Positions 1-64,000 of a DNA stretch of 64,000 nucleotides are shown here, piece by piece. This stretch comes from Terriglobia bacterium (lineage in GTDB: Bacteria; Acidobacteriota; Terriglobia; Bryobacterales; Bryobacteraceae), in contig JAIQFE010000012.1 of the NCBI GenBank assembly GCA_020073445.1, positions 62,001-126,000 on the forward strand, written 5' to 3'. A program made the translations under genes and the position numbers. A model generated the notes under the pieces. That model searched no databases, had not been told where the DNA came from, and was given only the letters and a program-made list of their open reading frames with translations. The stretch's first letter is position 1. Each line of letters starts with the position of its first letter.

Positions 1-1805
1 ACGCTGCCTTGGCCCAGTAGCCCGCGTCGATATGCCTGCTCGGGGCCCCACGTGACCCGGCGGAAGTCCGCGCCGTAAATGTTGGGCACTCCGTAGTGCT
101 TGGCCAGCCGCTCATTCAAGAACGTATAGTCCGCGTTCAACAGATCCAGAACGCTCCGGTTCTCTTTGATGACGCTCTGAAACAGCAGTTCCGTCTCGCG
201 CCGGAAGCTCTTGCGAAGTTCGTCATCCCAGTTGGGATAGAACACGCCGTCGGGAGAAGTCGTGGGAAGGTTACGCAAATAAAGAAGCTGATCGCCGAAG
301 GTTTCAACGAGTGCATCTGCTTTGGGATCCGCCAGCATACGACGGACCTCGCGCTCTAGCACCGCCGGAACATGCAGCTGGTTCTTCGCCGCGACATCGA
401 TCAGAGCGTCATCCGGGATGCTGCTCCAGAGAAGGAACGAAAGCCGCGAAGCCAGTTCCAGGTCGGTGATCCGGTAGGCCTGGCCGGCGCGAACGCTTTC
501 GGGTTCCCGTTCCGCGCGCACCAGGAACTGCGGGCTGGTCAAGATGCGCCGCAGGGCCAGCTCGATACCGTCCTGGAAGGTCCCTTCGCGGCGGCCCTCC
601 TGATAGAAACCCTGCACCCACTCCATGTCCTGTGGGACCACAGGCCTGCGATAGGCGCGACGCAAGAGCGTAGTCAGGATTTGCTTGGCGCAGGGCCCTT
701 CCTGCTCCGCGCTAGAAGGTTGGCAGGTGTAGACTTTACGAATGCTCCGGGAGTCTTCCGCCCGCGTCGCCGTGAAAGGTCCGCGAATACGTACCGTTCC
801 GATGGCCGGATGGTATTCGAGCTGCGGAATCGGATTGTCTTCGAGCGATTTGCGATCGTATTGCCGGATCAGGTCCAGGCTCGGCCGAAAATTCTCCGCG
901 AGAAACGTTATGCCCACCAGATGCGAGCCGGCCTTCAACGGGATGGTGACGTCGATCGAACCATCGTTATCCGAAGAATTGGCAGCCGACAGACCCACAC
1001 CCCGGTAATCGCGGGTTTCTACAAGTTCGTTATCAATGAACAGCGCCAGCTTCTCGTTCGGAATGAACTTGCCTAGACCGAAGTTTGCAATGGAGAACTT
1101 ATATTCGCCATTCGACGGAAAAACATGGCGAATCGCCATCCCTCCGCGAGTCCCGAACGGCAGTCCACTCACGCGCTCGGTCTGCGAAGTATCGGCGGGT
1201 GAGATATAGGCGGCTTCCGTCGGCGATTTCCAGAAGCCCACGGCCATCCGTGAGATACGAGCCGCCGCCGATGTGTAGGCTTCGAGAAGTGTGGGCGAAA
1301 TCGTTAAGGAACCCGCAATATTGTCGAATCCATGAGCCGAATCGTCGGGAGGAAGCAGCGAAGCGACATCGATCTCCAGATCAAGAAGATCGCGGATCGC
1401 GTTCTTATACTCGGTGCGGTTCAGCCGATGCAGGATGACGGAACCCGGATTGGGATGGGCAGCCGCTTTCTTATCGATTTCCGCCTCCAGCCAGTCGCGA
1501 ACGTTTTCGTAAGTCGCGAGCGGCGGCCGGGGCATGCCCGGAGGAGGCATCATGCCCGCGCGCATCTTGCGGATCACCCTCTCCCAAATCTCCGGATGGT
1601 CGCCCGCCATCGCCAGATCGGCTTTTTCGAGCGAGAAGTTCGCAGTCTTTGTTTTATCGTTATGGCACCCGACGCAGTACTGGTCGAGCACGGTCTTCGC
1701 TGTTTGAGACGTGGCCGTTTGGGGTGCAGTTGGGCGCGCGACCTGCTGGAAGCCGGATAGCGCGGCAGCGGCCAACAGCCCGGTCATCAGCAGTCTGGTT
1801 TTCAT
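1..1805 (-). CDS. PSD1-type cytochrome c / DUF1592-series protein (3' part outside window)
   Basis: The reading frame starts at the ATG complementary to 1803-1805 and stays open to base 1, so its C-terminus lies beyond the window. The translation begins MKTRLLMTGLLAAAALSGF, a signal peptide, followed by a heme c site CVGCHN. Next come a DUF1587-like segment (HRLNRTEYKNAIRDLL), a beta-rich middle, a DUF1595-like segment, DUF1592 (LASRLSFLLWSSIPDDALID) and the start of DUF1588 at the edge. It is a paralogue of the complete gene at 11555-13879. The family is exported and probably involved in periplasmic electron transfer or substrate oxidation; the reaction is not known. Its ATG overlaps the stop of the upstream zinc-ribbon gene (ATGA), so the two are probably translationally coupled. 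Confidence 0.88.
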   Translation of the reverse strand, partial: MKTRLLMTGLLAAAALSGFQQVARPTAPQTATSQTAKTVLDQYCVGCHNDKTKTANFSLEKADLAMAGDHPEIWERVIRKMRAGMMPPPGMPRPPLATYENVRDWLEAEIDKKAAAHPNPGSVILHRLNRTEYKNAIRDLLDLEIDVASLLPPDDSAHGFDNIAGSLTISPTLLEAYTSAAARISRMAVGFWKSPTEAAYISPADTSQTERVSGLPFGTRGGMAIRHVFPSNGEYKFSIANFGLGKFIPNEKLALFIDNELVETRDYRGVGLSAANSSDNDGSIDVTIPLKAGSHLVGITFLAENFRPSLDLIRQYDRKSLEDNPIPQLEYHPAIGTVRIRGPFTATRAEDSRSIRKVYTCQPSSAEQEGPCAKQILTTLLRRAYRRPVVPQDMEWVQGFYQEGRREGTFQDGIELALRRILTSPQFLVRAEREPESVRAGQAYRITDLELASRLSFLLWSSIPDDALIDVAAKNQLHVPAVLEREVRRMLADPKADALVETFGDQLLYLRNLPTTSPDGVFYPNWDDELRKSFRRETELLFQSVIKENRSVLDLLNADYTFLNERLAKHYGVPNIYGADFRRVTWGPEQAYRRGLLGQGS

Positions 1806-2065
1806 TTGTGCGCCGCGTCGCCGAAATGATCGTGGTGTTGCGAGTGCTCACTTCGCTGTTTGTCCTGCCGCCTCGCCGCCGCACGCTGGTGAGCGGCGCT
1901 CAGGTTTGCCGCGCGGCTGGATTCGGAGCTAACGGCGCAGAGCGACACCAGGCGCCGCACGCGCTCCACCCCGCAGGACGGACATGCAGCTTGGGGACTG
2001 TTCGCCCGTTCCAGGTGCTCAAACTGCTGTTCGCACGCGAGGCATTCATACTCAAAAATGGGCAT
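1802..2065 (-). CDS. FmdB-family zinc ribbon protein
   Basis: 87-residue protein starting MPIFEYECLACEQQFEHLER; the family's hallmark N-terminus MPxYEYxC fixes the start at 2065 rather than at an upstream in-frame start at 2092. Two CxxC knuckles (CLAC, CPSC) form a single zinc ribbon in the first 40 residues. The C-terminal half is polar and His/Arg-rich with no recognisable domain. FmdB-type ribbons are small cytoplasmic proteins, proposed to be regulatory. The gene is first in a two-gene unit and overlaps the downstream cytochrome gene by 4 nt. Confidence 0.75.
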   Translation of the reverse strand: MPIFEYECLACEQQFEHLERANSPQAACPSCGVERVRRLVSLCAVSSESSRAANLSAAHQRAAARRQDKQRSEHSQHHDHFGDAAHK

Positions 2066-2107
2066 AAAACATCCATCCCCACCGAGCGGCACACTCCACC
2101 ACCCGAT

Positions 2108-2136
2108 ATGTTATCCGAATTTGCGCCCGGAAACAA
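2108..2136 (-). promoter_or_regulatory. possible sigma-70 promoter for fmdB-cytochrome unit
   Basis: On the minus strand a TTGTTT box (2131-2136) and a TAACAT box (2108-2113) are separated by 17 nt and end about 40 nt upstream of the zinc-ribbon start. The -35 match is weak (3/6), the -10 fair (4/6). Confidence 0.3.
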
Positions 2137-2260
2137 TCGTTTCTGCTTATGGAGTGATAGGGTTGGCGACTAGCGGCGGGCCGTAAAGTCCTGGGCCATC
2201 CTGCACGTTCACTTGCGCTGGAGTCACCCAAGTTGCATACCATAGCAGTCTGGAGATCCC

Positions 2261-3307
2261 GTGAAAGCACTCGTCAAGGCGCACGCCCAACCCGGCCTGT
2301 GGCTAGAAGATATTCCCGAGCCCACGATCGGCATCAATGACGTTCTGATCCGCGTCCACCGCACCGGAATCTGCGGCACGGATGTGCACATCTATGACTG
2401 GGATTCCTGGGCCCAACAGACCATCCCGGTGCCCATGGCGATCGGCCATGAATTCGTCGGCGAGATCGCCGCCATCGGCTCCAACGTCATCGATTTTCAT
2501 CCGGGAGAGCTGGTCTCGGGCGAGGGCCACGTGGTGTGCGGGCGCTGCCGCAACTGCATGGCCGGGGATCGTCACCTGTGCGCGCACACCTCGGGTGTCG
2601 GCGTGAACCGGCCCGGCTGCTTTGCCGAATACATCTCTTTGCCCATGACCAACGTTTGGCGCCATGATCCCCGGGTGGACCGCGACGCCGCCGCCATTTT
2701 CGATCCCTTCGGCAACGCCGTGCACACCGCGCTCTCATTTAACGTGCTGGGTGAGGACGTTCTGATCACCGGCGCAGGCCCGATCGGCATCATGGCCGCC
2801 GCTGTGGTACGCCACGCCGGTGCGCGCTATGTGGTGATCACCGACGTCAACGACTATCGTCTGGATCTGGCCCGCAAAGTGAAGGTCGACCTGGCGATCA
2901 ATGTTAAGAACGACGCCAAGCACGAGTCCGTCGCGGCCGCTCAGAAACAACTGGGCATGACCGAGGGCTTCGACGTGGGCCTGGAGATGTCGGGTAACCC
3001 GTCGGCCTTCCGCGAAATGATCTCCAACATGGCGCACGGCGGACGGATCGCCATGTTGGGCATTCCCACTCAGGAAATGTCCATCAACTGGCGCGACGTG
3101 ATCTTTAACATGCTCCACATCAAAGGCATCTACGGCCGGGAAATGTACGAGACCTGGTATAAGATGACCGTGCTGCTGCAATCCGGCCTCGACATCAGGC
3201 CGGTGATCACGCATCGCCTCAGCTATAAGGACTACGAGCAGGCTTTTCAAGTAATGCGCTCGGGCAACAGCGGCAAGGTGATTCTGAATTGGGAGGAGCT
3301 TGAGTAA
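2261..3307 (+). CDS. tdh: L-threonine 3-dehydrogenase
   Basis: 348 residues, the usual length for Tdh. It oxidises L-threonine to 2-amino-3-oxobutyrate with NAD+. Visible features are the catalytic-zinc segment ([11 protein letters not shown] then GHEFVGEI), the four-cysteine structural zinc lobe ([15 protein letters not shown]) and the Rossmann motif GAGPIG near residue 172. The start is GTG with GGAG five bases upstream. It lies directly before kbl, whose product uses the unstable intermediate, the standard threonine-to-glycine pathway pair. Confidence 0.95.
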
Positions 3308-3308
3308 A

Positions 3309-4490
3309 ATGCTGGGCGCGTATCAGCAACACGTCGAATCGCAACTCCAGGAAATTCGCAGCGCGGGACTATGGAAGCCTGAGCGCATTCTCGACTCGCC
3401 ACAGCGCCCCGGTGCCCGGATGCACGGCGGACAGGATGTTGTGGTGCTGTGCGCCAACAATTACCTGGGTCTGGCCGACGACCCTCGCGTGATCGCCGCA
3501 GCGCGTGCGGCACTCGACCGCTGGGGCTATGGTATGGCGTCCGTACGCTTCATCTGCGGCACCCAGGAGCAACACAAGGAACTGGAACACGAGATCGCCG
3601 GCTTCCTCGGCATGGACGATAGCATTCTGTATTCGTCCTGTTTCGACGCCAACGGCGGGCTGTTCGAAACGCTGCTCGGCGCAGAAGACGCGGTCATCTC
3701 CGACGAACTCAACCACGCCTCCATCATCGACGGCGTGCGATTGTCCAAAGCCCAGCGCTTCCGCTATAAGAACTGCGACCTGGTGGATCTGGAAAAGCAA
3801 CTGCAAGCTGCGCAAAGCGCCCGATTCCGCTTGATCGCCACCGATGGCGTCTTCTCCATGGATGGATACATCGCCCCCCTGGGAGGCATTTGCGATCTCG
3901 CCGAACAATACAACGCCCTGGTCATGGTGGACGATTCGCACGCCGTGGGTTTCATGGGCACCAACGGTCGCGGGACGCACGAGCACGCCGGAGTGATGGG
4001 CCGCGTCGATATTCTCACCGGCACTCTGGGCAAGGCTCTCGGAGGAGCCAGCGGCGGCTACATCGCGGCGGCCAAGCCCATCGTCGATCTGCTGCGGCAG
4101 CGGTCGCGACCGTATTTGTTCTCGAATTCACTCGCGCCGGCCATCGTGGCAGCTTCGATCGAAACCTTGAAGATTCTGCGGTCGTCGCACGAGTTGCCCC
4201 GGCGGCTGATGAGCAACACCGCCTTCTTTCGGCGCCGCATGACCGAGCTGGGCCTGGACATTCTGCCGGGCGAGCACCCCATTGTCCCTGTGATGATCGG
4301 CGATGCAGCCAAGGCCGGACGCGTGGCTGAATATCTGCTCGAACGCGGAGTCTACGTAATCGGCTTTTCCTATCCGGTGGTGCCGATGGGCAAGGCTCGG
4401 ATTCGCACGCAAGTGTGTGCGGCCCACACCGAAGAGCAGCTCAATCGCGCGGCGCAACTGTTTCAGGAAGCTTCGCGCAACGTGAAGTGA
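3309..4490 (+). CDS. kbl: 2-amino-3-ketobutyrate coenzyme A ligase (glycine C-acetyltransferase)
   Basis: 393 residues, PLP-dependent alpha-oxoamine synthase family. It cleaves 2-amino-3-ketobutyrate with CoA to glycine and acetyl-CoA, completing the threonine degradation begun by Tdh. Seen: the N-terminus [20 protein letters not shown], which aligns with Kbl proteins; [12 protein letters not shown]; the [10 protein letters not shown] segment; and the PLP lysine in [11 protein letters not shown] chose the ATG at 3309, ten bases after AGGAG; a TTG at 3300 would add three residues but sits on top of the ribosome-binding site. The stop of tdh is one base upstream, so the pair is an operon. Confidence 0.95.
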
Positions 4491-4731
4491 TACCGTCGAT
4501 CTGCTCGTCCACGATCTGTAGCTCGAGATCGAGAAGCTCCCGCCAGACGATCCGCTCTTCCACAGCCTTTCCAAAATTCGGATCTTGCCGATGGTTACGC
4601 ACCAACTGGAGATTCTTTAAGCAATAGAACCCGCGCACGAGCCGTTCGTGAGTCGGGACGCTCGCCGTTGGAACGCGCGAAAGTGCCTCTGCCGGGGGAT
4701 TCACTGTGCTGATCTTGGTTGTCCGGTCCAT
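4441..4731 (-). CDS. small hypothetical protein, convergent with kbl
   Basis: 96-residue open frame overlapping the last 50 bases of kbl tail to tail. It is rich in charged residues, with a helical-looking C-terminal half ([20 protein letters not shown]), and its composition looks like real coding rather than a shadow frame. No domain recognised and no strong ribosome-binding site before the ATG. If it is not real, 4491-4870 is a 380-bp region without a gene, in which I see nothing else. Confidence 0.35.
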
Positions 4732-4870
4732 GATGTAAATCCACAGGCAATCGGCGTTCCAATCGTTCAGACGCGTTAGTCATTTGTTTTCCGCAGCTGA
4801 TTGTGCGATTTGGCGCTTGCGATGGGTAGCTTGGCCCAAAACGCGACCCGACTCTGCGCAATCGTCGGGC

Positions 4871-5314
4871 TTAGTCCAGCTCCGAACCACTGGCTGCCAG
4901 GGCCGGGGGAAAACCGCGGAGGTAGCGCCTCAACTCGTCGCGGACACGGCGGAAAACGGCGAGGCGTTCCTCGTCAGATCCTTCCACCGCGGCCGGATCA
5001 TCGAAGCTATGGTGAATCGTCCCGAGCTTGCCCGGGAAGAGAGGACAGTTTTCCTTGGCGTTGTCGCATACAGTCAGAACGTAGTCGAACGGCTGTGCAA
5101 CGAACTGCTCTACACTCTTGGAGCGGTGACCGGAAATGTCGATTCCCAACTCGCGCATGACGGCGATTGCTTCGGGTCGAACATGGGTCGGCCGCGTCCC
5201 GGCGCTGAAGACTTCGAAGCGATCTCCAGCGTCGTGGCGCAACAAGCCTTCGGCCATTTGGCTCCTGGCCGAATTTCCGGTGCAGAGGATGAGGACTCGT
5301 TTCTTATCGGGCAT
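4871..5314 (-). CDS. arsC: arsenate reductase, low-molecular-weight phosphatase type (second copy)
   Basis: 147 residues from MPDKKRVLILCTGNSARSQM. The P-loop CX5R (CTGNSAR) and the redox-cysteine segment (VCDNAKENCPLFPG) are those of thioredoxin-linked ArsC, which reduces arsenate to arsenite in the cytoplasm. An in-frame start 51 codons upstream would read back through the aquaporin gene with a non-homologous N-terminus, so I use 5314. The start overlaps the end of aqpS by 11 nt. It is the last gene of the ars operon and clearly diverged from the first ArsC (6831-7292), so it is not a recent duplicate. Confidence 0.9.
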   Translation of the reverse strand: MPDKKRVLILCTGNSARSQMAEGLLRHDAGDRFEVFSAGTRPTHVRPEAIAVMRELGIDISGHRSKSVEQFVAQPFDYVLTVCDNAKENCPLFPGKLGTIHHSFDDPAAVEGSDEERLAVFRRVRDELRRYLRGFPPALAASGSELD

Positions 5315-6014
5315 GCGTGCTTTCGGATCGAACGTGCGGAACAACAACGTTTTCCGCGTCTTTGGGACGGGACGGCACAAGCCATCGAAAGAGAGCCGTG
5401 GCCGCGGCGGCGCCCGCCAGTTGGGCAACGATGAATCCAGGAGCGTCGGCGGGCCTGATGCCGGCAAAGGTGTCCGAAGCGGCGCGGGCCAGCGTTACCG
5501 CAGGATTGGCAAAAGACGTCGAGGCAGTGAACCAGTACGCCGCGGTGATGTAAGTTCCGACCGCGAACGGCACAGCCGAGGATCGGTGACGTCCGCAGCC
5601 CCAGATGACCGAGAGCAGCCCGAATGTGGCCACAAATTCGCTAAAAAGCTGGGCGCCTCCGGAGCGTACATGCTGCGATGCGAAAAACAACGGTTCGCCG
5701 AACATCAGGTGAGCGGCCGCGACGCCGGAAAAAGCGCCAACGATCTGCGCGACAACGTAGGCCGGCACCTCGCTCCATGCCAAGCCGCCTTGCGAGGCGT
5801 CCGCCAGCGTGACGGCGGGATTGAAGTGTGCTCCCGAAATCGGCCCGAACGTGAGGATCAACGTAACCAGGGCCGCGCCGGTTGCGATGGTGTTGGCAAG
5901 CAGCGCAATGGCGACGTTGCCGCCCGCCAGCCGGTCGCCCATGATGCCGGATCCGACAACAGCGGCCAACAGGAAGGCCGTTCCCAGCGCCTCAGCTACA
6001 GCACGACGGACCAC
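5304..6014 (-). CDS. aqpS: MIP-family aquaglyceroporin of the ars operon (AqpS-like)
   Basis: 236 residues, six predicted membrane helices and two half-helix motifs, HFNPAVT and FANPAVT, the double NPA signature of the MIP channel family. In Sinorhizobium meliloti AqpS replaces ArsB and lets arsenite leave down its gradient; position between arsM and arsC suggests the same here, or passage of methylated arsenicals. A GTG at 6050 opens the same frame, but the GTG at 6014 is preceded by AAGGAG, so I prefer it. The gene overlaps the end of arsM by 23 nt. Confidence 0.85.
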   Translation of the reverse strand: MVRRAVAEALGTAFLLAAVVGSGIMGDRLAGGNVAIALLANTIATGAALVTLILTFGPISGAHFNPAVTLADASQGGLAWSEVPAYVVAQIVGAFSGVAAAHLMFGEPLFFASQHVRSGGAQLFSEFVATFGLLSVIWGCGRHRSSAVPFAVGTYITAAYWFTASTSFANPAVTLARAASDTFAGIRPADAPGFIVAQLAGAAAATALFRWLVPSRPKDAENVVVPHVRSESTHAR

Positions 6015-6840
6015 AACACTCCTTCGGTTTAAGGGCCGGTTTGGAAGCACGGATAAAAGCGCTCATAAACTTGTTTTCGACCAGCGGCGCCATCGCCTCC
6101 ACGTCGATGCCTTCGCCCGTCAGGAATTGCCGGGCGTCCTCGATCCCGTAGAGGCGCGTCGGCTCGATGTCGACGTTATCGAATCCGGCCCGGGTGAGCT
6201 TGTGAACATACTCGGAGTCTTTCAACGCCCCCGCGATGCAGCCGACCCACATTTCCATGCTCCGGCGCACCTGTTCCGGCACCTCGCCGCGAACAACCAC
6301 ATCGGAGACGGCGAAGCGCCCGCCGGGCTTCAGTACGCGGAACGCCTCGCGCAGCACCTTGTCCTTGTCTGCTGAGAGATTGATCACGCAGTTGGAAATG
6401 ATCACGTCGACGGAGTTGTCGGGCAGGGGGATATGTTCGATCTCGCCTTTTAGAAACTCGACGTTCTCAACTCTGGCTTTGCGTTGATTCTCCCTGGCGA
6501 GTGCCAGCATTTCATCGGTCATGTCGAGGCCGTAAGCTTTGCCGGTGGGACCGACCCGCCGGGCGGAAAGCAGCACGTCGATGCCGCCGCCGGAGCCGAG
6601 ATCGAGGACGGTTTCGCCGATTTTCAGTTCGGCTAGCGCAGTCGGGTTACCGCAGCCCAGAGACGCCAGGACGGCGTCTCCTGGAATCTGGCTGGTCTGG
6701 CTTGCGTCATAGAGATTCGTTGTGATCGGATCGACGCATCCGAGCGAACTCGCGGCCCCGCCGCAGCACGAACTGCCCCCGGATTTGACACGGAGCGCAG
6801 CCGCGCCGTATTTCTCTCGTACTGTTTCCTTCACATCCAT
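5992..6840 (-). CDS. arsM: arsenite S-adenosylmethionine methyltransferase
   Basis: 282 residues. It transfers methyl groups from SAM to As(III), giving mono-, di- and trimethyl arsenicals. Seen: N-terminal CCGG and SLGCVDP; the SAM motif VLDLGSGGGIDVLLSARRVG; SLGCGNPT; NCVINL, containing a conserved As-binding cysteine; MWVGCIAGAL, containing another; and a Cys-rich tail CCGPSCC. The ATG overlaps the stop of arsC by 10 nt. Third gene of the ars operon. Confidence 0.93.
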   Translation of the reverse strand: MDVKETVREKYGAAALRVKSGGSSCCGGAASSLGCVDPITTNLYDASQTSQIPGDAVLASLGCGNPTALAELKIGETVLDLGSGGGIDVLLSARRVGPTGKAYGLDMTDEMLALARENQRKARVENVEFLKGEIEHIPLPDNSVDVIISNCVINLSADKDKVLREAFRVLKPGGRFAVSDVVVRGEVPEQVRRSMEMWVGCIAGALKDSEYVHKLTRAGFDNVDIEPTRLYGIEDARQFLTGEGIDVEAMAPLVENKFMSAFIRASKPALKPKECCGPSCCS

Positions 6841-7292
6841 GCTGACTTCCCTTTCCCCGGCTTGCTATGGTGATGTTCTTTCACGAATTCACCGACATGA
6901 TGGCGGATCGCGTCGCGAGCATGCCGTACCGCGGCGCCGTGATCGAGCCCTGCCGTCTCCAGCGCGACCGGACTATCGATGTGCCATTTCTGTCGCCAGA
7001 TGGCACCAGGGAAAACCGGACACGATCGCTCCTGTTCCCGGTCGCAAAGCGTGATGACATAGTGAAATCGTTGACGCAAATACGGATCGACCGCCTTGGT
7101 CCGCGCCGACGAGATATCGATGCCGACTTCCTGCATCGCGGCCACGGCGTCCGGGTCGAGCTCGCCCGCTTTCGCTCCCGCGCTTATAATCTCGATTTCG
7201 TCGCCAACCATCTCGCGAAGAAATGCCTCTGCCATCTGGGTACGGCAGGAATTCTCCGTGCAAAGAAACAAGACTTTCGGTCGGATAGCCAT
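6831..7292 (-). CDS. arsC: arsenate reductase, low-molecular-weight phosphatase type (first copy)
   Basis: 153 residues. It begins MAIRPKVLFLCTENSCRTQM with the CX5R nucleophile loop CTENSCR, and carries the resolving-cysteine segment LCDREQERSCPVFPG typical of thioredoxin-coupled ArsC. It reduces arsenate to arsenite, the substrate of the adjacent ArsM and the AqpS channel. It starts 9 nt after the arsR stop. The tail is His/Lys-rich (KEHHHSKPGKGK), which is not a family feature and could be a metal-binding extension. Confidence 0.92.
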   Translation of the reverse strand: MAIRPKVLFLCTENSCRTQMAEAFLREMVGDEIEIISAGAKAGELDPDAVAAMQEVGIDISSARTKAVDPYLRQRFHYVITLCDREQERSCPVFPGAIWRQKWHIDSPVALETAGLDHGAAVRHARDAIRHHVGEFVKEHHHSKPGKGKSAWM

Positions 7293-7301
7293 TCTCGTCT
7301 C

Positions 7302-7664
7302 CTACTTACAGATCTGGGTGATTTTGGCGGGCTTAATAGCCTTGTTGCGAGTGCAGCACTCGGCGTAGAGAAACCCGAGCAGTTCCTCTAGCGCGGCAGT
7401 ATTCGCGGTGTACCGCAAGAACGTACTCTCGCGGCGCACTGCAATGAGATCCTCGTTCTTAAGCTTTTCCAGGTGATGCGACAGAGTGGATGCGGCAATG
7501 CCCAGCTCGTTTTGAATTTCTCCGACCACCATCCCCTCGGGATGAGCCGCCAGGAGCACCCGCAGAATTCGCAGGCGAGGCTCCGCACCAAGGGCGGCGA
7601 ACATGTCTGCATAGGTGGCGGTCCGGTCGGTATCCGGCGAAGCCTTCCAGTGCTGAACTTCCAT
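7302..7664 (-). CDS. arsR: ArsR-family arsenite-responsive repressor
   Basis: 120 residues, winged helix-turn-helix. The core ALGAEPRLRILRVLLAAH and recognition region ASTLSHHLEKLKNEDLI are typical. There is no CVCDL metal motif in the helix; instead a vicinal cysteine pair lies near the C-terminus (YAECCTRNKA), an alternative arsenite site known in some ArsR proteins. First gene of the operon; binding of arsenite should release the repressor. The start codon lies inside the predicted operator and seven bases after the -10 box, so the mRNA is probably leaderless. Confidence 0.92.
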   Translation of the reverse strand: MEVQHWKASPDTDRTATYADMFAALGAEPRLRILRVLLAAHPEGMVVGEIQNELGIAASTLSHHLEKLKNEDLIAVRRESTFLRYTANTAALEELLGFLYAECCTRNKAIKPAKITQICK

Positions 7665-7698
7665 ACTTCGAGTATAGTGGAAGTATGGAATTAGTCAA
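7659..7698 (-). promoter_or_regulatory. ars operon promoter overlapping an ArsR operator palindrome
   Basis: On the minus strand TTGACT (7693-7698) and TATACT (7671-7676) are 16 nt apart, a near-consensus sigma-70 promoter. The expected transcription start falls on the A of the arsR ATG (7664). An 11-bp perfect inverted repeat, TTCCATACTTC at 7659-7669 and GAAGTATGGAA at 7680-7690, covers the spacer and the start codon. A second short palindrome, ATACTTCGAGTAT (7663-7675), nests inside it. The repressor would occlude both the -10 box and the start codon. Confidence 0.8.
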
Positions 7699-7715
7699 GA
7701 GACCAGGTGATGAGC

Positions 7716-9248
7716 TTAGCGCCCGGGAGCACCGCCACGTGCACCGGCCTGTGGGATGGGAGTTCCCGCAACTCCGCCTTTGGAAATGAGCAGGTCGGCG
7801 GTATCCTTGTGCACATCGATGCGCTGCCCGCCCCTGCTATTGCCGCCGGCCCGGCCCATTGCGTAGTCGACGGCCGTGAATCCCCGGGAATCCTTGAGGT
7901 TGATGTCGGCGCCCTTTTTCAAGAGGTACTCGACAACGTCATTCCAGCCCCAGAACGCCGCGCCGTGTAAGGGCGCTTGTTCAAAGCGGGCCGCCCGACC
8001 ATTCAATTCCCCGCCGTGTGCGAGCAGCAACTCCAAGGACGCAATGGAACGATCCTGAACATCCGAAGTAGTGAAGTAGCCGCGCGTATCCGCGTCCGTC
8101 GAGCCCATGCCGGAAGCCGCGAGCGTCGGCGTCATGCCCTGACTGTTCGGCAGATCGACGATGGCCCCATGTTCGAGCAACAGCTTGATCGCCGGCGCGT
8201 CCAGCCCTTTCGCGGCGCGCAACAGGGGCGTCGTACCGATGGTCAGCATGCCGTCCAGGCCGCGATCGTTGCCCGTGGCGCGAAACGGCGGAAAGAGCTT
8301 CAACTGGATGTTCGGATTCGCGCCCTTCTCCAGCAGGATGCGCACGATGTCGATCGGCAGCGTCTCGTCGAGCGAGGGCTGGTCCGGTCGGCCGCCATGC
8401 GGCAGGGTGTTGTAGTCGACGGCGAGATACAGAGGAGTGCGGCCCCACCAGTCCCAGCGGTTGACGTTCGCGCCTTGATCGATCAGGTACTTCGCAACAT
8501 CGAAATGCGCGTTGAAAACCGCCGAGATCAACGGCGTCACGCCTTCTGGATCCGGCAGGTCGATCTTAGCGCCTTTCTGTAGCAGCGCCTTGACGCAATC
8601 CATGCAGCCTTCGCGGACCGCGAACAGCATCGCCGTCATTCCGCCAGGCGGACGAGGCTGCGCACGCGGCTCCCCACTGACCAGCGGCGTCATGAGATCG
8701 ATGGCGGACTTCGCGTCGACCTCGGCGCCATGGGCCAGCAGCTCACGCATCATCGGACCTTGGCTGGACGCGGCGGCCCACATGAGGGCAGTCTGCTCGC
8801 GCTGCGCTTCCTTCAGGTTGGGATTGGCGCCCTTGTCCAATAGGAGCTTTGCGGCGGCGACATTGGCGGTCCGCGCGACGATCATCAGCGGCGTCTGGCC
8901 GTCCGGTCCCGCGGCGTTTGGATCCGCACCCGCATCCAGCAGCGCCTTGATCATTTCGGTGTTGGCATTCAACGCGGCTTCGGCGAGCGGCGTGGATCCT
9001 AGCTGATTGCGCACCTTAGGATTCGCACCGGCCTTCAGCAGGCGTGAGGCGAGATCCGCGTCGTTCAGGTTCGCCGCCCACAGCAGAGGAGTCGATCCAT
9101 CGGCTTCCGCGGCATTCACGTCGACCGATTTCTTCGCGATCATTTCGATCGCGGTTGCCCGCTGCCCCGCTTTGATCGCAGCGGCCAGCTGAGGGTCGGC
9201 GGCCGACGCAGATATCGCGGCCAGCGCGACCAGAAGCAGAATCTTCAT
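7716..9248 (-). CDS. exported ankyrin-repeat protein
   Basis: 510 residues. The signal peptide MKILLLVALAAISASAADPQ is followed by about ten ankyrin repeats of the GxTPLxxAA / LLxxGAxxN type, from about residue 35 to the end. The repeats are interrupted by a proline-rich loop (EPRAQPRPPGG) and end in a Gly/Arg-rich tail. No catalytic domain is present, so a scaffold or binding role outside the cytoplasm is likely. A GTG one codon upstream (9251) is possible, but the ATG at 9248 is better spaced from GGAGG. It is the last gene of the operon and follows the DUF1552 stop by 4 nt. Confidence 0.88.
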   Translation of the reverse strand: MKILLLVALAAISASAADPQLAAAIKAGQRATAIEMIAKKSVDVNAAEADGSTPLLWAANLNDADLASRLLKAGANPKVRNQLGSTPLAEAALNANTEMIKALLDAGADPNAAGPDGQTPLMIVARTANVAAAKLLLDKGANPNLKEAQREQTALMWAAASSQGPMMRELLAHGAEVDAKSAIDLMTPLVSGEPRAQPRPPGGMTAMLFAVREGCMDCVKALLQKGAKIDLPDPEGVTPLISAVFNAHFDVAKYLIDQGANVNRWDWWGRTPLYLAVDYNTLPHGGRPDQPSLDETLPIDIVRILLEKGANPNIQLKLFPPFRATGNDRGLDGMLTIGTTPLLRAAKGLDAPAIKLLLEHGAIVDLPNSQGMTPTLAASGMGSTDADTRGYFTTSDVQDRSIASLELLLAHGGELNGRAARFEQAPLHGAAFWGWNDVVEYLLKKGADINLKDSRGFTAVDYAMGRAGGNSRGGQRIDVHKDTADLLISKGGVAGTPIPQAGARGGAPGR

Positions 9249-9252
9249 CACC

Positions 9253-10569
9253 CTAAACCTCCAGGAGCTTGCCGGTGCTATCGCCGATTTTATCTTGCGT
9301 GATGCCGGATCGATCCAGCATGGTCAACAGCACATTCGCCAGCGGTGTGTGCTCGGCCGGAATCAGGTGCTGGCCGCCCTTCACGGTCTTCCAGCCGCCC
9401 ACCATGGAGGTCGGCAGCGGATAGTGGTTGTGCGCGTTGCTGTTGCTCATGTTGCTGCCGTATAGGAACAGCGAATGATCGAGCATCGTGCCGTCGCCGT
9501 CCGGCATCTTGGCCAGCTTGTCCAGGAATTTGGCGAACACCTGCGTGTGATAGGTCTGCACCTTCGCCAGCCGCTCCATCTTGGCGGGCTCGTTATTGTG
9601 ATGGGAAAGCGGATGGAAGGCATCGGAGACGCCGATGTGATTATAAGTCTGTCCGCTGACTTCCGCGGCCATCATGAAGGAGAATACGCGGGTCATGTTG
9701 GCTTGGTACGCCAGCGCCACCAAATCGAACATCAGGTTGAGGTGCTGGTCGAAGGCGATCGGCCCGGGGGCGGGGGCGTTGGGAATATCCACATGCGAGA
9801 GGTCGCGAGCTTCCATCTTCTGAATGCGGCGCTCGATTTCGCGGACGCTTTCCAGGTAATCGGAAAGGATGGCGTTGTCCGATGGCCCGAGGACCTTCTG
9901 CAACTCCTTGGTTTCGTTCCCCACCATGTCGAGCAGCGATACATACTGCTTGGATAAGCGCGCGCGTTCCGCAGCATTGTCGCCCTGGCCGAACAGGCGG
10001 ATGAACAGCTTCCGCGGATCGGTCTCCATCGGCAGAGGAGTGGTCGGCGTGCGGAAGGAAATGGTTCCCGCGTAGGAGCAGCCGTAGTCGCGGTCGCAAA
10101 AGCCTCCGCCGCCCTTGCTCTCCGTAGCGACTTCCAGCGAAGGTAGGGGCGTATCCTGGCCGATGTGCTGCGCCGCGAGCTGGTCCGCCGTGGTTCCACC
10201 GTGCGCATCCTGGCTGATAGCCGGGTGTACGCAGGACAGCCACGTTCCCGGCGAAAGCGCGTGCACCGGGCCGACCGGCGCCTGATTGTCGATGTTGCTG
10301 AACACCGTGGTCATGGCCTTGTACTTGTCCAGCGGCTTGAGGATGTCCCCGAACTCGCCCATCGGCCCGCCCGTGCCCGTGGGAGTCCAGCGATTCTGCA
10401 CCGCGCCATGGGGGAAGTAGATGAATCCCAAGTGAGGCGTCGCCTTGGCCGCTGTCTGCGCCAGAGCGGTGCGCGCCGGAATCATGGCGTCGAGCAGCGG
10501 CAGCGCCAAGGCCGTTCCCACGCCACGCAAAGCCGTGCGGCGCGTCAGGTGCTTCTTGGTGATAAACAT
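9253..10569 (-). CDS. DUF1552 domain-containing exported protein
   Basis: 438 residues. The N-terminus carries a Tat-type signal (LTRRTALRGVGTALALPLLD), then the DUF1552 body with HLGFIYFPHGAVQNRW, WLSCVHPAISQDAHGGTTAD and a C-terminal SNMSNSNAHNHYPLP segment with clustered histidines. DUF1552 proteins are nearly always encoded beside DUF1592-series cytochromes, as here, and probably act with them in the periplasm; the Tat signal suggests export after folding or cofactor insertion. The biochemical function is not known. Confidence 0.92.
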   Translation of the reverse strand: MFITKKHLTRRTALRGVGTALALPLLDAMIPARTALAQTAAKATPHLGFIYFPHGAVQNRWTPTGTGGPMGEFGDILKPLDKYKAMTTVFSNIDNQAPVGPVHALSPGTWLSCVHPAISQDAHGGTTADQLAAQHIGQDTPLPSLEVATESKGGGGFCDRDYGCSYAGTISFRTPTTPLPMETDPRKLFIRLFGQGDNAAERARLSKQYVSLLDMVGNETKELQKVLGPSDNAILSDYLESVREIERRIQKMEARDLSHVDIPNAPAPGPIAFDQHLNLMFDLVALAYQANMTRVFSFMMAAEVSGQTYNHIGVSDAFHPLSHHNNEPAKMERLAKVQTYHTQVFAKFLDKLAKMPDGDGTMLDHSLFLYGSNMSNSNAHNHYPLPTSMVGGWKTVKGGQHLIPAEHTPLANVLLTMLDRSGITQDKIGDSTGKLLEV

Positions 10570-10579
10570 TCGGATGCTC

Positions 10580-11521
10580 CTATCTGCTTGCCTTTACTGG
10601 AAAAGAGACTTGCGGCTGCTGATACCAACTCAGGTGCATCACGACACCTGACCAGTCCGCGAAAACCAATTTGTCGCCGTCGGCTCCATACAGGGGAAGG
10701 TTAGGTGCGCTCAATGTTTCCCAAGCCGACGTTTCACGGTTGAGCCTCAAAACTTGCCGCGATTTCGCGTTGCGGTCGAAACGATGGACATAAACGTGGT
10801 TATCGCTCGTGAACGCTACGCCCGGGAATTCGTCTGACGGGTCCAGCTTCCACCGGCCAAGGAGATCGCCGTTGAAGGTCAATTCGACCCATTCTCGTTG
10901 ATTTCCTACCGTTCCAGATACTGCCTCGATGCCAACGCGATCACCCGTAACTGTGATCAGACGCTCTTGGCGCATCTCCCCGCCGGGCTCTAATCCGGGA
11001 GAAGGAAACAGGGACCGCGGAAGATAAGCGCCGAGTTCCTTTCCATCCATCGAATATTTCCTGACGCTCTGATAGTCCTTGGCGGGAAATCCCCAATCCT
11101 TTTTGGCGTCCCGCTCCCAACCAAAGGCCCACAACGAATGGTCGCCGAAAGAAAGATGCATCGGCAGGTATGCCCCCGTGTCAATCGAGCGGACCAGGTT
11201 CCCCGACGAATCTCGAATGTCAATCCCCGCGGCGGGCTGGTCTATCCACGCAACAGCGAGCGTGCCGTTCGAATCTACGGCGACGGACTCCACTTGAACC
11301 CTACCGTTACCGGCACCCTGGATCGGGAGAGTGAATGCAAGGTGGCCGTCTGGAGCAAACAACGTAACGACATGGCCAGGAAGACAGGAGAATAGGTAAC
11401 CGTTGTAAAACGCCGGCATTAAATTGCCCGTGATCGCCGGAACAGAAGCCTCCCAAGCCGCCTCGCTTCCGGACCAAGCGGGAAGGCTCAAGACTCCGGC
11501 GAGCACGATTGCGCGAAGCAT
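10580..11521 (-). CDS. secreted hypothetical protein, beta-propeller-like
   Basis: 313 residues from MLRAIVLAGVLSLPAWSGSEA, a signal peptide. The rest is beta-rich with repeated short blocks of the kind VESVAVDSNGTLAVAW and PGVAFTSDNHVYVHRFD, which resemble blades of a six- or seven-bladed propeller; no named family recognised. In-frame ATGs nine and six codons upstream (11548, 11539) are possible, but the one at 11521 follows GGGAG at a workable distance and opens the signal peptide cleanly. It sits between the PSD1 cytochrome and DUF1552 genes with gaps of 10-33 nt, so it belongs to their operon. Confidence 0.75.
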   Translation of the reverse strand: MLRAIVLAGVLSLPAWSGSEAAWEASVPAITGNLMPAFYNGYLFSCLPGHVVTLFAPDGHLAFTLPIQGAGNGRVQVESVAVDSNGTLAVAWIDQPAAGIDIRDSSGNLVRSIDTGAYLPMHLSFGDHSLWAFGWERDAKKDWGFPAKDYQSVRKYSMDGKELGAYLPRSLFPSPGLEPGGEMRQERLITVTGDRVGIEAVSGTVGNQREWVELTFNGDLLGRWKLDPSDEFPGVAFTSDNHVYVHRFDRNAKSRQVLRLNRETSAWETLSAPNLPLYGADGDKLVFADWSGVVMHLSWYQQPQVSFPVKASR

Positions 11522-11554
11522 GACCGGCATCTCTCCCATTCTCGACAAGACGTT

Positions 11555-13879
11555 CTACCTCGCGGCCACTTGCGCGTTGGCCGGCATTTCAACCACACTC
11601 GACTGGAACGCCGGTGCGGCAACAATCCCCATCACAATAGACGAAAACTTGTAATTGTCGCGCTTGGTATCTTTCACGATCTTCCGGATGCTCGGCATGT
11701 CGAAGTATTCGATCCCTCGGCCCAGGGCGTACGTCATCAATTTCTCCGTCATGGTCTGCACGAACTGCTCGGGGTGTTGCAGGAGCGCATTGCGCAGATC
11801 GCTCGGGCCGTTCACTGCGGTACCGTCCACCAGCTTTCCGCTGGTATCGATCTTGGTGCGGGTAAAGCGGTCCATCGACCGGTAGGTGCCGATCGTGTCG
11901 AAATTCTCCAGCGAGAACCCCAGTGGGTCCATCACGCCGTGGCAGGCGTTGCAGGTGGGATTCGCGCGATGCGTTTCCATGATCTCGCGAATGGTCTTGG
12001 GCTTTTCGCCTTCTTTGTTTTCCTTGAACGCCTCGACGTTCGGCGGAGGCGGCGACGGCGGCGTGCCCGTGATGTTTTCCAAAATATACGACCCACGCAG
12101 CACCGGCGACGTACGATTCGGATACGCGGTCACCATCAGCACCGCGCCCTTGCCCAACAACCCGAAGCGATTCGGATCGGTGAGCGTCACGCGGCGGAAA
12201 TGATCGCCGCGTATGTTCTCGATGCCGTAGTGCGCGGCCAACCGCTCATTGACGAACGTGTAGTTGGCGCTGAGAAGATCCACCACGCTTCGGTCCTCAT
12301 GGAAGACGCTATCCACGAACAGCTCCATCTCGCGGCGCAACGCCACGCGAAGCGAGCGATCGAAGGCGGGATACGTGAAGGGGTCGGGCTCCAGCGCATC
12401 CATATCGCGAACCTTGAGCCACTCAAACGCGAAGTTGGTCGTCAGCGTCTTGGCGCGCTGGTCGGCCAGCATGCGGCGCACCTGCTGCTCCAGGACCTTG
12501 GGATCGCTCAGCTTGCCCTGTTCGGCCACGGCGAGCAGGGTCTCGTCGGGGATGCTGCTCCACAAAAAAAACGACAGGCGCGATGCAAGCTCGGTGCCGC
12601 TGAGCCGGTAGATGCTCCCGGGCTTCGCATTCGCAGGCGCCGGTTCCGAGCGGTACAGGAACTTGGTGCTCGCGAGCATGGCCACCATCGCGTTCTCGAT
12701 GCCGCCTTCAAAGGTGCCGGTCTTGCGGCCTTCAGTGTAGAACTGCATCAGCGACGCGAGATCTTTGTCGGTGACAGACCGGCGGAAAGCTTTCCGGGCG
12801 AGGTTCGAAAGAATGCGCGACGCGCACGCCGTCTCCTCCTTCGGATCGGGCGCGCGACAGACGAAAATGCGGGTGCGGCTGGCAGTGTCGACCGGATCGC
12901 CGGTGGGATTGAACGGACCGTTGACCGTGACGCTCGCTCCTCCTCCCCCGCGTCCGCCGCCGCCACCTCCACCGCCGGTTCCCGTGCTGGCATAACCGGT
13001 TCCAGCACCGCCGGGAACGAATCCAAACAGCTCACCCTCACTCTCGGCAAAACTCCGCTCCGGCGCCGCCGCGACAATTGTATGAAGCCCCGCCTTTAAG
13101 TGGGTGCGTCCCTTGGTATCGACCGGCGTTCCATCCACGACGAAGACCACCGGATTGCCGGTCGCGCGGAGTTCGTAGTCTCCTTCATACGACGCCAAGT
13201 ATTGCGCGGTGACGCCGCTGCGGGCACCGGGAGGCAAGGGCACACTCGACTCGGTCCCGCGAAGTGTCGTCTTCACTTCTTTGCCCGTGAGCGGGGTTCC
13301 GATCGCCTGCTTGACGACGGCGCGCGCCGCCATGATGTATTGATCCAGGAAGGATGGAGACGCCTTCAAGGCCGCAGCGATGTTGTCAAAGCCGCCGCTG
13401 ATATCGTCGGTGGGCAGCAGGGCGGCCGCATCCACGTCGATTCCGAACAGGTCGCGCATGGCGTTGGTGTACTCCGCGCGATTCAACCGGTGGATGCGGA
13501 CGCTACCCGGATTGAGATTCGCGGCACCCGCCTTGTCCAGGGAGTCCTCGAGATAGGTGGCGAGCGTATTCACCTCGACGAGAGGAGGCCTGGGCGCACT
13601 GGGCGGCGGCATCATTCCTCCGCGCAGCTTGCGAATGGCCCGTTCCCACGTCAGAGCGTCCTTTTCCGGGTGCGTAAGATCGAGACGATCCAGTTCCAGC
13701 TTCGCGGTCTTCAGCCGTTGATTGTGACAGCCGACGCAGTATCGATCGACCAGCGCCCGGTTGGGATTCGCCGCGGCTGTAGCCTGCTTGCTTTCCTGCG
13801 GGGGCGCCGCCGCCAGGGTGCCTGCAACCAGCGCAACGAGGGGTGCGACCCGGGACGCGACGAGGAGTAAGTTACGCAT
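11555..13879 (-). CDS. PSD1-type cytochrome c / DUF1592-series protein
   Basis: 774 residues, full length. Signal peptide; heme c site CVGCHN near residue 48; DUF1587 (VRIHRLNRAEYTNAMRDLFG); DUF1595 (residues about 370-430); DUF1592 (LASRLSFFLWSSIPDETLL); DUF1588 (GLLGKGAVLMVTAYPNRTSP) with a second CXXCH, CNACHG, near its end; and DUF1585 at the C-terminus. Two heme-binding sites fit a periplasmic dihaem electron carrier or oxidase. A poly-glycine insert (TGTGGGGGGGGRGGGG) lies between DUF1587 and DUF1595. It heads the operon with the secreted unknown, DUF1552 and ankyrin genes. The substrate is unknown. Confidence 0.92.
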   Translation of the reverse strand: MRNLLLVASRVAPLVALVAGTLAAAPPQESKQATAAANPNRALVDRYCVGCHNQRLKTAKLELDRLDLTHPEKDALTWERAIRKLRGGMMPPPSAPRPPLVEVNTLATYLEDSLDKAGAANLNPGSVRIHRLNRAEYTNAMRDLFGIDVDAAALLPTDDISGGFDNIAAALKASPSFLDQYIMAARAVVKQAIGTPLTGKEVKTTLRGTESSVPLPPGARSGVTAQYLASYEGDYELRATGNPVVFVVDGTPVDTKGRTHLKAGLHTIVAAAPERSFAESEGELFGFVPGGAGTGYASTGTGGGGGGGGRGGGGASVTVNGPFNPTGDPVDTASRTRIFVCRAPDPKEETACASRILSNLARKAFRRSVTDKDLASLMQFYTEGRKTGTFEGGIENAMVAMLASTKFLYRSEPAPANAKPGSIYRLSGTELASRLSFFLWSSIPDETLLAVAEQGKLSDPKVLEQQVRRMLADQRAKTLTTNFAFEWLKVRDMDALEPDPFTYPAFDRSLRVALRREMELFVDSVFHEDRSVVDLLSANYTFVNERLAAHYGIENIRGDHFRRVTLTDPNRFGLLGKGAVLMVTAYPNRTSPVLRGSYILENITGTPPSPPPPNVEAFKENKEGEKPKTIREIMETHRANPTCNACHGVMDPLGFSLENFDTIGTYRSMDRFTRTKIDTSGKLVDGTAVNGPSDLRNALLQHPEQFVQTMTEKLMTYALGRGIEYFDMPSIRKIVKDTKRDNYKFSSIVMGIVAAPAFQSSVVEMPANAQVAAR

Positions 13880-13932
13880 TGTGAAAAGGTTCCGGTCGAT
13901 ATTATGTCTTGTCGAACATTATAGATAGAAGG

Positions 13933-14850
13933 TTACACAATTCCGCCGAGCTCGCGAACGTGAGCCCAGAGTCCCCGATAGGCGGTAAAAATGAAGTGGT
14001 CCGGATCGCCGGCAAGCTGGCCCTCGAACTCCTTAACTGCTTTCATATCAATCATATCCTGGGGCCCTTTGCCTTGCTTCATGAGCTTCACGAGCTGGTC
14101 CCGGACTTTAGTCACGGTATCGAGACTCGCCTGCACCTCGGCCTTGGTCATGACCTTCCCCGTGGCAGGAACGATCTTGGTGGTGTCGTTCGCCAGACGA
14201 AGGATCGTGCGGTGTGCCTCCTGCATTCCGCCGATCCAGCCTCCTGTCGGGAAGTCGAGCAGCGGAAGCCTGCCGGGCTGGATCGCGTCGCCCACTGCCA
14301 GAACGTTCGATAGCGGGAAGTGCACGTAGATATCGCCATCTGTATGGGCCATGGGCATGAGACCGTATTCGACCGGCTCGGCGCCGAGCGTTGTCTTGCC
14401 CGTCGTGTAGAACGTCTCCGTGGGCCAGGCTTCCTTGGCGCGCGGCGGGAAAACCTTGTTCTCCCAGTCATGCAGGATCTCTTGCGTCATCCACAGTTGC
14501 GTGTTCACGTGCGAGACGAGCTTCGCACCGGCCTTGGCCATCGCTTCGTTTGCCCCGGTCGATTCAGGGTGCCAGTGGGTGTTGATCACCATATTGACGC
14601 GGCCCGTAAGCTTGAGGACGTCCTGAGCGTGCGCGGCGTCGCCGCAATCCACCAGCAGGCTTCCGCCACTGCCGGCCAGCGCGACGATGTTGTTCCCGGC
14701 TCCTGAAATCAGCGTTAATGAATCAGTAAGCTTCGTCGTGGCGAGGCCCGCCTGACCGAACGCCACACGAGGCAGGCTCAATGCTGCGGCGCCGGCCGCA
14801 AGGCTGCGGAGGAATTCACGTCGTTCAAACCTACGTCGTTGCGGTTTCAT
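13933..14850 (-). CDS. exported metallo-beta-lactamase-fold protein with degenerate metal site
   Basis: 305 residues with a Tat-like signal (RREFLRSLAAGAAALSL). The MBL fold is recognisable, but the usual HxHxDH motif reads THWHPESTG (residues 91-99): Asp is replaced by Glu and the second-site His by Ser. The later GHG loop reads ATGKVM, losing another ligand histidine. The MAHTDGD and AVGDAI motifs are kept. At most part of the metal centre remains, so it may be an inactive relative or use one metal. Its start overlaps the stop of the intact MBL gene (TAATG), so the two are coupled. Confidence 0.85.
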   Translation of the reverse strand: MKPQRRRFERREFLRSLAAGAAALSLPRVAFGQAGLATTKLTDSLTLISGAGNNIVALAGSGGSLLVDCGDAAHAQDVLKLTGRVNMVINTHWHPESTGANEAMAKAGAKLVSHVNTQLWMTQEILHDWENKVFPPRAKEAWPTETFYTTGKTTLGAEPVEYGLMPMAHTDGDIYVHFPLSNVLAVGDAIQPGRLPLLDFPTGGWIGGMQEAHRTILRLANDTTKIVPATGKVMTKAEVQASLDTVTKVRDQLVKLMKQGKGPQDMIDMKAVKEFEGQLAGDPDHFIFTAYRGLWAHVRELGGIV

Positions 14851-15749
14851 TATTTCTTCGTGAGTTCCTGGTAGACGACGTCGGTAAAGCTCGCAAATCC
14901 AGGTCCGCGGCCGCCGGCCTTGCCCTGGGCAGGAGGCGGATCGCCGACAGCAGTCTTGATTTCAGCTAGAGACTTGCCCTGCGCCACCAAGTCCTTGATC
15001 TTCGCCCGCTTGGCGGCCACGTCGGTGGCCTTCTTTTGGACGGCGGCTTTATCCATCACGTCTCCATGGCCGGGAACGAACTGATCGGCATTCAGGGCTG
15101 CAGTTCCCTTAGCGGTTGTGACCCAGCCTTCCGAAGAACCGCTCTTCTCCAAATGGATCAGCGCATCAGGCTGGGTGGTGATGATGTCCCCCGTGAACAC
15201 GATCTTTTCCGACGGCAAGAAGACCACCAGATCGCCGCTGGTGTGCGCAGGCGCCCAGTGCAGGACTTCCACTTTCACGCCCTCGAGTTTGAGATCCTCC
15301 TTATTCTTCGAAATGGTCTTCGTAGGGAGGTGCCCGGCGGGAGGGGCTCCGCGGCCGCCGGCTGCGAGCGCGGCATCCTGCTCCTTCTTATTGTTCTCCT
15401 GGGCGATGATCGTGATTCCGGCCGGGAAGGACGCCAGCCCGTTCACGTGATCTCCGTCGCTGTGGGTCAGAATAACCGTGGTGACCGGCTTGGGCGTGAT
15501 CTTCGCGATATCGTCCAGCAGTTCCTTGCCCTGCGCCGCAGTGGTCTTAGCGTCGACCACAATGACGCCTTTGTCGCCGACGATGACGCCGGTGTTACCT
15601 CCGCCGCCTTCGATCCAGTAGACGTTCGGCTTCAACTGGCGGACCATGAGCGGCGCCGGCGCGGGACCTTGCGCGATCGCCAGCGTGGCCAGAGCGCTCA
15701 AGCTTAGGATTGCGGCAAACCCGAATGAATTAACGTTGCGATGATGCAT
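14850..15749 (-). CDS. exported metallo-beta-lactamase-fold hydrolase
   Basis: 299 residues. The signal peptide ends near LAIAQG. The metal site is intact: THSDGDHVNG, the ligand His in APAHTSGD, the bridging Asp in FTGDII, and PGHGDV. This predicts a dinuclear zinc hydrolase of the periplasm; the substrate cannot be told from sequence. Two Gly/Pro-rich inserts (GGRGAPPAGHLP and GKAGGRGPG) resemble those in other exported proteins of this window. Starts at 15758 and 15788 are alternatives; the ATG at 15749 is best spaced from AGGAG. The next gene is translationally coupled. Confidence 0.85.
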   Translation of the reverse strand: MHHRNVNSFGFAAILSLSALATLAIAQGPAPAPLMVRQLKPNVYWIEGGGGNTGVIVGDKGVIVVDAKTTAAQGKELLDDIAKITPKPVTTVILTHSDGDHVNGLASFPAGITIIAQENNKKEQDAALAAGGRGAPPAGHLPTKTISKNKEDLKLEGVKVEVLHWAPAHTSGDLVVFLPSEKIVFTGDIITTQPDALIHLEKSGSSEGWVTTAKGTAALNADQFVPGHGDVMDKAAVQKKATDVAAKRAKIKDLVAQGKSLAEIKTAVGDPPPAQGKAGGRGPGFASFTDVVYQELTKK

Positions 15750-15836
15750 ATGCGGCATTTCTCCTGTCTTCCAAGAAAACTGTATCATGCTTGGTGCGGA
15801 GAATCCGTAACGCCGCGAAGCTCGCGGTCGTCGATT

Positions 15837-16532
15837 ATGAGCGTGATCACCAGACGCCAGGCCATTCTGACAGGGTTAGGGTTCCCCAGTCTCCTGGCCG
15901 TCGTCCCCGCAACGGCGTTTGCCTCGAAGGAGTTTTGGAACGAGAAGGCTCCATCCGAGTGGACCGATGCCGAGATTCGCCAGTTGCTGAACCAGTCGCC
16001 TTGGGCCAAGGAGGGCTCGATCTCCGACACTACTCAGAGAGGCTCGTTAGGTCCCGCTGGGGCCGAGGCCGGGGGCAATGAACGCAGCAGAGTAAAATCC
16101 CTGTCCACCACGCCGAAAGGCGAACGGCCAGTGAACATAGGGCCGCAGGTGACGTGGAAGGCGATGGTTCGCTGGGAATCGGCCCTGCCGATTCGAGAAG
16201 CGCTTCACCGGGGATCGCCTGGAAAGCTCCCGGAGGACTACATCGTCAACGTGTTCGGCGAGGTTCCCGGTGTCGACCTGACTTCCGGCGACGCAATCTT
16301 GAAAGACAACACGACGCTCGAGCACAAGGGCGATCAGATCAAGCTGAACCGTGTCGCGCTGGCTCCTGGAAATAACCTGTCGGAGGCCGGAACCTTGTTC
16401 TACTTTTCGCGCCTTCTCGCGTTGAAGCCGGAAGACAAGGAAGTGACGTTTACCACCAAGCTGGGGCCGCTCAAAGTGAAGTGCAAGTTCACGCTCAGGG
16501 ACATGCTGTACCGAGGCAACCTAGAGCTGTAG
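15837..16532 (+). CDS. GWxTD-like secreted hypothetical protein
   Basis: 231 residues from MSVITRRQAILTGLGFPSLL, a twin-arginine-like signal, followed by KEFWNEKAPSEWTDAEIRQL, the segment typical of a group of acidobacterial secreted proteins annotated with or near GWxTD domains. The rest is a beta-rich domain with no catalytic motif. The frame is open upstream to 15741, but that part overlaps the divergent MBL gene and lacks a signal sequence. Its stop abuts the stop of the convergent sulfur gene with no space between. Confidence 0.7.
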   Translation: MSVITRRQAILTGLGFPSLLAVVPATAFASKEFWNEKAPSEWTDAEIRQLLNQSPWAKEGSISDTTQRGSLGPAGAEAGGNERSRVKSLSTTPKGERPVNIGPQVTWKAMVRWESALPIREALHRGSPGKLPEDYIVNVFGEVPGVDLTSGDAILKDNTTLEHKGDQIKLNRVALAPGNNLSEAGTLFYFSRLLALKPEDKEVTFTTKLGPLKVKCKFTLRDMLYRGNLEL

Positions 16533-17933
16533 TTATGCTTGCGAAATAATCGGAAGCTGAGCGGCTTCCCACGCGGCCAGACCGCCAGCGACCTCGACCA
16601 ATTGCGTGATCCCGTATTGATGCAGGATGCTGGCAGCGATCGATGAGCGGTAGCCGCCCGCGCAATGGACGGCGATGCGGCGGTTGCGCGGGATTTCGCC
16701 GATGCGCTCTTGCAAATGGTTCAGCGGAATATTCACGCTGCCCTCGATGTGCTTGGCCGCCCATTCGCGTGGATTTCGGATATCCAGCACCAGCGGCGGA
16801 TTCGCGCCCGCTAACTCTTCGGCCACCATGGGGGCGCTGAGGCGCTCGGTGGGCCATATCAGGTCGGGCCGGCTGGCGAGTGCTTCCATGCCGCCCTGCA
16901 AGTATCCTTTGACGTGATCGAAACCGATGCGGCCCAGCCGTAACGCGGCTTCTTGTTCGCGTCCCGGCTCAGCAATGATGACGATCGGCTTGGCGCGGTC
17001 GAGCACCGTGCCCGCCCAAGTGGCGTATTGCCCGCCCAGTCCGATATTGATGCTGCCGGCCAAGTGGCCTTTGGCGTATTCCGCGGGATCCCGCACATCA
17101 AGGATTTGGGCGCCCGCGTCTCCCATCCTCAGGACCTCATCCAGATCGATGGGATGAAGTACTTGTTCCAGATTCTTGTCCAAAGTGGCGCGCTCGCGAG
17201 TATTGAGGATCGCATCGTAGGTGAAGTACGCCGGGGCGTCGGGCTGATCGGCTGTCACCAGAGCTATAAATTGCTCCTTCGACATGGGCTGGAGAGCGTA
17301 ATTCAAACGACGTTGATCGCCAAGGGAAGAAACCGTATCGGAAGAAAGTTGCTTCCCGCACAGCGAGCCGGCCCCATGAGCCGGATAGACCAGCGTCTCA
17401 TCGGGCAGCGGCAGGAGTTTGTTGTGGAGCGAGTCGTAAAGGTGCGCGCCGAGATCGTTGGCCGTCCACCCGAGCGAAGCCCGCAGATCGGGGCGGCCGA
17501 CATCTCCGATAAACAGAGTGTCTCCCGTGAGGACCGCGTAAGGTTTCGCAGCATCCTTCTGAAGATCGAAGACCAGGATCGAGATGGACTCGATCGTATG
17601 GCCGGGAGTTTCGAGGATCTGAAGGCGCAGTCCCGGGAACTCGAGCGTGTCGCCGTCCTTCATCGCCACGAAAGCGTATTCCGCCTGGGCGCGGGAGCCG
17701 AGATGGATGGTCGCGCCGCAACGGTCGCGCAGTTCCAGATGTCCGGCGACGAAGTCGGCGTGAAAGTGAGTGAGGAAGACGTGGCGGATCTGGAGGCCAA
17801 ATTTCTCCGCATCGGCCAGATATTGCTGGATGTCGCGCTGAGGGTCGACGATGATAGCCGTCGAGCTGGCCTCGTCACCCAGCAGATACGAAGCGTGGGC
17901 CAGGCAGCCCAAATAGTACTGTTTCAGAATCAT
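16533..17933 (-). CDS. persulfide dioxygenase-rhodanese-rhodanese fusion (CstB/ETHE1-like)
   Basis: 466 residues. The N-terminal MBL domain (about 1-240) has THFHADFVAGH, TPGHT, TGDTLF and PAHGAG, the mononuclear-iron persulfide dioxygenase pattern. Two rhodanese domains follow. The first (about 265-355) has EPGREQE where the active-site Cys loop should be and is probably inactive. The second (about 375-460) has the intact loop HCAGGYRSS. Such fusions oxidise low-molecular-weight persulfide and pass sulfane sulfur to an acceptor, detoxifying sulfide in the cytoplasm. It is convergent with the GWxTD-like gene. Confidence 0.92.
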   Translation of the reverse strand: MILKQYYLGCLAHASYLLGDEASSTAIIVDPQRDIQQYLADAEKFGLQIRHVFLTHFHADFVAGHLELRDRCGATIHLGSRAQAEYAFVAMKDGDTLEFPGLRLQILETPGHTIESISILVFDLQKDAAKPYAVLTGDTLFIGDVGRPDLRASLGWTANDLGAHLYDSLHNKLLPLPDETLVYPAHGAGSLCGKQLSSDTVSSLGDQRRLNYALQPMSKEQFIALVTADQPDAPAYFTYDAILNTRERATLDKNLEQVLHPIDLDEVLRMGDAGAQILDVRDPAEYAKGHLAGSINIGLGGQYATWAGTVLDRAKPIVIIAEPGREQEAALRLGRIGFDHVKGYLQGGMEALASRPDLIWPTERLSAPMVAEELAGANPPLVLDIRNPREWAAKHIEGSVNIPLNHLQERIGEIPRNRRIAVHCAGGYRSSIAASILHQYGITQLVEVAGGLAAWEAAQLPIISQA

Positions 17934-17975
17934 TGGAATCTTGAAAGTGTCCTCGGCCTGGGGCCGGATCTCCTT

Positions 17976-18965
17976 TTAGATTCTCACCGGGTTCTTGGAC
18001 CCAGCCATCGCAGTTTCAGGAACCTGAATCGGCTCCAGAGACGCGAGGATCTCGGCATGGCGGTCCGCCATCCACGGCGGCAGGTGAAGCTTGCTGCCCA
18101 GTTCCTCCTTGCTTTCGTCCTTCTCGAACGATCCCGGAGCATTGCAGCAGCTCTCTACCAGGATTCCGCCGGGGCAGCGGCAATACATCGAATAGAAGTA
18201 AAACCGGTCCTTGATCTCGGAGGCATCGGTGTAGCCGAGTTCCTCGTAAATCGCCTTCTGTTCGGCTAGCGCGTTCTGGTCGGCGCCCCACAGCGCGATG
18301 TGATGGAACGTGCCCGCGCCGAACGTCCAGCTTCCCGCGGGGCGCTCGGACTCCTGCAGTAAAGTGATGGTCTTGTTGGCGCCGCCGGTGCCGGTTTCAA
18401 AACGGTGGTAGCGGCCTTCGACGCCGGTCTTGCGGAATCCCAGGGCATCCACGAAAAAGCGCTCGGTTTCCGCCACTTCCCGCACCGAAAGCACGGCTCC
18501 ATGGAAACCGCGCGGCGACTCGCTCTTGCCGATTTCAGGAGTGCTCCAGCCTTCCCGCTTGTCGGCTTCGTCTTCAATCACTTCTACGCCCAACCCGGAC
18601 GGATGCTTGAACCGCAGGAAGGATTGGCCAAACCGCTCGGCAACGGGCTCGTGATCCACCTTGTGGCGCTTCAGGTGCTCTTTCCAGAACGGGAGCGATC
18701 CCTTGGCAACCGTGAAGGCCGTGGCGGAGACTTGCCCCGATCCCGGCCGCCCTTGCTTGCGGCCATACGGGAACGTCGTCATCACCGAGCCCGGCTCCAG
18801 GTTGGCGTTCGAGTAGTACAAGTGATAAATCGGAATGGACCCGTCCATCAGAACGGTTTGCTTGGCCATCCGCAGGCCCATTACTTGCGTAAAGAAATCG
18901 ACGTCTTCCTGCGCCCCGCCGGCACAAGCCGTGATGTGGTGATAGCCGGTTAGAGGATAGTTCAT
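17976..18965 (-). CDS. VOC-family ring-cleaving dioxygenase
   Basis: 329 residues with two vicinal-oxygen-chelate modules (about 5-150 and 155-300). Candidate metal ligands are the His in YHHITACAG, the His in TFHHIALWG and the Glu in GGILVESCC. The closest recognisable group is the MhqO/hydroquinone-type ring-cleaving dioxygenases, which open aromatic rings using Fe(II) or Mn(II). The true substrate is not evident. It stands 42 nt downstream of nothing recognisable as a promoter and may be transcribed with the secreted unknown upstream. Confidence 0.85.
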   Translation of the reverse strand: MNYPLTGYHHITACAGGAQEDVDFFTQVMGLRMAKQTVLMDGSIPIYHLYYSNANLEPGSVMTTFPYGRKQGRPGSGQVSATAFTVAKGSLPFWKEHLKRHKVDHEPVAERFGQSFLRFKHPSGLGVEVIEDEADKREGWSTPEIGKSESPRGFHGAVLSVREVAETERFFVDALGFRKTGVEGRYHRFETGTGGANKTITLLQESERPAGSWTFGAGTFHHIALWGADQNALAEQKAIYEELGYTDASEIKDRFYFYSMYCRCPGGILVESCCNAPGSFEKDESKEELGSKLHLPPWMADRHAEILASLEPIQVPETAMAGSKNPVRI

Positions 18966-19005
18966 AAGTTCTCCTTAGCGAAAGTGCGCACGTCTACGTC
19001 CGCGA

Positions 19006-19689
19006 TCAGTTCGGCTGACTCGCTGTGTCACGTTTCACTGGTTTTCCGTAAACCTCGATCCAGGCGACGTCGGAGTACCCGCCGGTGCCATGGCCGCTTC
19101 CGGGCGTCAGATCGGCGAACCCGACCGCGTCGACCTTGCTCAGATCCACCTTGTCGAGCAGGGTCCCCTTGGTCTGCACCTTGGGCATGTCGAGTTTGAG
19201 CCAGCGCACTTCGGACAAATAGAATTCGCTTTCGTGATAGTCGAAGACGTTCGCATCGACGTGATCTCCGATGAGCCAGGTTCCGTCGGCGAGCTTCACA
19301 ACGGGGCGAACTTCGTGGAATCCCGACGTCTTGCTGTACCACCGGATCTTGGCCTTGCCGGTCAGATCCACGTAGCTATCCTTATGGCTGAGCGTGAGGG
19401 CGCAGGATGAGGCGCAAAGTCCGGTCCAGATGTGAGGCACATTCCCCTCGCTGGTGACGCCGAAGTCTTCCTTGTTGGAACCAGGATAAAGACTCAACTT
19501 CAGATCCGGGTTCGTGACGAAATCCTGCGTCACGGGCACATTGCCGGGAGCTTGCTTCCAGGTTTCCTTAAAGAACAGTGGAGGCGGTTGAGGCGCTTGC
19601 CCCCTGCCACCGCCGCGCGCGCCAGGCTGTTGAGCCAAGGCGCTCGCTGCCATGCCTAACAGGATCCACGCAAAGAGCTGTCGCTTCAT
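19006..19689 (-). CDS. secreted hypothetical protein
   Basis: 227 residues from MKRQLFAWILLGMAASALAQ, a clear signal peptide, preceded by GGAGG four bases before the ATG. A Gly/Arg/Pro-rich linker (RGGGRGQAPQPPP) precedes a beta-sandwich-like domain with the motif TGLCASSCALTL, a possible disulfide, and a C-terminal SDVAWIEVYGKPV typical of jelly-roll sugar- or surface-binding domains. No family assigned. It follows the TonB receptor by 65 nt on the same strand. Confidence 0.7.
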   Translation of the reverse strand: MKRQLFAWILLGMAASALAQQPGARGGGRGQAPQPPPLFFKETWKQAPGNVPVTQDFVTNPDLKLSLYPGSNKEDFGVTSEGNVPHIWTGLCASSCALTLSHKDSYVDLTGKAKIRWYSKTSGFHEVRPVVKLADGTWLIGDHVDANVFDYHESEFYLSEVRWLKLDMPKVQTKGTLLDKVDLSKVDAVGFADLTPGSGHGTGGYSDVAWIEVYGKPVKRDTASQPN

Positions 19690-19754
19690 AGAACCTCCAT
19701 CGTGATGTACATGATACCCCGGCGCCGCGCGCAAGCGTAGGAGTTCCCCTCACA

Positions 19755-22700
19755 TCAGAACTGGAACCGGCCGACCAATTGTCCCTGTCGCGGCTGCACG
19801 CCGCCGGTGGCGAACGTGCCTTGGTTTAAGGTGGCGTTATTGATGAAGCCGAAACCCGCTGTGGTCTGGGAGTTCGGGTCGCTGTTCACAATCCGAGTCT
19901 GGGGCGCGGCGGGATTGGTGGATGTCGGATCGTTGATGTTGGCGCGATTGAAGACGTTGGTAAATTCCGCGCGGACGTTCAACGACATACGCTCCTTAAT
20001 ACGAAAGTTCCGCCCGATTGACAGGTTCTCGATAGGATGGCGCTGGCGGCGGTAATCATTGTAGTAAGTCGCGGTGCCGAACTGGCCGGGACCAGGATTC
20101 GTCCACGCCTTCGGGTTCAGCACGAAGGTGGTGTTCGGATCGAAGCAGTGGCAGTTCAGGTCTTGAAGGAATAGCGGCTCGCCGGGAACGCGGTTCTGAA
20201 CGGTGTTTAGGAAATCGGCGCTTGCGAGCGCCGGAGTCGTGGTAGCGGCCGGCGGCGCAAAAGGAAGGCCGCTGGCGTATTGCATAAACCCGCCTATCTG
20301 CCAATCGCGGACAGCGAACGACAGAATCTTGTTCTTGTTCCAGGCTGGGGTCCGATAGTTGACAGCGAGACCGCTGATCAGCGGACGCGAGTTGGACGAA
20401 AGTTGCTTGAACAGCTGGCGATTTTCTATGTCGCCGCTGGTAGCCGAAAGCGTATCGAGTTCCTTGGCATACGTGAAGGCGTAGGTAAAGTCCACACCAT
20501 GCGAAAAGCGCTTGGTCACTTTCAGCTGAAGCGAGTCGTACCAGGCTTTGCCCAGGGGGGCCCATAACGGGGTCAGCCCGCCGTTGAACTGCGGGAAGGG
20601 ACGCAAGGATTGTGCCACCGAGCCGGTAAAACCCGGAAAGGGCAATTTGTTCTGGAAACGGCCGGCGCCAGCTGCGTTGATTTGTGAGCTCAGAATGGTG
20701 AGGTCCGCAGGATTGTTGAGGCTCAGGCCATAGGATTTCAGCGTGTCCTGGCTGATGAAGTTGTAGTTCACCAGGTTCCCGCTCGTGAGCCATATCTGGC
20801 GGTTCGCCACGTAGGAGGCTTCCACAACCAGGTCCTTCGTCACCTCGCGCTGGAGGCCGATGGACCATTGATACTGGCGGCCTGGCCGGCCGGAGTTCTG
20901 GTCAACCACCGAGGTCGGGCCGGTGCCCACCAGCGCATTCACGGGATAGTAGGAGGGGCTGAAATTCGGCCAGGCGATTTGTTGTGCGGTCAGCGGAAGT
21001 CCGTTGGCGAGCGTCATGGCTTCGCGTCCCGGGTCCGAGCTCGGGCCAAATGGATTGGTGGCCGAAACGACGCCGCCGGCGAGATTATATTGCGGAGTTC
21101 CGCTATAGGCGATGCCAAACCCGGCACGAAGCACAGTTTTCGGCGTGATCTGATAGGCCAGACCGAGGCGCGGCCCAAATGCCCAGGGATAGTTGTTGGC
21201 GAAATGGCAGTTACAGGTCGCCTCATATTGAACGGCGCCAGGATGCCCGCCCACCGTGGGATTCGCCAGATTTGGCGCAAGATTCGCCATGCGTCCGTAC
21301 TGTTCCTGGAAATACGTGGAGTAGTCATAGCGCAAGCCGTAGTCGAGCGTCAGCCTGCGGGTGATCTTCCAAGTGTCCTGCGCGTAGAATCCGAGCTGCT
21401 TCTTGCCAATACGGCCGCGGGAGCCGGGTTTGACGTTACCGTTGTTCACCAAACCGAGCAGGAAGCTGGCGTACGGGAATCCGATGGTATTGCCCAGCAC
21501 CTGCGCGTTGGCGTTGCTCGCGACCACGTAGGGCAGCGCGGTTTGCTGCGGTCCGAAGATATAGTTGCCATTCACGCCGCTCTCATCCAGGCGATAGTCG
21601 CCTTGATTGCGGAGTTCGCCGCCAAACTTATAGGTATGGTTGCCTTTCACCCAGGTCAAGCTGAGGATGGCTGTGCCTTGCTGGAAAACATCGTCGGCAA
21701 GGGCACCCGTGGAGCTGATATTCGTGCTGCCGCCGGATTGCGTGTTGCTCAGGCCGGTGAAGTTCGGAAAGGTCGCTTTGCGTCCGGTAAAGGGTCCTGT
21801 CAGGCCGAGTCCCGCCGTCGCATCGTAGAGATCCCCAAGCGCGGGGCGGCCCAGCCAGTTCTGCGTGAAGCCAATGCCCCAGTGCAATAGCAGCGTCGGG
21901 GTTAGAGTTGTATCCCAATTCAGGCGCTCCGTGTGAGCGCGAATATAAGTTCCGATCGCGGCGGAAACGGGAAGCGGCAACCCCTCCGCACCCGCGCAGA
22001 AATCGCACTTCGTGCTGGTGCGGTTCATCAGAAACGCAACCTTATTCTTGGAATTCACCACTTGGTCGATCTTGACGGAGGGAACCTGAGTGACACGCTC
22101 CTGCAGATATCCACCCTGAAAGTTATTGACGAGCAAGGTGGGACTGGTGGGATTCGGAATTAGACCCTGCACCTTCAGCGCAACCTTGTCGAGCCGGGCC
22201 GGCTGGATCACGTTGCCGGGGAACGGGTCGGTCAACACGCGACCATCCGCAAGGGCGTGCCGCGTAGTGGGATCGTAGATCATGTTGGGAAGGATGGGCC
22301 GTCCCGCAGCGTCGTTCCCCAGGCTGTTGGTGAGCAGCGCCTTGCTAAAGTCGCCTATGCGGTAAGCAGCAGTGGGTACCGAGACAGCATCGGCGATGAC
22401 GTTCGCTCCAGCGCGATACTGCTCCCAGTTGACGAAGAAGAAAGTCCTGTTCCGGCCGTCGTAGACCTTGGGGATCCATGCCGGACCGCCAAACGTAAAA
22501 CCGTAGTCATTGCGGCGCGTTTTGGCGCGCGGATTGCCGCCGGCAATCGTCGATGCCTTCGCATTGTAGATATTTAACAGCGGCTGGCCGGCGGAGAGTT
22601 TTTCGTGGACGAAGTATTCGTAGGCGGTTCCGTGGAACTGGTTGGTGCCGGATCGCATCGTGATGTTCATGATGGCGCTGCCGGCCTGCCCGAACTCCGC

Positions 22701-23381
22701 TGCATAGTTGCTGGTTTGAATGGCGAATTCCTGAACGGAATCGACGCCCACCTGGTTTTGCTGCGAAGCACCCTGGCCGAGACTGTTGGACGCATCCATG
22801 CCTTCGACCAGCATGGTCTGGGAATTGTTCACGCCGCCGTTGATGCGCACCGTCGGGCCCGTCACCCCGATCGTCAGCGCGGAGCCGGGAATTAAGCCCA
22901 CCACGGCGATCGGATTGCGGATACCGCCACTGCCGGCGCTCCCGCCGGTTTGCAGAACGGGCAGGCTATCCATCCGCTCGATGGGCACCACGTGGCTTAA
23001 TTCGCCGCTTTCCGTCTTCAGTAGGGGCGCCGCCTCGGTCACGGTCACGGCTTCGGTCGCGCTGCCCACCTCGAGAGCAATATCGATACGGATGGTCTGC
23101 GCGTTTTGGACCGTCAATCCCTGCCGGATGAACTTCTTGAATCCAGCGACCGTGACCCTGATTTCATAGTCGCCAGCCGAAAGAGATGGAATGGTGTAAT
23201 TGCCGGTGGCCGAGGATGCCACAGTCGTAACCACCCCGGTTTGCGTGTTGCGCGCCTCAACGGGAGCATTGGCAACAACGGCGCCAGCCGGATCGGAAAT
23301 CGTTCCAGTAATCGTGCCCCGGTCGGACTGGGCAAAAAGGGCAACTGCTCCGAAGAACACCGCTAGTAGCGTTGAACGCAT
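19755..23381 (-). CDS. TonB-dependent receptor with N-terminal carboxypeptidase-regulatory domain (Oar-like)
   Basis: 1208 residues. The signal peptide ends near LFAQ. A CarboxypepD-regulatory-like domain (GTITGTISDPAGAVVANAPV, about 20-110) is followed by a plug domain (about 120-245) and a long barrel ending ...GRFQF, with the terminal aromatic residue used for outer-membrane insertion. Acidobacteriota carry many such receptors; the ligand cannot be read from sequence, though size and plug type suit oligosaccharides or peptides. Tandem 21-bp repeats sit just upstream of the start. Confidence 0.92.
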   Translation of the reverse strand: MRSTLLAVFFGAVALFAQSDRGTITGTISDPAGAVVANAPVEARNTQTGVVTTVASSATGNYTIPSLSAGDYEIRVTVAGFKKFIRQGLTVQNAQTIRIDIALEVGSATEAVTVTEAAPLLKTESGELSHVVPIERMDSLPVLQTGGSAGSGGIRNPIAVVGLIPGSALTIGVTGPTVRINGGVNNSQTMLVEGMDASNSLGQGASQQNQVGVDSVQEFAIQTSNYAAEFGQAGSAIMNITMRSGTNQFHGTAYEYFVHEKLSAGQPLLNIYNAKASTIAGGNPRAKTRRNDYGFTFGGPAWIPKVYDGRNRTFFFVNWEQYRAGANVIADAVSVPTAAYRIGDFSKALLTNSLGNDAAGRPILPNMIYDPTTRHALADGRVLTDPFPGNVIQPARLDKVALKVQGLIPNPTSPTLLVNNFQGGYLQERVTQVPSVKIDQVVNSKNKVAFLMNRTSTKCDFCAGAEGLPLPVSAAIGTYIRAHTERLNWDTTLTPTLLLHWGIGFTQNWLGRPALGDLYDATAGLGLTGPFTGRKATFPNFTGLSNTQSGGSTNISSTGALADDVFQQGTAILSLTWVKGNHTYKFGGELRNQGDYRLDESGVNGNYIFGPQQTALPYVVASNANAQVLGNTIGFPYASFLLGLVNNGNVKPGSRGRIGKKQLGFYAQDTWKITRRLTLDYGLRYDYSTYFQEQYGRMANLAPNLANPTVGGHPGAVQYEATCNCHFANNYPWAFGPRLGLAYQITPKTVLRAGFGIAYSGTPQYNLAGGVVSATNPFGPSSDPGREAMTLANGLPLTAQQIAWPNFSPSYYPVNALVGTGPTSVVDQNSGRPGRQYQWSIGLQREVTKDLVVEASYVANRQIWLTSGNLVNYNFISQDTLKSYGLSLNNPADLTILSSQINAAGAGRFQNKLPFPGFTGSVAQSLRPFPQFNGGLTPLWAPLGKAWYDSLQLKVTKRFSHGVDFTYAFTYAKELDTLSATSGDIENRQLFKQLSSNSRPLISGLAVNYRTPAWNKNKILSFAVRDWQIGGFMQYASGLPFAPPAATTTPALASADFLNTVQNRVPGEPLFLQDLNCHCFDPNTTFVLNPKAWTNPGPGQFGTATYYNDYRRQRHPIENLSIGRNFRIKERMSLNVRAEFTNVFNRANINDPTSTNPAAPQTRIVNSDPNSQTTAGFGFINNATLNQGTFATGGVQPRQGQLVGRFQF

Positions 23382-23397
23382 GGTCGAGTCTCACTTT

Positions 23398-23439
23398 CTT
23401 GGTGAAATCGTTCGCTGACTTGGTGAAATCCTACGCTGA
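23398..23439 (-). repeat. two tandem 21-bp direct repeats in the TonB receptor leader
   Basis: Two adjacent 21-bp units (23398-23418 and 23419-23439) differ at two positions. Each carries TTGGTGAAATC and CGCTGA on the plus strand. They end 17 bases before the receptor start codon and fill most of the 73-bp gap to the next gene. Confidence 0.8.
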
Positions 23440-23454
23440 TAATGCCGGAAAAAT

Positions 23455-23880
23455 TTAGTTGTCTCGAACCGCCTTAAAATCGCCCTTTTTATCGCCTTGT
23501 GTCCACGTGCCCACCAGTGAGCGTCGCGGATTGGTCACGTCCTGGATCTTCGCGTCGATCGACACCCGGGCCGTGGCACCCGCCCGATCTTTGTAGTTCG
23601 CCTCGAAATGGAACTGCCAATTGGAGGGGTCAAACGCAGTTTTCTCGATAGGGGAAGAACGTATGCCTGGATTCAAGATCCCGGTCACAGACGTGCCGTC
23701 CCAGTCCATGACCAATGTCACGGGTGTGCGTTCCTGGACGTTCACTCCCCAACTGCCGTGCCAGGTGCCCTTGAGCGGATGTCCCTCCTGGGCGATGAGC
23801 CAGGGCGATAGCAAGACCGCAGCGGCTGCTGCTCCGAGTCTCATTGACCGTCTCATTGACAATCTCATTGACCTGCTCAT
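23455..23880 (-). CDS. small secreted hypothetical protein
   Basis: 141 residues. The start overlaps the upstream stop (ATGA at 23877-23880), which argues for coupling. The N-terminus MSRSMRLSMRRSMRLGAAAA is an unusual Arg-rich lead made of a repeated 12-bp unit, followed by a signal hydrophobic segment and a 110-residue domain with GTWHGSWG near the start and GTWTQGDKKGDFKAVR at the end. This lipocalin-like pattern occurs in secreted Acidobacteria proteins. The function is unknown. Confidence 0.72.
   Translation of the reverse strand: MSRSMRLSMRRSMRLGAAAAAVLLSPWLIAQEGHPLKGTWHGSWGVNVQERTPVTLVMDWDGTSVTGILNPGIRSSPIEKTAFDPSNWQFHFEANYKDRAGATARVSIDAKIQDVTNPRRSLVGTWTQGDKKGDFKAVRDN
23833..23880 (-). 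repeat. four 12-bp tandem repeats, each carrying an in-frame ATG
   Basis: On the minus strand ATGAGCAGGTCA, ATGAGATTGTCA, ATGAGACGGTCA and ATGAGACTCGGA follow one another, each starting with an ATG in the same reading frame at the start of the small secreted gene. Confidence 0.85.
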
Positions 23881-24731
23881 TGGCCCACAAGGTGGCTGGG
23901 ATCCCGATTGTTGTCCTGGCAAAAGTATTCCTCGAAGTCCTCGTCGGGAACCCAATAAATGTAATGGCCGCCGGTCCATGTCTTCGTATAGGCCTTGGGA
24001 TCGTCGATGGTGGCCTCATACTTCAACGTGTTGTAGTCGGGCCGCGAGATGTGCTCGATCAAATGCAGCGATTCCGTATGCGGGTAGCCGGCCCTGGCGA
24101 ACCAGAATTGCTCGTTGAAACCCACGGAGTCCACAGCCAGTGTGTCTCCTTCCCACTTCCCTACGGAGTGACCAAGGAATGTCGGAATGAAGTCGTCGGA
24201 AGTCGGATGCGGCCGGCCATCCAGGAAGATCACCCGCCAGGTCCGAGGCCCGCCACCGGAGAGCACCAGCACCCGCTTGGCTTCCGGCAGTTCATAAATC
24301 AGCAGGCCATACGGAGTGTGGAATTGGCGCGGACCTCCCGGAGGAACGCAACGAGCATGGGGATCGTTCTTTTGCTGGTCGGCGCGGCGTGCTTCATACA
24401 GCGCCTTGGCCCACGGCTGGAAGGGCACCTCGCCGATGTCCAGATTGGTCGGCAGGTTCATGCCGTTCTTACCCGTCAAGCCGCCGGTGCCCGCATTCCA
24501 ATATCCGGTCTTTCCCGGCGCCGCGGCCAGCATCGGATGCCCATCGGGCCATCGCGGCGTGGGAGCCGAGGGCGGCCTGGGTCCGGTCGTGCGACCCGTG
24601 CGGGTGCTGGGAGCGGGCGCAGCGGCCTTTCCCGCGGCTTGGGCCGGAGCTTGGGCCGGAGCTTGCGCGAAGGCGAAGGTTCCCAGAGTTGCCGCCGTCA
24701 ATAAGAGCCAAGTGAACATGTGCGGGCGCAT
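23877..24731 (-). CDS. secreted hypothetical protein, often found with DUF6152
   Basis: 284 residues from MRPHMFTWLLLTAATLGTFA, a signal peptide, with GGAG seven bases before the ATG. A low-complexity Ala/Pro stretch (QAPAQAPAQAAGKAAAPAP) is followed by a conserved-looking domain with GGPRTWRVIFLDGRPHP, GHSVGKWEGDTLAVDS and a C-terminal YFCQDNNRDPSHLVGQ. The frame stays open to 25196, but that part runs antiparallel to no signal and overlaps the DUF6152 gene, so I do not use it. The domain is common in Acidobacteria; the function is unknown. Confidence 0.85.
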   Translation of the reverse strand: MRPHMFTWLLLTAATLGTFAFAQAPAQAPAQAAGKAAAPAPSTRTGRTTGPRPPSAPTPRWPDGHPMLAAAPGKTGYWNAGTGGLTGKNGMNLPTNLDIGEVPFQPWAKALYEARRADQQKNDPHARCVPPGGPRQFHTPYGLLIYELPEAKRVLVLSGGGPRTWRVIFLDGRPHPTSDDFIPTFLGHSVGKWEGDTLAVDSVGFNEQFWFARAGYPHTESLHLIEHISRPDYNTLKYEATIDDPKAYTKTWTGGHYIYWVPDEDFEEYFCQDNNRDPSHLVGQ

Positions 24732-24760
24732 GACTGATCTCCTAACTAAAATCCCGAGCG

Positions 24761-25150
24761 CTATCGGCCTTCGCTCGACGCGGCCCCGAGGCGCTGGCCG
24801 GTCGTGGTGAGCGTCACCGCGCGAGCATTCGCATGGGTCCCGCCGTCCTTGGCCTGAGTGCCTTCTACCGTCACCAGATCGCCGATCTTCATGGAGGTCC
24901 TGCTCCACCCGGTATTCTTGAGCGCACCCGGAGCTCCCATCTCGAAAGCCCAGTTCGCCACGTGGCCGGCGTCGTCTTCCACATCGATGTAGAAATAGAC
25001 GTGCGGATTGCTCCAGTCGATCTTTGTGACCGCTCCGGTGAGCTTCACCGGCTTCTTGCTGTCGTATTCGGCGGCGAAGGAATGATGCGCCCAGGAGGGC
25101 GTAGTAGTCCCCACAATAGTCAGGACCGCCAAGGCAAATTGCAGCTTCAT
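24761..25150 (-). CDS. DUF6152 family secreted protein
   Basis: 129 residues. Signal peptide MKLQFALAVLTIVGTTTPSWA, then HHSFAAEYDSKKPVKLTGAV and KIDWSNPHVYFYIDV, the DUF6152 signature. It is a small beta-barrel-like exported domain of unknown role. Strong GGAGGAG seven bases before the ATG. First gene of the unit with the two downstream secreted proteins and perhaps the TonB receptor. Confidence 0.88.
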   Translation of the reverse strand: MKLQFALAVLTIVGTTTPSWAHHSFAAEYDSKKPVKLTGAVTKIDWSNPHVYFYIDVEDDAGHVANWAFEMGAPGALKNTGWSRTSMKIGDLVTVEGTQAKDGGTHANARAVTLTTTGQRLGAASSEGR

Positions 25151-25175
25151 AACAAGACTCCTCCCCTGTGGCGCA

Positions 25176-25203
25176 ATTGTATGTCACCTGGAGCACAGTA
25201 CAA
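25176..25203 (-). promoter_or_regulatory. predicted promoter of the DUF6152 operon
   Basis: On the minus strand TTGTAC (25198-25203) and TACAAT (25176-25181) are 16 nt apart, about 25 nt before the DUF6152 start codon. Confidence 0.45.
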
Positions 25204-25215
25204 TTCCAGTTTTAT

Positions 25216-25242
25216 TGATAGTCACTATCACTATTAGTGATA
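25216..25242. promoter_or_regulatory. two overlapping palindromes, candidate operator between divergent genes
   Basis: TGATAGTCACTATCA (25216-25230) is a perfect 15-bp palindrome with a central C. TATCACTATTAGTGATA (25226-25242) is a perfect 17-bp palindrome with a central T. They share five bases and sit 13 bp upstream of the predicted DUF6152 -35 box, in an AT-rich patch. The form suits a dimeric repressor such as PadR or TetR families. No regulator gene is adjacent. Confidence 0.6.
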
Positions 25243-25352
25243 TGCGATGGCGAAACACGGGCTCGGTCTATTCACCGAGGCAGCACCGGCTTCGAGCCAA
25301 CCCATCACGACACTCCCATTCATAGGCAGGATTTGTCTACAATAATCCCACC

Positions 25353-26462
25353 ATGGCAAAGTTTCTTGGGCAACGTTTGACCCGCCGCCAAGCTTTGGAA
25401 GCATTGGGAATCAGCGCAGCAGCCGCGGCAATGCCGAGAGCTGCCTTCGCACAGGAATCGGCATTCCCGAAAGGCGCGATCATCCGAACGCTCCTCAAAG
25501 ACTATGCGCCCGAGGAGTTAGCTGGCGGCGCCACGCTGTTCCATGAACACATGCAACTGGCGACCGATTTCAATGCGAAATTTACAGCCGCGACGGCCGC
25601 CGCTCGGGCGGCGAATGGTTTGCCACCGGCTCCTCCACGAGGCGGTGGCGCTCCCAAGGGTGGTGGACCCCCGCCGACGCCTCCGCCGGACATCATGCAC
25701 AACGTCGATCTGATGGCCGACGAAGTCGCCAAGGTCAAGAGTGCGGGCGTGGCCTGCATTGTCGACGCCGGACATCCGGACATGGGTCGCGACATCGATT
25801 TCATTCGCCAGGTCTCGATGAAGTCCGGCGTCCCGATTATTGCGGGCGGCGGGTTCTACTCGCAGCCGTTTTATCCGAAAGAGATCTCCACCATGAGCGA
25901 AGAACAGATCGTCAGGGCGCTCATTAAGCAGGCCGATGACAACACGATGGGCGTGTTCGGCGAAATCGGCTCGTGGGACGAGATCACCGCGGATGAACGC
26001 AAGGTCTTCCGCGCCGTCGGCAAGGCGCACCTGGCGACGAACCTTTCGATCTTCACGCATACCGGAATTCCCGGCAAGTCGGCGCTGGAACAGCTCGACA
26101 TCCTCGAGGACGCCGGCGTTAGACCGGATCGCGTGGTCATCGGGCACCTGGGGAATCTTGTGGACGCGAACGTGTATGTGCACAAGGCGATCTGCAGGCG
26201 CGGCGCGTTTATCGGTTTCGATCGCCAGGGGGGGAACGGCGACGCACAGCAAGTCCCGATGGTCATGGCGCTCGTCGAAGCGGGTTTCGCCGGCCAACTG
26301 ATGTTCTCGGCCGATGCATCCAGCGGTTACTCGAAGACCATGACGGTCTTCGTGCCGAAGTTGAAAGCAGCCGGCATCAGCGACCAGGTGCTGCACGGCA
26401 TCATGGTGGATAATCCGCGCCGGTTTCTTGCGTTCATTCCGAAGCGCCCCCGGAAGAAGTGA
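25353..26462 (+). CDS. phosphotriesterase-like metal-dependent hydrolase (exported)
   Basis: 369 residues with a Tat-type signal (LTRRQALEALGISAAAAAMP). Binuclear amidohydrolase features: the HxH of FHEHM; GEIGSWDE, where a Glu takes the place of the carboxylated Lys; the His of FTHTG and of IGHLG; and the Asp of FSADAS. The substrate could be a phosphotriester, lactone or other ester. A Pro/Gly-rich insert (PPRGGGAPKGGGPPPTPPP) follows the HxH motif. A TACAAT box at 25338-25343 lies so close to the ATG, with no ribosome-binding site, that the mRNA may be leaderless. Confidence 0.85.
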   Translation: MAKFLGQRLTRRQALEALGISAAAAAMPRAAFAQESAFPKGAIIRTLLKDYAPEELAGGATLFHEHMQLATDFNAKFTAATAAARAANGLPPAPPRGGGAPKGGGPPPTPPPDIMHNVDLMADEVAKVKSAGVACIVDAGHPDMGRDIDFIRQVSMKSGVPIIAGGGFYSQPFYPKEISTMSEEQIVRALIKQADDNTMGVFGEIGSWDEITADERKVFRAVGKAHLATNLSIFTHTGIPGKSALEQLDILEDAGVRPDRVVIGHLGNLVDANVYVHKAICRRGAFIGFDRQGGNGDAQQVPMVMALVEAGFAGQLMFSADASSGYSKTMTVFVPKLKAAGISDQVLHGIMVDNPRRFLAFIPKRPRKK

Positions 26463-26474
26463 GACTGTAGCCTC

Positions 26475-27968
26475 TTACGTGGAAACCAGAAGCCCCATGC
26501 CGCGGAAAGCTTCGAGCGCAGCCCTAACGTTTGTCTCGGTGTCGTCTCGCGACACCCCCTGCTCCGGCATCATGGCCGAAACCAGGGCTCCCAAGTCGCG
26601 AGTTCCGTCGATGAGTTGAAGAAGACGACGACTTTGTGGATCTGAAATTTCGACCTGAGTATGTAGCAACGTGGCGATGAGGTTCGTTGCCTCGGCCTGC
26701 AGGCGAGCAAGGCTTGTCGCCATCGGGCGCTCCTCGACCGATGCCGCGAGTGGCCCCTGATGGGTCCGAAGATCCACGAGTTTGTTCGCCGCCAGCTTAA
26801 GAAGACCTTGCGCCAGCACCGCCGGCACGTCCTCTTTCTGTTCCGGCGGAACCTGTTCGGCGATCTCCCTGGCCAACTCCGCGAAAGGCTTGGCTCGCGG
26901 CCAGTCCGTTTCGAGCCGCTCCAGAGCCAGGGACACGATCGGGCTGTTCGTCGTGACGCTCGCAGACGCGCGTCGTTTTGTGAAGACTACTCCGCCATCC
27001 GGCTCAACGGATGACTTGCTCAGGGGCGAGGCGACCAGCAGAGTCTGAACGCGCTCCGGGAATCGGCTGCGCTTCAGTCGAATCCCGCTGTGGCATAACA
27101 GCGTTCTTCGAAATCCGCGAAACACCAGAAAATCTAGATATTGCTGGTACTTGATCACATCGCCTTGGGCCAGGCGCTCGAGAGCTTCCGCTGCCTCGGG
27201 TTTGCTCGGCGGCTCAATTGCATCCGAGAGGGTCGCGTCGCTGAGGAACTGGAGCCCGCTCCGCTCCGCATCTGCAGCAAAGTCCGAGAAGTACGCCCAC
27301 GAGTATCCGGAGCCGAGTTCGTCGTGGTACGTCACACTATCCGGGCGCTTCGATAGCCGAACGGTTTCTTCCCAAAGGACTGCCTTCCAAATGCTGGTCT
27401 CATCCGCGAGGTCCACGAGCGTTTGCAGGAATTCTCTACCCTCGCGAACCGGGTCGGCTTCGATACCGGCGGCGCGAAGGTGGAACATCATCATGTCGCG
27501 CGTCAACTGCCGGATGCGGCCCGCCGGTCCGGTATTGAAGCTGATAAACGCAACGCCACTGGGCGACAGATGGTCGCGGCAGATCGCGAGGATCCTCTGC
27601 TGGACCGTCTCCGGCACCCACGAATAGATTCCGTGAGCAATGATGTAGTCGAACGTCCCAAAATCGCGGCCGAATTCCATCAGGTCGAGCGCTTGAACGG
27701 TTACGTTCTTGATGCCGCATCGCTCAATCACTCGTTGAGCGTGCTGAATCGGGATGCTCGCTGAATCGATGCCTACGAATTCGCTATTGGGGAGCTCGAA
27801 GCCCATGGGGATAATGTTCCCGCCATCCCCGCAAGCGATCTCAAGAACCCGGCATTGCTGAACCGGCGGCGGGTCCATCCCGAATAGAACAGCGGTCCGG
27901 GCGAGCGTGTCGGGATGGGTTTCCGAGTGAACATGCGTTGGATAAAGGATCTGGTTGTACTCGGACAT
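26475..27968 (-). CDS. class I SAM-dependent methyltransferase with methyltransferase regulatory domain
   Basis: 497 residues. The N-terminal Rossmann domain has VLEIACGDGGNIIPMGFELP (motif I), then FVGIDSASI and IIAHGIYSWVP. A methyltransferase regulatory domain follows (about 215-300), with a C-terminal PKMT-like winged-helix segment. The acceptor is unknown; relatives are annotated as methylating proteins or natural products. It follows the DUF4097-like gene by 21 nt at the end of the metal-efflux operon. Confidence 0.85.
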   Translation of the reverse strand: MSEYNQILYPTHVHSETHPDTLARTAVLFGMDPPPVQQCRVLEIACGDGGNIIPMGFELPNSEFVGIDSASIPIQHAQRVIERCGIKNVTVQALDLMEFGRDFGTFDYIIAHGIYSWVPETVQQRILAICRDHLSPSGVAFISFNTGPAGRIRQLTRDMMMFHLRAAGIEADPVREGREFLQTLVDLADETSIWKAVLWEETVRLSKRPDSVTYHDELGSGYSWAYFSDFAADAERSGLQFLSDATLSDAIEPPSKPEAAEALERLAQGDVIKYQQYLDFLVFRGFRRTLLCHSGIRLKRSRFPERVQTLLVASPLSKSSVEPDGGVVFTKRRASASVTTNSPIVSLALERLETDWPRAKPFAELAREIAEQVPPEQKEDVPAVLAQGLLKLAANKLVDLRTHQGPLAASVEERPMATSLARLQAEATNLIATLLHTQVEISDPQSRRLLQLIDGTRDLGALVSAMMPEQGVSRDDTETNVRAALEAFRGMGLLVST

Positions 27969-27989
27969 TGACCTATCCCCAATCAGCGC

Positions 27990-28679
27990 TTAAGGAGTGC
28001 CTGCCGCAAGAGGCGCTTCGGGAGTCGACGGCACTTCCTTGATGGTGATGCCTCCGAAGCCGATGCGCAGATAGATCCGGCGTGACTGGGGTGGATTCGC
28101 ACTTGCGAACTGTTCCCCAATCACCTTCTCTCTGTGAGCCGTGCCCGTAAAATCCGAAGAGACGCTTCCGAACTTGCTCCTCGCGTCGATCGCGTAAGGG
28201 CCCGGATCCGGAAGCATCACCACGATGTCGCCGCTGCGGCTGGTCGCCTCGATCTCCCCGCTGATCCGGCTCACCATGACGTAGCCGGCGCCGTGATGGA
28301 TGACCAGGCGCGAATCCCGCGGCGCGTTGACGTGCTGTTCGACCGTGGCGCCGCACGTGCGGCCGAACAGACGAGCGAAAAAGTTGCTGGGCGGGAGAGT
28401 GGTTGTAATCGCCAGTTCGGTGGCGGAGGGGTGTCCTGTGACAACACGGATATCATCCAGACATCCTGCACGCCGGCTTGACTTGATCGTTGTGATCTCA
28501 ACTTCAGGCCGATCCCAGGCTTCCACAAACAAGTTGCTGGATGCAGTGGTCAATCGGATGACGCCGCCGGGCGCGAAGTTCACCAGGTCAGTGGTGGTCG
28601 CTTGAGCAGGTTGCTTGATTCCGTCCTGCGCGAACAACGGCAACCCAAAAACCAGCATTGTAATCGCTATCGTCTTCAT
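27990..28679 (-). CDS. secreted DUF4097-like hypothetical protein
   Basis: 229 residues with signal peptide MKTIAITMLVFGLPLFAQ. A beta-helix-like body carries repeated short strands (SRSGDIVVMLPDPGPYAID and SKFGSVSSDFTGTA), the pattern of DUF4097/DUF4098 putative adhesins. Role unknown. The ATG overlaps the stop of the RND permease by 4 nt, so it is translated with the efflux pump. Confidence 0.75.
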   Translation of the reverse strand: MKTIAITMLVFGLPLFAQDGIKQPAQATTTDLVNFAPGGVIRLTTASSNLFVEAWDRPEVEITTIKSSRRAGCLDDIRVVTGHPSATELAITTTLPPSNFFARLFGRTCGATVEQHVNAPRDSRLVIHHGAGYVMVSRISGEIEATSRSGDIVVMLPDPGPYAIDARSKFGSVSSDFTGTAHREKVIGEQFASANPPQSRRIYLRIGFGGITIKEVPSTPEAPLAAGTP

Positions 28680-31600
28680 ACCTTAAGAACATCATCCTCT
28701 CGCGCGACCAAGGAGTAAAGAATCGGGGACAGAAAGATCGACAAAAGCAGCCGGGAAGCCAAGCCGCCCACGATCACGATCGCGAAGGGCTTTTGCGAGT
28801 CGCTGCCGATGCCGGTGGACATAGCGGCCGGCAGGAGTCCAAGGCAGGCGACCATCGCCGTCATCGTGATGGGCCGCAGCCGCATCACCGACGCCTGATA
28901 AATCGCGTCCGCCGTATTCATGCCTTCCAGACGCAGCTTGTTGATGAAGGAATAGAGAATCACGCTGGTCAACACCGCGACGCCCATCAAGGCTACGAAA
29001 CCGAGGCCCGAGGAAACGCTGAACGTGGTCCCGGTCCACCACAGCGCCAGCAACCCACCGACCGGCTGCGTCACCAGCACCCCGAACAGAATAATGAGCG
29101 GAAACTTCAGGTTCCCGTACAGCACGAACAGAATCAGGAGAATCAACACAACGGTGAGCGGAGCGATGATCTTCATCTGATCGCGCGCCGCCGTATAGTC
29201 TTTGTATTCGCCTCCCCAGTCGAACGTGTAGCCGGCGGGTAGTTTCATTTGCCGGTCCACTTCGCGTCTGGCTTCCTCCACGGCGCCGGCCAGATCGCGA
29301 TTCTGGACGCTGAACTGGACTCCGATGAATCGGGAGTTGGATTCGCGATAGATGAAGGATGCGCTGTTGTTGATCTGGATGTCGGCAAATTGGCTGAGCG
29401 GAAGATGCTGGCCATCGGGTGTCGCGATCAGCAGGTTCTTGATCGAGTCCATGTCCTTGCGATATGGCTCCTGCATGCGGACAAGAAGGTCGAACTGACG
29501 CTCTCCCTGAATGACCTGTGAAGCTGCCTTGCCGCCGATGGCCGTCTCCACAATGGTATTGACATCATCCACGTTGAGTCCGAAACGAGCGATCTCCTCG
29601 CGATTGGGGACGATAGTCAGACTCGGCTGGCCCAGCTCGCGCACCACCGTGATGTCGGTAATGCCTGGAACCTTCGAGATGATCCGCTTCACCTTCTTGG
29701 CGTTATCCTCCAGGGTGGCCAGGTCGCCGCCAAAAATCTTGACTGCCAGCGAACTCTTCAATCCCGTCTCCGCTTCATCCACCGCATCCTCGGCCGGCTG
29801 CGTGTAGTTGAAGATGATTCCCGGAAACGCGGACATCTTCGTCTTGATAGCCTCCACTAAGTCCTTCTTGGTGCGGATGTCCCCTTGCCAGGCGGAATCG
29901 CCGTAGGGTTTCAGCCCGATGAAGAACTCGTTGTTAAAAAACCCGGTGGGATCCGTGCCGTCATCCGGACGCCCCAATTCGTTGGCGACGGTGGTGACTT
30001 GAGGAAAGCTCGTAAGAATCGCGCGAATCCGTGGGGATAGCTTGGAGGCCTCCTCAAAGGAAATGGTGTAGGGGGCCGTGGCGCGCATCCACAGCGCACC
30101 CTCATCCAGATGCGGCATGAACTCGGCGCCGATATGCGGGATCAGCAGAAGAGACGCCGCGAAAATCGATAGCAGGATCACCAGGGACAGAGCACGATAG
30201 CGAAGGCTCCAGCCAAGCAGGACCGCGTAGCCGCGCCGGATGGGGTCGAACAGGTCGAACTTAGGTTCCCGAATCCTGCCCCGCAGCAAATAGGAGCACA
30301 GCACGGGCAGAATCACCAGCGCACAGATCACCGATCCGACTAGCGCGAACGACATCGTATCCGCCATCGGCTGAAACAGGCGACCCGAGGGCCCGGCCAA
30401 CGCGTAGATGGGAAGATACCCCGCGATGATAACTGCGACCGCGTAGAAGATGGGCCGCTCGACGTCGCGCGCGGCCGAGCGGATCACGTCGATCAGGTTG
30501 CAGCTCTCGTTGCGTTCGTTGCGCAACGCCAGCTCGCGAAACACGTTTTCCACCATGACTACGGCGCCGTCCACGAGGATGCCGAAGTCGATCGCGCCGA
30601 TGGAAAGTAAGTTGGCAGGAATGTGGCGCCAGTCCAGGCAGATGAACGCAAACATCAAAGCGAACGGAATGGTCAGGGCCACGATGATGGCGGTGCGCAC
30701 GTTGAACAGGAACAATCCCAGAATCAATAGCACCAAGAGCATCCCCCGAAGCAGGTTTCGCTCCACCGTCTGCTTGGTCTCCTCCACCAACGTGCTGCGG
30801 TCGTAATAGGGGACGATCTTCACGTCCGGCGGCAGCACATGCTGGTTCAGTTCCTTGGTCAAATCCTCGACGCGCTTCAGTACCACCTGGGCCTGCTCGC
30901 CTACACGCATCAGGATCACGCCTTCTACTGCATCGTCCTGCTTCATGTAGCCGAATTGACCTAGCCGGGGCGCGCTCCCGATATCGACCTTGGCGACGTC
31001 CTTAACGTAGGTGGGTGTGCCGTTGTTGGTCGAAAGGACGATGTTTCCGATGTCCTCGGTGGTCTTCACCATTCCCAACCCGCGGACGTAATAAAACTGG
31101 CCGCCCTGAGAATAGAAACCGCCGCCCGCGTTAGAATTATTCACGCTCAATTGCTGCACCACTTGAGGAACCGTGATGCCATGGGCAAACAGCCGGTTCG
31201 GATCGAGCAGTACCTGATACTGCATGGTGGTGCCGCCCAGGCTCGAATCGTCGGCGACCCCTGAGATCGCGCGATAACGGCGTTCCAGGACCCAATCCTC
31301 GATCACCTTCAGCTCCTGCGGCGTACGATCCGGGCTCACCAGTACGTACCGGTAAACCAATCCGCTGGGGCTGAAGAGAGGCGAGACGCCGGCGGCGACT
31401 CCAGCCGGCAGGGTCACGTTCGCCAGCCGTTCAAAGGCTTGTTCCCGGGCAAAGTACGGATCGATGTCGTATTCGAAATTCATCTCGATGGATGAGAGTC
31501 CGTACAGGGAAATGGAACGCAGCGCTTCGATTTTCGGGATGCCGTTCATCTCCACTTCGAGGGGAATGGAAATGAGGCGCTCGATTTCCTCCGCCGCGTG

Positions 31601-31765
31601 ACCCGGCCATTGCGTGGTGATCTCCACATGCGGCGGCGACAAGTCGGGATACGCGTCGATGGGCAGCCGGCTGAAAGAAACGACACCCCAGACGATCACG
31701 GCCAAGGCCGCCACCAGGATCACAAACCGCTGTGCGAGCGCAAAAGAAACGATCCGGGAAATCAT
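28676..31765 (-). CDS. heavy-metal efflux RND permease (CzcA-like)
   Basis: 1029 residues, 12 predicted membrane helices in the RND arrangement with two large periplasmic loops. Helix 4 carries DFGILVDGAVVMVEN, the Asp-Asp-Glu proton-relay signature of the HME group (CzcA type) rather than the drug (HAE1) pattern. It exports divalent metal cations by proton exchange across the inner membrane as part of a tripartite pump with the adaptor and outer-membrane genes upstream. Which metal cannot be stated. Separated from the adaptor by a REP-like element. Confidence 0.9.
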   Translation of the reverse strand: MISRIVSFALAQRFVILVAALAVIVWGVVSFSRLPIDAYPDLSPPHVEITTQWPGHAAEEIERLISIPLEVEMNGIPKIEALRSISLYGLSSIEMNFEYDIDPYFAREQAFERLANVTLPAGVAAGVSPLFSPSGLVYRYVLVSPDRTPQELKVIEDWVLERRYRAISGVADDSSLGGTTMQYQVLLDPNRLFAHGITVPQVVQQLSVNNSNAGGGFYSQGGQFYYVRGLGMVKTTEDIGNIVLSTNNGTPTYVKDVAKVDIGSAPRLGQFGYMKQDDAVEGVILMRVGEQAQVVLKRVEDLTKELNQHVLPPDVKIVPYYDRSTLVEETKQTVERNLLRGMLLVLLILGLFLFNVRTAIIVALTIPFALMFAFICLDWRHIPANLLSIGAIDFGILVDGAVVMVENVFRELALRNERNESCNLIDVIRSAARDVERPIFYAVAVIIAGYLPIYALAGPSGRLFQPMADTMSFALVGSVICALVILPVLCSYLLRGRIREPKFDLFDPIRRGYAVLLGWSLRYRALSLVILLSIFAASLLLIPHIGAEFMPHLDEGALWMRATAPYTISFEEASKLSPRIRAILTSFPQVTTVANELGRPDDGTDPTGFFNNEFFIGLKPYGDSAWQGDIRTKKDLVEAIKTKMSAFPGIIFNYTQPAEDAVDEAETGLKSSLAVKIFGGDLATLEDNAKKVKRIISKVPGITDITVVRELGQPSLTIVPNREEIARFGLNVDDVNTIVETAIGGKAASQVIQGERQFDLLVRMQEPYRKDMDSIKNLLIATPDGQHLPLSQFADIQINNSASFIYRESNSRFIGVQFSVQNRDLAGAVEEARREVDRQMKLPAGYTFDWGGEYKDYTAARDQMKIIAPLTVVLILLILFVLYGNLKFPLIILFGVLVTQPVGGLLALWWTGTTFSVSSGLGFVALMGVAVLTSVILYSFINKLRLEGMNTADAIYQASVMRLRPITMTAMVACLGLLPAAMSTGIGSDSQKPFAIVIVGGLASRLLLSIFLSPILYSLVAREDDVLKV

Positions 31766-31793
31766 GAGATGTCTCTAGGGAACCGCCGAAAAA

Positions 31794-31875
31794 GGGGGAC
31801 AGACCGCTCTGTCCACTCGCGCGATCGTACGCAAAGTCAGAAGCCTACGCGAGGGGACAGAGTAGTCTGTCCCCC
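31794..31875. repeat. REP-like double-hairpin element
   Basis: Two hairpins flank a short loop. The first has GGACAGA (31797-31803) and TCTGTCC (31808-31814). The second has GGGGACAGA (31853-31861) and TCTGTCCCC (31866-31874) with a GTAG loop. The outer arms, GGGGGACAGA (31794-31803) and TCTGTCCCCC (31866-31875), also pair over 10 bp. It lies within an operon, between the RND permease and adaptor genes. Confidence 0.8.
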
Positions 31876-31889
31876 TCATCAGCAACCTC

Positions 31890-33059
31890 CTAGCGGGTGC
31901 TGTTGGCAAACTGGAGAAAGACACTGCCTTCCGCGACAATCTTTTCTCCCTCCTTCGCCCCGCTCATGATCTCCGTCTCGTCGCCCTGCTGAGCGCCCAG
32001 GTTCACCAGCCTCTGCGCGAACTGTCCCGGCGCGGCCTGCACGTAGACGAAAGGCAGGTTTTCATCGTTGCGGAGAATCGCCGAAGTCGGTACCGCGAGA
32101 ACGCTTCTTCCGGATCTGGTATGGATCACAGCGTCGACAAACATGTCTTTCTTAAGCACTCCTTGCGGGTTCCGTGTCACGATCCGGACGGACGTAGTGC
32201 GGGTGGCGGGATCGACCAGCGCTCCGATATAGGAAACGACGCCATGAAATGTTTCCTTAAACGAGGAATTGGTTTCCTCGACCGCATCGCCGATGCGAAT
32301 CGATTCCAGATCGCGGTCGTAAATGTGTCCCTGCACCCAAACCGTGGATATGTCGCTGATGGTGAAACACGCGGTCATGCCGGCTTGAATCACCAGACCG
32401 GGCGAAACAAGTTTCTGCACCACTACGCCGGCGATCGGCGAGCGCACCGCCAGTTGCGGGTTGATCGGCACGCCCTGGCGCTGAGCGTCGTCCACCTCTT
32501 GCTGCGTGACGCCAAAAATCTTGAGCGCTTGCAGGCTATTCTCGACGTCCGAACCGGCATCGTTGTAATCCTGCTGGGCGGCTTCAAAATCCTTCTGCGC
32601 GATAACTTTGTGATCCAGCAGATCCTGGTTCCGATCCAGAGCTCGTTTCGAGTAGTCCAGATGATTCCGCGCCTTCCGGTATGTGACGATCGCGTTGGCG
32701 ACGTCGGGACTCGAGACGTACAGCAACGGTTGATTGACGGCCACCGAAGTTCCCAAGTCCACCAGAAGACGCGAAATGGGCCCGTTTACTTGCGTAATCG
32801 CCTGGGTGGTGTGGTCCGCATCCCAATCCACGGTGCCGGTAGTGCGAACGGTAGTGGACCAGGCCGCCTTTCGGACTTCGACGATCTTCAGGTGCTCCAA
32901 CTGATTCTGCGGAATCTGAAACAGCGCAGCTTCGTCCGCTGGAGCGGAGGTCTCGGCGGCCGGGGCCGGAGCCGGTTTAGAGGAACTGCAGGAATACGTG
33001 GAGATCGCCGCCAATAGCGCCAAAATCGCGCAACACCCGTTTTGCATCGAACCCTTCAT
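31890..33059 (-). CDS. RND efflux periplasmic adaptor (CzcB/CusB-like)
   Basis: 389 residues. Lipoprotein-type N-terminus (LALLAAISTYSC), coiled-coil hairpin (about 140-200), lipoyl and beta-barrel domains, and a C-terminal domain with EIMSGAKEGEKIVAEG. Typical membrane fusion protein that bridges the RND permease and TolC-type channel. No Met/His-rich metal-binding N-terminus is seen. The start overlaps the end of the tolC-like gene by 4 nt. Confidence 0.9.
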   Translation of the reverse strand: MKGSMQNGCCAILALLAAISTYSCSSSKPAPAPAAETSAPADEAALFQIPQNQLEHLKIVEVRKAAWSTTVRTTGTVDWDADHTTQAITQVNGPISRLLVDLGTSVAVNQPLLYVSSPDVANAIVTYRKARNHLDYSKRALDRNQDLLDHKVIAQKDFEAAQQDYNDAGSDVENSLQALKIFGVTQQEVDDAQRQGVPINPQLAVRSPIAGVVVQKLVSPGLVIQAGMTACFTISDISTVWVQGHIYDRDLESIRIGDAVEETNSSFKETFHGVVSYIGALVDPATRTTSVRIVTRNPQGVLKKDMFVDAVIHTRSGRSVLAVPTSAILRNDENLPFVYVQAAPGQFAQRLVNLGAQQGDETEIMSGAKEGEKIVAEGSVFLQFANSTR

Positions 33060-34360
33060 CGGATCACCTGGGCTCCCACCACTAGATTCACCTGCTCGGC
33101 TGCGGTCATTTGCGCGGCCAGTGCTTGCCGGTACGCCAGTTGAGTTGCCCGATAACTGCGCTCGGCATCCAGCAGATCCAGAATGGTGGCTGCCCCGCGC
33201 TGGTAGGCATAGTTGCTTAGATCGCGCGACTGCATGGCCTGGTCGAGATAGCCGCCTTCGAAAAGGTCCACGACCTCTTCACTGGTCCGCAGCCCGTTAT
33301 ACGCGTTGACGACATCGGTCAGGACTCCGACCTGGGTGGAGGATTCGGCCTCTTGCGCCTGCTTGACCGCTGCCTGGCTGCGGGCGATCTCGCCTTGATT
33401 CCGGTCGTGAAACGGCAGCTCGAACGAGAGCGAAACGCCCACTCCATTGATCCCGAAATTCTGATTCGTATAGTCCGTGCCCCAGGTCCAATCCCGGACC
33501 TTATTACCGAAAGCGAGCGCCACGGTATCGGCCGCCATTTTCACTCCGCTGCGCGCGGCCTGCAGGTCCGGCCGGTTCGCGAGCGCCTGCTTTTCCAGGT
33601 CTTCCAGTTGGACGTCGTGCTTGGCGTGCGTGAGCGATCCGGTCACATCGTAGTTTTCCGCGACCGATTGGTATCCGAGCTGTTGCCGGAGATTCGCCTT
33701 CGCCTGGACCAGGCTCAAGCGGGCCGCCGAAACATCCTGCTCGAACTGGAGCTTCTGCAAGGACAGCTTGATGTAATCCGCTTCCGCCAGATCGCCCGCA
33801 GTGAGGCGCGACTTGTTCAGATCCAGCTGCTGGGAATAATTGGCCAAGTTGTCTTGGGCCAACAGGAGAACCGACTTGGCCAGCAGAACGTTAATGAATG
33901 CCTGGACCACCTGAAACCGCAACTGGCGCTCATTGTCGGTTACGGTTTTGGCGGCGACATCCGTGTTGTCTTTGGCCACCGCCACCCGCTTCTCTCGTTT
34001 CCCTCCGCGCTCCACCGTGTAACTCAGGGTTTCCTCGTAAATTTGAGTCTGAAGGCGGATCGTCTGCGGCGAGAAGATCGGAATGGTGTCGACCAGGTTG
34101 CCCAAGACAGGGTTCGGCTTGAGCGAAGCCGTAATCTCGCCGGCTTTGGACTGATCAATGTTAAGACGCTGTGCCCGAAGCGCCTGGTTGTACTGCAGCG
34201 CGATCCGGACGGCGTCTTCCATGGAGATCAGGCTGGGCGCATTCGCGGCAGGCGGAATCTGCGATTGCGCCGAGGCTCGCGGCTGCAAGAGGATCGATGC
34301 CGGCCCTAAACACAGAGTGAGAACGAAGACACGGATTCGCCACACTCCAGACGCTTCCAT
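33056..34360 (-). CDS. TolC-family outer-membrane efflux protein (CzcC-like)
   Basis: 434 residues with signal peptide and long alternating helices carrying the two OEP repeats (about 50-235 and 245-430), as in CzcC. Forms the trimeric outer-membrane exit duct of the metal pump. First gene of the operon; it starts 65 nt from the divergently placed end of the PAS-GAF gene. Confidence 0.9.
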   Translation of the reverse strand: MEASGVWRIRVFVLTLCLGPASILLQPRASAQSQIPPAANAPSLISMEDAVRIALQYNQALRAQRLNIDQSKAGEITASLKPNPVLGNLVDTIPIFSPQTIRLQTQIYEETLSYTVERGGKREKRVAVAKDNTDVAAKTVTDNERQLRFQVVQAFINVLLAKSVLLLAQDNLANYSQQLDLNKSRLTAGDLAEADYIKLSLQKLQFEQDVSAARLSLVQAKANLRQQLGYQSVAENYDVTGSLTHAKHDVQLEDLEKQALANRPDLQAARSGVKMAADTVALAFGNKVRDWTWGTDYTNQNFGINGVGVSLSFELPFHDRNQGEIARSQAAVKQAQEAESSTQVGVLTDVVNAYNGLRTSEEVVDLFEGGYLDQAMQSRDLSNYAYQRGAATILDLLDAERSYRATQLAYRQALAAQMTAAEQVNLVVGAQVIR

Positions 34361-34425
34361 AGTGGTCCAGCTTCAGTATCGGCGGACGATCTGGCAAGGG
34401 CCACCTAATTACTGTGAGCGGGACG

Positions 34426-35412
34426 CTATAGGCGATGGGCGGGCAGAGTAACGCGATCGGCGGGCTGCTTCAGCAGGATTTCGCGCAGTTGCAACGCCGA
34501 GAGTCCCAGAGCCAAAGAGTTGCCGAATGTGGAGATCGCGGCCCGCCGTTCTTCATCCACGCGTGGCATATCCGGGAACCGCATGCTCAACAACCCCAAC
34601 ACTTCGCCGCGAACCGCCAAAGGCGCACAGGCGTGCGGCCCCTCGGCGCCAGTCCTGAAGTGCTGGCATACCGTCCCCACGCCGGGCTCGTGCATACCGC
34701 CGCGGCGAAGCGCCCAGCAATCGTCGAGGGCGAAATCCGTCTTCATCCATGTGCCCTTGTCCGGGGAATCTCCGCCCCACTCGATAGCGGTTTCGAGCAT
34801 GTCTCGCACGTCCGCGGCGGGTACGGCAACCGCGCCTCTCGCGCCGGGAAACAGTTCCGTGGCGGCCAGCGCAATGAACGGATATGCCTCTTCGCGAGAA
34901 TTGCACGCCTGCAGCGTATCGCTCAGATTCTTGAGGATCTGCATGTCGCGCGCCTGCCGTTTCAGTTGAACCACGGCCGCGTCCGCTTGGGCATGCATCC
35001 GCCGCAGTTCGTCATCGCACTGTTTGTGATCGGTAATATCGATATTGCACCCGATCCATTCGCGAATGCCGCCGTTGGCGGCCCGCACCGGAGCCGCGCG
35101 GATCGAGAAGTACCGGTATTCCCCGTCACGCCGGCGCAAGCGCCATTCGGTTTCGTAAGGCGATCCCCGCGCGGCCGCGTTGAACCAGGCAGTGACGGCT
35201 TCTTCGCGCGAATCCGGATGCACGGCCGCGAGCCAACCCGCACCCTTGATCTGCTCGCTGGTCTGCCCGGTAAAGGCCCGCCAGCCAGCCTGGTCTTCGA
35301 TCACCTGACCGCTAGCGTCCGCGGTCCACACGATGTCGGCGATGGCCATGACCAGAGCGCGGCAGCGTTCCCCGCTCAGGCGCATGGTTTCTTCGGCGGT
35401 TGAACTTGTCAT
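34426..35412 (-). CDS. PAS-GAF sensory protein without output domain
   Basis: 328 residues. A PAS-3-type domain (about 18-130) with EWRLRRRDGEYRYFSIRAAP and a WIGCNIDIT end is followed by a linker helix and a GAF domain (about 165-315) with DDCWALRRGG and CQHF. No kinase, cyclase or effector domain follows, so it may act as a co-sensor of the adjacent diguanylate cyclase, whose GAF it resembles closely. Its ATG overlaps the cyclase stop by 4 nt. Confidence 0.85.
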   Translation of the reverse strand: MTSSTAEETMRLSGERCRALVMAIADIVWTADASGQVIEDQAGWRAFTGQTSEQIKGAGWLAAVHPDSREEAVTAWFNAAARGSPYETEWRLRRRDGEYRYFSIRAAPVRAANGGIREWIGCNIDITDHKQCDDELRRMHAQADAAVVQLKRQARDMQILKNLSDTLQACNSREEAYPFIALAATELFPGARGAVAVPAADVRDMLETAIEWGGDSPDKGTWMKTDFALDDCWALRRGGMHEPGVGTVCQHFRTGAEGPHACAPLAVRGEVLGLLSMRFPDMPRVDEERRAAISTFGNSLALGLSALQLREILLKQPADRVTLPAHRL

Positions 35413-36914
35413 CCGGATTGGTCTCCGGTGGATCGGTCTGCGGTGGAATCGGGAGGCGGTGTTCGGTCTTGGAGCGAGGCGAAAACGTACACCTGATCCC
35501 GGCCACCGTGTTTCGCCGAGTAGAGCGCGCTATCGGCGGCTTTAATGAGATCTTCCGAGGTGGCGCCGTGGTCGGGCCACTGGGCGACGCCGATCGATAG
35601 CGAGGCCGAGGGCAGGATCCGCCCTTCATGCCGGCACTCGATTTCTTTAGCTTCGCCGCGCAGGCGGTCGAGCCGCTCCGACACCTGTTGAGAATTGGTG
35701 TCGGGCAGGACCAGGACGAATTCATCGCCGCCGTAGCGGCAAACGATATCGCTGGCACGCAGCTGCTTCAGAAAGAATTCCGCCAGCGCCTTCAGCAGGA
35801 TGTCGCCGGCATGGTGGCCATAGGTGTCGTTGAACGCCTTGAAACCATCGATATCCAGCATGGCCACGCACAACATCGTCTTATGGCGCGCGGATCGCGA
35901 TACCTCCCGGCGCAGTGTCTCATCCAGATAGTTGCGATTGAACAGGCCCGTCAGTGGATCCCGGATGGCCTGAGCGCGCAGCGCGTCGCGAAGCTTCAGG
36001 CTGGAGAGCGAGAGCTTAATCACCTCGCCTAACACTGTGAGTAAATGGCGTTGCTTTGGTTGCGGGGGGTCTCCCGGCGCGCAGCGCAGATTCAACAGGC
36101 CCAGCAATTCACCGCGAACCGAGAGCGGGAGACAGATGTAGGGGCCGGGTGGTGGGGATTGGAAGTGGCTGCAGGCTTGCAGCGCATCGGGCTTGGCTAC
36201 CTCCTGCGTCTGTCCCCGGCGCACCGCCCAGCAATCGTCCAGCAGGAAGCTGGCGGCCATCCGCGGCTCCGTTCCCCATTCCACGGCCGTTTCCATCTGA
36301 TGGCCCCGGCTGACCGATACCGCCAGTGCCCCGCTAGCCTTGGGAAACAATTCGGTTCCCACCGAGCCAATCACGGGATAAGCCTCGTGCTGCGAGTTGC
36401 AAGCCTGCAAAACCTCGTACAGGTCATTGATCCGCGTGATCTCCGATTCGCGTTGCTTGAGTTCCTCCGAGTGAACCAGCATGTCGGCGTGGAGCTGGGC
36501 CAGCTCCTCTTCGCGGCGCTTCTGCTGGGTCACATCGTGGGCGATGACAACCACCCTGGCTCCGCCGATCGGTCCTTTGCCGTAGGAGGCGGCATTGCAC
36601 AGCAGGTAGGTGAGCCGGCCAGACGTGTGGCGGATCGCCAGCGGATATCCGGTAGTCGACCCGCGGGAGAAAGCCTCGCGGTGGCATGCGCGCGCCAGTT
36701 CCGGATCCGTGAAATAGCCGGCGAAGTCACTTCCGATAAGCTTCTCGCGGAGAATGCCGGTCATGGCCAGGAAGGCCTGGTTTGTATCCGTAATCTGGCC
36801 CTCGGCGCCGATCGCGATGAGGGGGTCGGGGCAAGCTTCGATCAGGCTACGGTTGTACTCTGCCAGATCCGAAACGGCAGGCACGCGTGGGTCTGGAACA
36901 ATCGTCTCAGGCAC
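35409..36914 (-). CDS. PAS-GAF-GGDEF diguanylate cyclase
   Basis: About 501 residues from the GTG at 36914, which starts six bases after the Hsp20 stop. PAS (about 20-130) with YNRSLIEACPDPLIAIGAEG, GAF (about 165-310) and C-terminal GGDEF (about 325-480) with DPLTGLFNRNYLDE, the RYGGDEF active loop and a downstream SIGVAQWPDHG. No EAL domain. It makes cyclic di-GMP from GTP. The frame is open further upstream to 37028 inside the Hsp20 gene, but that part shows no domain. The start is uncertain; no strong ribosome-binding site is seen. Confidence 0.88.
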   Translation of the reverse strand: MPETIVPDPRVPAVSDLAEYNRSLIEACPDPLIAIGAEGQITDTNQAFLAMTGILREKLIGSDFAGYFTDPELARACHREAFSRGSTTGYPLAIRHTSGRLTYLLCNAASYGKGPIGGARVVVIAHDVTQQKRREEELAQLHADMLVHSEELKQRESEITRINDLYEVLQACNSQHEAYPVIGSVGTELFPKASGALAVSVSRGHQMETAVEWGTEPRMAASFLLDDCWAVRRGQTQEVAKPDALQACSHFQSPPPGPYICLPLSVRGELLGLLNLRCAPGDPPQPKQRHLLTVLGEVIKLSLSSLKLRDALRAQAIRDPLTGLFNRNYLDETLRREVSRSARHKTMLCVAMLDIDGFKAFNDTYGHHAGDILLKALAEFFLKQLRASDIVCRYGGDEFVLVLPDTNSQQVSERLDRLRGEAKEIECRHEGRILPSASLSIGVAQWPDHGATSEDLIKAADSALYSAKHGGRDQVYVFASLQDRTPPPDSTADRSTGDQSG

Positions 36915-36919
36915 GATCG

Positions 36920-37366
36920 CTAGGCGCTGACCGGCTGTTGTTCCTGCTTTTGGCGGATCGCCGTCACGTGCAGGATTCCGTTGTCGAGCCTGGCCGTGGT
37001 CCGGTCCACATCGATCGGCTGCGGCCATTCGATGGTCCGCAGCAGAATCTTCTGCCCGGCTTTGCGTTCCGATGCCGCTTTCACCACCAACGCGCCAGGC
37101 GAGGCTGTGACGTGAATTTCTCCCGGTTCGTAACCTTCGGCGGGCATGCGGATCTCGAGCCTGCCGTCCTGCTGGAGGAGCTCCGGCCGGGGCGCCAGGA
37201 TCAGCTCGCGCTCGGCTTCCAGCCAGTCATCGAGGTCATGCCCGTCGCCGCCTCCCCGGCTTTCGAAAAGGTGAAATGCCAGTCGGCGGATCTGCTCCGT
37301 CAGCTCCCCGGCGTCGGCGAAGGCGGCTTCCGCTCCTTTAGCCTTCTCCACTGGAATGCGGGTCAC
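36920..37366 (-). CDS. DUF2934-Hsp20 fusion protein
   Basis: 148 residues from a GTG at 37366 with AAAGGAG six bases upstream. The N-terminal third is a DUF2934 segment (ELTEQIRRLAFHLFESRG and DLDDWLEAERELI). The C-terminal part is an alpha-crystallin domain of small heat-shock type (LEIRMPAEGYEPGEIHV and LDNGILHVTA). DUF2934 fused to Hsp20 is seen in soil bacteria including Acidobacteria; the DUF2934 role is unknown. An ATG at 37609 extends the frame but has no homologous sequence. Confidence 0.88.
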   Translation of the reverse strand: MTRIPVEKAKGAEAAFADAGELTEQIRRLAFHLFESRGGGDGHDLDDWLEAERELILAPRPELLQQDGRLEIRMPAEGYEPGEIHVTASPGALVVKAASERKAGQKILLRTIEWPQPIDVDRTTARLDNGILHVTAIRQKQEQQPVSA

Positions 37367-37468
37367 AATATTCTCCTTTGTCGTTTCACAAGCAGGTCCG
37401 TGGCCTTTCAGGAATCCGTTGGGAACGCATCCGATGGACTTCGGCGATGTTACTACCTGTCTACAGAG

Positions 37469-37499
37469 GGTTCGCGCGGGTGCACAGTTTTCGCGAACC
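37469..37499. promoter_or_regulatory. inverted repeat in the divergent Hsp20 / histidine kinase region
   Basis: GGTTCGCG (37469-37476) and CGCGAACC (37492-37499) form an 8-bp perfect inverted repeat with a 15-nt spacer, midway between the two divergent genes. Candidate regulatory site; no promoter boxes can be assigned with confidence. Confidence 0.35.
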
Positions 37500-37566
37500 G
37501 CGGGCCAAGTGGTGTGATTCTGAATGCGTTCCACCGTGGACACCCACTTGCCTGAGGAACGTTTCC

Positions 37567-39780
37567 ATGGGAAGTGTGCCGGCATCGAGGGCCGAACCTG
37601 TCGCCGCATCGCCCGTAGCTCCGCCGGCTCCTTCGGTGAGGCAATGGAGTTCCTTCGTCTCCTTGGGCGCGGCGCTATCGGCCGGTGTGGGCCTTGTGTG
37701 TCTCGCCGGATGGGTATTCGATATTCCCGTCCTGAAGAGCGGCCTTCCGGGGCTGGTTCAGATCAAGGCCAATACCGCCGTTTGCCTGATCCTGCTCGGC
37801 ATCGCGCTGTGGCTGCGGAAGTCGGAAACCAAGCAAACTCGCGGACGAATTCTTGTGGCCCAGGCGCTAGCCGGGCTAGCTGCGGTTATAGGTCTGGCGA
37901 GCTTTGGGGAATATCTCTTCGGGTGGAACCTGGGTATCGACCAGTTTCTGTTTGTCGAAAACCCGCGTGCGATCGGCGCCATACGCCCGGGGCTGATGGC
38001 GCCCATCAACGCGATAAATTTTGTTTTGCTCGGGCTGGCGGTAATTTTTCTGGACCGGACGACGCGGCGGCAGTTCTGGCCGAGCCAGTTGCTTTCGTTT
38101 ATCGCTGCACTCCTGGCGCTGTTCAATCTCCTCGACTTCACCCTGGCGCCGCGGGAGTATCACACGCATACGTCTTTGCCGGCAGCCGCCGCGCTGGCCA
38201 TTTTTTCGCTGGCCTTGATATGTGCCCGGCCGCAATGGAGCTATGGCGGTTCGCAAGGCACCGTGATGCGCCGGTGGTTCTTCGAGGGCTTCGCAGCGGA
38301 ACTCCCCCAGCCGCTGCGATATGGAGGCGCGGTGCTCCTGGTCGCGGTCGCGACGATTCTGCGCCACCTGGTGGAGAAGTCTTTTAGGGTAACGCTAGCG
38401 ACATTCATAACTCTCTTTCCCGCGACTTTCCTGGCTGCCGTTATGGGCGGGATGGGACCGGGGATCATGGCCACTTTCCTTTCTGGTCTTGCTGCTGCAT
38501 ATTTCTTCTTTGATCCGCCTGGAATCACCGTGGAGAAGCTCGGCGACGTAATCGATCTCGCGATCTTCTTGCCCATCGGAGTTGGTATGAGCGTCTTCGC
38601 CGAATCCCGGGAGCGAGCCCGCAGGCGCTCGGAGGAAACTCTGCGGACGGCATCTCGGTACTCCCGCAGCCTGATCGAAGCCAGCCTGGACCCCTTGGTC
38701 ACCATCGATCCGGAAGGTAAGATCACCGATGTCAACAAGGCCACGGAAGAAGCGACCGGCATCCGCAGGTCCGAACTCGTCGGGACCGATTTCGCCAGTT
38801 ACTTCACCGAGCCCGAAAACGCTCGTGCGAGTTATCGCCGGGTATTCGACCAGGGACAGGTGATCGACTATGCGCTGGCCATCCGGCACGTGTCCGGCAA
38901 AATAACCGACGTCCTTTATAACGCAAGTCTTTACCGCGATGAGAACGGATCGGTCACTGGAGTCTTCGCCGCCGCGCGTGATGTCACCGAGCGCAAGCGG
39001 GTGGAACAGGAACTGGCAGCCTACCGTCAACACCTCGAGGAGATGGTCGTCCAGCGTACGGGTGAGCTTCAGACCACGAATACCAGGCTCGAAGGCGCGA
39101 ATGCGGAGCTCGAAACCTTCGCGTACTCGGTATCCCACGATCTGCGTACGCCACTGCGGGCCGTGGACGGATTTTCGCGTATTCTGATTGAAGACTACGC
39201 CCCCAAACTCGACGCCGAAGGCCAGCGCATCGTAAACGTGATTCGCGAAGCGACCAAGAAGATGGCGCAGATGATCGACGACATCCTGGCCTTCTCGCGC
39301 GCCGGCCGCATGGAGCCTTCCATTCGCTCGATTGACATGAACGAGTTGGTTCGGGAGGCGCTGCGGACCCTGGAGCCCGCCCTGGCCGGCAGCAACGTCA
39401 AAGTGCAGATACCTCCCCTGCCCGGCTCAGAGGGCGACGCGCCGATGATCCAGCGGCTGTGGACCAATCTTCTGGACAACGCCATCAAGTTTACGCGGCC
39501 CAAGCCTGGGGGCGTCGTTGAAGTCGGCGCGCAGGCCGGGGATCACGAAACCATCTACTACGTCAAAGACAACGGTGTTGGATTCGACATGCAGTATGTC
39601 GGCAAGCTGTTCGGTGTTTTCCAGCGCTTGCACGGCCAGAACGAATTCCCTGGCACCGGAATCGGCCTGGCTATCGTGAAACGCATCGTGGCGCGGCCCG
39701 GCGGGCGCGTATGGGCCGAAGGCAGAGTCGGCCAGGGCGCAACAATCTCTTTCGCACTGCCGAACGGAGGCAAATCATGA
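37567..39780 (+). CDS. membrane-bound PAS sensor histidine kinase
   Basis: 737 residues from the ATG at 37567 (GAGGA eight bases upstream). The N-terminus has about ten membrane helices: a MASE-like block, then a DUF4118-like segment (about 275-345). A PAS domain (about 370-480) follows. HisKA has the phosphorylated His in SHDLRTPL at residue 524; HATPase has [17 protein letters not shown] and GTGIGLAIV. The phytochrome-like kinase core matches the Rcp1-like regulator encoded next, whose ATG overlaps this stop (ATGA). Confidence 0.9.
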
Positions 39781-40220
39781 ATGAATCCATCAAGGAACTG
39801 GATATTCTGCTGGTGGAGGATAATGCGACCGATGCGGAACTGTGCATGCGCGCCCTCAAGAAACATAATCTGGCCAACAACCTGGTCTGGATGAAAGACG
39901 GCGCCGAGGCCCTCGACTTTATCTTCCGCACCGGCCCCTATGCCGGGACTCCGAATGGCGTGAAACCGAGGGTGATCCTGCTCGACCTGCGCCTGCCGAA
40001 AGTGGACGGGATCGAGGTCTTGCGCAGGCTCAAATCGGATGAGCGTACACGCGAGATCCCGATCGCGGTCCTGACGTCCTCCAAAGAGGACCGCGATCTT
40101 AAGGAATGCTATCGGCTGGGCGTGAACAGCTACATCGCCAAGCCGGTGGAGTTCGACCAGTTCGCGGACACCATCGCGAAGCTGGGGCTTTACTGGCTGG
40201 TCATTAACAGGGTGCCGTAG
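39777..40220 (+). CDS. Rcp1-like single-domain response regulator
   Basis: 147 residues. [20 protein letters not shown], the phosphoacceptor Asp in [12 protein letters not shown], the Thr/Ser in AVLTSSK and the Lys in [10 protein letters not shown]. Stand-alone receiver of the Rcp1/CheY group used with phytochrome-type kinases. It should accept phosphate from the kinase encoded just upstream and pass the signal to the downstream partner-switching proteins. Ribosome-binding site GGAGG seven bases before the ATG. Confidence 0.92.
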
Positions 40221-40224
40221 AGCT

Positions 40225-41952
40225 GTGAGTACCCCAAAAGAGCTCCGAATCCTGCATCTGGAGGACGTTCCGGCGGACGCGGAGCTTGTCGCGCGGCATT
40301 TGGGCAAGACGGGATTGCCGCACGTGGTGCAAAACGCCGCCACACGCGACGCCTTCACCGAAGCGCTCGACCAATTCCATCCCGATGTGATCCTGGCCGA
40401 CTACTCGCTTCCGAACTTTGACGGTCTCTCGGCAGTTCGGATGGTCCGTGAAAAAGATCCCGATCTGCCCGTTATCGTGGTGACCGGCATCCTGGGGGAT
40501 GAAGCGGCGGTGGGCATGATCAAGGCGGGCGCGAACGATTACGTCCACAAGGACCGTTTGGCGCGCCTGGGGTCCGCCGTCGAGCGCGCGGTCCTCGAAG
40601 CGGAGCAATCCCGCGCACGCAAGTGGGCGGAAGCGCAAGTCCGTGCGATGAATTCGGAACTGGAGCAGAGGGTGGTGGCGCGCACCGCCCAACTGCAAGC
40701 GGCCAATCAACTCAAAGAGGAACTTGTCATACATGAGCGGGCGATCAGCGTGGAACTGGAGCAGCTCCGGTCGCGCGACGTGGAGGTCGGGTTGCGGATC
40801 CAGCAGGCTCTTCTGCTGAGCCAGCCGCCCGTCGTCCCGGGTATCGAGATTGCGGCGCTTACGGTTCCTTCCCAGGGGATCGATGGCGACTTCTACATCT
40901 TTCTCACCTATCCCGACCGGTCTCTGGACGTGATCGTGGGAGACGTGATGGGCAAAGGAATCCCTGCCGCCCTGCTGGGAGCCGCCACCAAGAGTGAATT
41001 ATTCAAGGCGCTCAGCTACCTGCTGGCGGCCTCGCAGAATGGCCGGCTGCCCGAGCCCAAGGATATCGTCATGCTGGCGCATGCCGAGATCGTGCGCCAT
41101 CTGATCGATCTCGAAAGCTTCGTGACGCTGTGCTATGCCCGCCTGAATCTGGATCGACGAATCTTTACGCTGGTGGATTGCGGCCACACGGGCATTGTTC
41201 ATTGGCACGCCGCCACCGGACGCTGCGAGGTACTGCATGGCGACAGCTTGCCCCTGGGCATTCGCGAAGGCGAGATCTTCGATCAGATTTCGGCGCCGTT
41301 CGAGCTCAACGACGTGCTGCTCATGTACTCCGACGGAATCACGGAGGCGCGCAACCCGGCCGGGGAGCTGTTCGGCGTGGAACGGCTGATCGCGCACGTG
41401 GAGGCCAACGCCGGGCTGGAGCCCGTCCTTCTGGCGGATTCCATTCGCGCTGCCGTGTCGGCCTTTGCCGGGGCGTCGTTGCTGAGTGACGATTTGACCA
41501 GCGTGGCGATCCGGATTGGCCAGCAGCCGGTGGCCGAGGCGCGGGCGGAGATGGAAGTCTTAAGCGACTTGCGGGAGCTCCGAAAGTTGCGCCACTTTGT
41601 CCGCGAGTTTTGCGGCACGCTGCACGATCCCGCTCCGGACGAAGACCTGGTGGACGCACTGGAGCTGGCGGTCAATGAAGCCTCCAGCAACATCATGCGG
41701 CACGCCTACCATGGCCGGACCGACCAATGGATTCATCTGGAAGTGGAGGCTCGCCCCAACGCCATCGCGGTCACGTTTCGCCACCTCGGAGCGGGCTTCG
41801 ATCCGGCGCCGTTGGAGCCTGCGGTACCGGACGGCGGACGGGAATCCGGATTCGGGACCTACATCATCTTCAAGAGCGTGGACCAGGTGCGCTACTACCG
41901 CGACGAGCGCGGCCGGAACTGCATTTCCCTGGTCAAGAACCGGCGAGACTGA
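40225..41952 (+). CDS. REC-PP2C-HATPase protein (RsbU phosphatase fused to RsbW-like kinase)
   Basis: 575 residues from a GTG. Receiver domain (1-125, Asp59 in ILADYSLPNFDG); coiled-coil linker; PP2C/SpoIIE phosphatase (about 195-430) with DGDFY, GDVMGKG, YSDGITEARN and SDDLTSVAI; and a C-terminal RsbW-type HATPase (about 440-570) with ELAVNEASSNIMRHAY and GFGTYII. Phosphatase and kinase of a partner-switching circuit normally sit on separate chains. In the HATPase G1 box (FRHLGAGF) His520 replaces the Asp that usually contacts adenine, so kinase activity may be weak or lost. Confidence 0.9.
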   Translation: MSTPKELRILHLEDVPADAELVARHLGKTGLPHVVQNAATRDAFTEALDQFHPDVILADYSLPNFDGLSAVRMVREKDPDLPVIVVTGILGDEAAVGMIKAGANDYVHKDRLARLGSAVERAVLEAEQSRARKWAEAQVRAMNSELEQRVVARTAQLQAANQLKEELVIHERAISVELEQLRSRDVEVGLRIQQALLLSQPPVVPGIEIAALTVPSQGIDGDFYIFLTYPDRSLDVIVGDVMGKGIPAALLGAATKSELFKALSYLLAASQNGRLPEPKDIVMLAHAEIVRHLIDLESFVTLCYARLNLDRRIFTLVDCGHTGIVHWHAATGRCEVLHGDSLPLGIREGEIFDQISAPFELNDVLLMYSDGITEARNPAGELFGVERLIAHVEANAGLEPVLLADSIRAAVSAFAGASLLSDDLTSVAIRIGQQPVAEARAEMEVLSDLRELRKLRHFVREFCGTLHDPAPDEDLVDALELAVNEASSNIMRHAYHGRTDQWIHLEVEARPNAIAVTFRHLGAGFDPAPLEPAVPDGGRESGFGTYIIFKSVDQVRYYRDERGRNCISLVKNRRD

Positions 41953-41983
41953 CATAAAACGGATAGGAAGGAAGTGAACTCTG

Positions 41984-42340
41984 ATGGAATTGCCAATCGA
42001 TAAAATCGGCGACGTTGCAGCGGTAGCCGTGCCGGTGGAGGAATTGGACGCGAGCAACGCCTCCGAACTCAAGCGCGATATCGCACCGCTCCTCCAGGCG
42101 AATACGAAAGTGGTGCTCGATCTGAGCCGGGTGCGGTTCATGGACAGCTCGGGGCTGGGCGCAATGCTCTCGTGCCTGCGGCAGCTCACTGCCAAGAAGG
42201 GCGATCTGAAACTATGCGGAATGTCCAAGCAGGTTCGGGGAGCCTTCAAGTTGGTGCGCCTCCACCGGATTTTTGACATTTACGGAACCAGATCGGAAGC
42301 CGTGCTCGCATTTCAGGCCAAACCCGCGGGCGTGGCCTAG
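41984..42340 (+). CDS. STAS-domain anti-sigma factor antagonist (RsbV-like)
   Basis: 118 residues, a single STAS domain with the phosphorylation loop VRFMDSSGLGAML; Ser55 or Ser56 should be the target of an RsbW-type kinase and PP2C phosphatase. It follows the fused phosphatase-kinase gene by 31 nt and is the natural substrate of that protein. The sigma factor or other target it would release is not in this cluster. Confidence 0.92.
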   Translation: MELPIDKIGDVAAVAVPVEELDASNASELKRDIAPLLQANTKVVLDLSRVRFMDSSGLGAMLSCLRQLTAKKGDLKLCGMSKQVRGAFKLVRLHRIFDIYGTRSEAVLAFQAKPAGVA

Positions 42341-42356
42341 CGGAGAAGCGGAATTC

Positions 42357-43769
42357 CTACTGCCAGCCGCCGCCCAGAGCCTTGTAGAGCTGCACGACAC
42401 TGTTCAGCTCGTTCAGCCGGATCTGCGAGAGCGCCAGCTCGGCCTGGAACAGGTCGCGATCGGCATCCAGCGCATTCAGGAGCGTGTCCACGCCGCCGCG
42501 ATAGCGGACGTAGGCAAGATTCGTCCGATCCTGCAGCGCGGCCACCAAGAGCTCCTGCTGAACGCGGCTTTCCCGGACCCGCTGATGCGCGATCAGGGCG
42601 TCGGAGACTTCGGTAAAGGCGGTCTGGATGGCCTTCTTGTATTGAATCAAGGCGCTCTCTCGGAATGCCTGAGACAGCTTCACTTCCGACTTGATGCGTC
42701 CGGCTGTGAAGATAGGCTGTGTCACTTGCGGCGTGAAGTTCCAGACGCCGCTAGGCCCGCTGAACAAGCTCGAGAGCTGCGTGCCCTGCCCGCCCAGGAA
42801 TCCGCTCAGGCTGATCTGCGGAAAGTAAGCGGCCTTCGCCACGCCGATTTCGGCATTGGCCGCGATCAGGTTTTGCTCCGCCGCACGAATATCCGGGCGG
42901 CGCTCTAAAAGAGCTGAAGGCAAACCGGCGGGCACCTCCGGCGGCATCTCCTGTTCGGTAAGGCTTCGCCCGCGCAGGATCTCGCCTGGATTCCTGCCCA
43001 ACAGCAGGCTGATCTGATTCTCGGTCTGCTCGATCTGTTGCTGGAGCGCCGGAATCGTTTCGGACGCGGTGTACACCAGTTGCTCGCCTTGCCGCAGGTC
43101 GAGCAGCGTCGCCACGCCGCCGGCCTGGCGGTTCTTAATAAGATCGAGCGACTCCTGCCGGGTGGCCAGCGTGCGCCGGGAAATATCCAGTTGATAGTCC
43201 AGCTCGCGCAGGCTGAAGTAGTTGCTTGCCACATCGCTGACCAAAGTGGTCATGACGGCTTTGCGATTCTCTTCGGCGCTTAGGAGATTGGCGCGGGCGG
43301 CTTCGGTGGCGCGGCGCAGCCGTCCCCAGATATCCACTTCGAAGGAGAGCAGGCTGAGCGTCGCCGCCCCGAACGTTCGATTCTGCGACGGCACGAATGC
43401 CACCGGCAGAGGTGTCTGTCCGTTCCGCGAAAGGCGAATTGTAGAAATGTCCGCTCCGGCGCCTACGTTCGGGTACTGATTGGATCGCGTGACGCCCAGT
43501 TGCGCGTTGGCTGCCTCGATTCGCGCGGCAGCGTCGCGTAAGTCGTAGTTCTGCGCCAGCGCCGTCCGTTCCAACTCCTGGAGCTTCTCGTCTTTGAATA
43601 CCTCGAACCACTTGAGATCGCCCAAGGATGTTGGATCGGTAGTGGGTGTTCCCCCAGGGGCGCGAAAGTTGGCCGGCGCCGGGATGGCAGGCCGCTGATA
43701 ATTCGGTCCGACGGTGCAGCCCGCGAGCAGCGCCGCGGCGACGACTGCGATGACTGGCTTCCTCATCAT
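42357..43769 (-). CDS. outer-membrane efflux lipoprotein (NodT/OprM family)
   Basis: 470 residues. Lipoprotein signal with lipobox AALLAGCTVGPNYQRP. Two OEP repeats with the coiled hairpins of the OprM family. Outer-membrane channel of the drug pump encoded upstream. The ATG at 43769 lies two bases after the permease stop, with GGGAG seven bases away; the frame is open to 43967 inside the permease gene but that part is not homologous. Confidence 0.92.
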   Translation of the reverse strand: MMRKPVIAVVAAALLAGCTVGPNYQRPAIPAPANFRAPGGTPTTDPTSLGDLKWFEVFKDEKLQELERTALAQNYDLRDAAARIEAANAQLGVTRSNQYPNVGAGADISTIRLSRNGQTPLPVAFVPSQNRTFGAATLSLLSFEVDIWGRLRRATEAARANLLSAEENRKAVMTTLVSDVASNYFSLRELDYQLDISRRTLATRQESLDLIKNRQAGGVATLLDLRQGEQLVYTASETIPALQQQIEQTENQISLLLGRNPGEILRGRSLTEQEMPPEVPAGLPSALLERRPDIRAAEQNLIAANAEIGVAKAAYFPQISLSGFLGGQGTQLSSLFSGPSGVWNFTPQVTQPIFTAGRIKSEVKLSQAFRESALIQYKKAIQTAFTEVSDALIAHQRVRESRVQQELLVAALQDRTNLAYVRYRGGVDTLLNALDADRDLFQAELALSQIRLNELNSVVQLYKALGGGWQ

Positions 43770-43771
43770 CC

Positions 43772-46700
43772 TCAATCTCCCTGCACTGGCGCCGGCTCTG
43801 ACGATACAACGACGGGAGTCTTCTTGGCCGCGCCCGACACCCTCTCCACCACGTAGAAGATCGCCGGGATAAAGAAGATACCAATCACGCTGGCGGCCAG
43901 CATACCCCCGATCACTGTGGTGCCCATGATCTGGCGGGCGACCGATCCTGCCCCGGAAGCCGTCCATAAGGGCACGCAGCCGAGAATGAACGCGAACGAG
44001 GTCATCAGAATCGGACGCAAGCGGAGGCGGGCTCCTTCGAGAGCCGCGTCGACCAAATTCTTCCCTTTCTCGAACTCGTCCTTGGCGAACTCGACGATCA
44101 AGATCGCGTTCTTGGCCGCCAGTCCGATCAGCATGACGAGACCGATCTGTGAATACACGTCGCTTTCGATCTGGACTTCATACACGGGTAGAAACCATCC
44201 CAGAACCACGCGGCGCAGCCACAGAACCGCGAAGGCTCCAAAGATCGCGACGGGGGTGCTCAAAAGAACACTGAAGGGCAAAGACCAACTCTCGTACAAG
44301 GCGGCCAGCACCAAGAAAACGAACAGCAGCGAGAACCCAAAGATGACCGCCGGCGGTATGCCTTGCTGCGCCTGCTTTTCCTGGAACGACATGGCCGCGT
44401 AGTCATAGCCCATTTCGCGCGGCATAGTTTGCGCGAAGACCTCTTCCAGCGCCTTCATGGCTTGCGCGGAACTGTAGCCCGGCGCGGCGTTCCCGTTAAG
44501 CGGCGCCGATCGATACATGTTGTATCGCATGGTGAATTCCGGACCGGGACGCGACTCGAATTTCGTCAATGCGGAGAGCGGCACCATTTCGCCCTTGTTG
44601 TTGCGCACGTAAAACTGCCCGACGTTTTCGGCCTTTGTGCGATACTCGCCCTCCGCCTCGATGTACACCTGCCACTGCCGCCCGAACCGGTTGAAGTAAT
44701 TCACGAACAGGCCGCCCATGAATGCCTGGATGGTACGGTAGACGTCGTTGATCGGGACGCCCTGTTTGAGGACCTTGTCTTCATCCACATCGACGTACTG
44801 CTGCGGCACGCTGGGAAGAAACGTTGTGCTCAGACCGGCGATCTCGGGGCGCTTGCTGGCCGCCGCGATGAACGTGTTCACGTTCGCCGCCAGGAACGGC
44901 ACATCTTTCCCTGCCCGGTCCTGGAGAATGAAGGTGAATCCGCCGGAAGTGCCTACTCCTGGAATCGCCGGCGGCGAAAAGTCGAACGCGATGCCCTCCG
45001 GCAGCTTGCTCAGTTCGGCATTCAGATGCTGCTTGATGGCCTGGAACTGCTGCTCCCGTGACTCGCGATCCTTCCAGTCCTTGAGCGTCACGAAGAAGAA
45101 GGCGTTGTAACTGGTCCGAACCAGGCTGAGCAAACTGAAGCCGACAACACTGGTTGTGCCCTGAACGCCCGGAGTTTGGGCGAGAATACTTTCGACTTTC
45201 CTGGCAACTTCGTCGGTGCGTTGAAACGAAGACGAATTGGGCAGCTGGAGATTGACGTAGACATACCCCTGATCCTCATCCGGCAGGAAGCCGGAGGGCA
45301 CTTTCGTGCTGAAGAACACGCCTGCGACTCCGAAGATCACCAACATCACTAATGCAACGCCGCTCTTGCGGATGAGCGTGCCGGACCACCGTACGTAGTT
45401 GTCAGTGGCATGTCCAAACTGGCGGTTAAACCAGTCGAAGAATCTCCTCAACAGGCCGTGGCTTGCCGTCTTGGGTTTCAGCAGCAGCGCGGCCAACGCG
45501 GGACTCAAGGTGAGCGCATTGAATGCGGAAAGGATCACGGAGATCGCGATGGTCACGGCGAATTGCTGGTAGAGTCTTCCGGTGATGCCCGGAATGAATG
45601 CCGTCGGCACGAACACCGCGGACAGAACCAGGGCGATGCCGATCACCGGCCCCGAGATTTCTTCCATCGCCTTAAATGCCGCGGCCTTGGGAGCAAGACC
45701 GTTTTCGATGTGCCGCTCCACTGCCTCGACCACTACGATGGGGTCATCGACCACCAGGCCAATCGCCAATACCAGGCCAAAGAGTGACAGCGTATTGATG
45801 GAGAAACCGAACATCGGGAAGAATGCGAACGTGCCTATCAGGGAAACCGGCACCGCGAGCAAGGGGATCAGCGTGGCGCGCCAGCCTTGCAGGAAAATGT
45901 AGACCACCACGATCACCAGCAGGATCGCGATGGCCAGCGTTTGGACGATCTCTCGAATGCCTTCGGTGACCGCGCGTGTCGTATCCAGAGCAATCCCGTA
46001 ATCCATGCCCTCTGGAAAGCGCTGTTTCGCCTCGGCCATGAGTTTCTTCACGCCCTCGGCAGCCTGGACGGCGTTCGAACCGGGCAACTGGTAAACGGCG
46101 ATTACAGCGCTGGCCTTTCCATTGAAGCGGCCGGAGAGGGTGTAATCCTGCGATCCCAACTCGACTCGCGCGACATCCTTCACCCGCACGATTCCGCCGT
46201 CGGGCGTTTCCCGCACCACGATTTGCCCGAACTCTTCGGGCGACGTGCGCCGCCCCGCAGCGCGAACCGAATAGGTGAATTCCTGACCTTTCGGAATCGG
46301 CTCGCCGCCCACCTGACCGGCCGGATTCACCGTGTTCTGGGTCTGAACCGCGTTCACGATCTCAGGCACGGTGATGCCGAGCTTAGCCAGCTGGTCGGGC
46401 TTGACCCAAAGCCGCATCGCATACTGACCGGCGCCGAAAACCTGGACGCTGCCGATGCCCGGCACTCGCGTGAGTTGATCGTTGAGGTTGATGTAGGCGT
46501 AGTTAGCCAGGAATTGCGCGTCTAAAGTATTGTTCGGCGAGTTCAAACTGAGCAGCATCAGCGGGGCGGTTAAGGTCTTCTGCACCGTGACGCCATAGTT
46601 GTTGACCTCAGCCGGAAGCTGGGACGCGGCGAGCGTGGTGCGGCTCTGCGCCAAAATCAGATCGGTGTTCGGATCCGTCTTGACGTCGAAATCCACAATC

Positions 46701-46972
46701 AGCCGCATGTCGCCCTTGGCCGTGGCGTTCAGCGAGTACATGTAGTTCATGTTGTCCACGCCGCTCATCTGCTGCTCGATGGGAGTGGCGACGGACTGCT
46801 CGACGGTCAGCGCGTCCGCACCCGTGTAGACGGCCGAAACTTGTATTTCGGGCGGAGCGATCTGGGGGAACAACGCCACCGGCAGTCCCGCAATGGTGAC
46901 CGCACCCACGATCACCATCAGGATCGAAATGACCATCGCGACGATGGGACGGCGGATGAAGAATTTCGACAT
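43772..46972 (-). CDS. drug efflux RND permease (HAE1, AcrB/MexB type)
   Basis: 1066 residues, 12 membrane helices and two periplasmic loops. Helix 4 carries VVDDPIVVVEAVERH, with the Asp pair of the AcrB proton relay. N-terminus MSKFFIRRPIVAMVISILM. It exports hydrophobic or amphiphilic compounds from the periplasm and inner membrane. It starts 5 nt after the adaptor stop and forms an operon with the adaptor and OprM-like gene. Confidence 0.93.
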   Translation of the reverse strand: MSKFFIRRPIVAMVISILMVIVGAVTIAGLPVALFPQIAPPEIQVSAVYTGADALTVEQSVATPIEQQMSGVDNMNYMYSLNATAKGDMRLIVDFDVKTDPNTDLILAQSRTTLAASQLPAEVNNYGVTVQKTLTAPLMLLSLNSPNNTLDAQFLANYAYINLNDQLTRVPGIGSVQVFGAGQYAMRLWVKPDQLAKLGITVPEIVNAVQTQNTVNPAGQVGGEPIPKGQEFTYSVRAAGRRTSPEEFGQIVVRETPDGGIVRVKDVARVELGSQDYTLSGRFNGKASAVIAVYQLPGSNAVQAAEGVKKLMAEAKQRFPEGMDYGIALDTTRAVTEGIREIVQTLAIAILLVIVVVYIFLQGWRATLIPLLAVPVSLIGTFAFFPMFGFSINTLSLFGLVLAIGLVVDDPIVVVEAVERHIENGLAPKAAAFKAMEEISGPVIGIALVLSAVFVPTAFIPGITGRLYQQFAVTIAISVILSAFNALTLSPALAALLLKPKTASHGLLRRFFDWFNRQFGHATDNYVRWSGTLIRKSGVALVMLVIFGVAGVFFSTKVPSGFLPDEDQGYVYVNLQLPNSSSFQRTDEVARKVESILAQTPGVQGTTSVVGFSLLSLVRTSYNAFFFVTLKDWKDRESREQQFQAIKQHLNAELSKLPEGIAFDFSPPAIPGVGTSGGFTFILQDRAGKDVPFLAANVNTFIAAASKRPEIAGLSTTFLPSVPQQYVDVDEDKVLKQGVPINDVYRTIQAFMGGLFVNYFNRFGRQWQVYIEAEGEYRTKAENVGQFYVRNNKGEMVPLSALTKFESRPGPEFTMRYNMYRSAPLNGNAAPGYSSAQAMKALEEVFAQTMPREMGYDYAAMSFQEKQAQQGIPPAVIFGFSLLFVFLVLAALYESWSLPFSVLLSTPVAIFGAFAVLWLRRVVLGWFLPVYEVQIESDVYSQIGLVMLIGLAAKNAILIVEFAKDEFEKGKNLVDAALEGARLRLRPILMTSFAFILGCVPLWTASGAGSVARQIMGTTVIGGMLAASVIGIFFIPAIFYVVERVSGAAKKTPVVVSSEPAPVQGD

Positions 46973-46977
46973 GGCCG

Positions 46978-48306
46978 TTACTTCGCCGCCGTTTCCACTG
47001 GCTTCGCCTGACCCGCCGTGTACGGCTTGGGCCGCACCGTCATCCCCGGACGAACTTTCTGGACACCCTCGGCGACCACCCGCTCTCCGGGCTTCAACCC
47101 TTCATCGACGATCCACTGCGAACCCACCCGGTCACTGGTCTTCACGTTGCGAATGCTGATTTTGTTCTCGCCGTCGACGACGGCAACCTGATAGGTCCCC
47201 TGCATTTCAGTCACGGCCCGCTGTGGAATCAGCAACGCGCCATCTTTGGTTCGCAGGGAGGTACGCACGCGGCCATACTGTCCGGGGCGCAAGAGGTTCC
47301 CCGGGTTCGGGAACAGACCCGCCACGCGAATGGTACCGGTTCCCTGAGCGACTTCCCGATCCGCAAAATAGAAGCTGCCCTTTTGCGGGTAAATGCTCCC
47401 ATCCGCCAGTATCAGTTCCAGGACCAAACCTTTCCGCGCGGCGTCCAACGTAGCCGGTGTCGAATAGCGGCGGTGAAAATCGAGATACTCCTGCTCGCTG
47501 GCGGTGAAATAAACCTTGATGGGATTCACCGTCGAAACGGTGGTTACAGGCCCGCCCGCCGGGCTTACCAGCGCGCCTACTTGTTGCTGCGCCATTCCGG
47601 CGAGGCCGTCAATCGGCGACGTCAGCCGCGTGAAGTTTAGATTTAACTTGGCCGTTTCAACCGTAGCCGTGACCGCCTGAACCGCGGCATTGGCGCCTTG
47701 GATCTGGGCTCTGGCCGTCTCGATCTGCGCCTTCGCGGCCTGTACTTGAGCCTTCGCCGCCACGTTGTTCTGGGTGGCGTTGTCCATGTCCTGCTGAGTA
47801 ATGGCCTGTTGCTTCGCCAACGGCACATACCGGTCGACGTCGAGCTGGGTTCGGACCTGATTTGCTTCCATCACGGCAAGCTGCGCCTCGGCTTGCGTGA
47901 GTTGTGCTTTGGCTTGCGCCAACTGCCCGTTGGCTTGGGCGAGCTGGCCTTCACCCTGATCGACTACCGCCTGGAAAGGCCGCGGATCGATCTCGAAAAG
48001 GAGTTGACCCTTCTTAACGAACGAACCTTCCGTATAGTCCTGCTTCAGCAAGTAGCCGGTCACCTGGGCCTTGATATCGGCATTGACCAGTCCGTCCAGC
48101 GTGCCGATCCACTCGGTGTATATCGGAACGTCCTTTTGCTCGACTTGCACAACCTCGACGACCGGAGGTTCGGCAGTCTTCGCCCCTTGAGTGGCAGTGG
48201 AGCATCCAGCGGAACCCACTACGCCTATGCCGATCAGGCAGGTCGCCACCCAGATACCAAATCGCTCTGTCAAATGGTTCACCGTTCGCTCCAGCGACGC
48301 GCCCAT
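46978..48306 (-). CDS. RND efflux periplasmic adaptor (AcrA/MexA type)
   Basis: 442 residues. Lipoprotein-like N-terminus (GIGVVGSAGCSTAT), biotinyl-lipoyl segment (VTGYLLKQDYTEGSFVKKGQ), and a long Ala/Gln-rich coiled-coil hairpin (about 105-215) built of near-repeats such as QLAQANGQLAQAKAQLTQAE. Beta-barrel and C-terminal domains follow. Bridges AcrB-type permease and OprM-type channel. First gene of the drug-pump operon. Confidence 0.92.
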   Translation of the reverse strand: MGASLERTVNHLTERFGIWVATCLIGIGVVGSAGCSTATQGAKTAEPPVVEVVQVEQKDVPIYTEWIGTLDGLVNADIKAQVTGYLLKQDYTEGSFVKKGQLLFEIDPRPFQAVVDQGEGQLAQANGQLAQAKAQLTQAEAQLAVMEANQVRTQLDVDRYVPLAKQQAITQQDMDNATQNNVAAKAQVQAAKAQIETARAQIQGANAAVQAVTATVETAKLNLNFTRLTSPIDGLAGMAQQQVGALVSPAGGPVTTVSTVNPIKVYFTASEQEYLDFHRRYSTPATLDAARKGLVLELILADGSIYPQKGSFYFADREVAQGTGTIRVAGLFPNPGNLLRPGQYGRVRTSLRTKDGALLIPQRAVTEMQGTYQVAVVDGENKISIRNVKTSDRVGSQWIVDEGLKPGERVVAEGVQKVRPGMTVRPKPYTAGQAKPVETAAK

Positions 48307-48337
48307 GCGTCACAAAAAGTGAGATGACTTGGCGCGA

Positions 48338-48349
48338 TGAATCGATTCA
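48338..48349. promoter_or_regulatory. 12-bp palindrome upstream of the drug-pump operon
   Basis: TGAATCGATTCA is a perfect palindrome 32-43 bp upstream of the adaptor start codon. It could be an operator for a TetR-like repressor, but no such gene is near. The rest of 48307-48456 shows no coding signal. Confidence 0.3.
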
Positions 48350-48456
48350 CGGCAACGCTCTCCCAATATCCTTGGGTCTCCCATCAGAAGTCGCGGGACA
48401 GTCTTCTTCGTGCTGTATTTGCCGATGCTTACGTCGTTTATTTGCCCGCCGGCACT

Positions 48457-48966
48457 TCAGGCTTTAGCGGTCCGTGTTTTCGACATGTGCAGTGGCTCAG
48501 CGTGGAACTTCCGTGCGGCTTGAACCCCCAACGCCACAAAGACGACCAGCACAACCAATTGAGCGATCTGGAATGGCGGCTCGGACTGAGTCGGCGCGAG
48601 TTCTCTGAGCGCCGGAACCTTCTCGAATAACTGCACGACCAGCACGAACATGTTGAGATAAAGCGCAATCACCGTGCTAATCGCATACGTGCGACGCCAG
48701 CCCCCCACGAGATCGAAACGATAGAGCGCAGCGAGTCCGATGGCCAGCACCAACATCGACACAATGCCCAATCCGATGGCCGGCGTGAAGCCGTGAAACG
48801 GAAAGAGGAAGCCGGTGACGGTGGTCGCCACAGCGGTGGTCCAGAACAGCGTGGTCGAGCCATCCGGCGGTTTGGAAGCAATCAGGCCGGACACAACGGC
48901 GAAACCCGATCCAATGGCTATCAGGCTGATAACGACGTGAATGAGCGTAAACGCGCTTAGAATCAT
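48457..48966 (-). CDS. small integral membrane protein, function unknown
   Basis: 169 residues with four predicted membrane helices (about 5-28, 42-62, 68-88 and 100-120, with a further hydrophobic stretch near 135-152). The C-terminus is basic. Resembles the uncharacterised membrane proteins often placed next to stress genes; no family name is certain. Last gene of the dps-led operon, 18 nt after the chloroperoxidase-like gene. Confidence 0.75.
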   Translation of the reverse strand: MILSAFTLIHVVISLIAIGSGFAVVSGLIASKPPDGSTTLFWTTAVATTVTGFLFPFHGFTPAIGLGIVSMLVLAIGLAALYRFDLVGGWRRTYAISTVIALYLNMFVLVVQLFEKVPALRELAPTQSEPPFQIAQLVVLVVFVALGVQAARKFHAEPLHMSKTRTAKA

Positions 48967-48984
48967 ATATTCTCTCCCTTCCGC

Positions 48985-49833
48985 TTAGACACCCGTTGAC
49001 TTGGTCAGGACCGCCGTCTTGAGGAACGCCAACAGATCCGCGTTGAACTGGTCCCGATGCGTGGTCGTGAGGCCGTGTGGTGCGCCTAGATAAATCTTCA
49101 GGGTCGAACCCTTGACGATTTTCGCGGCGAGCGGCGACGCAGCAACGATGGGAACAATCTGGTCGTCGTCGCCATGGATGAATAGCGTGGGAATGTCAAA
49201 CTTTTTCAAGTCCTCCGTGAAGTCCGTCTCGGAAAACACTTTGATACAGTCGAACGCGGCCTTCATGCCCACCTGCATACTCAGGCGCCAGAACTGGTCG
49301 CGCACTCCCTGCGAAACCTTGGAACCCGGCCGGTTGGCGCCGTAAAATGGCGCGCTGAGATCCTTGTAGAATTGCGAGCGGTCATTGGCGACCCCGCTCC
49401 GAAGTCCATCAAACACTTCCATCGGCGAGCCGTTCGGATTGGCCGCGGTCTTGAGCATCAATGGAGGCACCGCGCCCACCAAAAGCGCCTTGGCGACGCG
49501 CTTAGTGCCGTGGCGGCCGATGTAGCGTGCGACTTCGCCACCGCCGGTAGAATGGCCCACGTGGATGGCGTCTTTCAGGTCGAGTTGCTCGACAAGTGCC
49601 GCAAGATCGTCGGCGTAGGTGTCCATCTCATTGCCGTTCCAGGTCTGGGTCGAGCGGCCATGGCCGCGACGATCGTGAGCGATCGCCCGATAGCCGTTGC
49701 TCGCGACGAATATCAGTTGCTCATCCCACGCATCGGCGCTCAGTGGCCAGCCGTGACTGAAGACGACGGGTTGCCCGCTGCCCCAGTCCTTGTAGTAAAT
49801 CTGTGTACCGTCTTTGGTTGCGATTGTCGGCAT
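48985..49833 (-). CDS. alpha/beta hydrolase, non-haem chloroperoxidase type
   Basis: 282 residues from [20 protein letters not shown]. The [13 protein letters not shown] oxyanion segment, the nucleophile Ser in [12 protein letters not shown] and the catalytic His in [11 protein letters not shown] are those of cofactor-free haloperoxidases, which also act as esterases and perhydrolases. Ribosome-binding site AAAGGAG. Fourth gene of the dps operon. The upstream frame to 49863 adds ten residues with no homology. Confidence 0.9.
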
Positions 49834-49853
49834 GATTTCCTCTCCTTTAGTTA

Positions 49854-50717
49854 CTAAGAACACGACATGAAGGCCCGAACGATCTCTGCAATCTGGTCCG
49901 CTGCTGTATCAAGCGCGAAATGGCCCGCTTGGAGCACATGGACTTCGGCATTCGGCACGTCTCGGGCGTAGGCCTCCGGTTCAGAAAGCTCGAACGACAG
50001 GTCGTATTTTCCCCAAAGGACCAGAAGCCGAGGCTGCTTTTCGTGCATCCAGGCTTGCCACTTGGGGTAGGCTTCTACGTTCGTGCGGTAGTCGTAGAAA
50101 AGGTCGCTTTGAATATCGCCCTGGCCAGGCTGGCTAAGAAAGGCGAACTCATCGGTCCACAGATCCGGGTCATAGCGTTCCACGTTAGGATCGCTCCCGA
50201 CATGGCGTGTCCGCGTCGTCGCCAGCGACAGGAGATTTGTGCGCAGCGTGCTTTCATTGGCGGCACGATCGGCCCAAAACGCCCGCCGCGTCTTCCAATT
50301 CGCACCCAGGCCTTCGTTGTGCGCCACAGCATCCTGCACAATGAGAGCCTCGATCCGGTCTGGATGCGCCAAGGCCATGCGGAATCCCACGGGGCCACCG
50401 TAGTCCTGCATGTAGAGCGTGTAGCGCGACAGTCCGAGCGCTTCGGTGAAGCGATTCATAATCTCGGCGTAGTGGTCGAACGTATACGCGAATGTTTTAG
50501 GGTCCGGCCAGTCGCTATGTCCAAAGCCTGGGTAATCAGGCGCGACAAGCTGATAGCGATCGGAAAGACGGGCGAAGAGCGGCTCGAACATCCGCGAGGA
50601 AGAGGGGAGGCCGTGCAGCAGGAGCAACGTCTGCGCATCCTTCGGGCCGGCCTCTCTGTAGAAGACGGAGAGACCATCGATCTGTGTCGTGCGATAGAAA
50701 GTCGGATGTCGCATCAT
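49854..50717 (-). CDS. alpha/beta hydrolase, haloalkane dehalogenase-like
   Basis: 287 residues. [16 protein letters not shown], the nucleophile Asp in [13 protein letters not shown] (Asp rather than Ser) and the His in LQAGHFALD are those of haloalkane dehalogenase and epoxide hydrolase relatives. The substrate cannot be deduced. Spacing to neighbours is 9 nt upstream and 20 nt downstream, in the dps operon. Confidence 0.85.
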
Positions 50718-50726
50718 TAGCCGACG

Positions 50727-51761
50727 TCACATCGTGAGGACGACGCGGAACAGCACGTGGCCGCTCAGCATGCGAGCGTACGCCTCGCCAGCCTTTTCGA
50801 GCGGATAAGTTTCGATCATCGGACGCACGCCGCTCAATTCGGCGAAGCGCAGAGTGTCCTCGGAATCCGCCGCCGTCCCCGCGGCCCAGCCTTGAATCGA
50901 TCGACTGCCCGTGATGAGTTGCACGGGTGTGACCTCGATGGGATCGAAAGCCGCACCAATCACCATTAATTTACCGTTCGGGCCCAGGCCGTCGATCAGT
51001 TCGGACATCGCCTTGGAGCTTGGGGCCGTCGCGAGAATCGCCTGCGCGCCTCCCAGTTTTTGCAACTCCTCGGCAGCGTTCGCCGACTTGCTGTCGATAT
51101 ACACGGTCGCGCCGAGTTTCTTCGCGAGATCCCCGTGTTCGGACCCGTGCCCTATTGCCGCGACCTTGTAGCCAAACTTGCTCGCAAATTGAACTCCGAG
51201 ATGACCCAGACCGCCGATCCCCTCTATCGCGACCAAGTCGCCCGGGAGCGCGCCGCTGTGCCGCAGCGCGTTGTAGGTTGTAATTCCGGCGCACAGCAGC
51301 GGTGCGGCTTCGACGTCGGTTAGAGTTTCCGGGATCGGGACCAGGGCCTCGACGGGAGCCACCATGTATTGTTGGTATCCGCCGTCGTAGCTGATGCCCG
51401 GGATTTTCAGGTTCCGGCAATTGCGAAAATCCCCGCGCCGGCAGGAGGGGCACGTGTTGTCCTGTCCGCCGTGCCAGCCGACACCGACGCGCTGTCCCAG
51501 CTTCCAGGCGAGAACGCCTGCGCCCAGTTCGTGGATAACGCCTGCGACTTCGTGTCCTGGAACGCGCGGAAACTGAATTCCCGGCCACTGGCCTTCTTTT
51601 GTGAATACGTCACTGTGGCAGACACCACAGGCCTGCACCTTGATGCGCACCTGTCCTGCGCCCGGCTTAGGAATCTCACGTTCGACGATCTGAAAATCCG
51701 CTCCCGCCGTGGGGATCTGCGCGGCCTTCATTGGTGCTATTCCCACGTTTGCGGCTGCCAT
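50727..51761 (-). CDS. zinc-dependent alcohol dehydrogenase
   Basis: 344 residues. Catalytic zinc ligands in ACGVCHSDVF and GHEVAGVI; structural zinc Cys cluster CPSCRRGDFRNC; NAD motif GIGGLGHLG. A medium-chain alcohol dehydrogenase close to the AdhA/AdhP type that reduces or oxidises small alcohols and aldehydes. Ribosome-binding site AGGAGG six bases before the ATG. Second gene of the dps operon. Confidence 0.92.
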   Translation of the reverse strand: MAAANVGIAPMKAAQIPTAGADFQIVEREIPKPGAGQVRIKVQACGVCHSDVFTKEGQWPGIQFPRVPGHEVAGVIHELGAGVLAWKLGQRVGVGWHGGQDNTCPSCRRGDFRNCRNLKIPGISYDGGYQQYMVAPVEALVPIPETLTDVEAAPLLCAGITTYNALRHSGALPGDLVAIEGIGGLGHLGVQFASKFGYKVAAIGHGSEHGDLAKKLGATVYIDSKSANAAEELQKLGGAQAILATAPSSKAMSELIDGLGPNGKLMVIGAAFDPIEVTPVQLITGSRSIQGWAAGTAADSEDTLRFAELSGVRPMIETYPLEKAGEAYARMLSGHVLFRVVLTM

Positions 51762-51770
51762 GGATGCCTC

Positions 51771-52280
51771 CTAGAGAGTGCGGGCTGTCTCAGCCAGGAA
51801 CCACGTCCGCCGCTCGGTTTGGTCGATCCACACCTCGATCAGGCTGGTGGTGGCAACATCGTTGAGCTCCTCGCAGATCTCGTGTGCTGAACGGAGGAAA
51901 CGGGTGAGCTGCTGGTTGTCCGAGCGAAGCTCCGCCAGCATTTTCTCCGGCGGCACAAAATCCTGATTGTTGTCTTTCAGACGCTGATTCCCGGATATAT
52001 CGCTGATGGAGCGAATGGTCGCGCCGCCGATCTTGCGGGCCCGTTCCGCGATATCGTCGGTCATGGCGAAGATCTGCTCCGCCTGCTCGTCCAGCAACAA
52101 GTGATAATCGCGAAAGTGACGGCCGCTCATGTGCCAATGGAAGTTCTTGGTCTTTACATAGAGCGTGAAGACATCGGCCAGCAGCTGACGCAGAACCGCG
52201 AATATCTCCACGACGGCATCGCCGGTCAGATCCGTGATGACCTCGGGTGCCGGAACACGATTGCTTGCTTTCGGTGTCAT
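51771..52280 (-). CDS. dps: Dps-family DNA-protecting ferroxidase
   Basis: 169 residues from MTPKASNRVPAPEVITDLTG, with GGCAAGGAG before the ATG. Four-helix ferritin-like fold. The ferroxidase segment NFHWHMSGRHFRDYHLLLDE carries His, Asp and Glu ligands. Dps forms a 12-mer that oxidises Fe(II), consumes peroxide and coats DNA in stress. The frame is open to 52349 but the extra residues are not conserved. First gene of the five-gene operon, 86 bp downstream of the palindrome at 52367-52384. Confidence 0.9.
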   Translation of the reverse strand: MTPKASNRVPAPEVITDLTGDAVVEIFAVLRQLLADVFTLYVKTKNFHWHMSGRHFRDYHLLLDEQAEQIFAMTDDIAERARKIGGATIRSISDISGNQRLKDNNQDFVPPEKMLAELRSDNQQLTRFLRSAHEICEELNDVATTSLIEVWIDQTERRTWFLAETARTL

Positions 52281-52366
52281 GAAATCTCCTTGCCGTATGA
52301 ATCCGTTGATTGAAGCGTACGGGAGTAGCGCAGCGAAAGGAATTACCAAGACTCGGAGTTTTTAAG

Positions 52367-52384
52367 TAACTCTTTCGTGGTACC
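52367..52384 (-). promoter_or_regulatory. regulon palindrome upstream of dps operon (site 1)
   Basis: On the minus strand GGTACCACGAAAGAGTTA, with 13 bases identical to site 3 at 62045; the right half-site is degenerate. 86 nt upstream of the dps start codon. Confidence 0.7.
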
Positions 52385-52522
52385 GACGATCCTCCGGCAA
52401 GACGGTGGATCTGGACCCCGCGTTGGCGAAGGTTTGCGCAAGTGAGGCCCTTAACTCCGGCGGGTTGATTCGTAACCGCATTGAAATACCATGTCTGGAC
52501 GGCTGCGTTCGTCTATCGAGCT

Positions 52523-52550
52523 TTGCAACAGCCGCCAGTAGTTTTATGCT
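52523..52550 (+). promoter_or_regulatory. possible promoter of the TonB receptor-kinase operon
   Basis: TTGCAA (52523-52528) and TATGCT (52545-52550) with a 16-nt spacer, about 77 nt before the receptor ATG; each box matches consensus at 4 of 6. Confidence 0.35.
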
Positions 52551-52626
52551 GGAGAGACCACGAACTCCACGTCGAAGTTCTAGAAGCCAGAAGTCCGGTT
52601 AACCGAAATCCTAGGATCTAGCATCC

Positions 52627-55600
52627 ATGCTCTGGAGAGGGTTGACATTACTTTTCCTGATCACAGCCCCTGTGGTCTTTGCGCAACAGGACCGTGCAAC
52701 TTTTACCGGTAACGTCCGTGATGCGTCGGGAGCCCCGGTGTCTGGCATAAGCGTTCAGGTCACGAACACAAAGACGAACGCTGCCTACGAATCGCTGACC
52801 AACGAAGCCGGCAAGTACACGGTGCCGAATCTTCCCATTGGAGTGTACAAGCTCGCTTTCCGCGCGTCCGGATTCAAGACTTTTGTTCGGGACCCTATTA
52901 CGTTGAACGTGGCTCAGGTAGCGCGAATTGACGCCGAGATGCAATTGGGTGCGGTTAGCGAATCTATCGAGGTCCGCGAAGAAGCGCCGCTACTGCAAAC
53001 GGATACGCCCGAGGTGGGCACCGTCCTGAACAGTCGCTCGATGACCGATCTGCCACTCGACTTTTCCGGCGGGCGCTACGCGGAGAATTTTGCGTACCTG
53101 TTGACGCCGGGCGTTGGCGGAAACAATTACACCAGCCGGATCAATGGAAGCGCGGCGTTTTCGAAAGCTGTGGTTCTGGACGGGTCTGACGCGACGATTT
53201 ACATCGGCGGCCACTTCGGCGAATCCAGCCCATCTGTGGAAGCGTTCGAGGAATTCAAAGTCCAGACCTCCGGCATGAGCGCCGAATACGGCCGAACCGG
53301 CGGCGGAGCGTTCAACTTCGTGATGAAGTCCGGCACCAACCAGATGCATGGTTCCGCTCTCGGACTCATTCACAACGAATGGGCGGACGCGAATTCTTTC
53401 GCGAACAATTACTTTGACAACCCCAGGCAAAGGGACCGCCGGCATGACTTTGGCGGTTCGCTGGGCGGGCCGGTCTACCTGCCAAAGATTTACAACGGCA
53501 AGGACAAGACGTTCTTCTACGTCGCTTACGAGCGCTACCAGGAATCGTCGGCGGGCGGCGGTTCTCCTACCGTAACGGTCCCGCCCAATGAGTTCTGGAA
53601 CGGCAATCTCAGCAGGCTTCTAGGAAATCAAGTTATCGGCCAGGATGCGCTCGGCCGAAACATTTCCCAGGGTGCGATCTACGACCCGGCATCCACCAGT
53701 ATCATGGGCGGCCAGATGGTTCGCGATCCGTTTCCGGGCAATGTCATTCCCTTGCAGTCGATCTCCGGTCCCGCGAGAAAGCTCGGTGCGATCTTTATGA
53801 AAGACTACTCGCCGACAGTGAAAGGCCCAAACGGCCAGATCGCCCTCTTGAATAATTCCTTCTTCCCCGTGTCGAATCAGGCCGGCTTCACCCAGAATCA
53901 GTTCTCCGTGAAGGCCGACCATTCCCTGTCGCCATCGCAAAAGCTCAGCGGATCTTTTGTCTACGTCGATCGTCCCCGCGTCCTGCTCGATCAGGGCGGC
54001 GTGTGGGATTTCAACGATCCCAACGGCGGTCCGCTATCGCGCGCGCGGTTGCAGTGGGTTCGCAGCTGGTACGGCCGCACGGCCTACGACTGGACGCTTT
54101 CTCCGTCGATTCTGAATCACCTGCAACTGGGCTTTAACCGGCAGCGGAATCCCAGTCTGTCGACGCATCTTAGCGAGAATGGCGTTGCCGCGCTTGGCCT
54201 CCAGGGACTGTCCAGGAATTACAACTATCCCGAGATTAACCTCGGCAGCAATAACTATCTGGTGAACTACCCCACTCTCGGATATCAGACGAACGATTTC
54301 GGGGCGGGTCAGAACTTTCAGATTGTCGACACGCTGACATGGATCAAGGGCCGGCACTCGATCCGCGCGGGCGCGGACTGGCGCAGATCCTACGAGCGCT
54401 GGCGAACGAACAACGGTCCGGCGGAGATCGATTTCAGTCAGGCTCAAACCGGCCTCCAAGGTTTCACGCAGACGGGCAACGGGTTCGCGAGCATGCTGCT
54501 CGGGCAAGTGGCGACGGCTAACGTTCCGCTGTCTACGCCCACGGGATCGAGGTTCCTGAATTTCGCGCTGTTCTGGCAGGACGATTTCAAGGTCAGCAGC
54601 CGTCTCACGTTGAACCTGGGACTGCGCTGGGACTATCAGCCGCTTCCCGTCGAACAGTACAACCGTCTCAGCAACTTCAATACCGGCCTCATCGATCCGA
54701 TGTGGAGACTTCCGGGTGCGCTTGAATTTGCCAGCGCGGATCGACGCACGTTCGCGCCGAATCACTATCTCGATTTTTCGCCGCGCTTCGGCTTTGCGTA
54801 CCAAGTGGCCAATAAGACTGTCCTCCGCGGCGGGTATGGCCTGTTCTACCTGGCGCGGAACGGAAACGGATGGTCGGGTGTGCCGTGGGGGCAGACGGCA
54901 GGGTACGGGCAGCAGGATAGGGTGACTTCCAATATCGCCTATCAGCCTGCCTGGAATTGGTCGAATCCATACCCGGGCGTGGTCCAGAATCTCCCGCAGA
55001 ACGCCTCTCTTGCCAGTGGATCTCCGGGAGTCTGGGGCATCGTGAGCTACGATCCGGATGCGGGCAAGAACGGCTACGTGCAGCAGTGGAACTTCAACGT
55101 CCAGCGCGAATTGCCGTTCCAGACGGTTCTGGACGTCGGCTATGTTGGCTCGAAGAGCACCGGCATTCAGGCGAACGAACTTCGGGCGTTAAATCAGCTC
55201 AATCCTAAATTCCTGGCTCTCGGCGATGCGCTCGGGGCAACTGTTACGAATCAAGGCGAAGTTCCTGCTTCTGTGGCCGCCGCGGGCGGAAGATATCCGT
55301 TTGGAAACTCGGGAATTCCGGTTTCCGCTTATCAGACGCTGCTGCCGTATCCGCAGATGATGCCGTGGAACACGATCATGAGCGCGTCCACGCCGCTCGG
55401 ATTCTCCACGTACCACGCGCTGCAAGTTCAACTGAACAAGCGATTCTCGGCCGGCCTCAGCTTCTTGTGGAACTACACGTTTTCGAAGTCGATTTCCAAT
55501 GTCCAGTCGGCCTTCGGCGATACATATGGAGCCAACTCAGGGCTGTCGCCGGACTACTACAATCTTGCGCTTGCTAAATCGATCTCTGACGCGGACCGAA

Positions 55601-56202
55601 CTCACGTGTTCAAGATCGGCGCGCAGTATGACTTGCCCTTCGGAAAAGGCCGACGGTTTGGCTCGAACAGCAATACGGCCGTCGACCTTGCACTCGGCGG
55701 ATGGGCGATTCAGTACGTCGGCAACTACACCAGCGGGTGGCCGCTCGGGATCACGGGCTCGGGTACGCCCAACAGCAACTTGCCGACGAACCCCGGATTT
55801 GCGATGAATCCTAACGGCGAACCGCTCACCGTCGACTGGAACTCCTCGCAGATCGACATGAGCCGGATCAACCAGCCGAATCCGGCGGACTTGTACATCA
55901 ACAGGTCGGTCTTTGTGGATCCGATTTCGATCGGCCGCTACCAGCGCGGCAACACCTCACATCTTCTTTCCCAGCTTCGCGGGCCGTGGCAGCTTTCTGA
56001 AAACTTCTCGTTGCAGAAGAATATCCGTCCACTCGAATCGCTGCGCATCCAACTTCGAGCCGACCTTCTGAATGCGTTTAACAGGACACTGTGGGGTAAC
56101 ATAGAAACCAACGCTGCCAGCCCGCTGTTTGGGCAGGTTACTGGCGCGAGCGACTGGTTTTCGCCCCGAAAGATCCAGTTCGGAGTCCGTGCTGATTGGT
56201 GA
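52627..56202 (+). CDS. TonB-dependent receptor with carboxypeptidase-regulatory domain (Oar-like)
   Basis: 1191 residues. Signal peptide ending LITAPVVFAQ, regulatory-like domain (TFTGNVRDASGAPVSGISVQ, about 22-110), plug (about 120-230) with LNSRSMTDLPLD, and a barrel ending VRADW. Same architecture as the receptor at 19755-23381 but diverged. The next gene starts 32 nt downstream and is followed by an overlapping sensor kinase and regulator, so uptake and sensing of one ligand are probably linked. Confidence 0.92.
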   Translation: MLWRGLTLLFLITAPVVFAQQDRATFTGNVRDASGAPVSGISVQVTNTKTNAAYESLTNEAGKYTVPNLPIGVYKLAFRASGFKTFVRDPITLNVAQVARIDAEMQLGAVSESIEVREEAPLLQTDTPEVGTVLNSRSMTDLPLDFSGGRYAENFAYLLTPGVGGNNYTSRINGSAAFSKAVVLDGSDATIYIGGHFGESSPSVEAFEEFKVQTSGMSAEYGRTGGGAFNFVMKSGTNQMHGSALGLIHNEWADANSFANNYFDNPRQRDRRHDFGGSLGGPVYLPKIYNGKDKTFFYVAYERYQESSAGGGSPTVTVPPNEFWNGNLSRLLGNQVIGQDALGRNISQGAIYDPASTSIMGGQMVRDPFPGNVIPLQSISGPARKLGAIFMKDYSPTVKGPNGQIALLNNSFFPVSNQAGFTQNQFSVKADHSLSPSQKLSGSFVYVDRPRVLLDQGGVWDFNDPNGGPLSRARLQWVRSWYGRTAYDWTLSPSILNHLQLGFNRQRNPSLSTHLSENGVAALGLQGLSRNYNYPEINLGSNNYLVNYPTLGYQTNDFGAGQNFQIVDTLTWIKGRHSIRAGADWRRSYERWRTNNGPAEIDFSQAQTGLQGFTQTGNGFASMLLGQVATANVPLSTPTGSRFLNFALFWQDDFKVSSRLTLNLGLRWDYQPLPVEQYNRLSNFNTGLIDPMWRLPGALEFASADRRTFAPNHYLDFSPRFGFAYQVANKTVLRGGYGLFYLARNGNGWSGVPWGQTAGYGQQDRVTSNIAYQPAWNWSNPYPGVVQNLPQNASLASGSPGVWGIVSYDPDAGKNGYVQQWNFNVQRELPFQTVLDVGYVGSKSTGIQANELRALNQLNPKFLALGDALGATVTNQGEVPASVAAAGGRYPFGNSGIPVSAYQTLLPYPQMMPWNTIMSASTPLGFSTYHALQVQLNKRFSAGLSFLWNYTFSKSISNVQSAFGDTYGANSGLSPDYYNLALAKSISDADRTHVFKIGAQYDLPFGKGRRFGSNSNTAVDLALGGWAIQYVGNYTSGWPLGITGSGTPNSNLPTNPGFAMNPNGEPLTVDWNSSQIDMSRINQPNPADLYINRSVFVDPISIGRYQRGNTSHLLSQLRGPWQLSENFSLQKNIRPLESLRIQLRADLLNAFNRTLWGNIETNAASPLFGQVTGASDWFSPRKIQFGVRADW

Positions 56203-56234
56203 CGGCTCCCAAATGCGCGGCGCGAGGATATCGC

Positions 56235-57296
56235 ATGGGAAACGCAAGCAAAGTCCCTTGGGGAAATGCCCTTTTGGCGGGACTGTGCGTGCTGTTGAGC
56301 CACTGCGGATCGTCTCACGCTTCGGTCGCGCCCTCCATCGAATTTACGAAGCTGCCACCCGCGGGTGAGGGCAGTCCGCAGAAGGTCGACCCCATCGAAG
56401 GCCGCGTCAGCGGGGCTCAGGCCGGCCAACGGATCGTGTTATTCGCCAGAAGTGGATTCTGGTGGGTGCAACCGCTTGCGGACCAACCCTTCACTGCGAT
56501 TCAAGCGGATTCGACTTGGAAGGGTTCCACTCACCCCGGGTCCGCGTATGCGGCGTTGCTCGTGGATGCGAGCTACCGTCCACCCTCGACCATGGACAGG
56601 CTTCCAGATAGGGGAGGCTCGGTGCTAGCAGTGGCCACCGTGGACAGCTCCACGCTGGTGCACCCTGAGGCAAAGACTCTCCAGTTCAGCGGTTACGAAT
56701 GGCAGATCCGTGAAAACGTCGGTAATGCAGGCGGCTCCACGAATTCCTACGATCCCGCAAACGCGTGGACCGATAAGAACGGTTTTCTGCATCTCCGCAT
56801 CGCGGGTCAGCCCAACCGATGGACCAGCGCCGAAGTGATCTTGACCAGAAGTCTTGGATACGGATCGTACCGCTTCGTCGTACGAGACACTTCCCAGTTC
56901 GAGCCTGCCGCCGCATTCAGCATGTCGACCTGGGATGATTCCGGGCCGCCGCGCGAAATGAACATAGAAATCAGCAGGTGGGGTGAGCCCACCAGCAAGA
57001 ATGCGCAATATGTGGTCCAGCCGTATTACGTCCCGGCGAACACAGTCCGATTCATGACTCCTCCAGGAACGTCGACGTATAGACTCCTCTGGGAAGCAGG
57101 GCGAGCATCGTTTAAGACCATTCGTGGATCGTCCGACAGGGAATCCGATGTGGTTGCGCAGCACGTGTTCACGTCCGGCATTCCTTCCCCCGGAAACGAG
57201 AGGATCCACCTGAACCTGTACGTCTTCAATAACAAGAAAAATCCCCTGCAGCGCCCGTTCGAGGTGATCGTTGAAAAGTTCGAATACCTTCCGTGA
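56235..57296 (+). CDS. exported jelly-roll protein, GH16-like
   Basis: 353 residues from MGNASKVPWGNALLAGLCVL, GAGGA six bases before the ATG. The cysteine in LLSHCGSS resembles a lipobox, but His at -1 is not usual, so lipid attachment is uncertain. The C-terminal 220 residues have GFLHLRIAGQPNRWTSAEV and TRSLGYGSYRFVV, the concanavalin-like pattern of GH16-type proteins. No ExDxE catalytic triad seen; the corresponding stretch reads PREMNIEIS, so sugar binding or cleavage cannot be asserted. It overlaps the kinase gene by 26 nt. The frame begins at 56196 if an upstream GTG is used. Confidence 0.75.
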   Translation: MGNASKVPWGNALLAGLCVLLSHCGSSHASVAPSIEFTKLPPAGEGSPQKVDPIEGRVSGAQAGQRIVLFARSGFWWVQPLADQPFTAIQADSTWKGSTHPGSAYAALLVDASYRPPSTMDRLPDRGGSVLAVATVDSSTLVHPEAKTLQFSGYEWQIRENVGNAGGSTNSYDPANAWTDKNGFLHLRIAGQPNRWTSAEVILTRSLGYGSYRFVVRDTSQFEPAAAFSMSTWDDSGPPREMNIEISRWGEPTSKNAQYVVQPYYVPANTVRFMTPPGTSTYRLLWEAGRASFKTIRGSSDRESDVVAQHVFTSGIPSPGNERIHLNLYVFNNKKNPLQRPFEVIVEKFEYLP

Positions 57297-60200
57297 TCGG
57301 CGGCTGCGTTGGTTTGTAGCGGGCGTCGCCTGCCTGGGCGCAAATGCGGCGTACGCGATCGATCCGAATCGGGAGATGTCACAGTACATCCACGATCGCT
57401 GGGGAGTCGAACAGGGATTTCCTCGAGGGCCAGTTTACGCGATCACCCAGACCAGCGACGGTTACCTCTGGATCGGCACCGAGGCCGGGCTGGTTCGTTT
57501 CGATGGATGGAACTTCCGCCTCATACGAGATAACTCGGGTGTTTTTGCGAATGGAAGTGTGCTCGGATTGACCCCCGACAATGACGGAGGCCTCTGGCTT
57601 CGATCGCGAGATCTGACGGTGATGCGTTACCGGCATGGCGCGTTCGAAAATCCGCTGGCCCGTCCGGAGCCCTATTCCAATATCAGCGCGATGTCCCGCG
57701 CGAATCACGGCGAGCTTCTGGTCGCAAAGATGGAAGAAGGCGCCTTCGAATACCAAAACGGCGGATTTAAAGTGGTTGCCGCAGCCACGGACCTGCCCCG
57801 CTCGCCCGTCATGGCATTGGCTCAGACTCCCGACAGCGCTGTTTGGTTGGGGACGCGCGACGCCGGGCTCTACCGTTTGAGCGGAGGGAAAACGAATTCG
57901 ATTACAAGGGGGCTTCCTGATTCGAAGATCAATTGCCTGCTGCCCGACGGCGATCGAGATCTGTGGGTGGGTACAGATAACGGCGTCGTGCGTTGGAACG
58001 GGACCGAGCTGACCTCGGCCGGAATACCGACCTCACTCGACAACTTTCAGGCTCTTGCGATGGCCAGGGATCGCGACGCGAACATTTGGGTCGGCACCGA
58101 TTCGCGCGGGCTTCTGCGGTTCAACGCCCAAGGGGTCTCTTCTCTGAATGGAAGCGACTCGTCCGGCGACGCGGTGACGGCTGTGTTCGAAGATCGGGAG
58201 GGAAACCTGTGGATCGGACGGAACAACAGCATCGAGCGGCTTCGGGACAGCGCATTCGTGACGTATTCTCTCCCTGAAGGTCTGCCCACTGACGGCAGCA
58301 ACCCGGTTTTTGTCGATTCTGAAGACCGCATGTGGTTCCCCCCGGTGAGTGGCGGGCTGTGGTGGCTAAGGGGCGGGAAGCACGGACATGTGAACAATGC
58401 CGGATTGGACAAGGATGTGATCTACTCAATCGCTGGCAGAAAAGGCGAGTTGTGGCTCGGCCGGCAAAGTGGCGGACTGACCAGGTTACGCACGCGAGCG
58501 GACTCGTACACATTCGACACTTGGACTGCTGCAAACGGACTAGCCCAAAACAGCGTTTACTCCGTATATGAAGCTCGTGACGGAAGCGTATGGGCGGGGA
58601 CTCTGAGCGGCGGGCTCAGCCATCTTCAGGATGGAAAATTCACCAACTACACGACTGCGGCGGGATTAGCGTCCAACACCATTACCTCGATTCTGGAAGG
58701 TTCCGATGGAACCATGTGGTTTGCGACGCCCAGCGGTCTAAGCGCGCTATCGCAAGGCCGCTGGCAGACTTACACGGCAAAAGACGGCCTGCCTTCCGAC
58801 AATCTGAACTGCGTGCTTGTGGATTCGACGGGCATCCTGTGGGTCGGAACTGCGGGAGGTCTCGCCTTTCGCGGATCGGGCGGATTTCAGGTTCCCGCTT
58901 CGGCGCCTGAATCGCTCCGCGAGCAGATCCTTGGTATTGCGGAAGATCGATTCGGATCGCTGTGGATAGCCACTTCGAATCACGTGCTCCGAGTGAAGCG
59001 CGACAAGTTGTCGAAGGGAACGCTAGCGGACGGCGATGTACGTGAATACGGTCTGGCGGATGGTCTGCGCGGCGTCGAAGGAGTGAAACGAGATCAGTCC
59101 GTGATCGCGGACTCGCTCGGCCGGATCTGGTTCTCCATGAACCGCGGCATTTCCGTAGTCGATCCTGTGCGGCTGACGAACAGCTCCGCCCCCGCGATCG
59201 CGCAGATTCAAACGGTCTCAGCAAATGGCAACGCCGTCAACCTCCAAGGTCCGATTCGCATTCCGGCGGATCCCCAAAGGATCGTATTCGGCCTCGCCGG
59301 GTTGAGTCTTTCGGTGCCGGAGCGCGTTCGGTTCCGATATATGCTCGATCCATACGATCGCGGTTGGAGCGACGCGACCACTGCTCACGAAGCTACCTAC
59401 ACTAACCTTGGACCGGGATCGTACCGTTTCCGCGTGATCGCAAGTAATCCGGACGGCGTATGGAATCCGACGGAGGCTGTGCTGGGATTCGATATCGCTC
59501 CGCAATTTTGGCAGACGTGGTGGTTCCGTCTCAGCGGAGTCCTGGCTTTGGGACTCGCGATCCTGGCGTTCTATCGCTACAGGCTGCACCAACTCACGCA
59601 CCAAATGAACGTCCGCTTCGAGGAGCGGCTGGGAGAAAGAACCCGCATCGCGCAGGAACTGCACGATACGTTGCTGCAAGGCTTTCTGAGCGCATCCATG
59701 CAACTGCACGTCGCGACGGACGGCTTGCCTGCGGACTCTCCGGCGAAGCCACGGCTGAGCCATATTCTGGAATTGATGGGGAAAGTAATTGAAGAGGGCA
59801 GGAGCGCGGTTCGAGGCTTGCGCTCGCCTCCAGGCGGTTCCCAGGATCTGGAACAGGCATTTTCCCTGATCCAGCAGGAACTTGCCGTTCAAGATGATGT
59901 CGACTTTCGCGTCGTCGTGGAAGGCCGGCCCAAACCTTTGCATCCGGTGCTCCGCGACGAAGTCTACCGGATCGGAAGAGAGGCCGTGGTCAATGCCTTC
60001 CGCCATGCCCGGGCGAAGCGGATTGAGGTCGAACTCGAATATACGGCAAGGTACTTCCGTTTTCTGGTGCGCGATAACGGCTGCGGAATCGATCCCGACG
60101 TGCTCCGGCAAGGACGAGAAGGACATTGGGGATTGCCTGGCATGCGTGAACGGGCGGAGAGAATGGGCGCGCGGCTGCATGTCTGGAGCAGCGCTTCCGC

Positions 60201-60345
60201 CGGAACAGAAGTCATGTTGTCTCTTCCCAGCCACATTGCGTTCGGTCTCCAGAAGGCACGTCGCCGGGTGAATTGGTTTGTCAAGCCGTTTTCAAAGAGT
60301 GAAGGAACCAGAGAGCTGGAACCTGAAAAAGAGAGCCACGAATGA
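57271..60345 (+). CDS. two-component propeller sensor histidine kinase (hybrid-type input, HisKA_3)
   Basis: 1024 residues from a TTG inside the end of the upstream gene. The periplasmic part has about 14 Reg_prop repeats (GYLWIGTEAGLVRFDG and kin) forming two propellers, then a Y_Y_Y domain (about 680-745) and one membrane helix (about 750-772). HisKA_3 carries His798 in AQELHDTLLQG. HATPase has NAFRHARAKR, RDNGCGID and GLPGMRERAERMG. It senses a ligand outside the membrane and phosphorylates the LuxR-type regulator encoded next, which overlaps by 4 nt. Confidence 0.92.
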   Translation: MKSSNTFRDRRLRWFVAGVACLGANAAYAIDPNREMSQYIHDRWGVEQGFPRGPVYAITQTSDGYLWIGTEAGLVRFDGWNFRLIRDNSGVFANGSVLGLTPDNDGGLWLRSRDLTVMRYRHGAFENPLARPEPYSNISAMSRANHGELLVAKMEEGAFEYQNGGFKVVAAATDLPRSPVMALAQTPDSAVWLGTRDAGLYRLSGGKTNSITRGLPDSKINCLLPDGDRDLWVGTDNGVVRWNGTELTSAGIPTSLDNFQALAMARDRDANIWVGTDSRGLLRFNAQGVSSLNGSDSSGDAVTAVFEDREGNLWIGRNNSIERLRDSAFVTYSLPEGLPTDGSNPVFVDSEDRMWFPPVSGGLWWLRGGKHGHVNNAGLDKDVIYSIAGRKGELWLGRQSGGLTRLRTRADSYTFDTWTAANGLAQNSVYSVYEARDGSVWAGTLSGGLSHLQDGKFTNYTTAAGLASNTITSILEGSDGTMWFATPSGLSALSQGRWQTYTAKDGLPSDNLNCVLVDSTGILWVGTAGGLAFRGSGGFQVPASAPESLREQILGIAEDRFGSLWIATSNHVLRVKRDKLSKGTLADGDVREYGLADGLRGVEGVKRDQSVIADSLGRIWFSMNRGISVVDPVRLTNSSAPAIAQIQTVSANGNAVNLQGPIRIPADPQRIVFGLAGLSLSVPERVRFRYMLDPYDRGWSDATTAHEATYTNLGPGSYRFRVIASNPDGVWNPTEAVLGFDIAPQFWQTWWFRLSGVLALGLAILAFYRYRLHQLTHQMNVRFEERLGERTRIAQELHDTLLQGFLSASMQLHVATDGLPADSPAKPRLSHILELMGKVIEEGRSAVRGLRSPPGGSQDLEQAFSLIQQELAVQDDVDFRVVVEGRPKPLHPVLRDEVYRIGREAVVNAFRHARAKRIEVELEYTARYFRFLVRDNGCGIDPDVLRQGREGHWGLPGMRERAERMGARLHVWSSASAGTEVMLSLPSHIAFGLQKARRRVNWFVKPFSKSEGTRELEPEKESHE

Positions 60346-60974
60346 GTGATTCTGCCCACATAATACGGATTCTTAGTGTTGACGACCATCCGCTTCTGCG
60401 CGAGGGGATCGCGGCCATCATCAACAGCCAGCCCGATATGCTGTTGGTGGCTGCTGCCGCCACCGGCAACGAGGCGATTCAGAAGTTTCGGGAGCTTCAG
60501 CCTGACGTCACACTCATGGACCTCCGGCTTCCGGATTTGAGCGGCATCGACGCCATGATCGCCATTCGCACGGAGTTCGCAGAGGCCCGGATCATCATGC
60601 TGACAACGTTCGAAGGGGACGTGGAAGTCCACCGTGCACTGGAAGCCGGGGCGCGGGCTTACATGCTCAAGAGCATGCCTCCCAAGGATTTGGTCGAAGT
60701 CATCCGCCAGGTCCATGCGGGGAAGAAGCGCGTTCCTCCGGAGATAGCTGCCAGTCTAGCTGAACACTTAAGCGACGAAGCTCTGACAGGGCGTGAGGTA
60801 GACGTTCTGCGCCACGTGGCCGGCGGGAACCGGAACCGGGACATCGCGGAACGGCTGTTCATTTCGGAAGAAACGGTCAAGGTTCACATGAAGCACATCA
60901 TGGAGAAGTTAGGCGCCAGCGATCGCACCCAGGCCATTGCCATTGCGGTGCGCCGCGGGATCATCCAGCTATAA
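60342..60974 (+). CDS. NarL/FixJ-type response regulator (first)
   Basis: 210 residues. Receiver domain with the acidic pair in SVDDHPLLREG, phosphoacceptor Asp60 in TLMDLRLPDLSG and a Lys in YMLKSMPP. C-terminal LuxR helix-turn-helix (LTGREVDVLRHVAGGNRNRD and SEETVKVHMKHI). Cognate regulator of the overlapping propeller kinase. The DNA-binding domain is similar to that of the second regulator at 62769-63461, so both may recognise related operators. Confidence 0.93.
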   Translation: MSDSAHIIRILSVDDHPLLREGIAAIINSQPDMLLVAAAATGNEAIQKFRELQPDVTLMDLRLPDLSGIDAMIAIRTEFAEARIIMLTTFEGDVEVHRALEAGARAYMLKSMPPKDLVEVIRQVHAGKKRVPPEIAASLAEHLSDEALTGREVDVLRHVAGGNRNRDIAERLFISEETVKVHMKHIMEKLGASDRTQAIAIAVRRGIIQL

Positions 60975-61020
60975 TCTGCGGTTACGAATCGTTTCATCGG
61001 GCATGCGATCGAACACGCCC

Positions 61021-61036
61021 TCCCCCAAAAGTGGTA
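61021..61036 (+). promoter_or_regulatory. regulon palindrome upstream of alpha/beta hydrolase (site 2)
   Basis: TCCCCCAAAAGTGGTA matches the consensus TACCACGAAAGTGGTA at 12 or 13 of 16 positions, the right half perfectly. 90 nt upstream of the ATG at 61127. A further conserved flank, CCCTCGCCAGGG, follows. Confidence 0.6.
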
Positions 61037-61126
61037 GCAGTAAAGCCCTCGCCAGGGTGATGTGCGCAATCTCCTGGGGGCGCTAGACTCGCTTAGGCCT
61101 CCGAGGCTCTCCCGGCGGTCATCGCT

Positions 61127-62023
61127 ATGGCGCAACCTTCCTTACCTTCGATCTTCAAGGGTCAGACCATCGCCAGCCCCGTGGGCGCCGATATTTTCGT
61201 CCGCTCGGCGGGTTCCGGGCCTGTGGTCGTCCTCCTGCATGGTTATGCCGAAACCAGCGATTCCTGGGCTCCGCTGGCGGCTGAACTCGTAAAGAATTAC
61301 ACGGTGGTTGTTCCAGACCTGCGTGGGATCGGAAATTCGTCGCGACCCGCCGGAGGCTACGACAAGAAAACACAGGCGGCGGACATCCGAGCTGTTGTCA
61401 CCGCCCTTGGATTTGACCGGGCCTCGGTGGTTTCACACGATATCGGCATCATGGTGGCCTATGCCTACGCAGCGCTTTACCCCGACAAAGTCGAGCGACT
61501 GGTGGTGATGGACGCACCGCTGCCGGGTATCGCGCCTTGGGACGATATCGTGCGCAATCCCGCGCTGTGGCATTTCTCCTTTCGTGGTCCCGATGCCGAG
61601 CGCCTGGTCGAAGGTCGCGAGCGGACCTATCTCGACCGCATCTGGAACGACTTTTCGGGCGATCCCCATAAGCCCGACGAAGCCGCGCGGGCTTTCTACG
61701 CTTCGCAGTACGCACAGCCGGGCGCGATGCGAGCCGGCTTCGCGCAATTCACCGCCTTCCCGCAGGATGTGGAAGACAACAGGATCTTCCAGACAACCAA
61801 GTTGACTATGCCTGTGCTGGCTGTCGGCGGAGAGAAATCCTTCGGCACCACGGAAGCGGTTGTCATGCGCAACGTCGCGATCGACGTCCGCGAAGCAGTG
61901 GTCCCGGGCGCAGGGCACTGGCTGATGGAGGAGAACCCGGCATACACCGTCGGGCTGATTCGCGATTTTCTGACCGAGAGAACTCCATCGTCGGCAGCGC
62001 ACGCCGCGCATCCGGCCGAGTAG
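61127..62023 (+). CDS. alpha/beta hydrolase, epoxide hydrolase / dehalogenase type
   Basis: 298 residues. VVVLLHGYAETSDSWAPLAA, nucleophile Asp in VVSHDIGIMVAYAYA, the GGEKSFG acid region and the His in GAGHWLMEENP. Fits epoxide hydrolase or fluoroacetate dehalogenase relatives; the substrate is unknown. No strong ribosome-binding site. It stands alone between regulators and carries a regulon palindrome 90 nt upstream. Confidence 0.87.
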   Translation: MAQPSLPSIFKGQTIASPVGADIFVRSAGSGPVVVLLHGYAETSDSWAPLAAELVKNYTVVVPDLRGIGNSSRPAGGYDKKTQAADIRAVVTALGFDRASVVSHDIGIMVAYAYAALYPDKVERLVVMDAPLPGIAPWDDIVRNPALWHFSFRGPDAERLVEGRERTYLDRIWNDFSGDPHKPDEAARAFYASQYAQPGAMRAGFAQFTAFPQDVEDNRIFQTTKLTMPVLAVGGEKSFGTTEAVVMRNVAIDVREAVVPGAGHWLMEENPAYTVGLIRDFLTERTPSSAAHAAHPAE

Positions 62024-62044
62024 TCAAACCCTTAGCCCAAACCG

Positions 62045-62064
62045 GGTACCACGAAAGTGGTATC
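62045..62064 (+). promoter_or_regulatory. regulon palindrome upstream of doxX-like gene (site 3, best match)
   Basis: GGTACCACGAAAGTGGTATC: two 8-base arms, one wobble, with GAAA between. 103 nt upstream of the CTG start at 62166. Followed by CCCCGAGCCATGGGG, a second short palindrome. Confidence 0.75.
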
Positions 62065-62165
62065 AAAAGACCCCGAGCCATGGGGATTCGGTTTCCAGTT
62101 GTAACGCTTATTCTAAGCTTGGTGCGATTCGGCCAAGTCTGCCGGGGCGCGAAGGAGATAAGGAC

Positions 62166-62588
62166 CTGCAACGGCTATTTTCCACGTTTCCAGGCGGGTG
62201 GCCTGGCGTTGGATTGTTGTTGTTACGCATGGCGGTTGGCGCTACCGCTGTCATCCAGGGGGCGGCGTATCTAACTGACCGCGGTGTTTCGACGTTCGAG
62301 ATCTGGGTCATTGCACTCATCGTCGTATTGAGTGGCATTTTGCTATTGCTCGGATTTCTCACTCCGGTTGCGGGTGGATTAGTGGCGGTGACCACCGCAT
62401 GCACCGCGCTGTCGTGGTTTCCGAAGCCAACGCCGAATCTATTCAGTTCTCCGCTACCGGCAGTTCTGGTCGTAATCATGGGTGCGGCGGTCGCTATTCT
62501 TGGACCCGGATCTTTGTCGGTCGATTGCCGCTTGTTCGGACGCCGCGAGATTATCATTCCTCAAGTGCCTCGAGCACCCAGACCGTAA
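62166..62588 (+). CDS. DoxX-like membrane protein with apparent CTG start
   Basis: 140 residues if it starts at the CTG at 62166, which reads LQRLFSTFPGGWPGVGLLLLR; the N-terminus QRLFSTFPGG...GLLLLR is the usual start of this acidobacterial DoxX-like group. AAGGAG and AAGGA lie 2-10 bases upstream. The first standard start (TTG at 62214) would cut into membrane helix one. Four membrane helices. Role in redox or stress is suspected for the family, not shown. The regulon palindrome lies 103 nt upstream. Confidence 0.7.
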   Translation: MQRLFSTFPGGWPGVGLLLLRMAVGATAVIQGAAYLTDRGVSTFEIWVIALIVVLSGILLLLGFLTPVAGGLVAVTTACTALSWFPKPTPNLFSSPLPAVLVVIMGAAVAILGPGSLSVDCRLFGRREIIIPQVPRAPRP

Positions 62589-62653
62589 GCGCTCCACAAG
62601 CCTCGTCGCCTGTCGCTATCTACCACAATTGAGGTATCCCAGATGCGGTCCAG

Positions 62654-62660
62654 AGTGGTA
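62654..62660 (+). promoter_or_regulatory. half-site of the regulon palindrome upstream of second regulator (site 4)
   Basis: AGTGGTA only; the left half is not conserved. 108 nt upstream of the ATG at 62769, similar spacing to the other sites. Could be chance. Confidence 0.35.
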
Positions 62661-62768
62661 CGGAAGAATCATTCCATGTCGTGATGGTTTCAAGGATCGG
62701 CTCACGCATAGTTATGAGTAAAGGGGCGTCGGAGGACGCCACTTCCATGCAGAAGGAGACGACGAAAT

Positions 62769-63461
62769 ATGGCATCGGCAACTGCAATACTCGGATCCAT
62801 CCGCCGGGTCCCGAACTTCCAGTGGGATATCCGGTCTGCAACTGCACAGATTCGCGTAATGACGGTCGACGAGCATCCGCTGGTCCGCGAAGGCCTTGCC
62901 GCTGTCATCAATCGAGAGCCGGGAATGACCGTTGCGGCCCAGGCGGCCAGCGGACGAGAAGCGATCGCGTTGTACCGCGAGTATCGCCCAAGCGTAATCA
63001 CGCTCGACCTATCCTTGCCGGACATGCCTGGAGAGGAGTTGATCAGCCGGCTTCTCGCAGAATTTCCAGAAGTACGAATTGTCGTGATCACCGATTCGAG
63101 CGGCGACGTGCGGGTTCTTCGAATCCTGGAAGCCGGCGTTCAGGGATTGGTTCTAAAGGGTATGCCCAGCAGAGAAATTCTGGAGGTGATCAGGCAGGTC
63201 CACTCGGGCAAGAAGATGGTCCCACGCCAGATCGCTTCCATGCTCGCCGAGCGTCTTTCCGACGAAACTCTGACTCCCCGCGAGATCCAGGTTCTCCGGT
63301 TAGTCGCCGAGGGAAACCGCAACAAAGAAGTTGCCGCGTGTCTGTCGATCGCGGATGAAACCGTCAGGATGCATATGAAAAACATCCTGGGCAAACTGGC
63401 CGCCCACGATCGAACGCACGCAGTGACGATTGCCATCAAACGGGGGATCTTCCAGCTATGA
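62769..63461 (+). CDS. NarL/FixJ-type response regulator (second)
   Basis: 230 residues. Receiver with acidic pocket TVDEHPLVREG, phosphoacceptor Asp80 in ITLDLSLPDMPG, a Lys in LVLKGMPS, and a LuxR helix-turn-helix (LTPREIQVLRLVAEGNRNKE and ADETVRMHMKNI). AAGGAG ten bases before the ATG. No kinase gene is adjacent, so it is an orphan regulator or answers to the propeller kinase nearby. The first 25 residues before the receiver are extra. The downstream sigma-like gene overlaps by 4 nt. Confidence 0.93.
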   Translation: MASATAILGSIRRVPNFQWDIRSATAQIRVMTVDEHPLVREGLAAVINREPGMTVAAQAASGREAIALYREYRPSVITLDLSLPDMPGEELISRLLAEFPEVRIVVITDSSGDVRVLRILEAGVQGLVLKGMPSREILEVIRQVHSGKKMVPRQIASMLAERLSDETLTPREIQVLRLVAEGNRNKEVAACLSIADETVRMHMKNILGKLAAHDRTHAVTIAIKRGIFQL

Positions 63462-63958
63462 TGCTCAACTGTCCGAACAACGCGATCGCCCGAAATGGGG
63501 ATCTGTCCATGACCACCGAATCGACCTTGCGCGAATCCCTTGATAAGGCGTTCATCACTGCCTTCCTGCTGAGCGGCGACACCGCGCGGGCAGAGGCTGC
63601 GGTCCTGAAAGGTATTGAACGGATGAGTTCGGATCACGGCGGTCAGGAACTGTTACAAGGCACGGTGAAAGCCGCGATCGGGCGCGACAATCCTCCCGGG
63701 CGAAGTCCCGAACTGATGGGGCCGGCCTTGTCAAGGCTGCCATTAGAACTACGGCGTGTTGCGCGGTTGCCACATTTTCTTCGCCAATGCTTCGTATTGC
63801 GCGTTCTGGCCGGATTGCCTCGCGAACGGTGCGCTCACCTGCTGAATTTGCACGCCGACCAGGTGGACCAGGGTACGCGCGCGGCCATGCTGGAGCTGCC
63901 ATGGATCCGGGAAAAGAGTTTTGCAACTCATTCCGGTTGGAATGGGTCGAATAACTGA
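63458..63958 (+). CDS. degenerate sigma-factor-like protein
   Basis: 166 residues. The C-terminal half has LPLELRRVARLPHFLRQCFV and LRVLAGLPRERCAHLLNL, which resembles ECF sigma region 4; region 2 is not recognisable. It could be a regulator that binds DNA or core polymerase rather than a full sigma factor. Its ATG overlaps the stop of the second response regulator (ATGATG). The ATG at 63509 is an alternative start. 63959-64000 shows nothing. Confidence 0.6.
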   Translation: MMLNCPNNAIARNGDLSMTTESTLRESLDKAFITAFLLSGDTARAEAAVLKGIERMSSDHGGQELLQGTVKAAIGRDNPPGRSPELMGPALSRLPLELRRVARLPHFLRQCFVLRVLAGLPRERCAHLLNLHADQVDQGTRAAMLELPWIREKSFATHSGWNGSNN

Positions 63959-64000
63959 GCGGCGCTCGCGAAAAGAACTTTGAAGGTGGGTGATGGCGAC

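Follow-up and report, generated by a model that had tools for sequence, protein, structure and literature searches.

A tandem-dyad promoter element upstream of dps, hydrolase and DoxX-like genes in a Terriglobia bacterium, with a NarL-type response regulator as its likeliest binder

Within a 64,000 nt stretch of a Terriglobia bacterium genome (contig JAIQFE010000012.1, positions 62,001 to 126,000, hereafter the window) a short palindrome recurs ahead of several transcription units, raising the question of whether it marks a regulon and, if so, which regulator recognises it. The initial annotation had located GGTACCACGAAAG at 62045 (plus) and 52384 (minus), with its right half AGTGGTA also at 61030 and 62654, and all of these positions were confirmed, as were the distances of 86, 90, 103 and 108 nt to the starts of dps (ATG, 52280), an alpha/beta hydrolase (ATG, 61127), doxX (CTG, 62166) and a second LuxR-type regulator (ATG, 62769). 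Compared to TACCACGAAAGTGGTA, the 16-mers at 52367 (minus), 61021 (plus) and 62047 (plus) have 2, 3 and 0 mismatches, respectively. At up to 3 mismatches these are the 3 matches within the window, a number reached by none of 100 dinucleotide shuffles. The fourth site needs to be placed differently: AGTGGTA does occur at 62654, but a better candidate is the dyad TACCACAATTGAGGTA at 62621-62636, which differs from TACCACNNNNGTGGTA by 1 mismatch, while the heptamer closes a 16-mer beginning 24 bp after the start of that dyad.

Taken alone, the bare dyad is weak evidence and a poor marker. With 3 mismatches permitted in its 12 fixed bases it gives 16 matches in the window against 10.4 expected, and 4 of 100 shuffles are equally high. 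At 2 mismatches there is no enrichment genome-wide (86 matches vs 183 for a reversed control pattern), and without mismatches the dyad is present in 5 of 101 genomes. All 5 of its one-mismatch places outside the cluster (L002 and L004-L007) overlap mechanically called open reading frames of at least 100 codons. Outside such clusters the longer element described below precedes 0 of 3 dps orthologues (L098, L099 and L100) and 0 of 1 ab2 hydrolase orthologues (L274, the closest one). The bare palindrome was rejected as a genome-wide marker for lack of enrichment in the genome or its relatives; taken together with its extension, the dyad gives a strong signal.

That extension, and with it the greater length of the conserved unit, is seen from relatives carrying the same kinase, regulator and DoxX-like gene. 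The window sites at 52367 (minus), 61021 (plus) and 62047 (plus) are the left part of a conserved promoter element of approximately 70 bp, made up of a 16 bp dyad (op1), a second dyad (op2) and a -10 box at a fixed distance, so that the palindrome was correctly observed, yet it is just one part of the marker, which comprises both boxes of the promoter and the -10 fixed behind them. The consensus of op1 is TACCnCrAwAGTGGTA (columns 1-16); that of op2, an imperfect dyad less regular than op1 and centred 24 bp downstream of it, is TYCCrAGnnYTrGGGA, followed by TTCG. Among 33 operators, which remained of 36 after near-identical ones were dropped, the conserved columns comprise op1 (1-16), an A-rich spacer, op2 (25-40), ATTCG (40-44) and the TAnnnT box. 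This box starts at offset 18 after the 44-mer in 26 operators and at offset 19 in 6 (together 32/33), compared to at most 5 at any single offset in shuffles. Across the 33 aligned operators op1 consists of inverted heptamers 2 bp apart in a 16 bp dyad, the 7-2-7 geometry of NarL-type sites. With the box taken as -12 to -7, the centres of op2 and op1 lie at about -42.5 and -66.5 from the predicted start, and the -35 place is occupied by ATTCG with no consensus hexamer. With the operator next to the -35 place and a predicted -10 box at a fixed spacing behind it in nearly all members, the arrangement resembles that of a class II activator promoter. At doxX, op1 is the perfect dyad TACCACGAAAGTGGTA.

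A leave-window-out matrix of 44 columns scored the doxX, dps and ab2 sites at 54.2, 41.4 and 28.3, which are ranks 1, 2 and 3 of 127,914 window positions, with the next-best score at -3.6; this ranking is not fully blind, because the 30 training operators were themselves gathered with seeds that included the window sites. On reversed sequence the same matrix found nothing above 10 in 3,684,182 positions. A sequence-only profile, of which the three sites were training members, recovered them from their own genome with E values of 1.8e-12 (doxX), 4.6e-9 (dps) and 4.1e-5 (ab2), the next being 0.83. The dyad at 62621 (plus) ranks 5 of 127,970 positions with the op1 matrix but scores only -7.8 (rank 11) with all 44 columns, having no clear op2 and no TAnnnT where the -10 would be expected. 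A further element before the TonB-type gene at 52627 was considered, but no such place figures in the list of the window's best matrix scores. Coordinates are collected in Table 1.

Table 1. Genes, operators and predicted promoter boxes of the window (positions are those of the window)
Feature	Position	Strand	Remarks
169-aa membrane-like protein	48457..48966	-	no Pfam match; often adjoins ab3
alpha/beta hydrolase ab3	48985..49863	-	Pfam; adjoins the element in several relatives
alpha/beta hydrolase ab1	49854..50717	-	dps operon
zinc alcohol dehydrogenase-like	50727..51761	-	second gene of dps operon
dps (iron storage, ferritin-like)	51771..52280	-	Pfam Ferritin 1.5e-25
predicted -10 box TACGCT, dps operon	52314..52319	-	offset 19 from the 44-mer
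dps operon operator	52339..52382	-	op1 52367-52382 (TACCACGAAAGAGTTA), op2 ~52343-52358
conserved protein 'gh'	56196..57296	+	first gene before the kinase; no Pfam match
sensor histidine kinase	57271..60345	+	Reg_prop propeller, Y_Y_Y, HisKA_3, HATPase_c
RR1, NarL/FixJ-type response regulator	60342..60974	+	Response_reg 1.9e-25, GerE 7.6e-21
ab2 operator	61021..61064	+	op1 61021-61036 (TCCCCCAAAAGTGGTA), op2 ~61045-61060
predicted -10 box TAGACT, ab2	61084..61089	+	offset 19
alpha/beta hydrolase ab2	61127..62023	+	domain annotation
doxX operator	62047..62090	+	op1 62047-62062, op2 ~62071-62086, ATTCG 62086-62090
predicted -10 box TATTCT, doxX	62109..62114	+	offset 18
DoxX-like membrane protein gene	62166..62588	+	CTG start proposed; family A4
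op1-like dyad before RR2	62621..62636	+	AGTGGTA 62654-62660 sits in the op2 place
RR2, second NarL/FixJ-type response regulator	62769..63461	+	helix TVRMHMKN

The doxX product scores 14.0 bits (E 0.08) against Pfam DoxX (PF07681), below the curated cut-off of 23.6, and because of this the label is tentative and 'DoxX-like' is used throughout; 3 of 8 DoxX-like members match that Pfam entry at E<=1, the best at 0.021. Members of its family A4 were found in 47 of 237 genomes, and a single genome holds up to 8 DoxX-like matches. The start of the gene is seemingly CTG, and several relatives have CTG, GTG or TTG at this place. Two further features border the region. A 166-aa gene without a Pfam match (63458-63958) overlaps the end of RR2; its product has a relative in a short stretch near RR2 in L089 (56% over 45 aa) and, as an impression only, resembles a degenerate sigma-factor region. 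The strand of the dps operon also carries, further downstream, what the translations indicate to be an RND-type efflux pair (43772-48306).

Searches of the family covered 237 genomes. Using Infernal's stricter filters, with which weak sites may be missed, the profile search returned, at E<=0.005, 32 places spread over 21 genomes: 19 directly upstream of a DoxX-like gene, 11 before other genes, one at a contig edge (G056:C560) and one within an acyl-CoA ligase-like gene (G017). Seventeen of these were training sites, and 13 of the remaining 15 precede a gene in the correct orientation. Apart from doxX, the targets in the window are dps and ab2. Elsewhere the element precedes the first gene of the kinase operon (G130, G056 and G155), the gene of a protein with cyclic-nucleotide-binding and thioredoxin-reductase-like parts (G243 and G244), a DUF4331 protein gene (G257), a receiver-domain gene with an ab2-like hydrolase after it (G238), a gene for an outer-membrane TonB-type receptor (G273) and a sigma-54 activator gene (G005). 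A second copy of the element at locus L091 (9021-9036, minus) lies before a sigma-54 activator gene, so that in G005 the circuit may extend to another regulator. The element is present, together with an RR1 of 69% identity, on two gammaproteobacterial MAG contigs as well (L176 and L177), and one L176 copy precedes ab3; transfer or a binning error would explain their presence.

At the 31 distinct loci having both the element and an RR1 of at least 68% identity, a DoxX-like gene is found in 26, ab3 in 9, the 169-aa protein in 5, RR2 in 4 and dps in 2. Loci L263 and L151 show the one-strand order kinase, RR1, element, DoxX-like gene, dps and ab3, to which L151 adds the 169-aa protein. In L149 and L156 the DoxX-like gene stands together with ab3 and the 169-aa protein, while in L089 the latter two stand apart as a unit of their own, whose site is weaker. 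The dps operon and doxX units of the window therefore hold genes that share one neighbourhood elsewhere. In some relatives dps and a hydrolase lie downstream of the element, and the dps and doxX neighbours would form one operon there. No full operator of its own was found for dps in L263 or L271 (best matrix scores -25.2 and 6.3); the dps gene of L263 shares its strand with the doxX operator and lies downstream of it. Neither the alcohol dehydrogenase nor ab1, both from the dps operon, was found with the element elsewhere (0 of 86 distinct loci with the cut-offs applied). The link that the initial annotation drew between dps, the hydrolases and the DoxX-like gene is supported. Its 'stress regulon' is a putative one, read from gene content (dps, thioredoxin-reductase-like, hydrolases); such content, which at L254 and L256 includes the thioredoxin-reductase-like gene beside the element, would suit an oxidative-stress regulon.

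The proposal that a LuxR-type response regulator of the NarL/FixJ kind binds here was likewise supported, and where one or both of the local regulators had been named, the first, RR1, is favoured, the site of RR2 itself being only a partial match. RR1 would be the likeliest binder because of its NarL-like helix, the NarL-like op1, the co-travel of the element and a helix residue that tracks base 2 of the operator. As in NarL/FixJ-type regulators, RR1 joins a receiver domain to a LuxR/GerE helix-turn-helix, and residues D14, D15 and D60 of the phospho-acceptor/acidic pocket are the same in all 7 RR1 proteins that were aligned. The recognition helix reads TVKVHMKHI compared to TVKVHVKHM in NarL, and the window op1 agrees with the engineered NarL site TACCCCTAAAGGGGTA at 13 of 16 bases, the L149 op1 at 15 of 16 (PMC4549865).

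The element is present at 31 of 48 distinct loci with an RR1 of at least 68% identity, the matrix search finding none at the other 17, compared to 1 of 38 loci with a more distant RR1. By genome the counts are 18 of 21 with an RR1 of at least 70% identity vs 3 of 216 others (Fisher 4e-21), figures that are partly circular because most training sites came from beside RR1 or DoxX-like genes. The 3 others include G017, with the intragenic match, and G056, where an RR1 fragment of 82% lies beside the site; G157, G269 and G128 have RR1 without the element. Recognition by RR2, or by RR1 and RR2 jointly, is unlikely. RR2 is a close paralogue of RR1 (54% identity) and adjoins the element both here and in a few relatives, 4 of the 31 loci; however, the other 27 have the element without a recognised RR2, and the RR2 helix has VRMH for the VKVH of RR1 at the position that tracks the operator.

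Most likely, the motif is the upstream half of an activator-dependent promoter, and two RR1 dimers on the tandem 7-2-7 dyads would switch on promoters in which a proper -35 is missing. The propeller-type sensor kinase encoded next to RR1 would phosphorylate it, after which RR1 would dock as two dimers on the NarL-like dyads at about -66.5 (op1) and -42.5 (op2) and recruit RNA polymerase to a promoter whose -10 is good but which has no consensus -35. Three units would be turned on in this genome, namely doxX, ab2 and the dps operon, with RR2 as a possible weaker target. The alternatives that the site serves as a repressor site, or that its binder is a different, unlinked regulator, are about as improbable as the involvement of RR2. 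Position alone cannot separate activators from repressors in this phylum, and the genome has 48 matches to RR2-like regulators. Dyads at these two distances upstream of a promoter without a consensus -35 nevertheless fit activation, the NarL-activated napF and yeaR promoters have a 7-2-7 site at the same place, around -43 (PMC4549865), and the element keeps company with RR1.

The palindrome could also act after transcription, as an RNA hairpin with a GAAA loop in a leader or processing element. The doxX site does form a perfect hairpin of this kind, and perfect arms occur at several paralogous loci as well, but op1 shows no covariation: 73.7% of cells are paired against a shuffle mean of 75.6%, 466 of 500 shuffles reach that value or more, and 22 of 33 operators leave pair 5/12 unpaired. 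Moreover, transcription is predicted to begin downstream of the element, which would thereby be outside the promoter's own transcript. The hairpin was rejected, there being no base-pair covariation beyond shuffles, and is very improbable; the earlier preference for a DNA operator stands. Local repeats that carry no function, alike by chance or by common descent, would agree with the lack of genome-wide enrichment of the bare 16-mer but are hardly credible as an account of a 44 bp element with a fixed -10 conserved across genera and taking leave-window-out ranks 1 to 3.

Recognition by RR1 also gains from comparison with paralogous regulator-DoxX modules (RR1 approximately 57-63% identical), which likewise comprise a kinase, a regulator, a DoxX-like gene and a dyad in the gap, but whose half-site is mostly TCCCTC or CCCCTC and whose helix has S or G for V. 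From 110 DoxX upstream regions, 30 were first dropped for having no recognised adjacent regulator, and 17 of the resulting 80 rows were dropped for having no clear dyad core, so that 63 of 80 were counted. The TVKX helix residue paired with half-site base 2 as V-A in 51 of 58 half-sites, S-C in 30 of 36 and G-C in 14 of 18; for left half-sites alone, residue X against base 2 gave 25/29 vs 3/34. A tree of the receiver part leaves 2 independent contrasts with support, or 4 to 6 if all branches are counted; these agree in nearly every case but are too few for significance, the clearest being L215, a distant V regulator nested among S regulators with the site TACCTC. A helix-G group (L163, L166, L167, L169, L171, L173, L175 and L179; RR1 67-75%) is without the standard element, and its gaps show CCCT-AGGG-like dyads. 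Tentatively, the kinase-regulator-DoxX modules may be a radiation of parallel circuits, each regulator with its own operator, in which a helix change from V to S or G switches base 2 from A to C; a single helix residue switching the operator would then keep paralogues insulated.

NarL already provides the precedent for this class of regulator, for the geometry of the dyads and for their place in the promoter. The sites of E. coli NarL are also inverted heptamers two bases apart with a near-identical half-site, TACC (PMC4549865), and the recognition helix TVKVHxKH is shared. Unlike NarL promoters, the element has tandem dyads 24 bp apart and a conserved ATTCG at the -35 place; the genes, kinase and phylum differ too, and nothing here points to nitrate sensing. 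Among solved structures the best match to RR1 is VraR (1e-41), which is similarly a full-length two-domain NarL/FixJ response regulator; the VraR helix reads TVKTHVSNI, unlike the TVKVHMKHI of RR1. No description of this element, circuit, operator or its targets was found in the open-licence literature searched, as judged by listings.

NarL/FixJ regulators are numerous in Acidobacteriota, and one of them now has a predicted operator, promoter geometry and target list drawn from sequence alone. The predicted targets are a DoxX-like protein, dps and hydrolases, joined in some relatives by the operon of its own kinase, and the same genes move between transcription units with the operator moving along. 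The paired regulator and operator variants are directly usable for specificity tests, and the paralogue series with matched helix and operator changes is the part that a specialist may find useful. If the proposed radiation of modules is true, it would supply a series of natural variants from which the DNA recognition code of NarL/FixJ regulators could be read.
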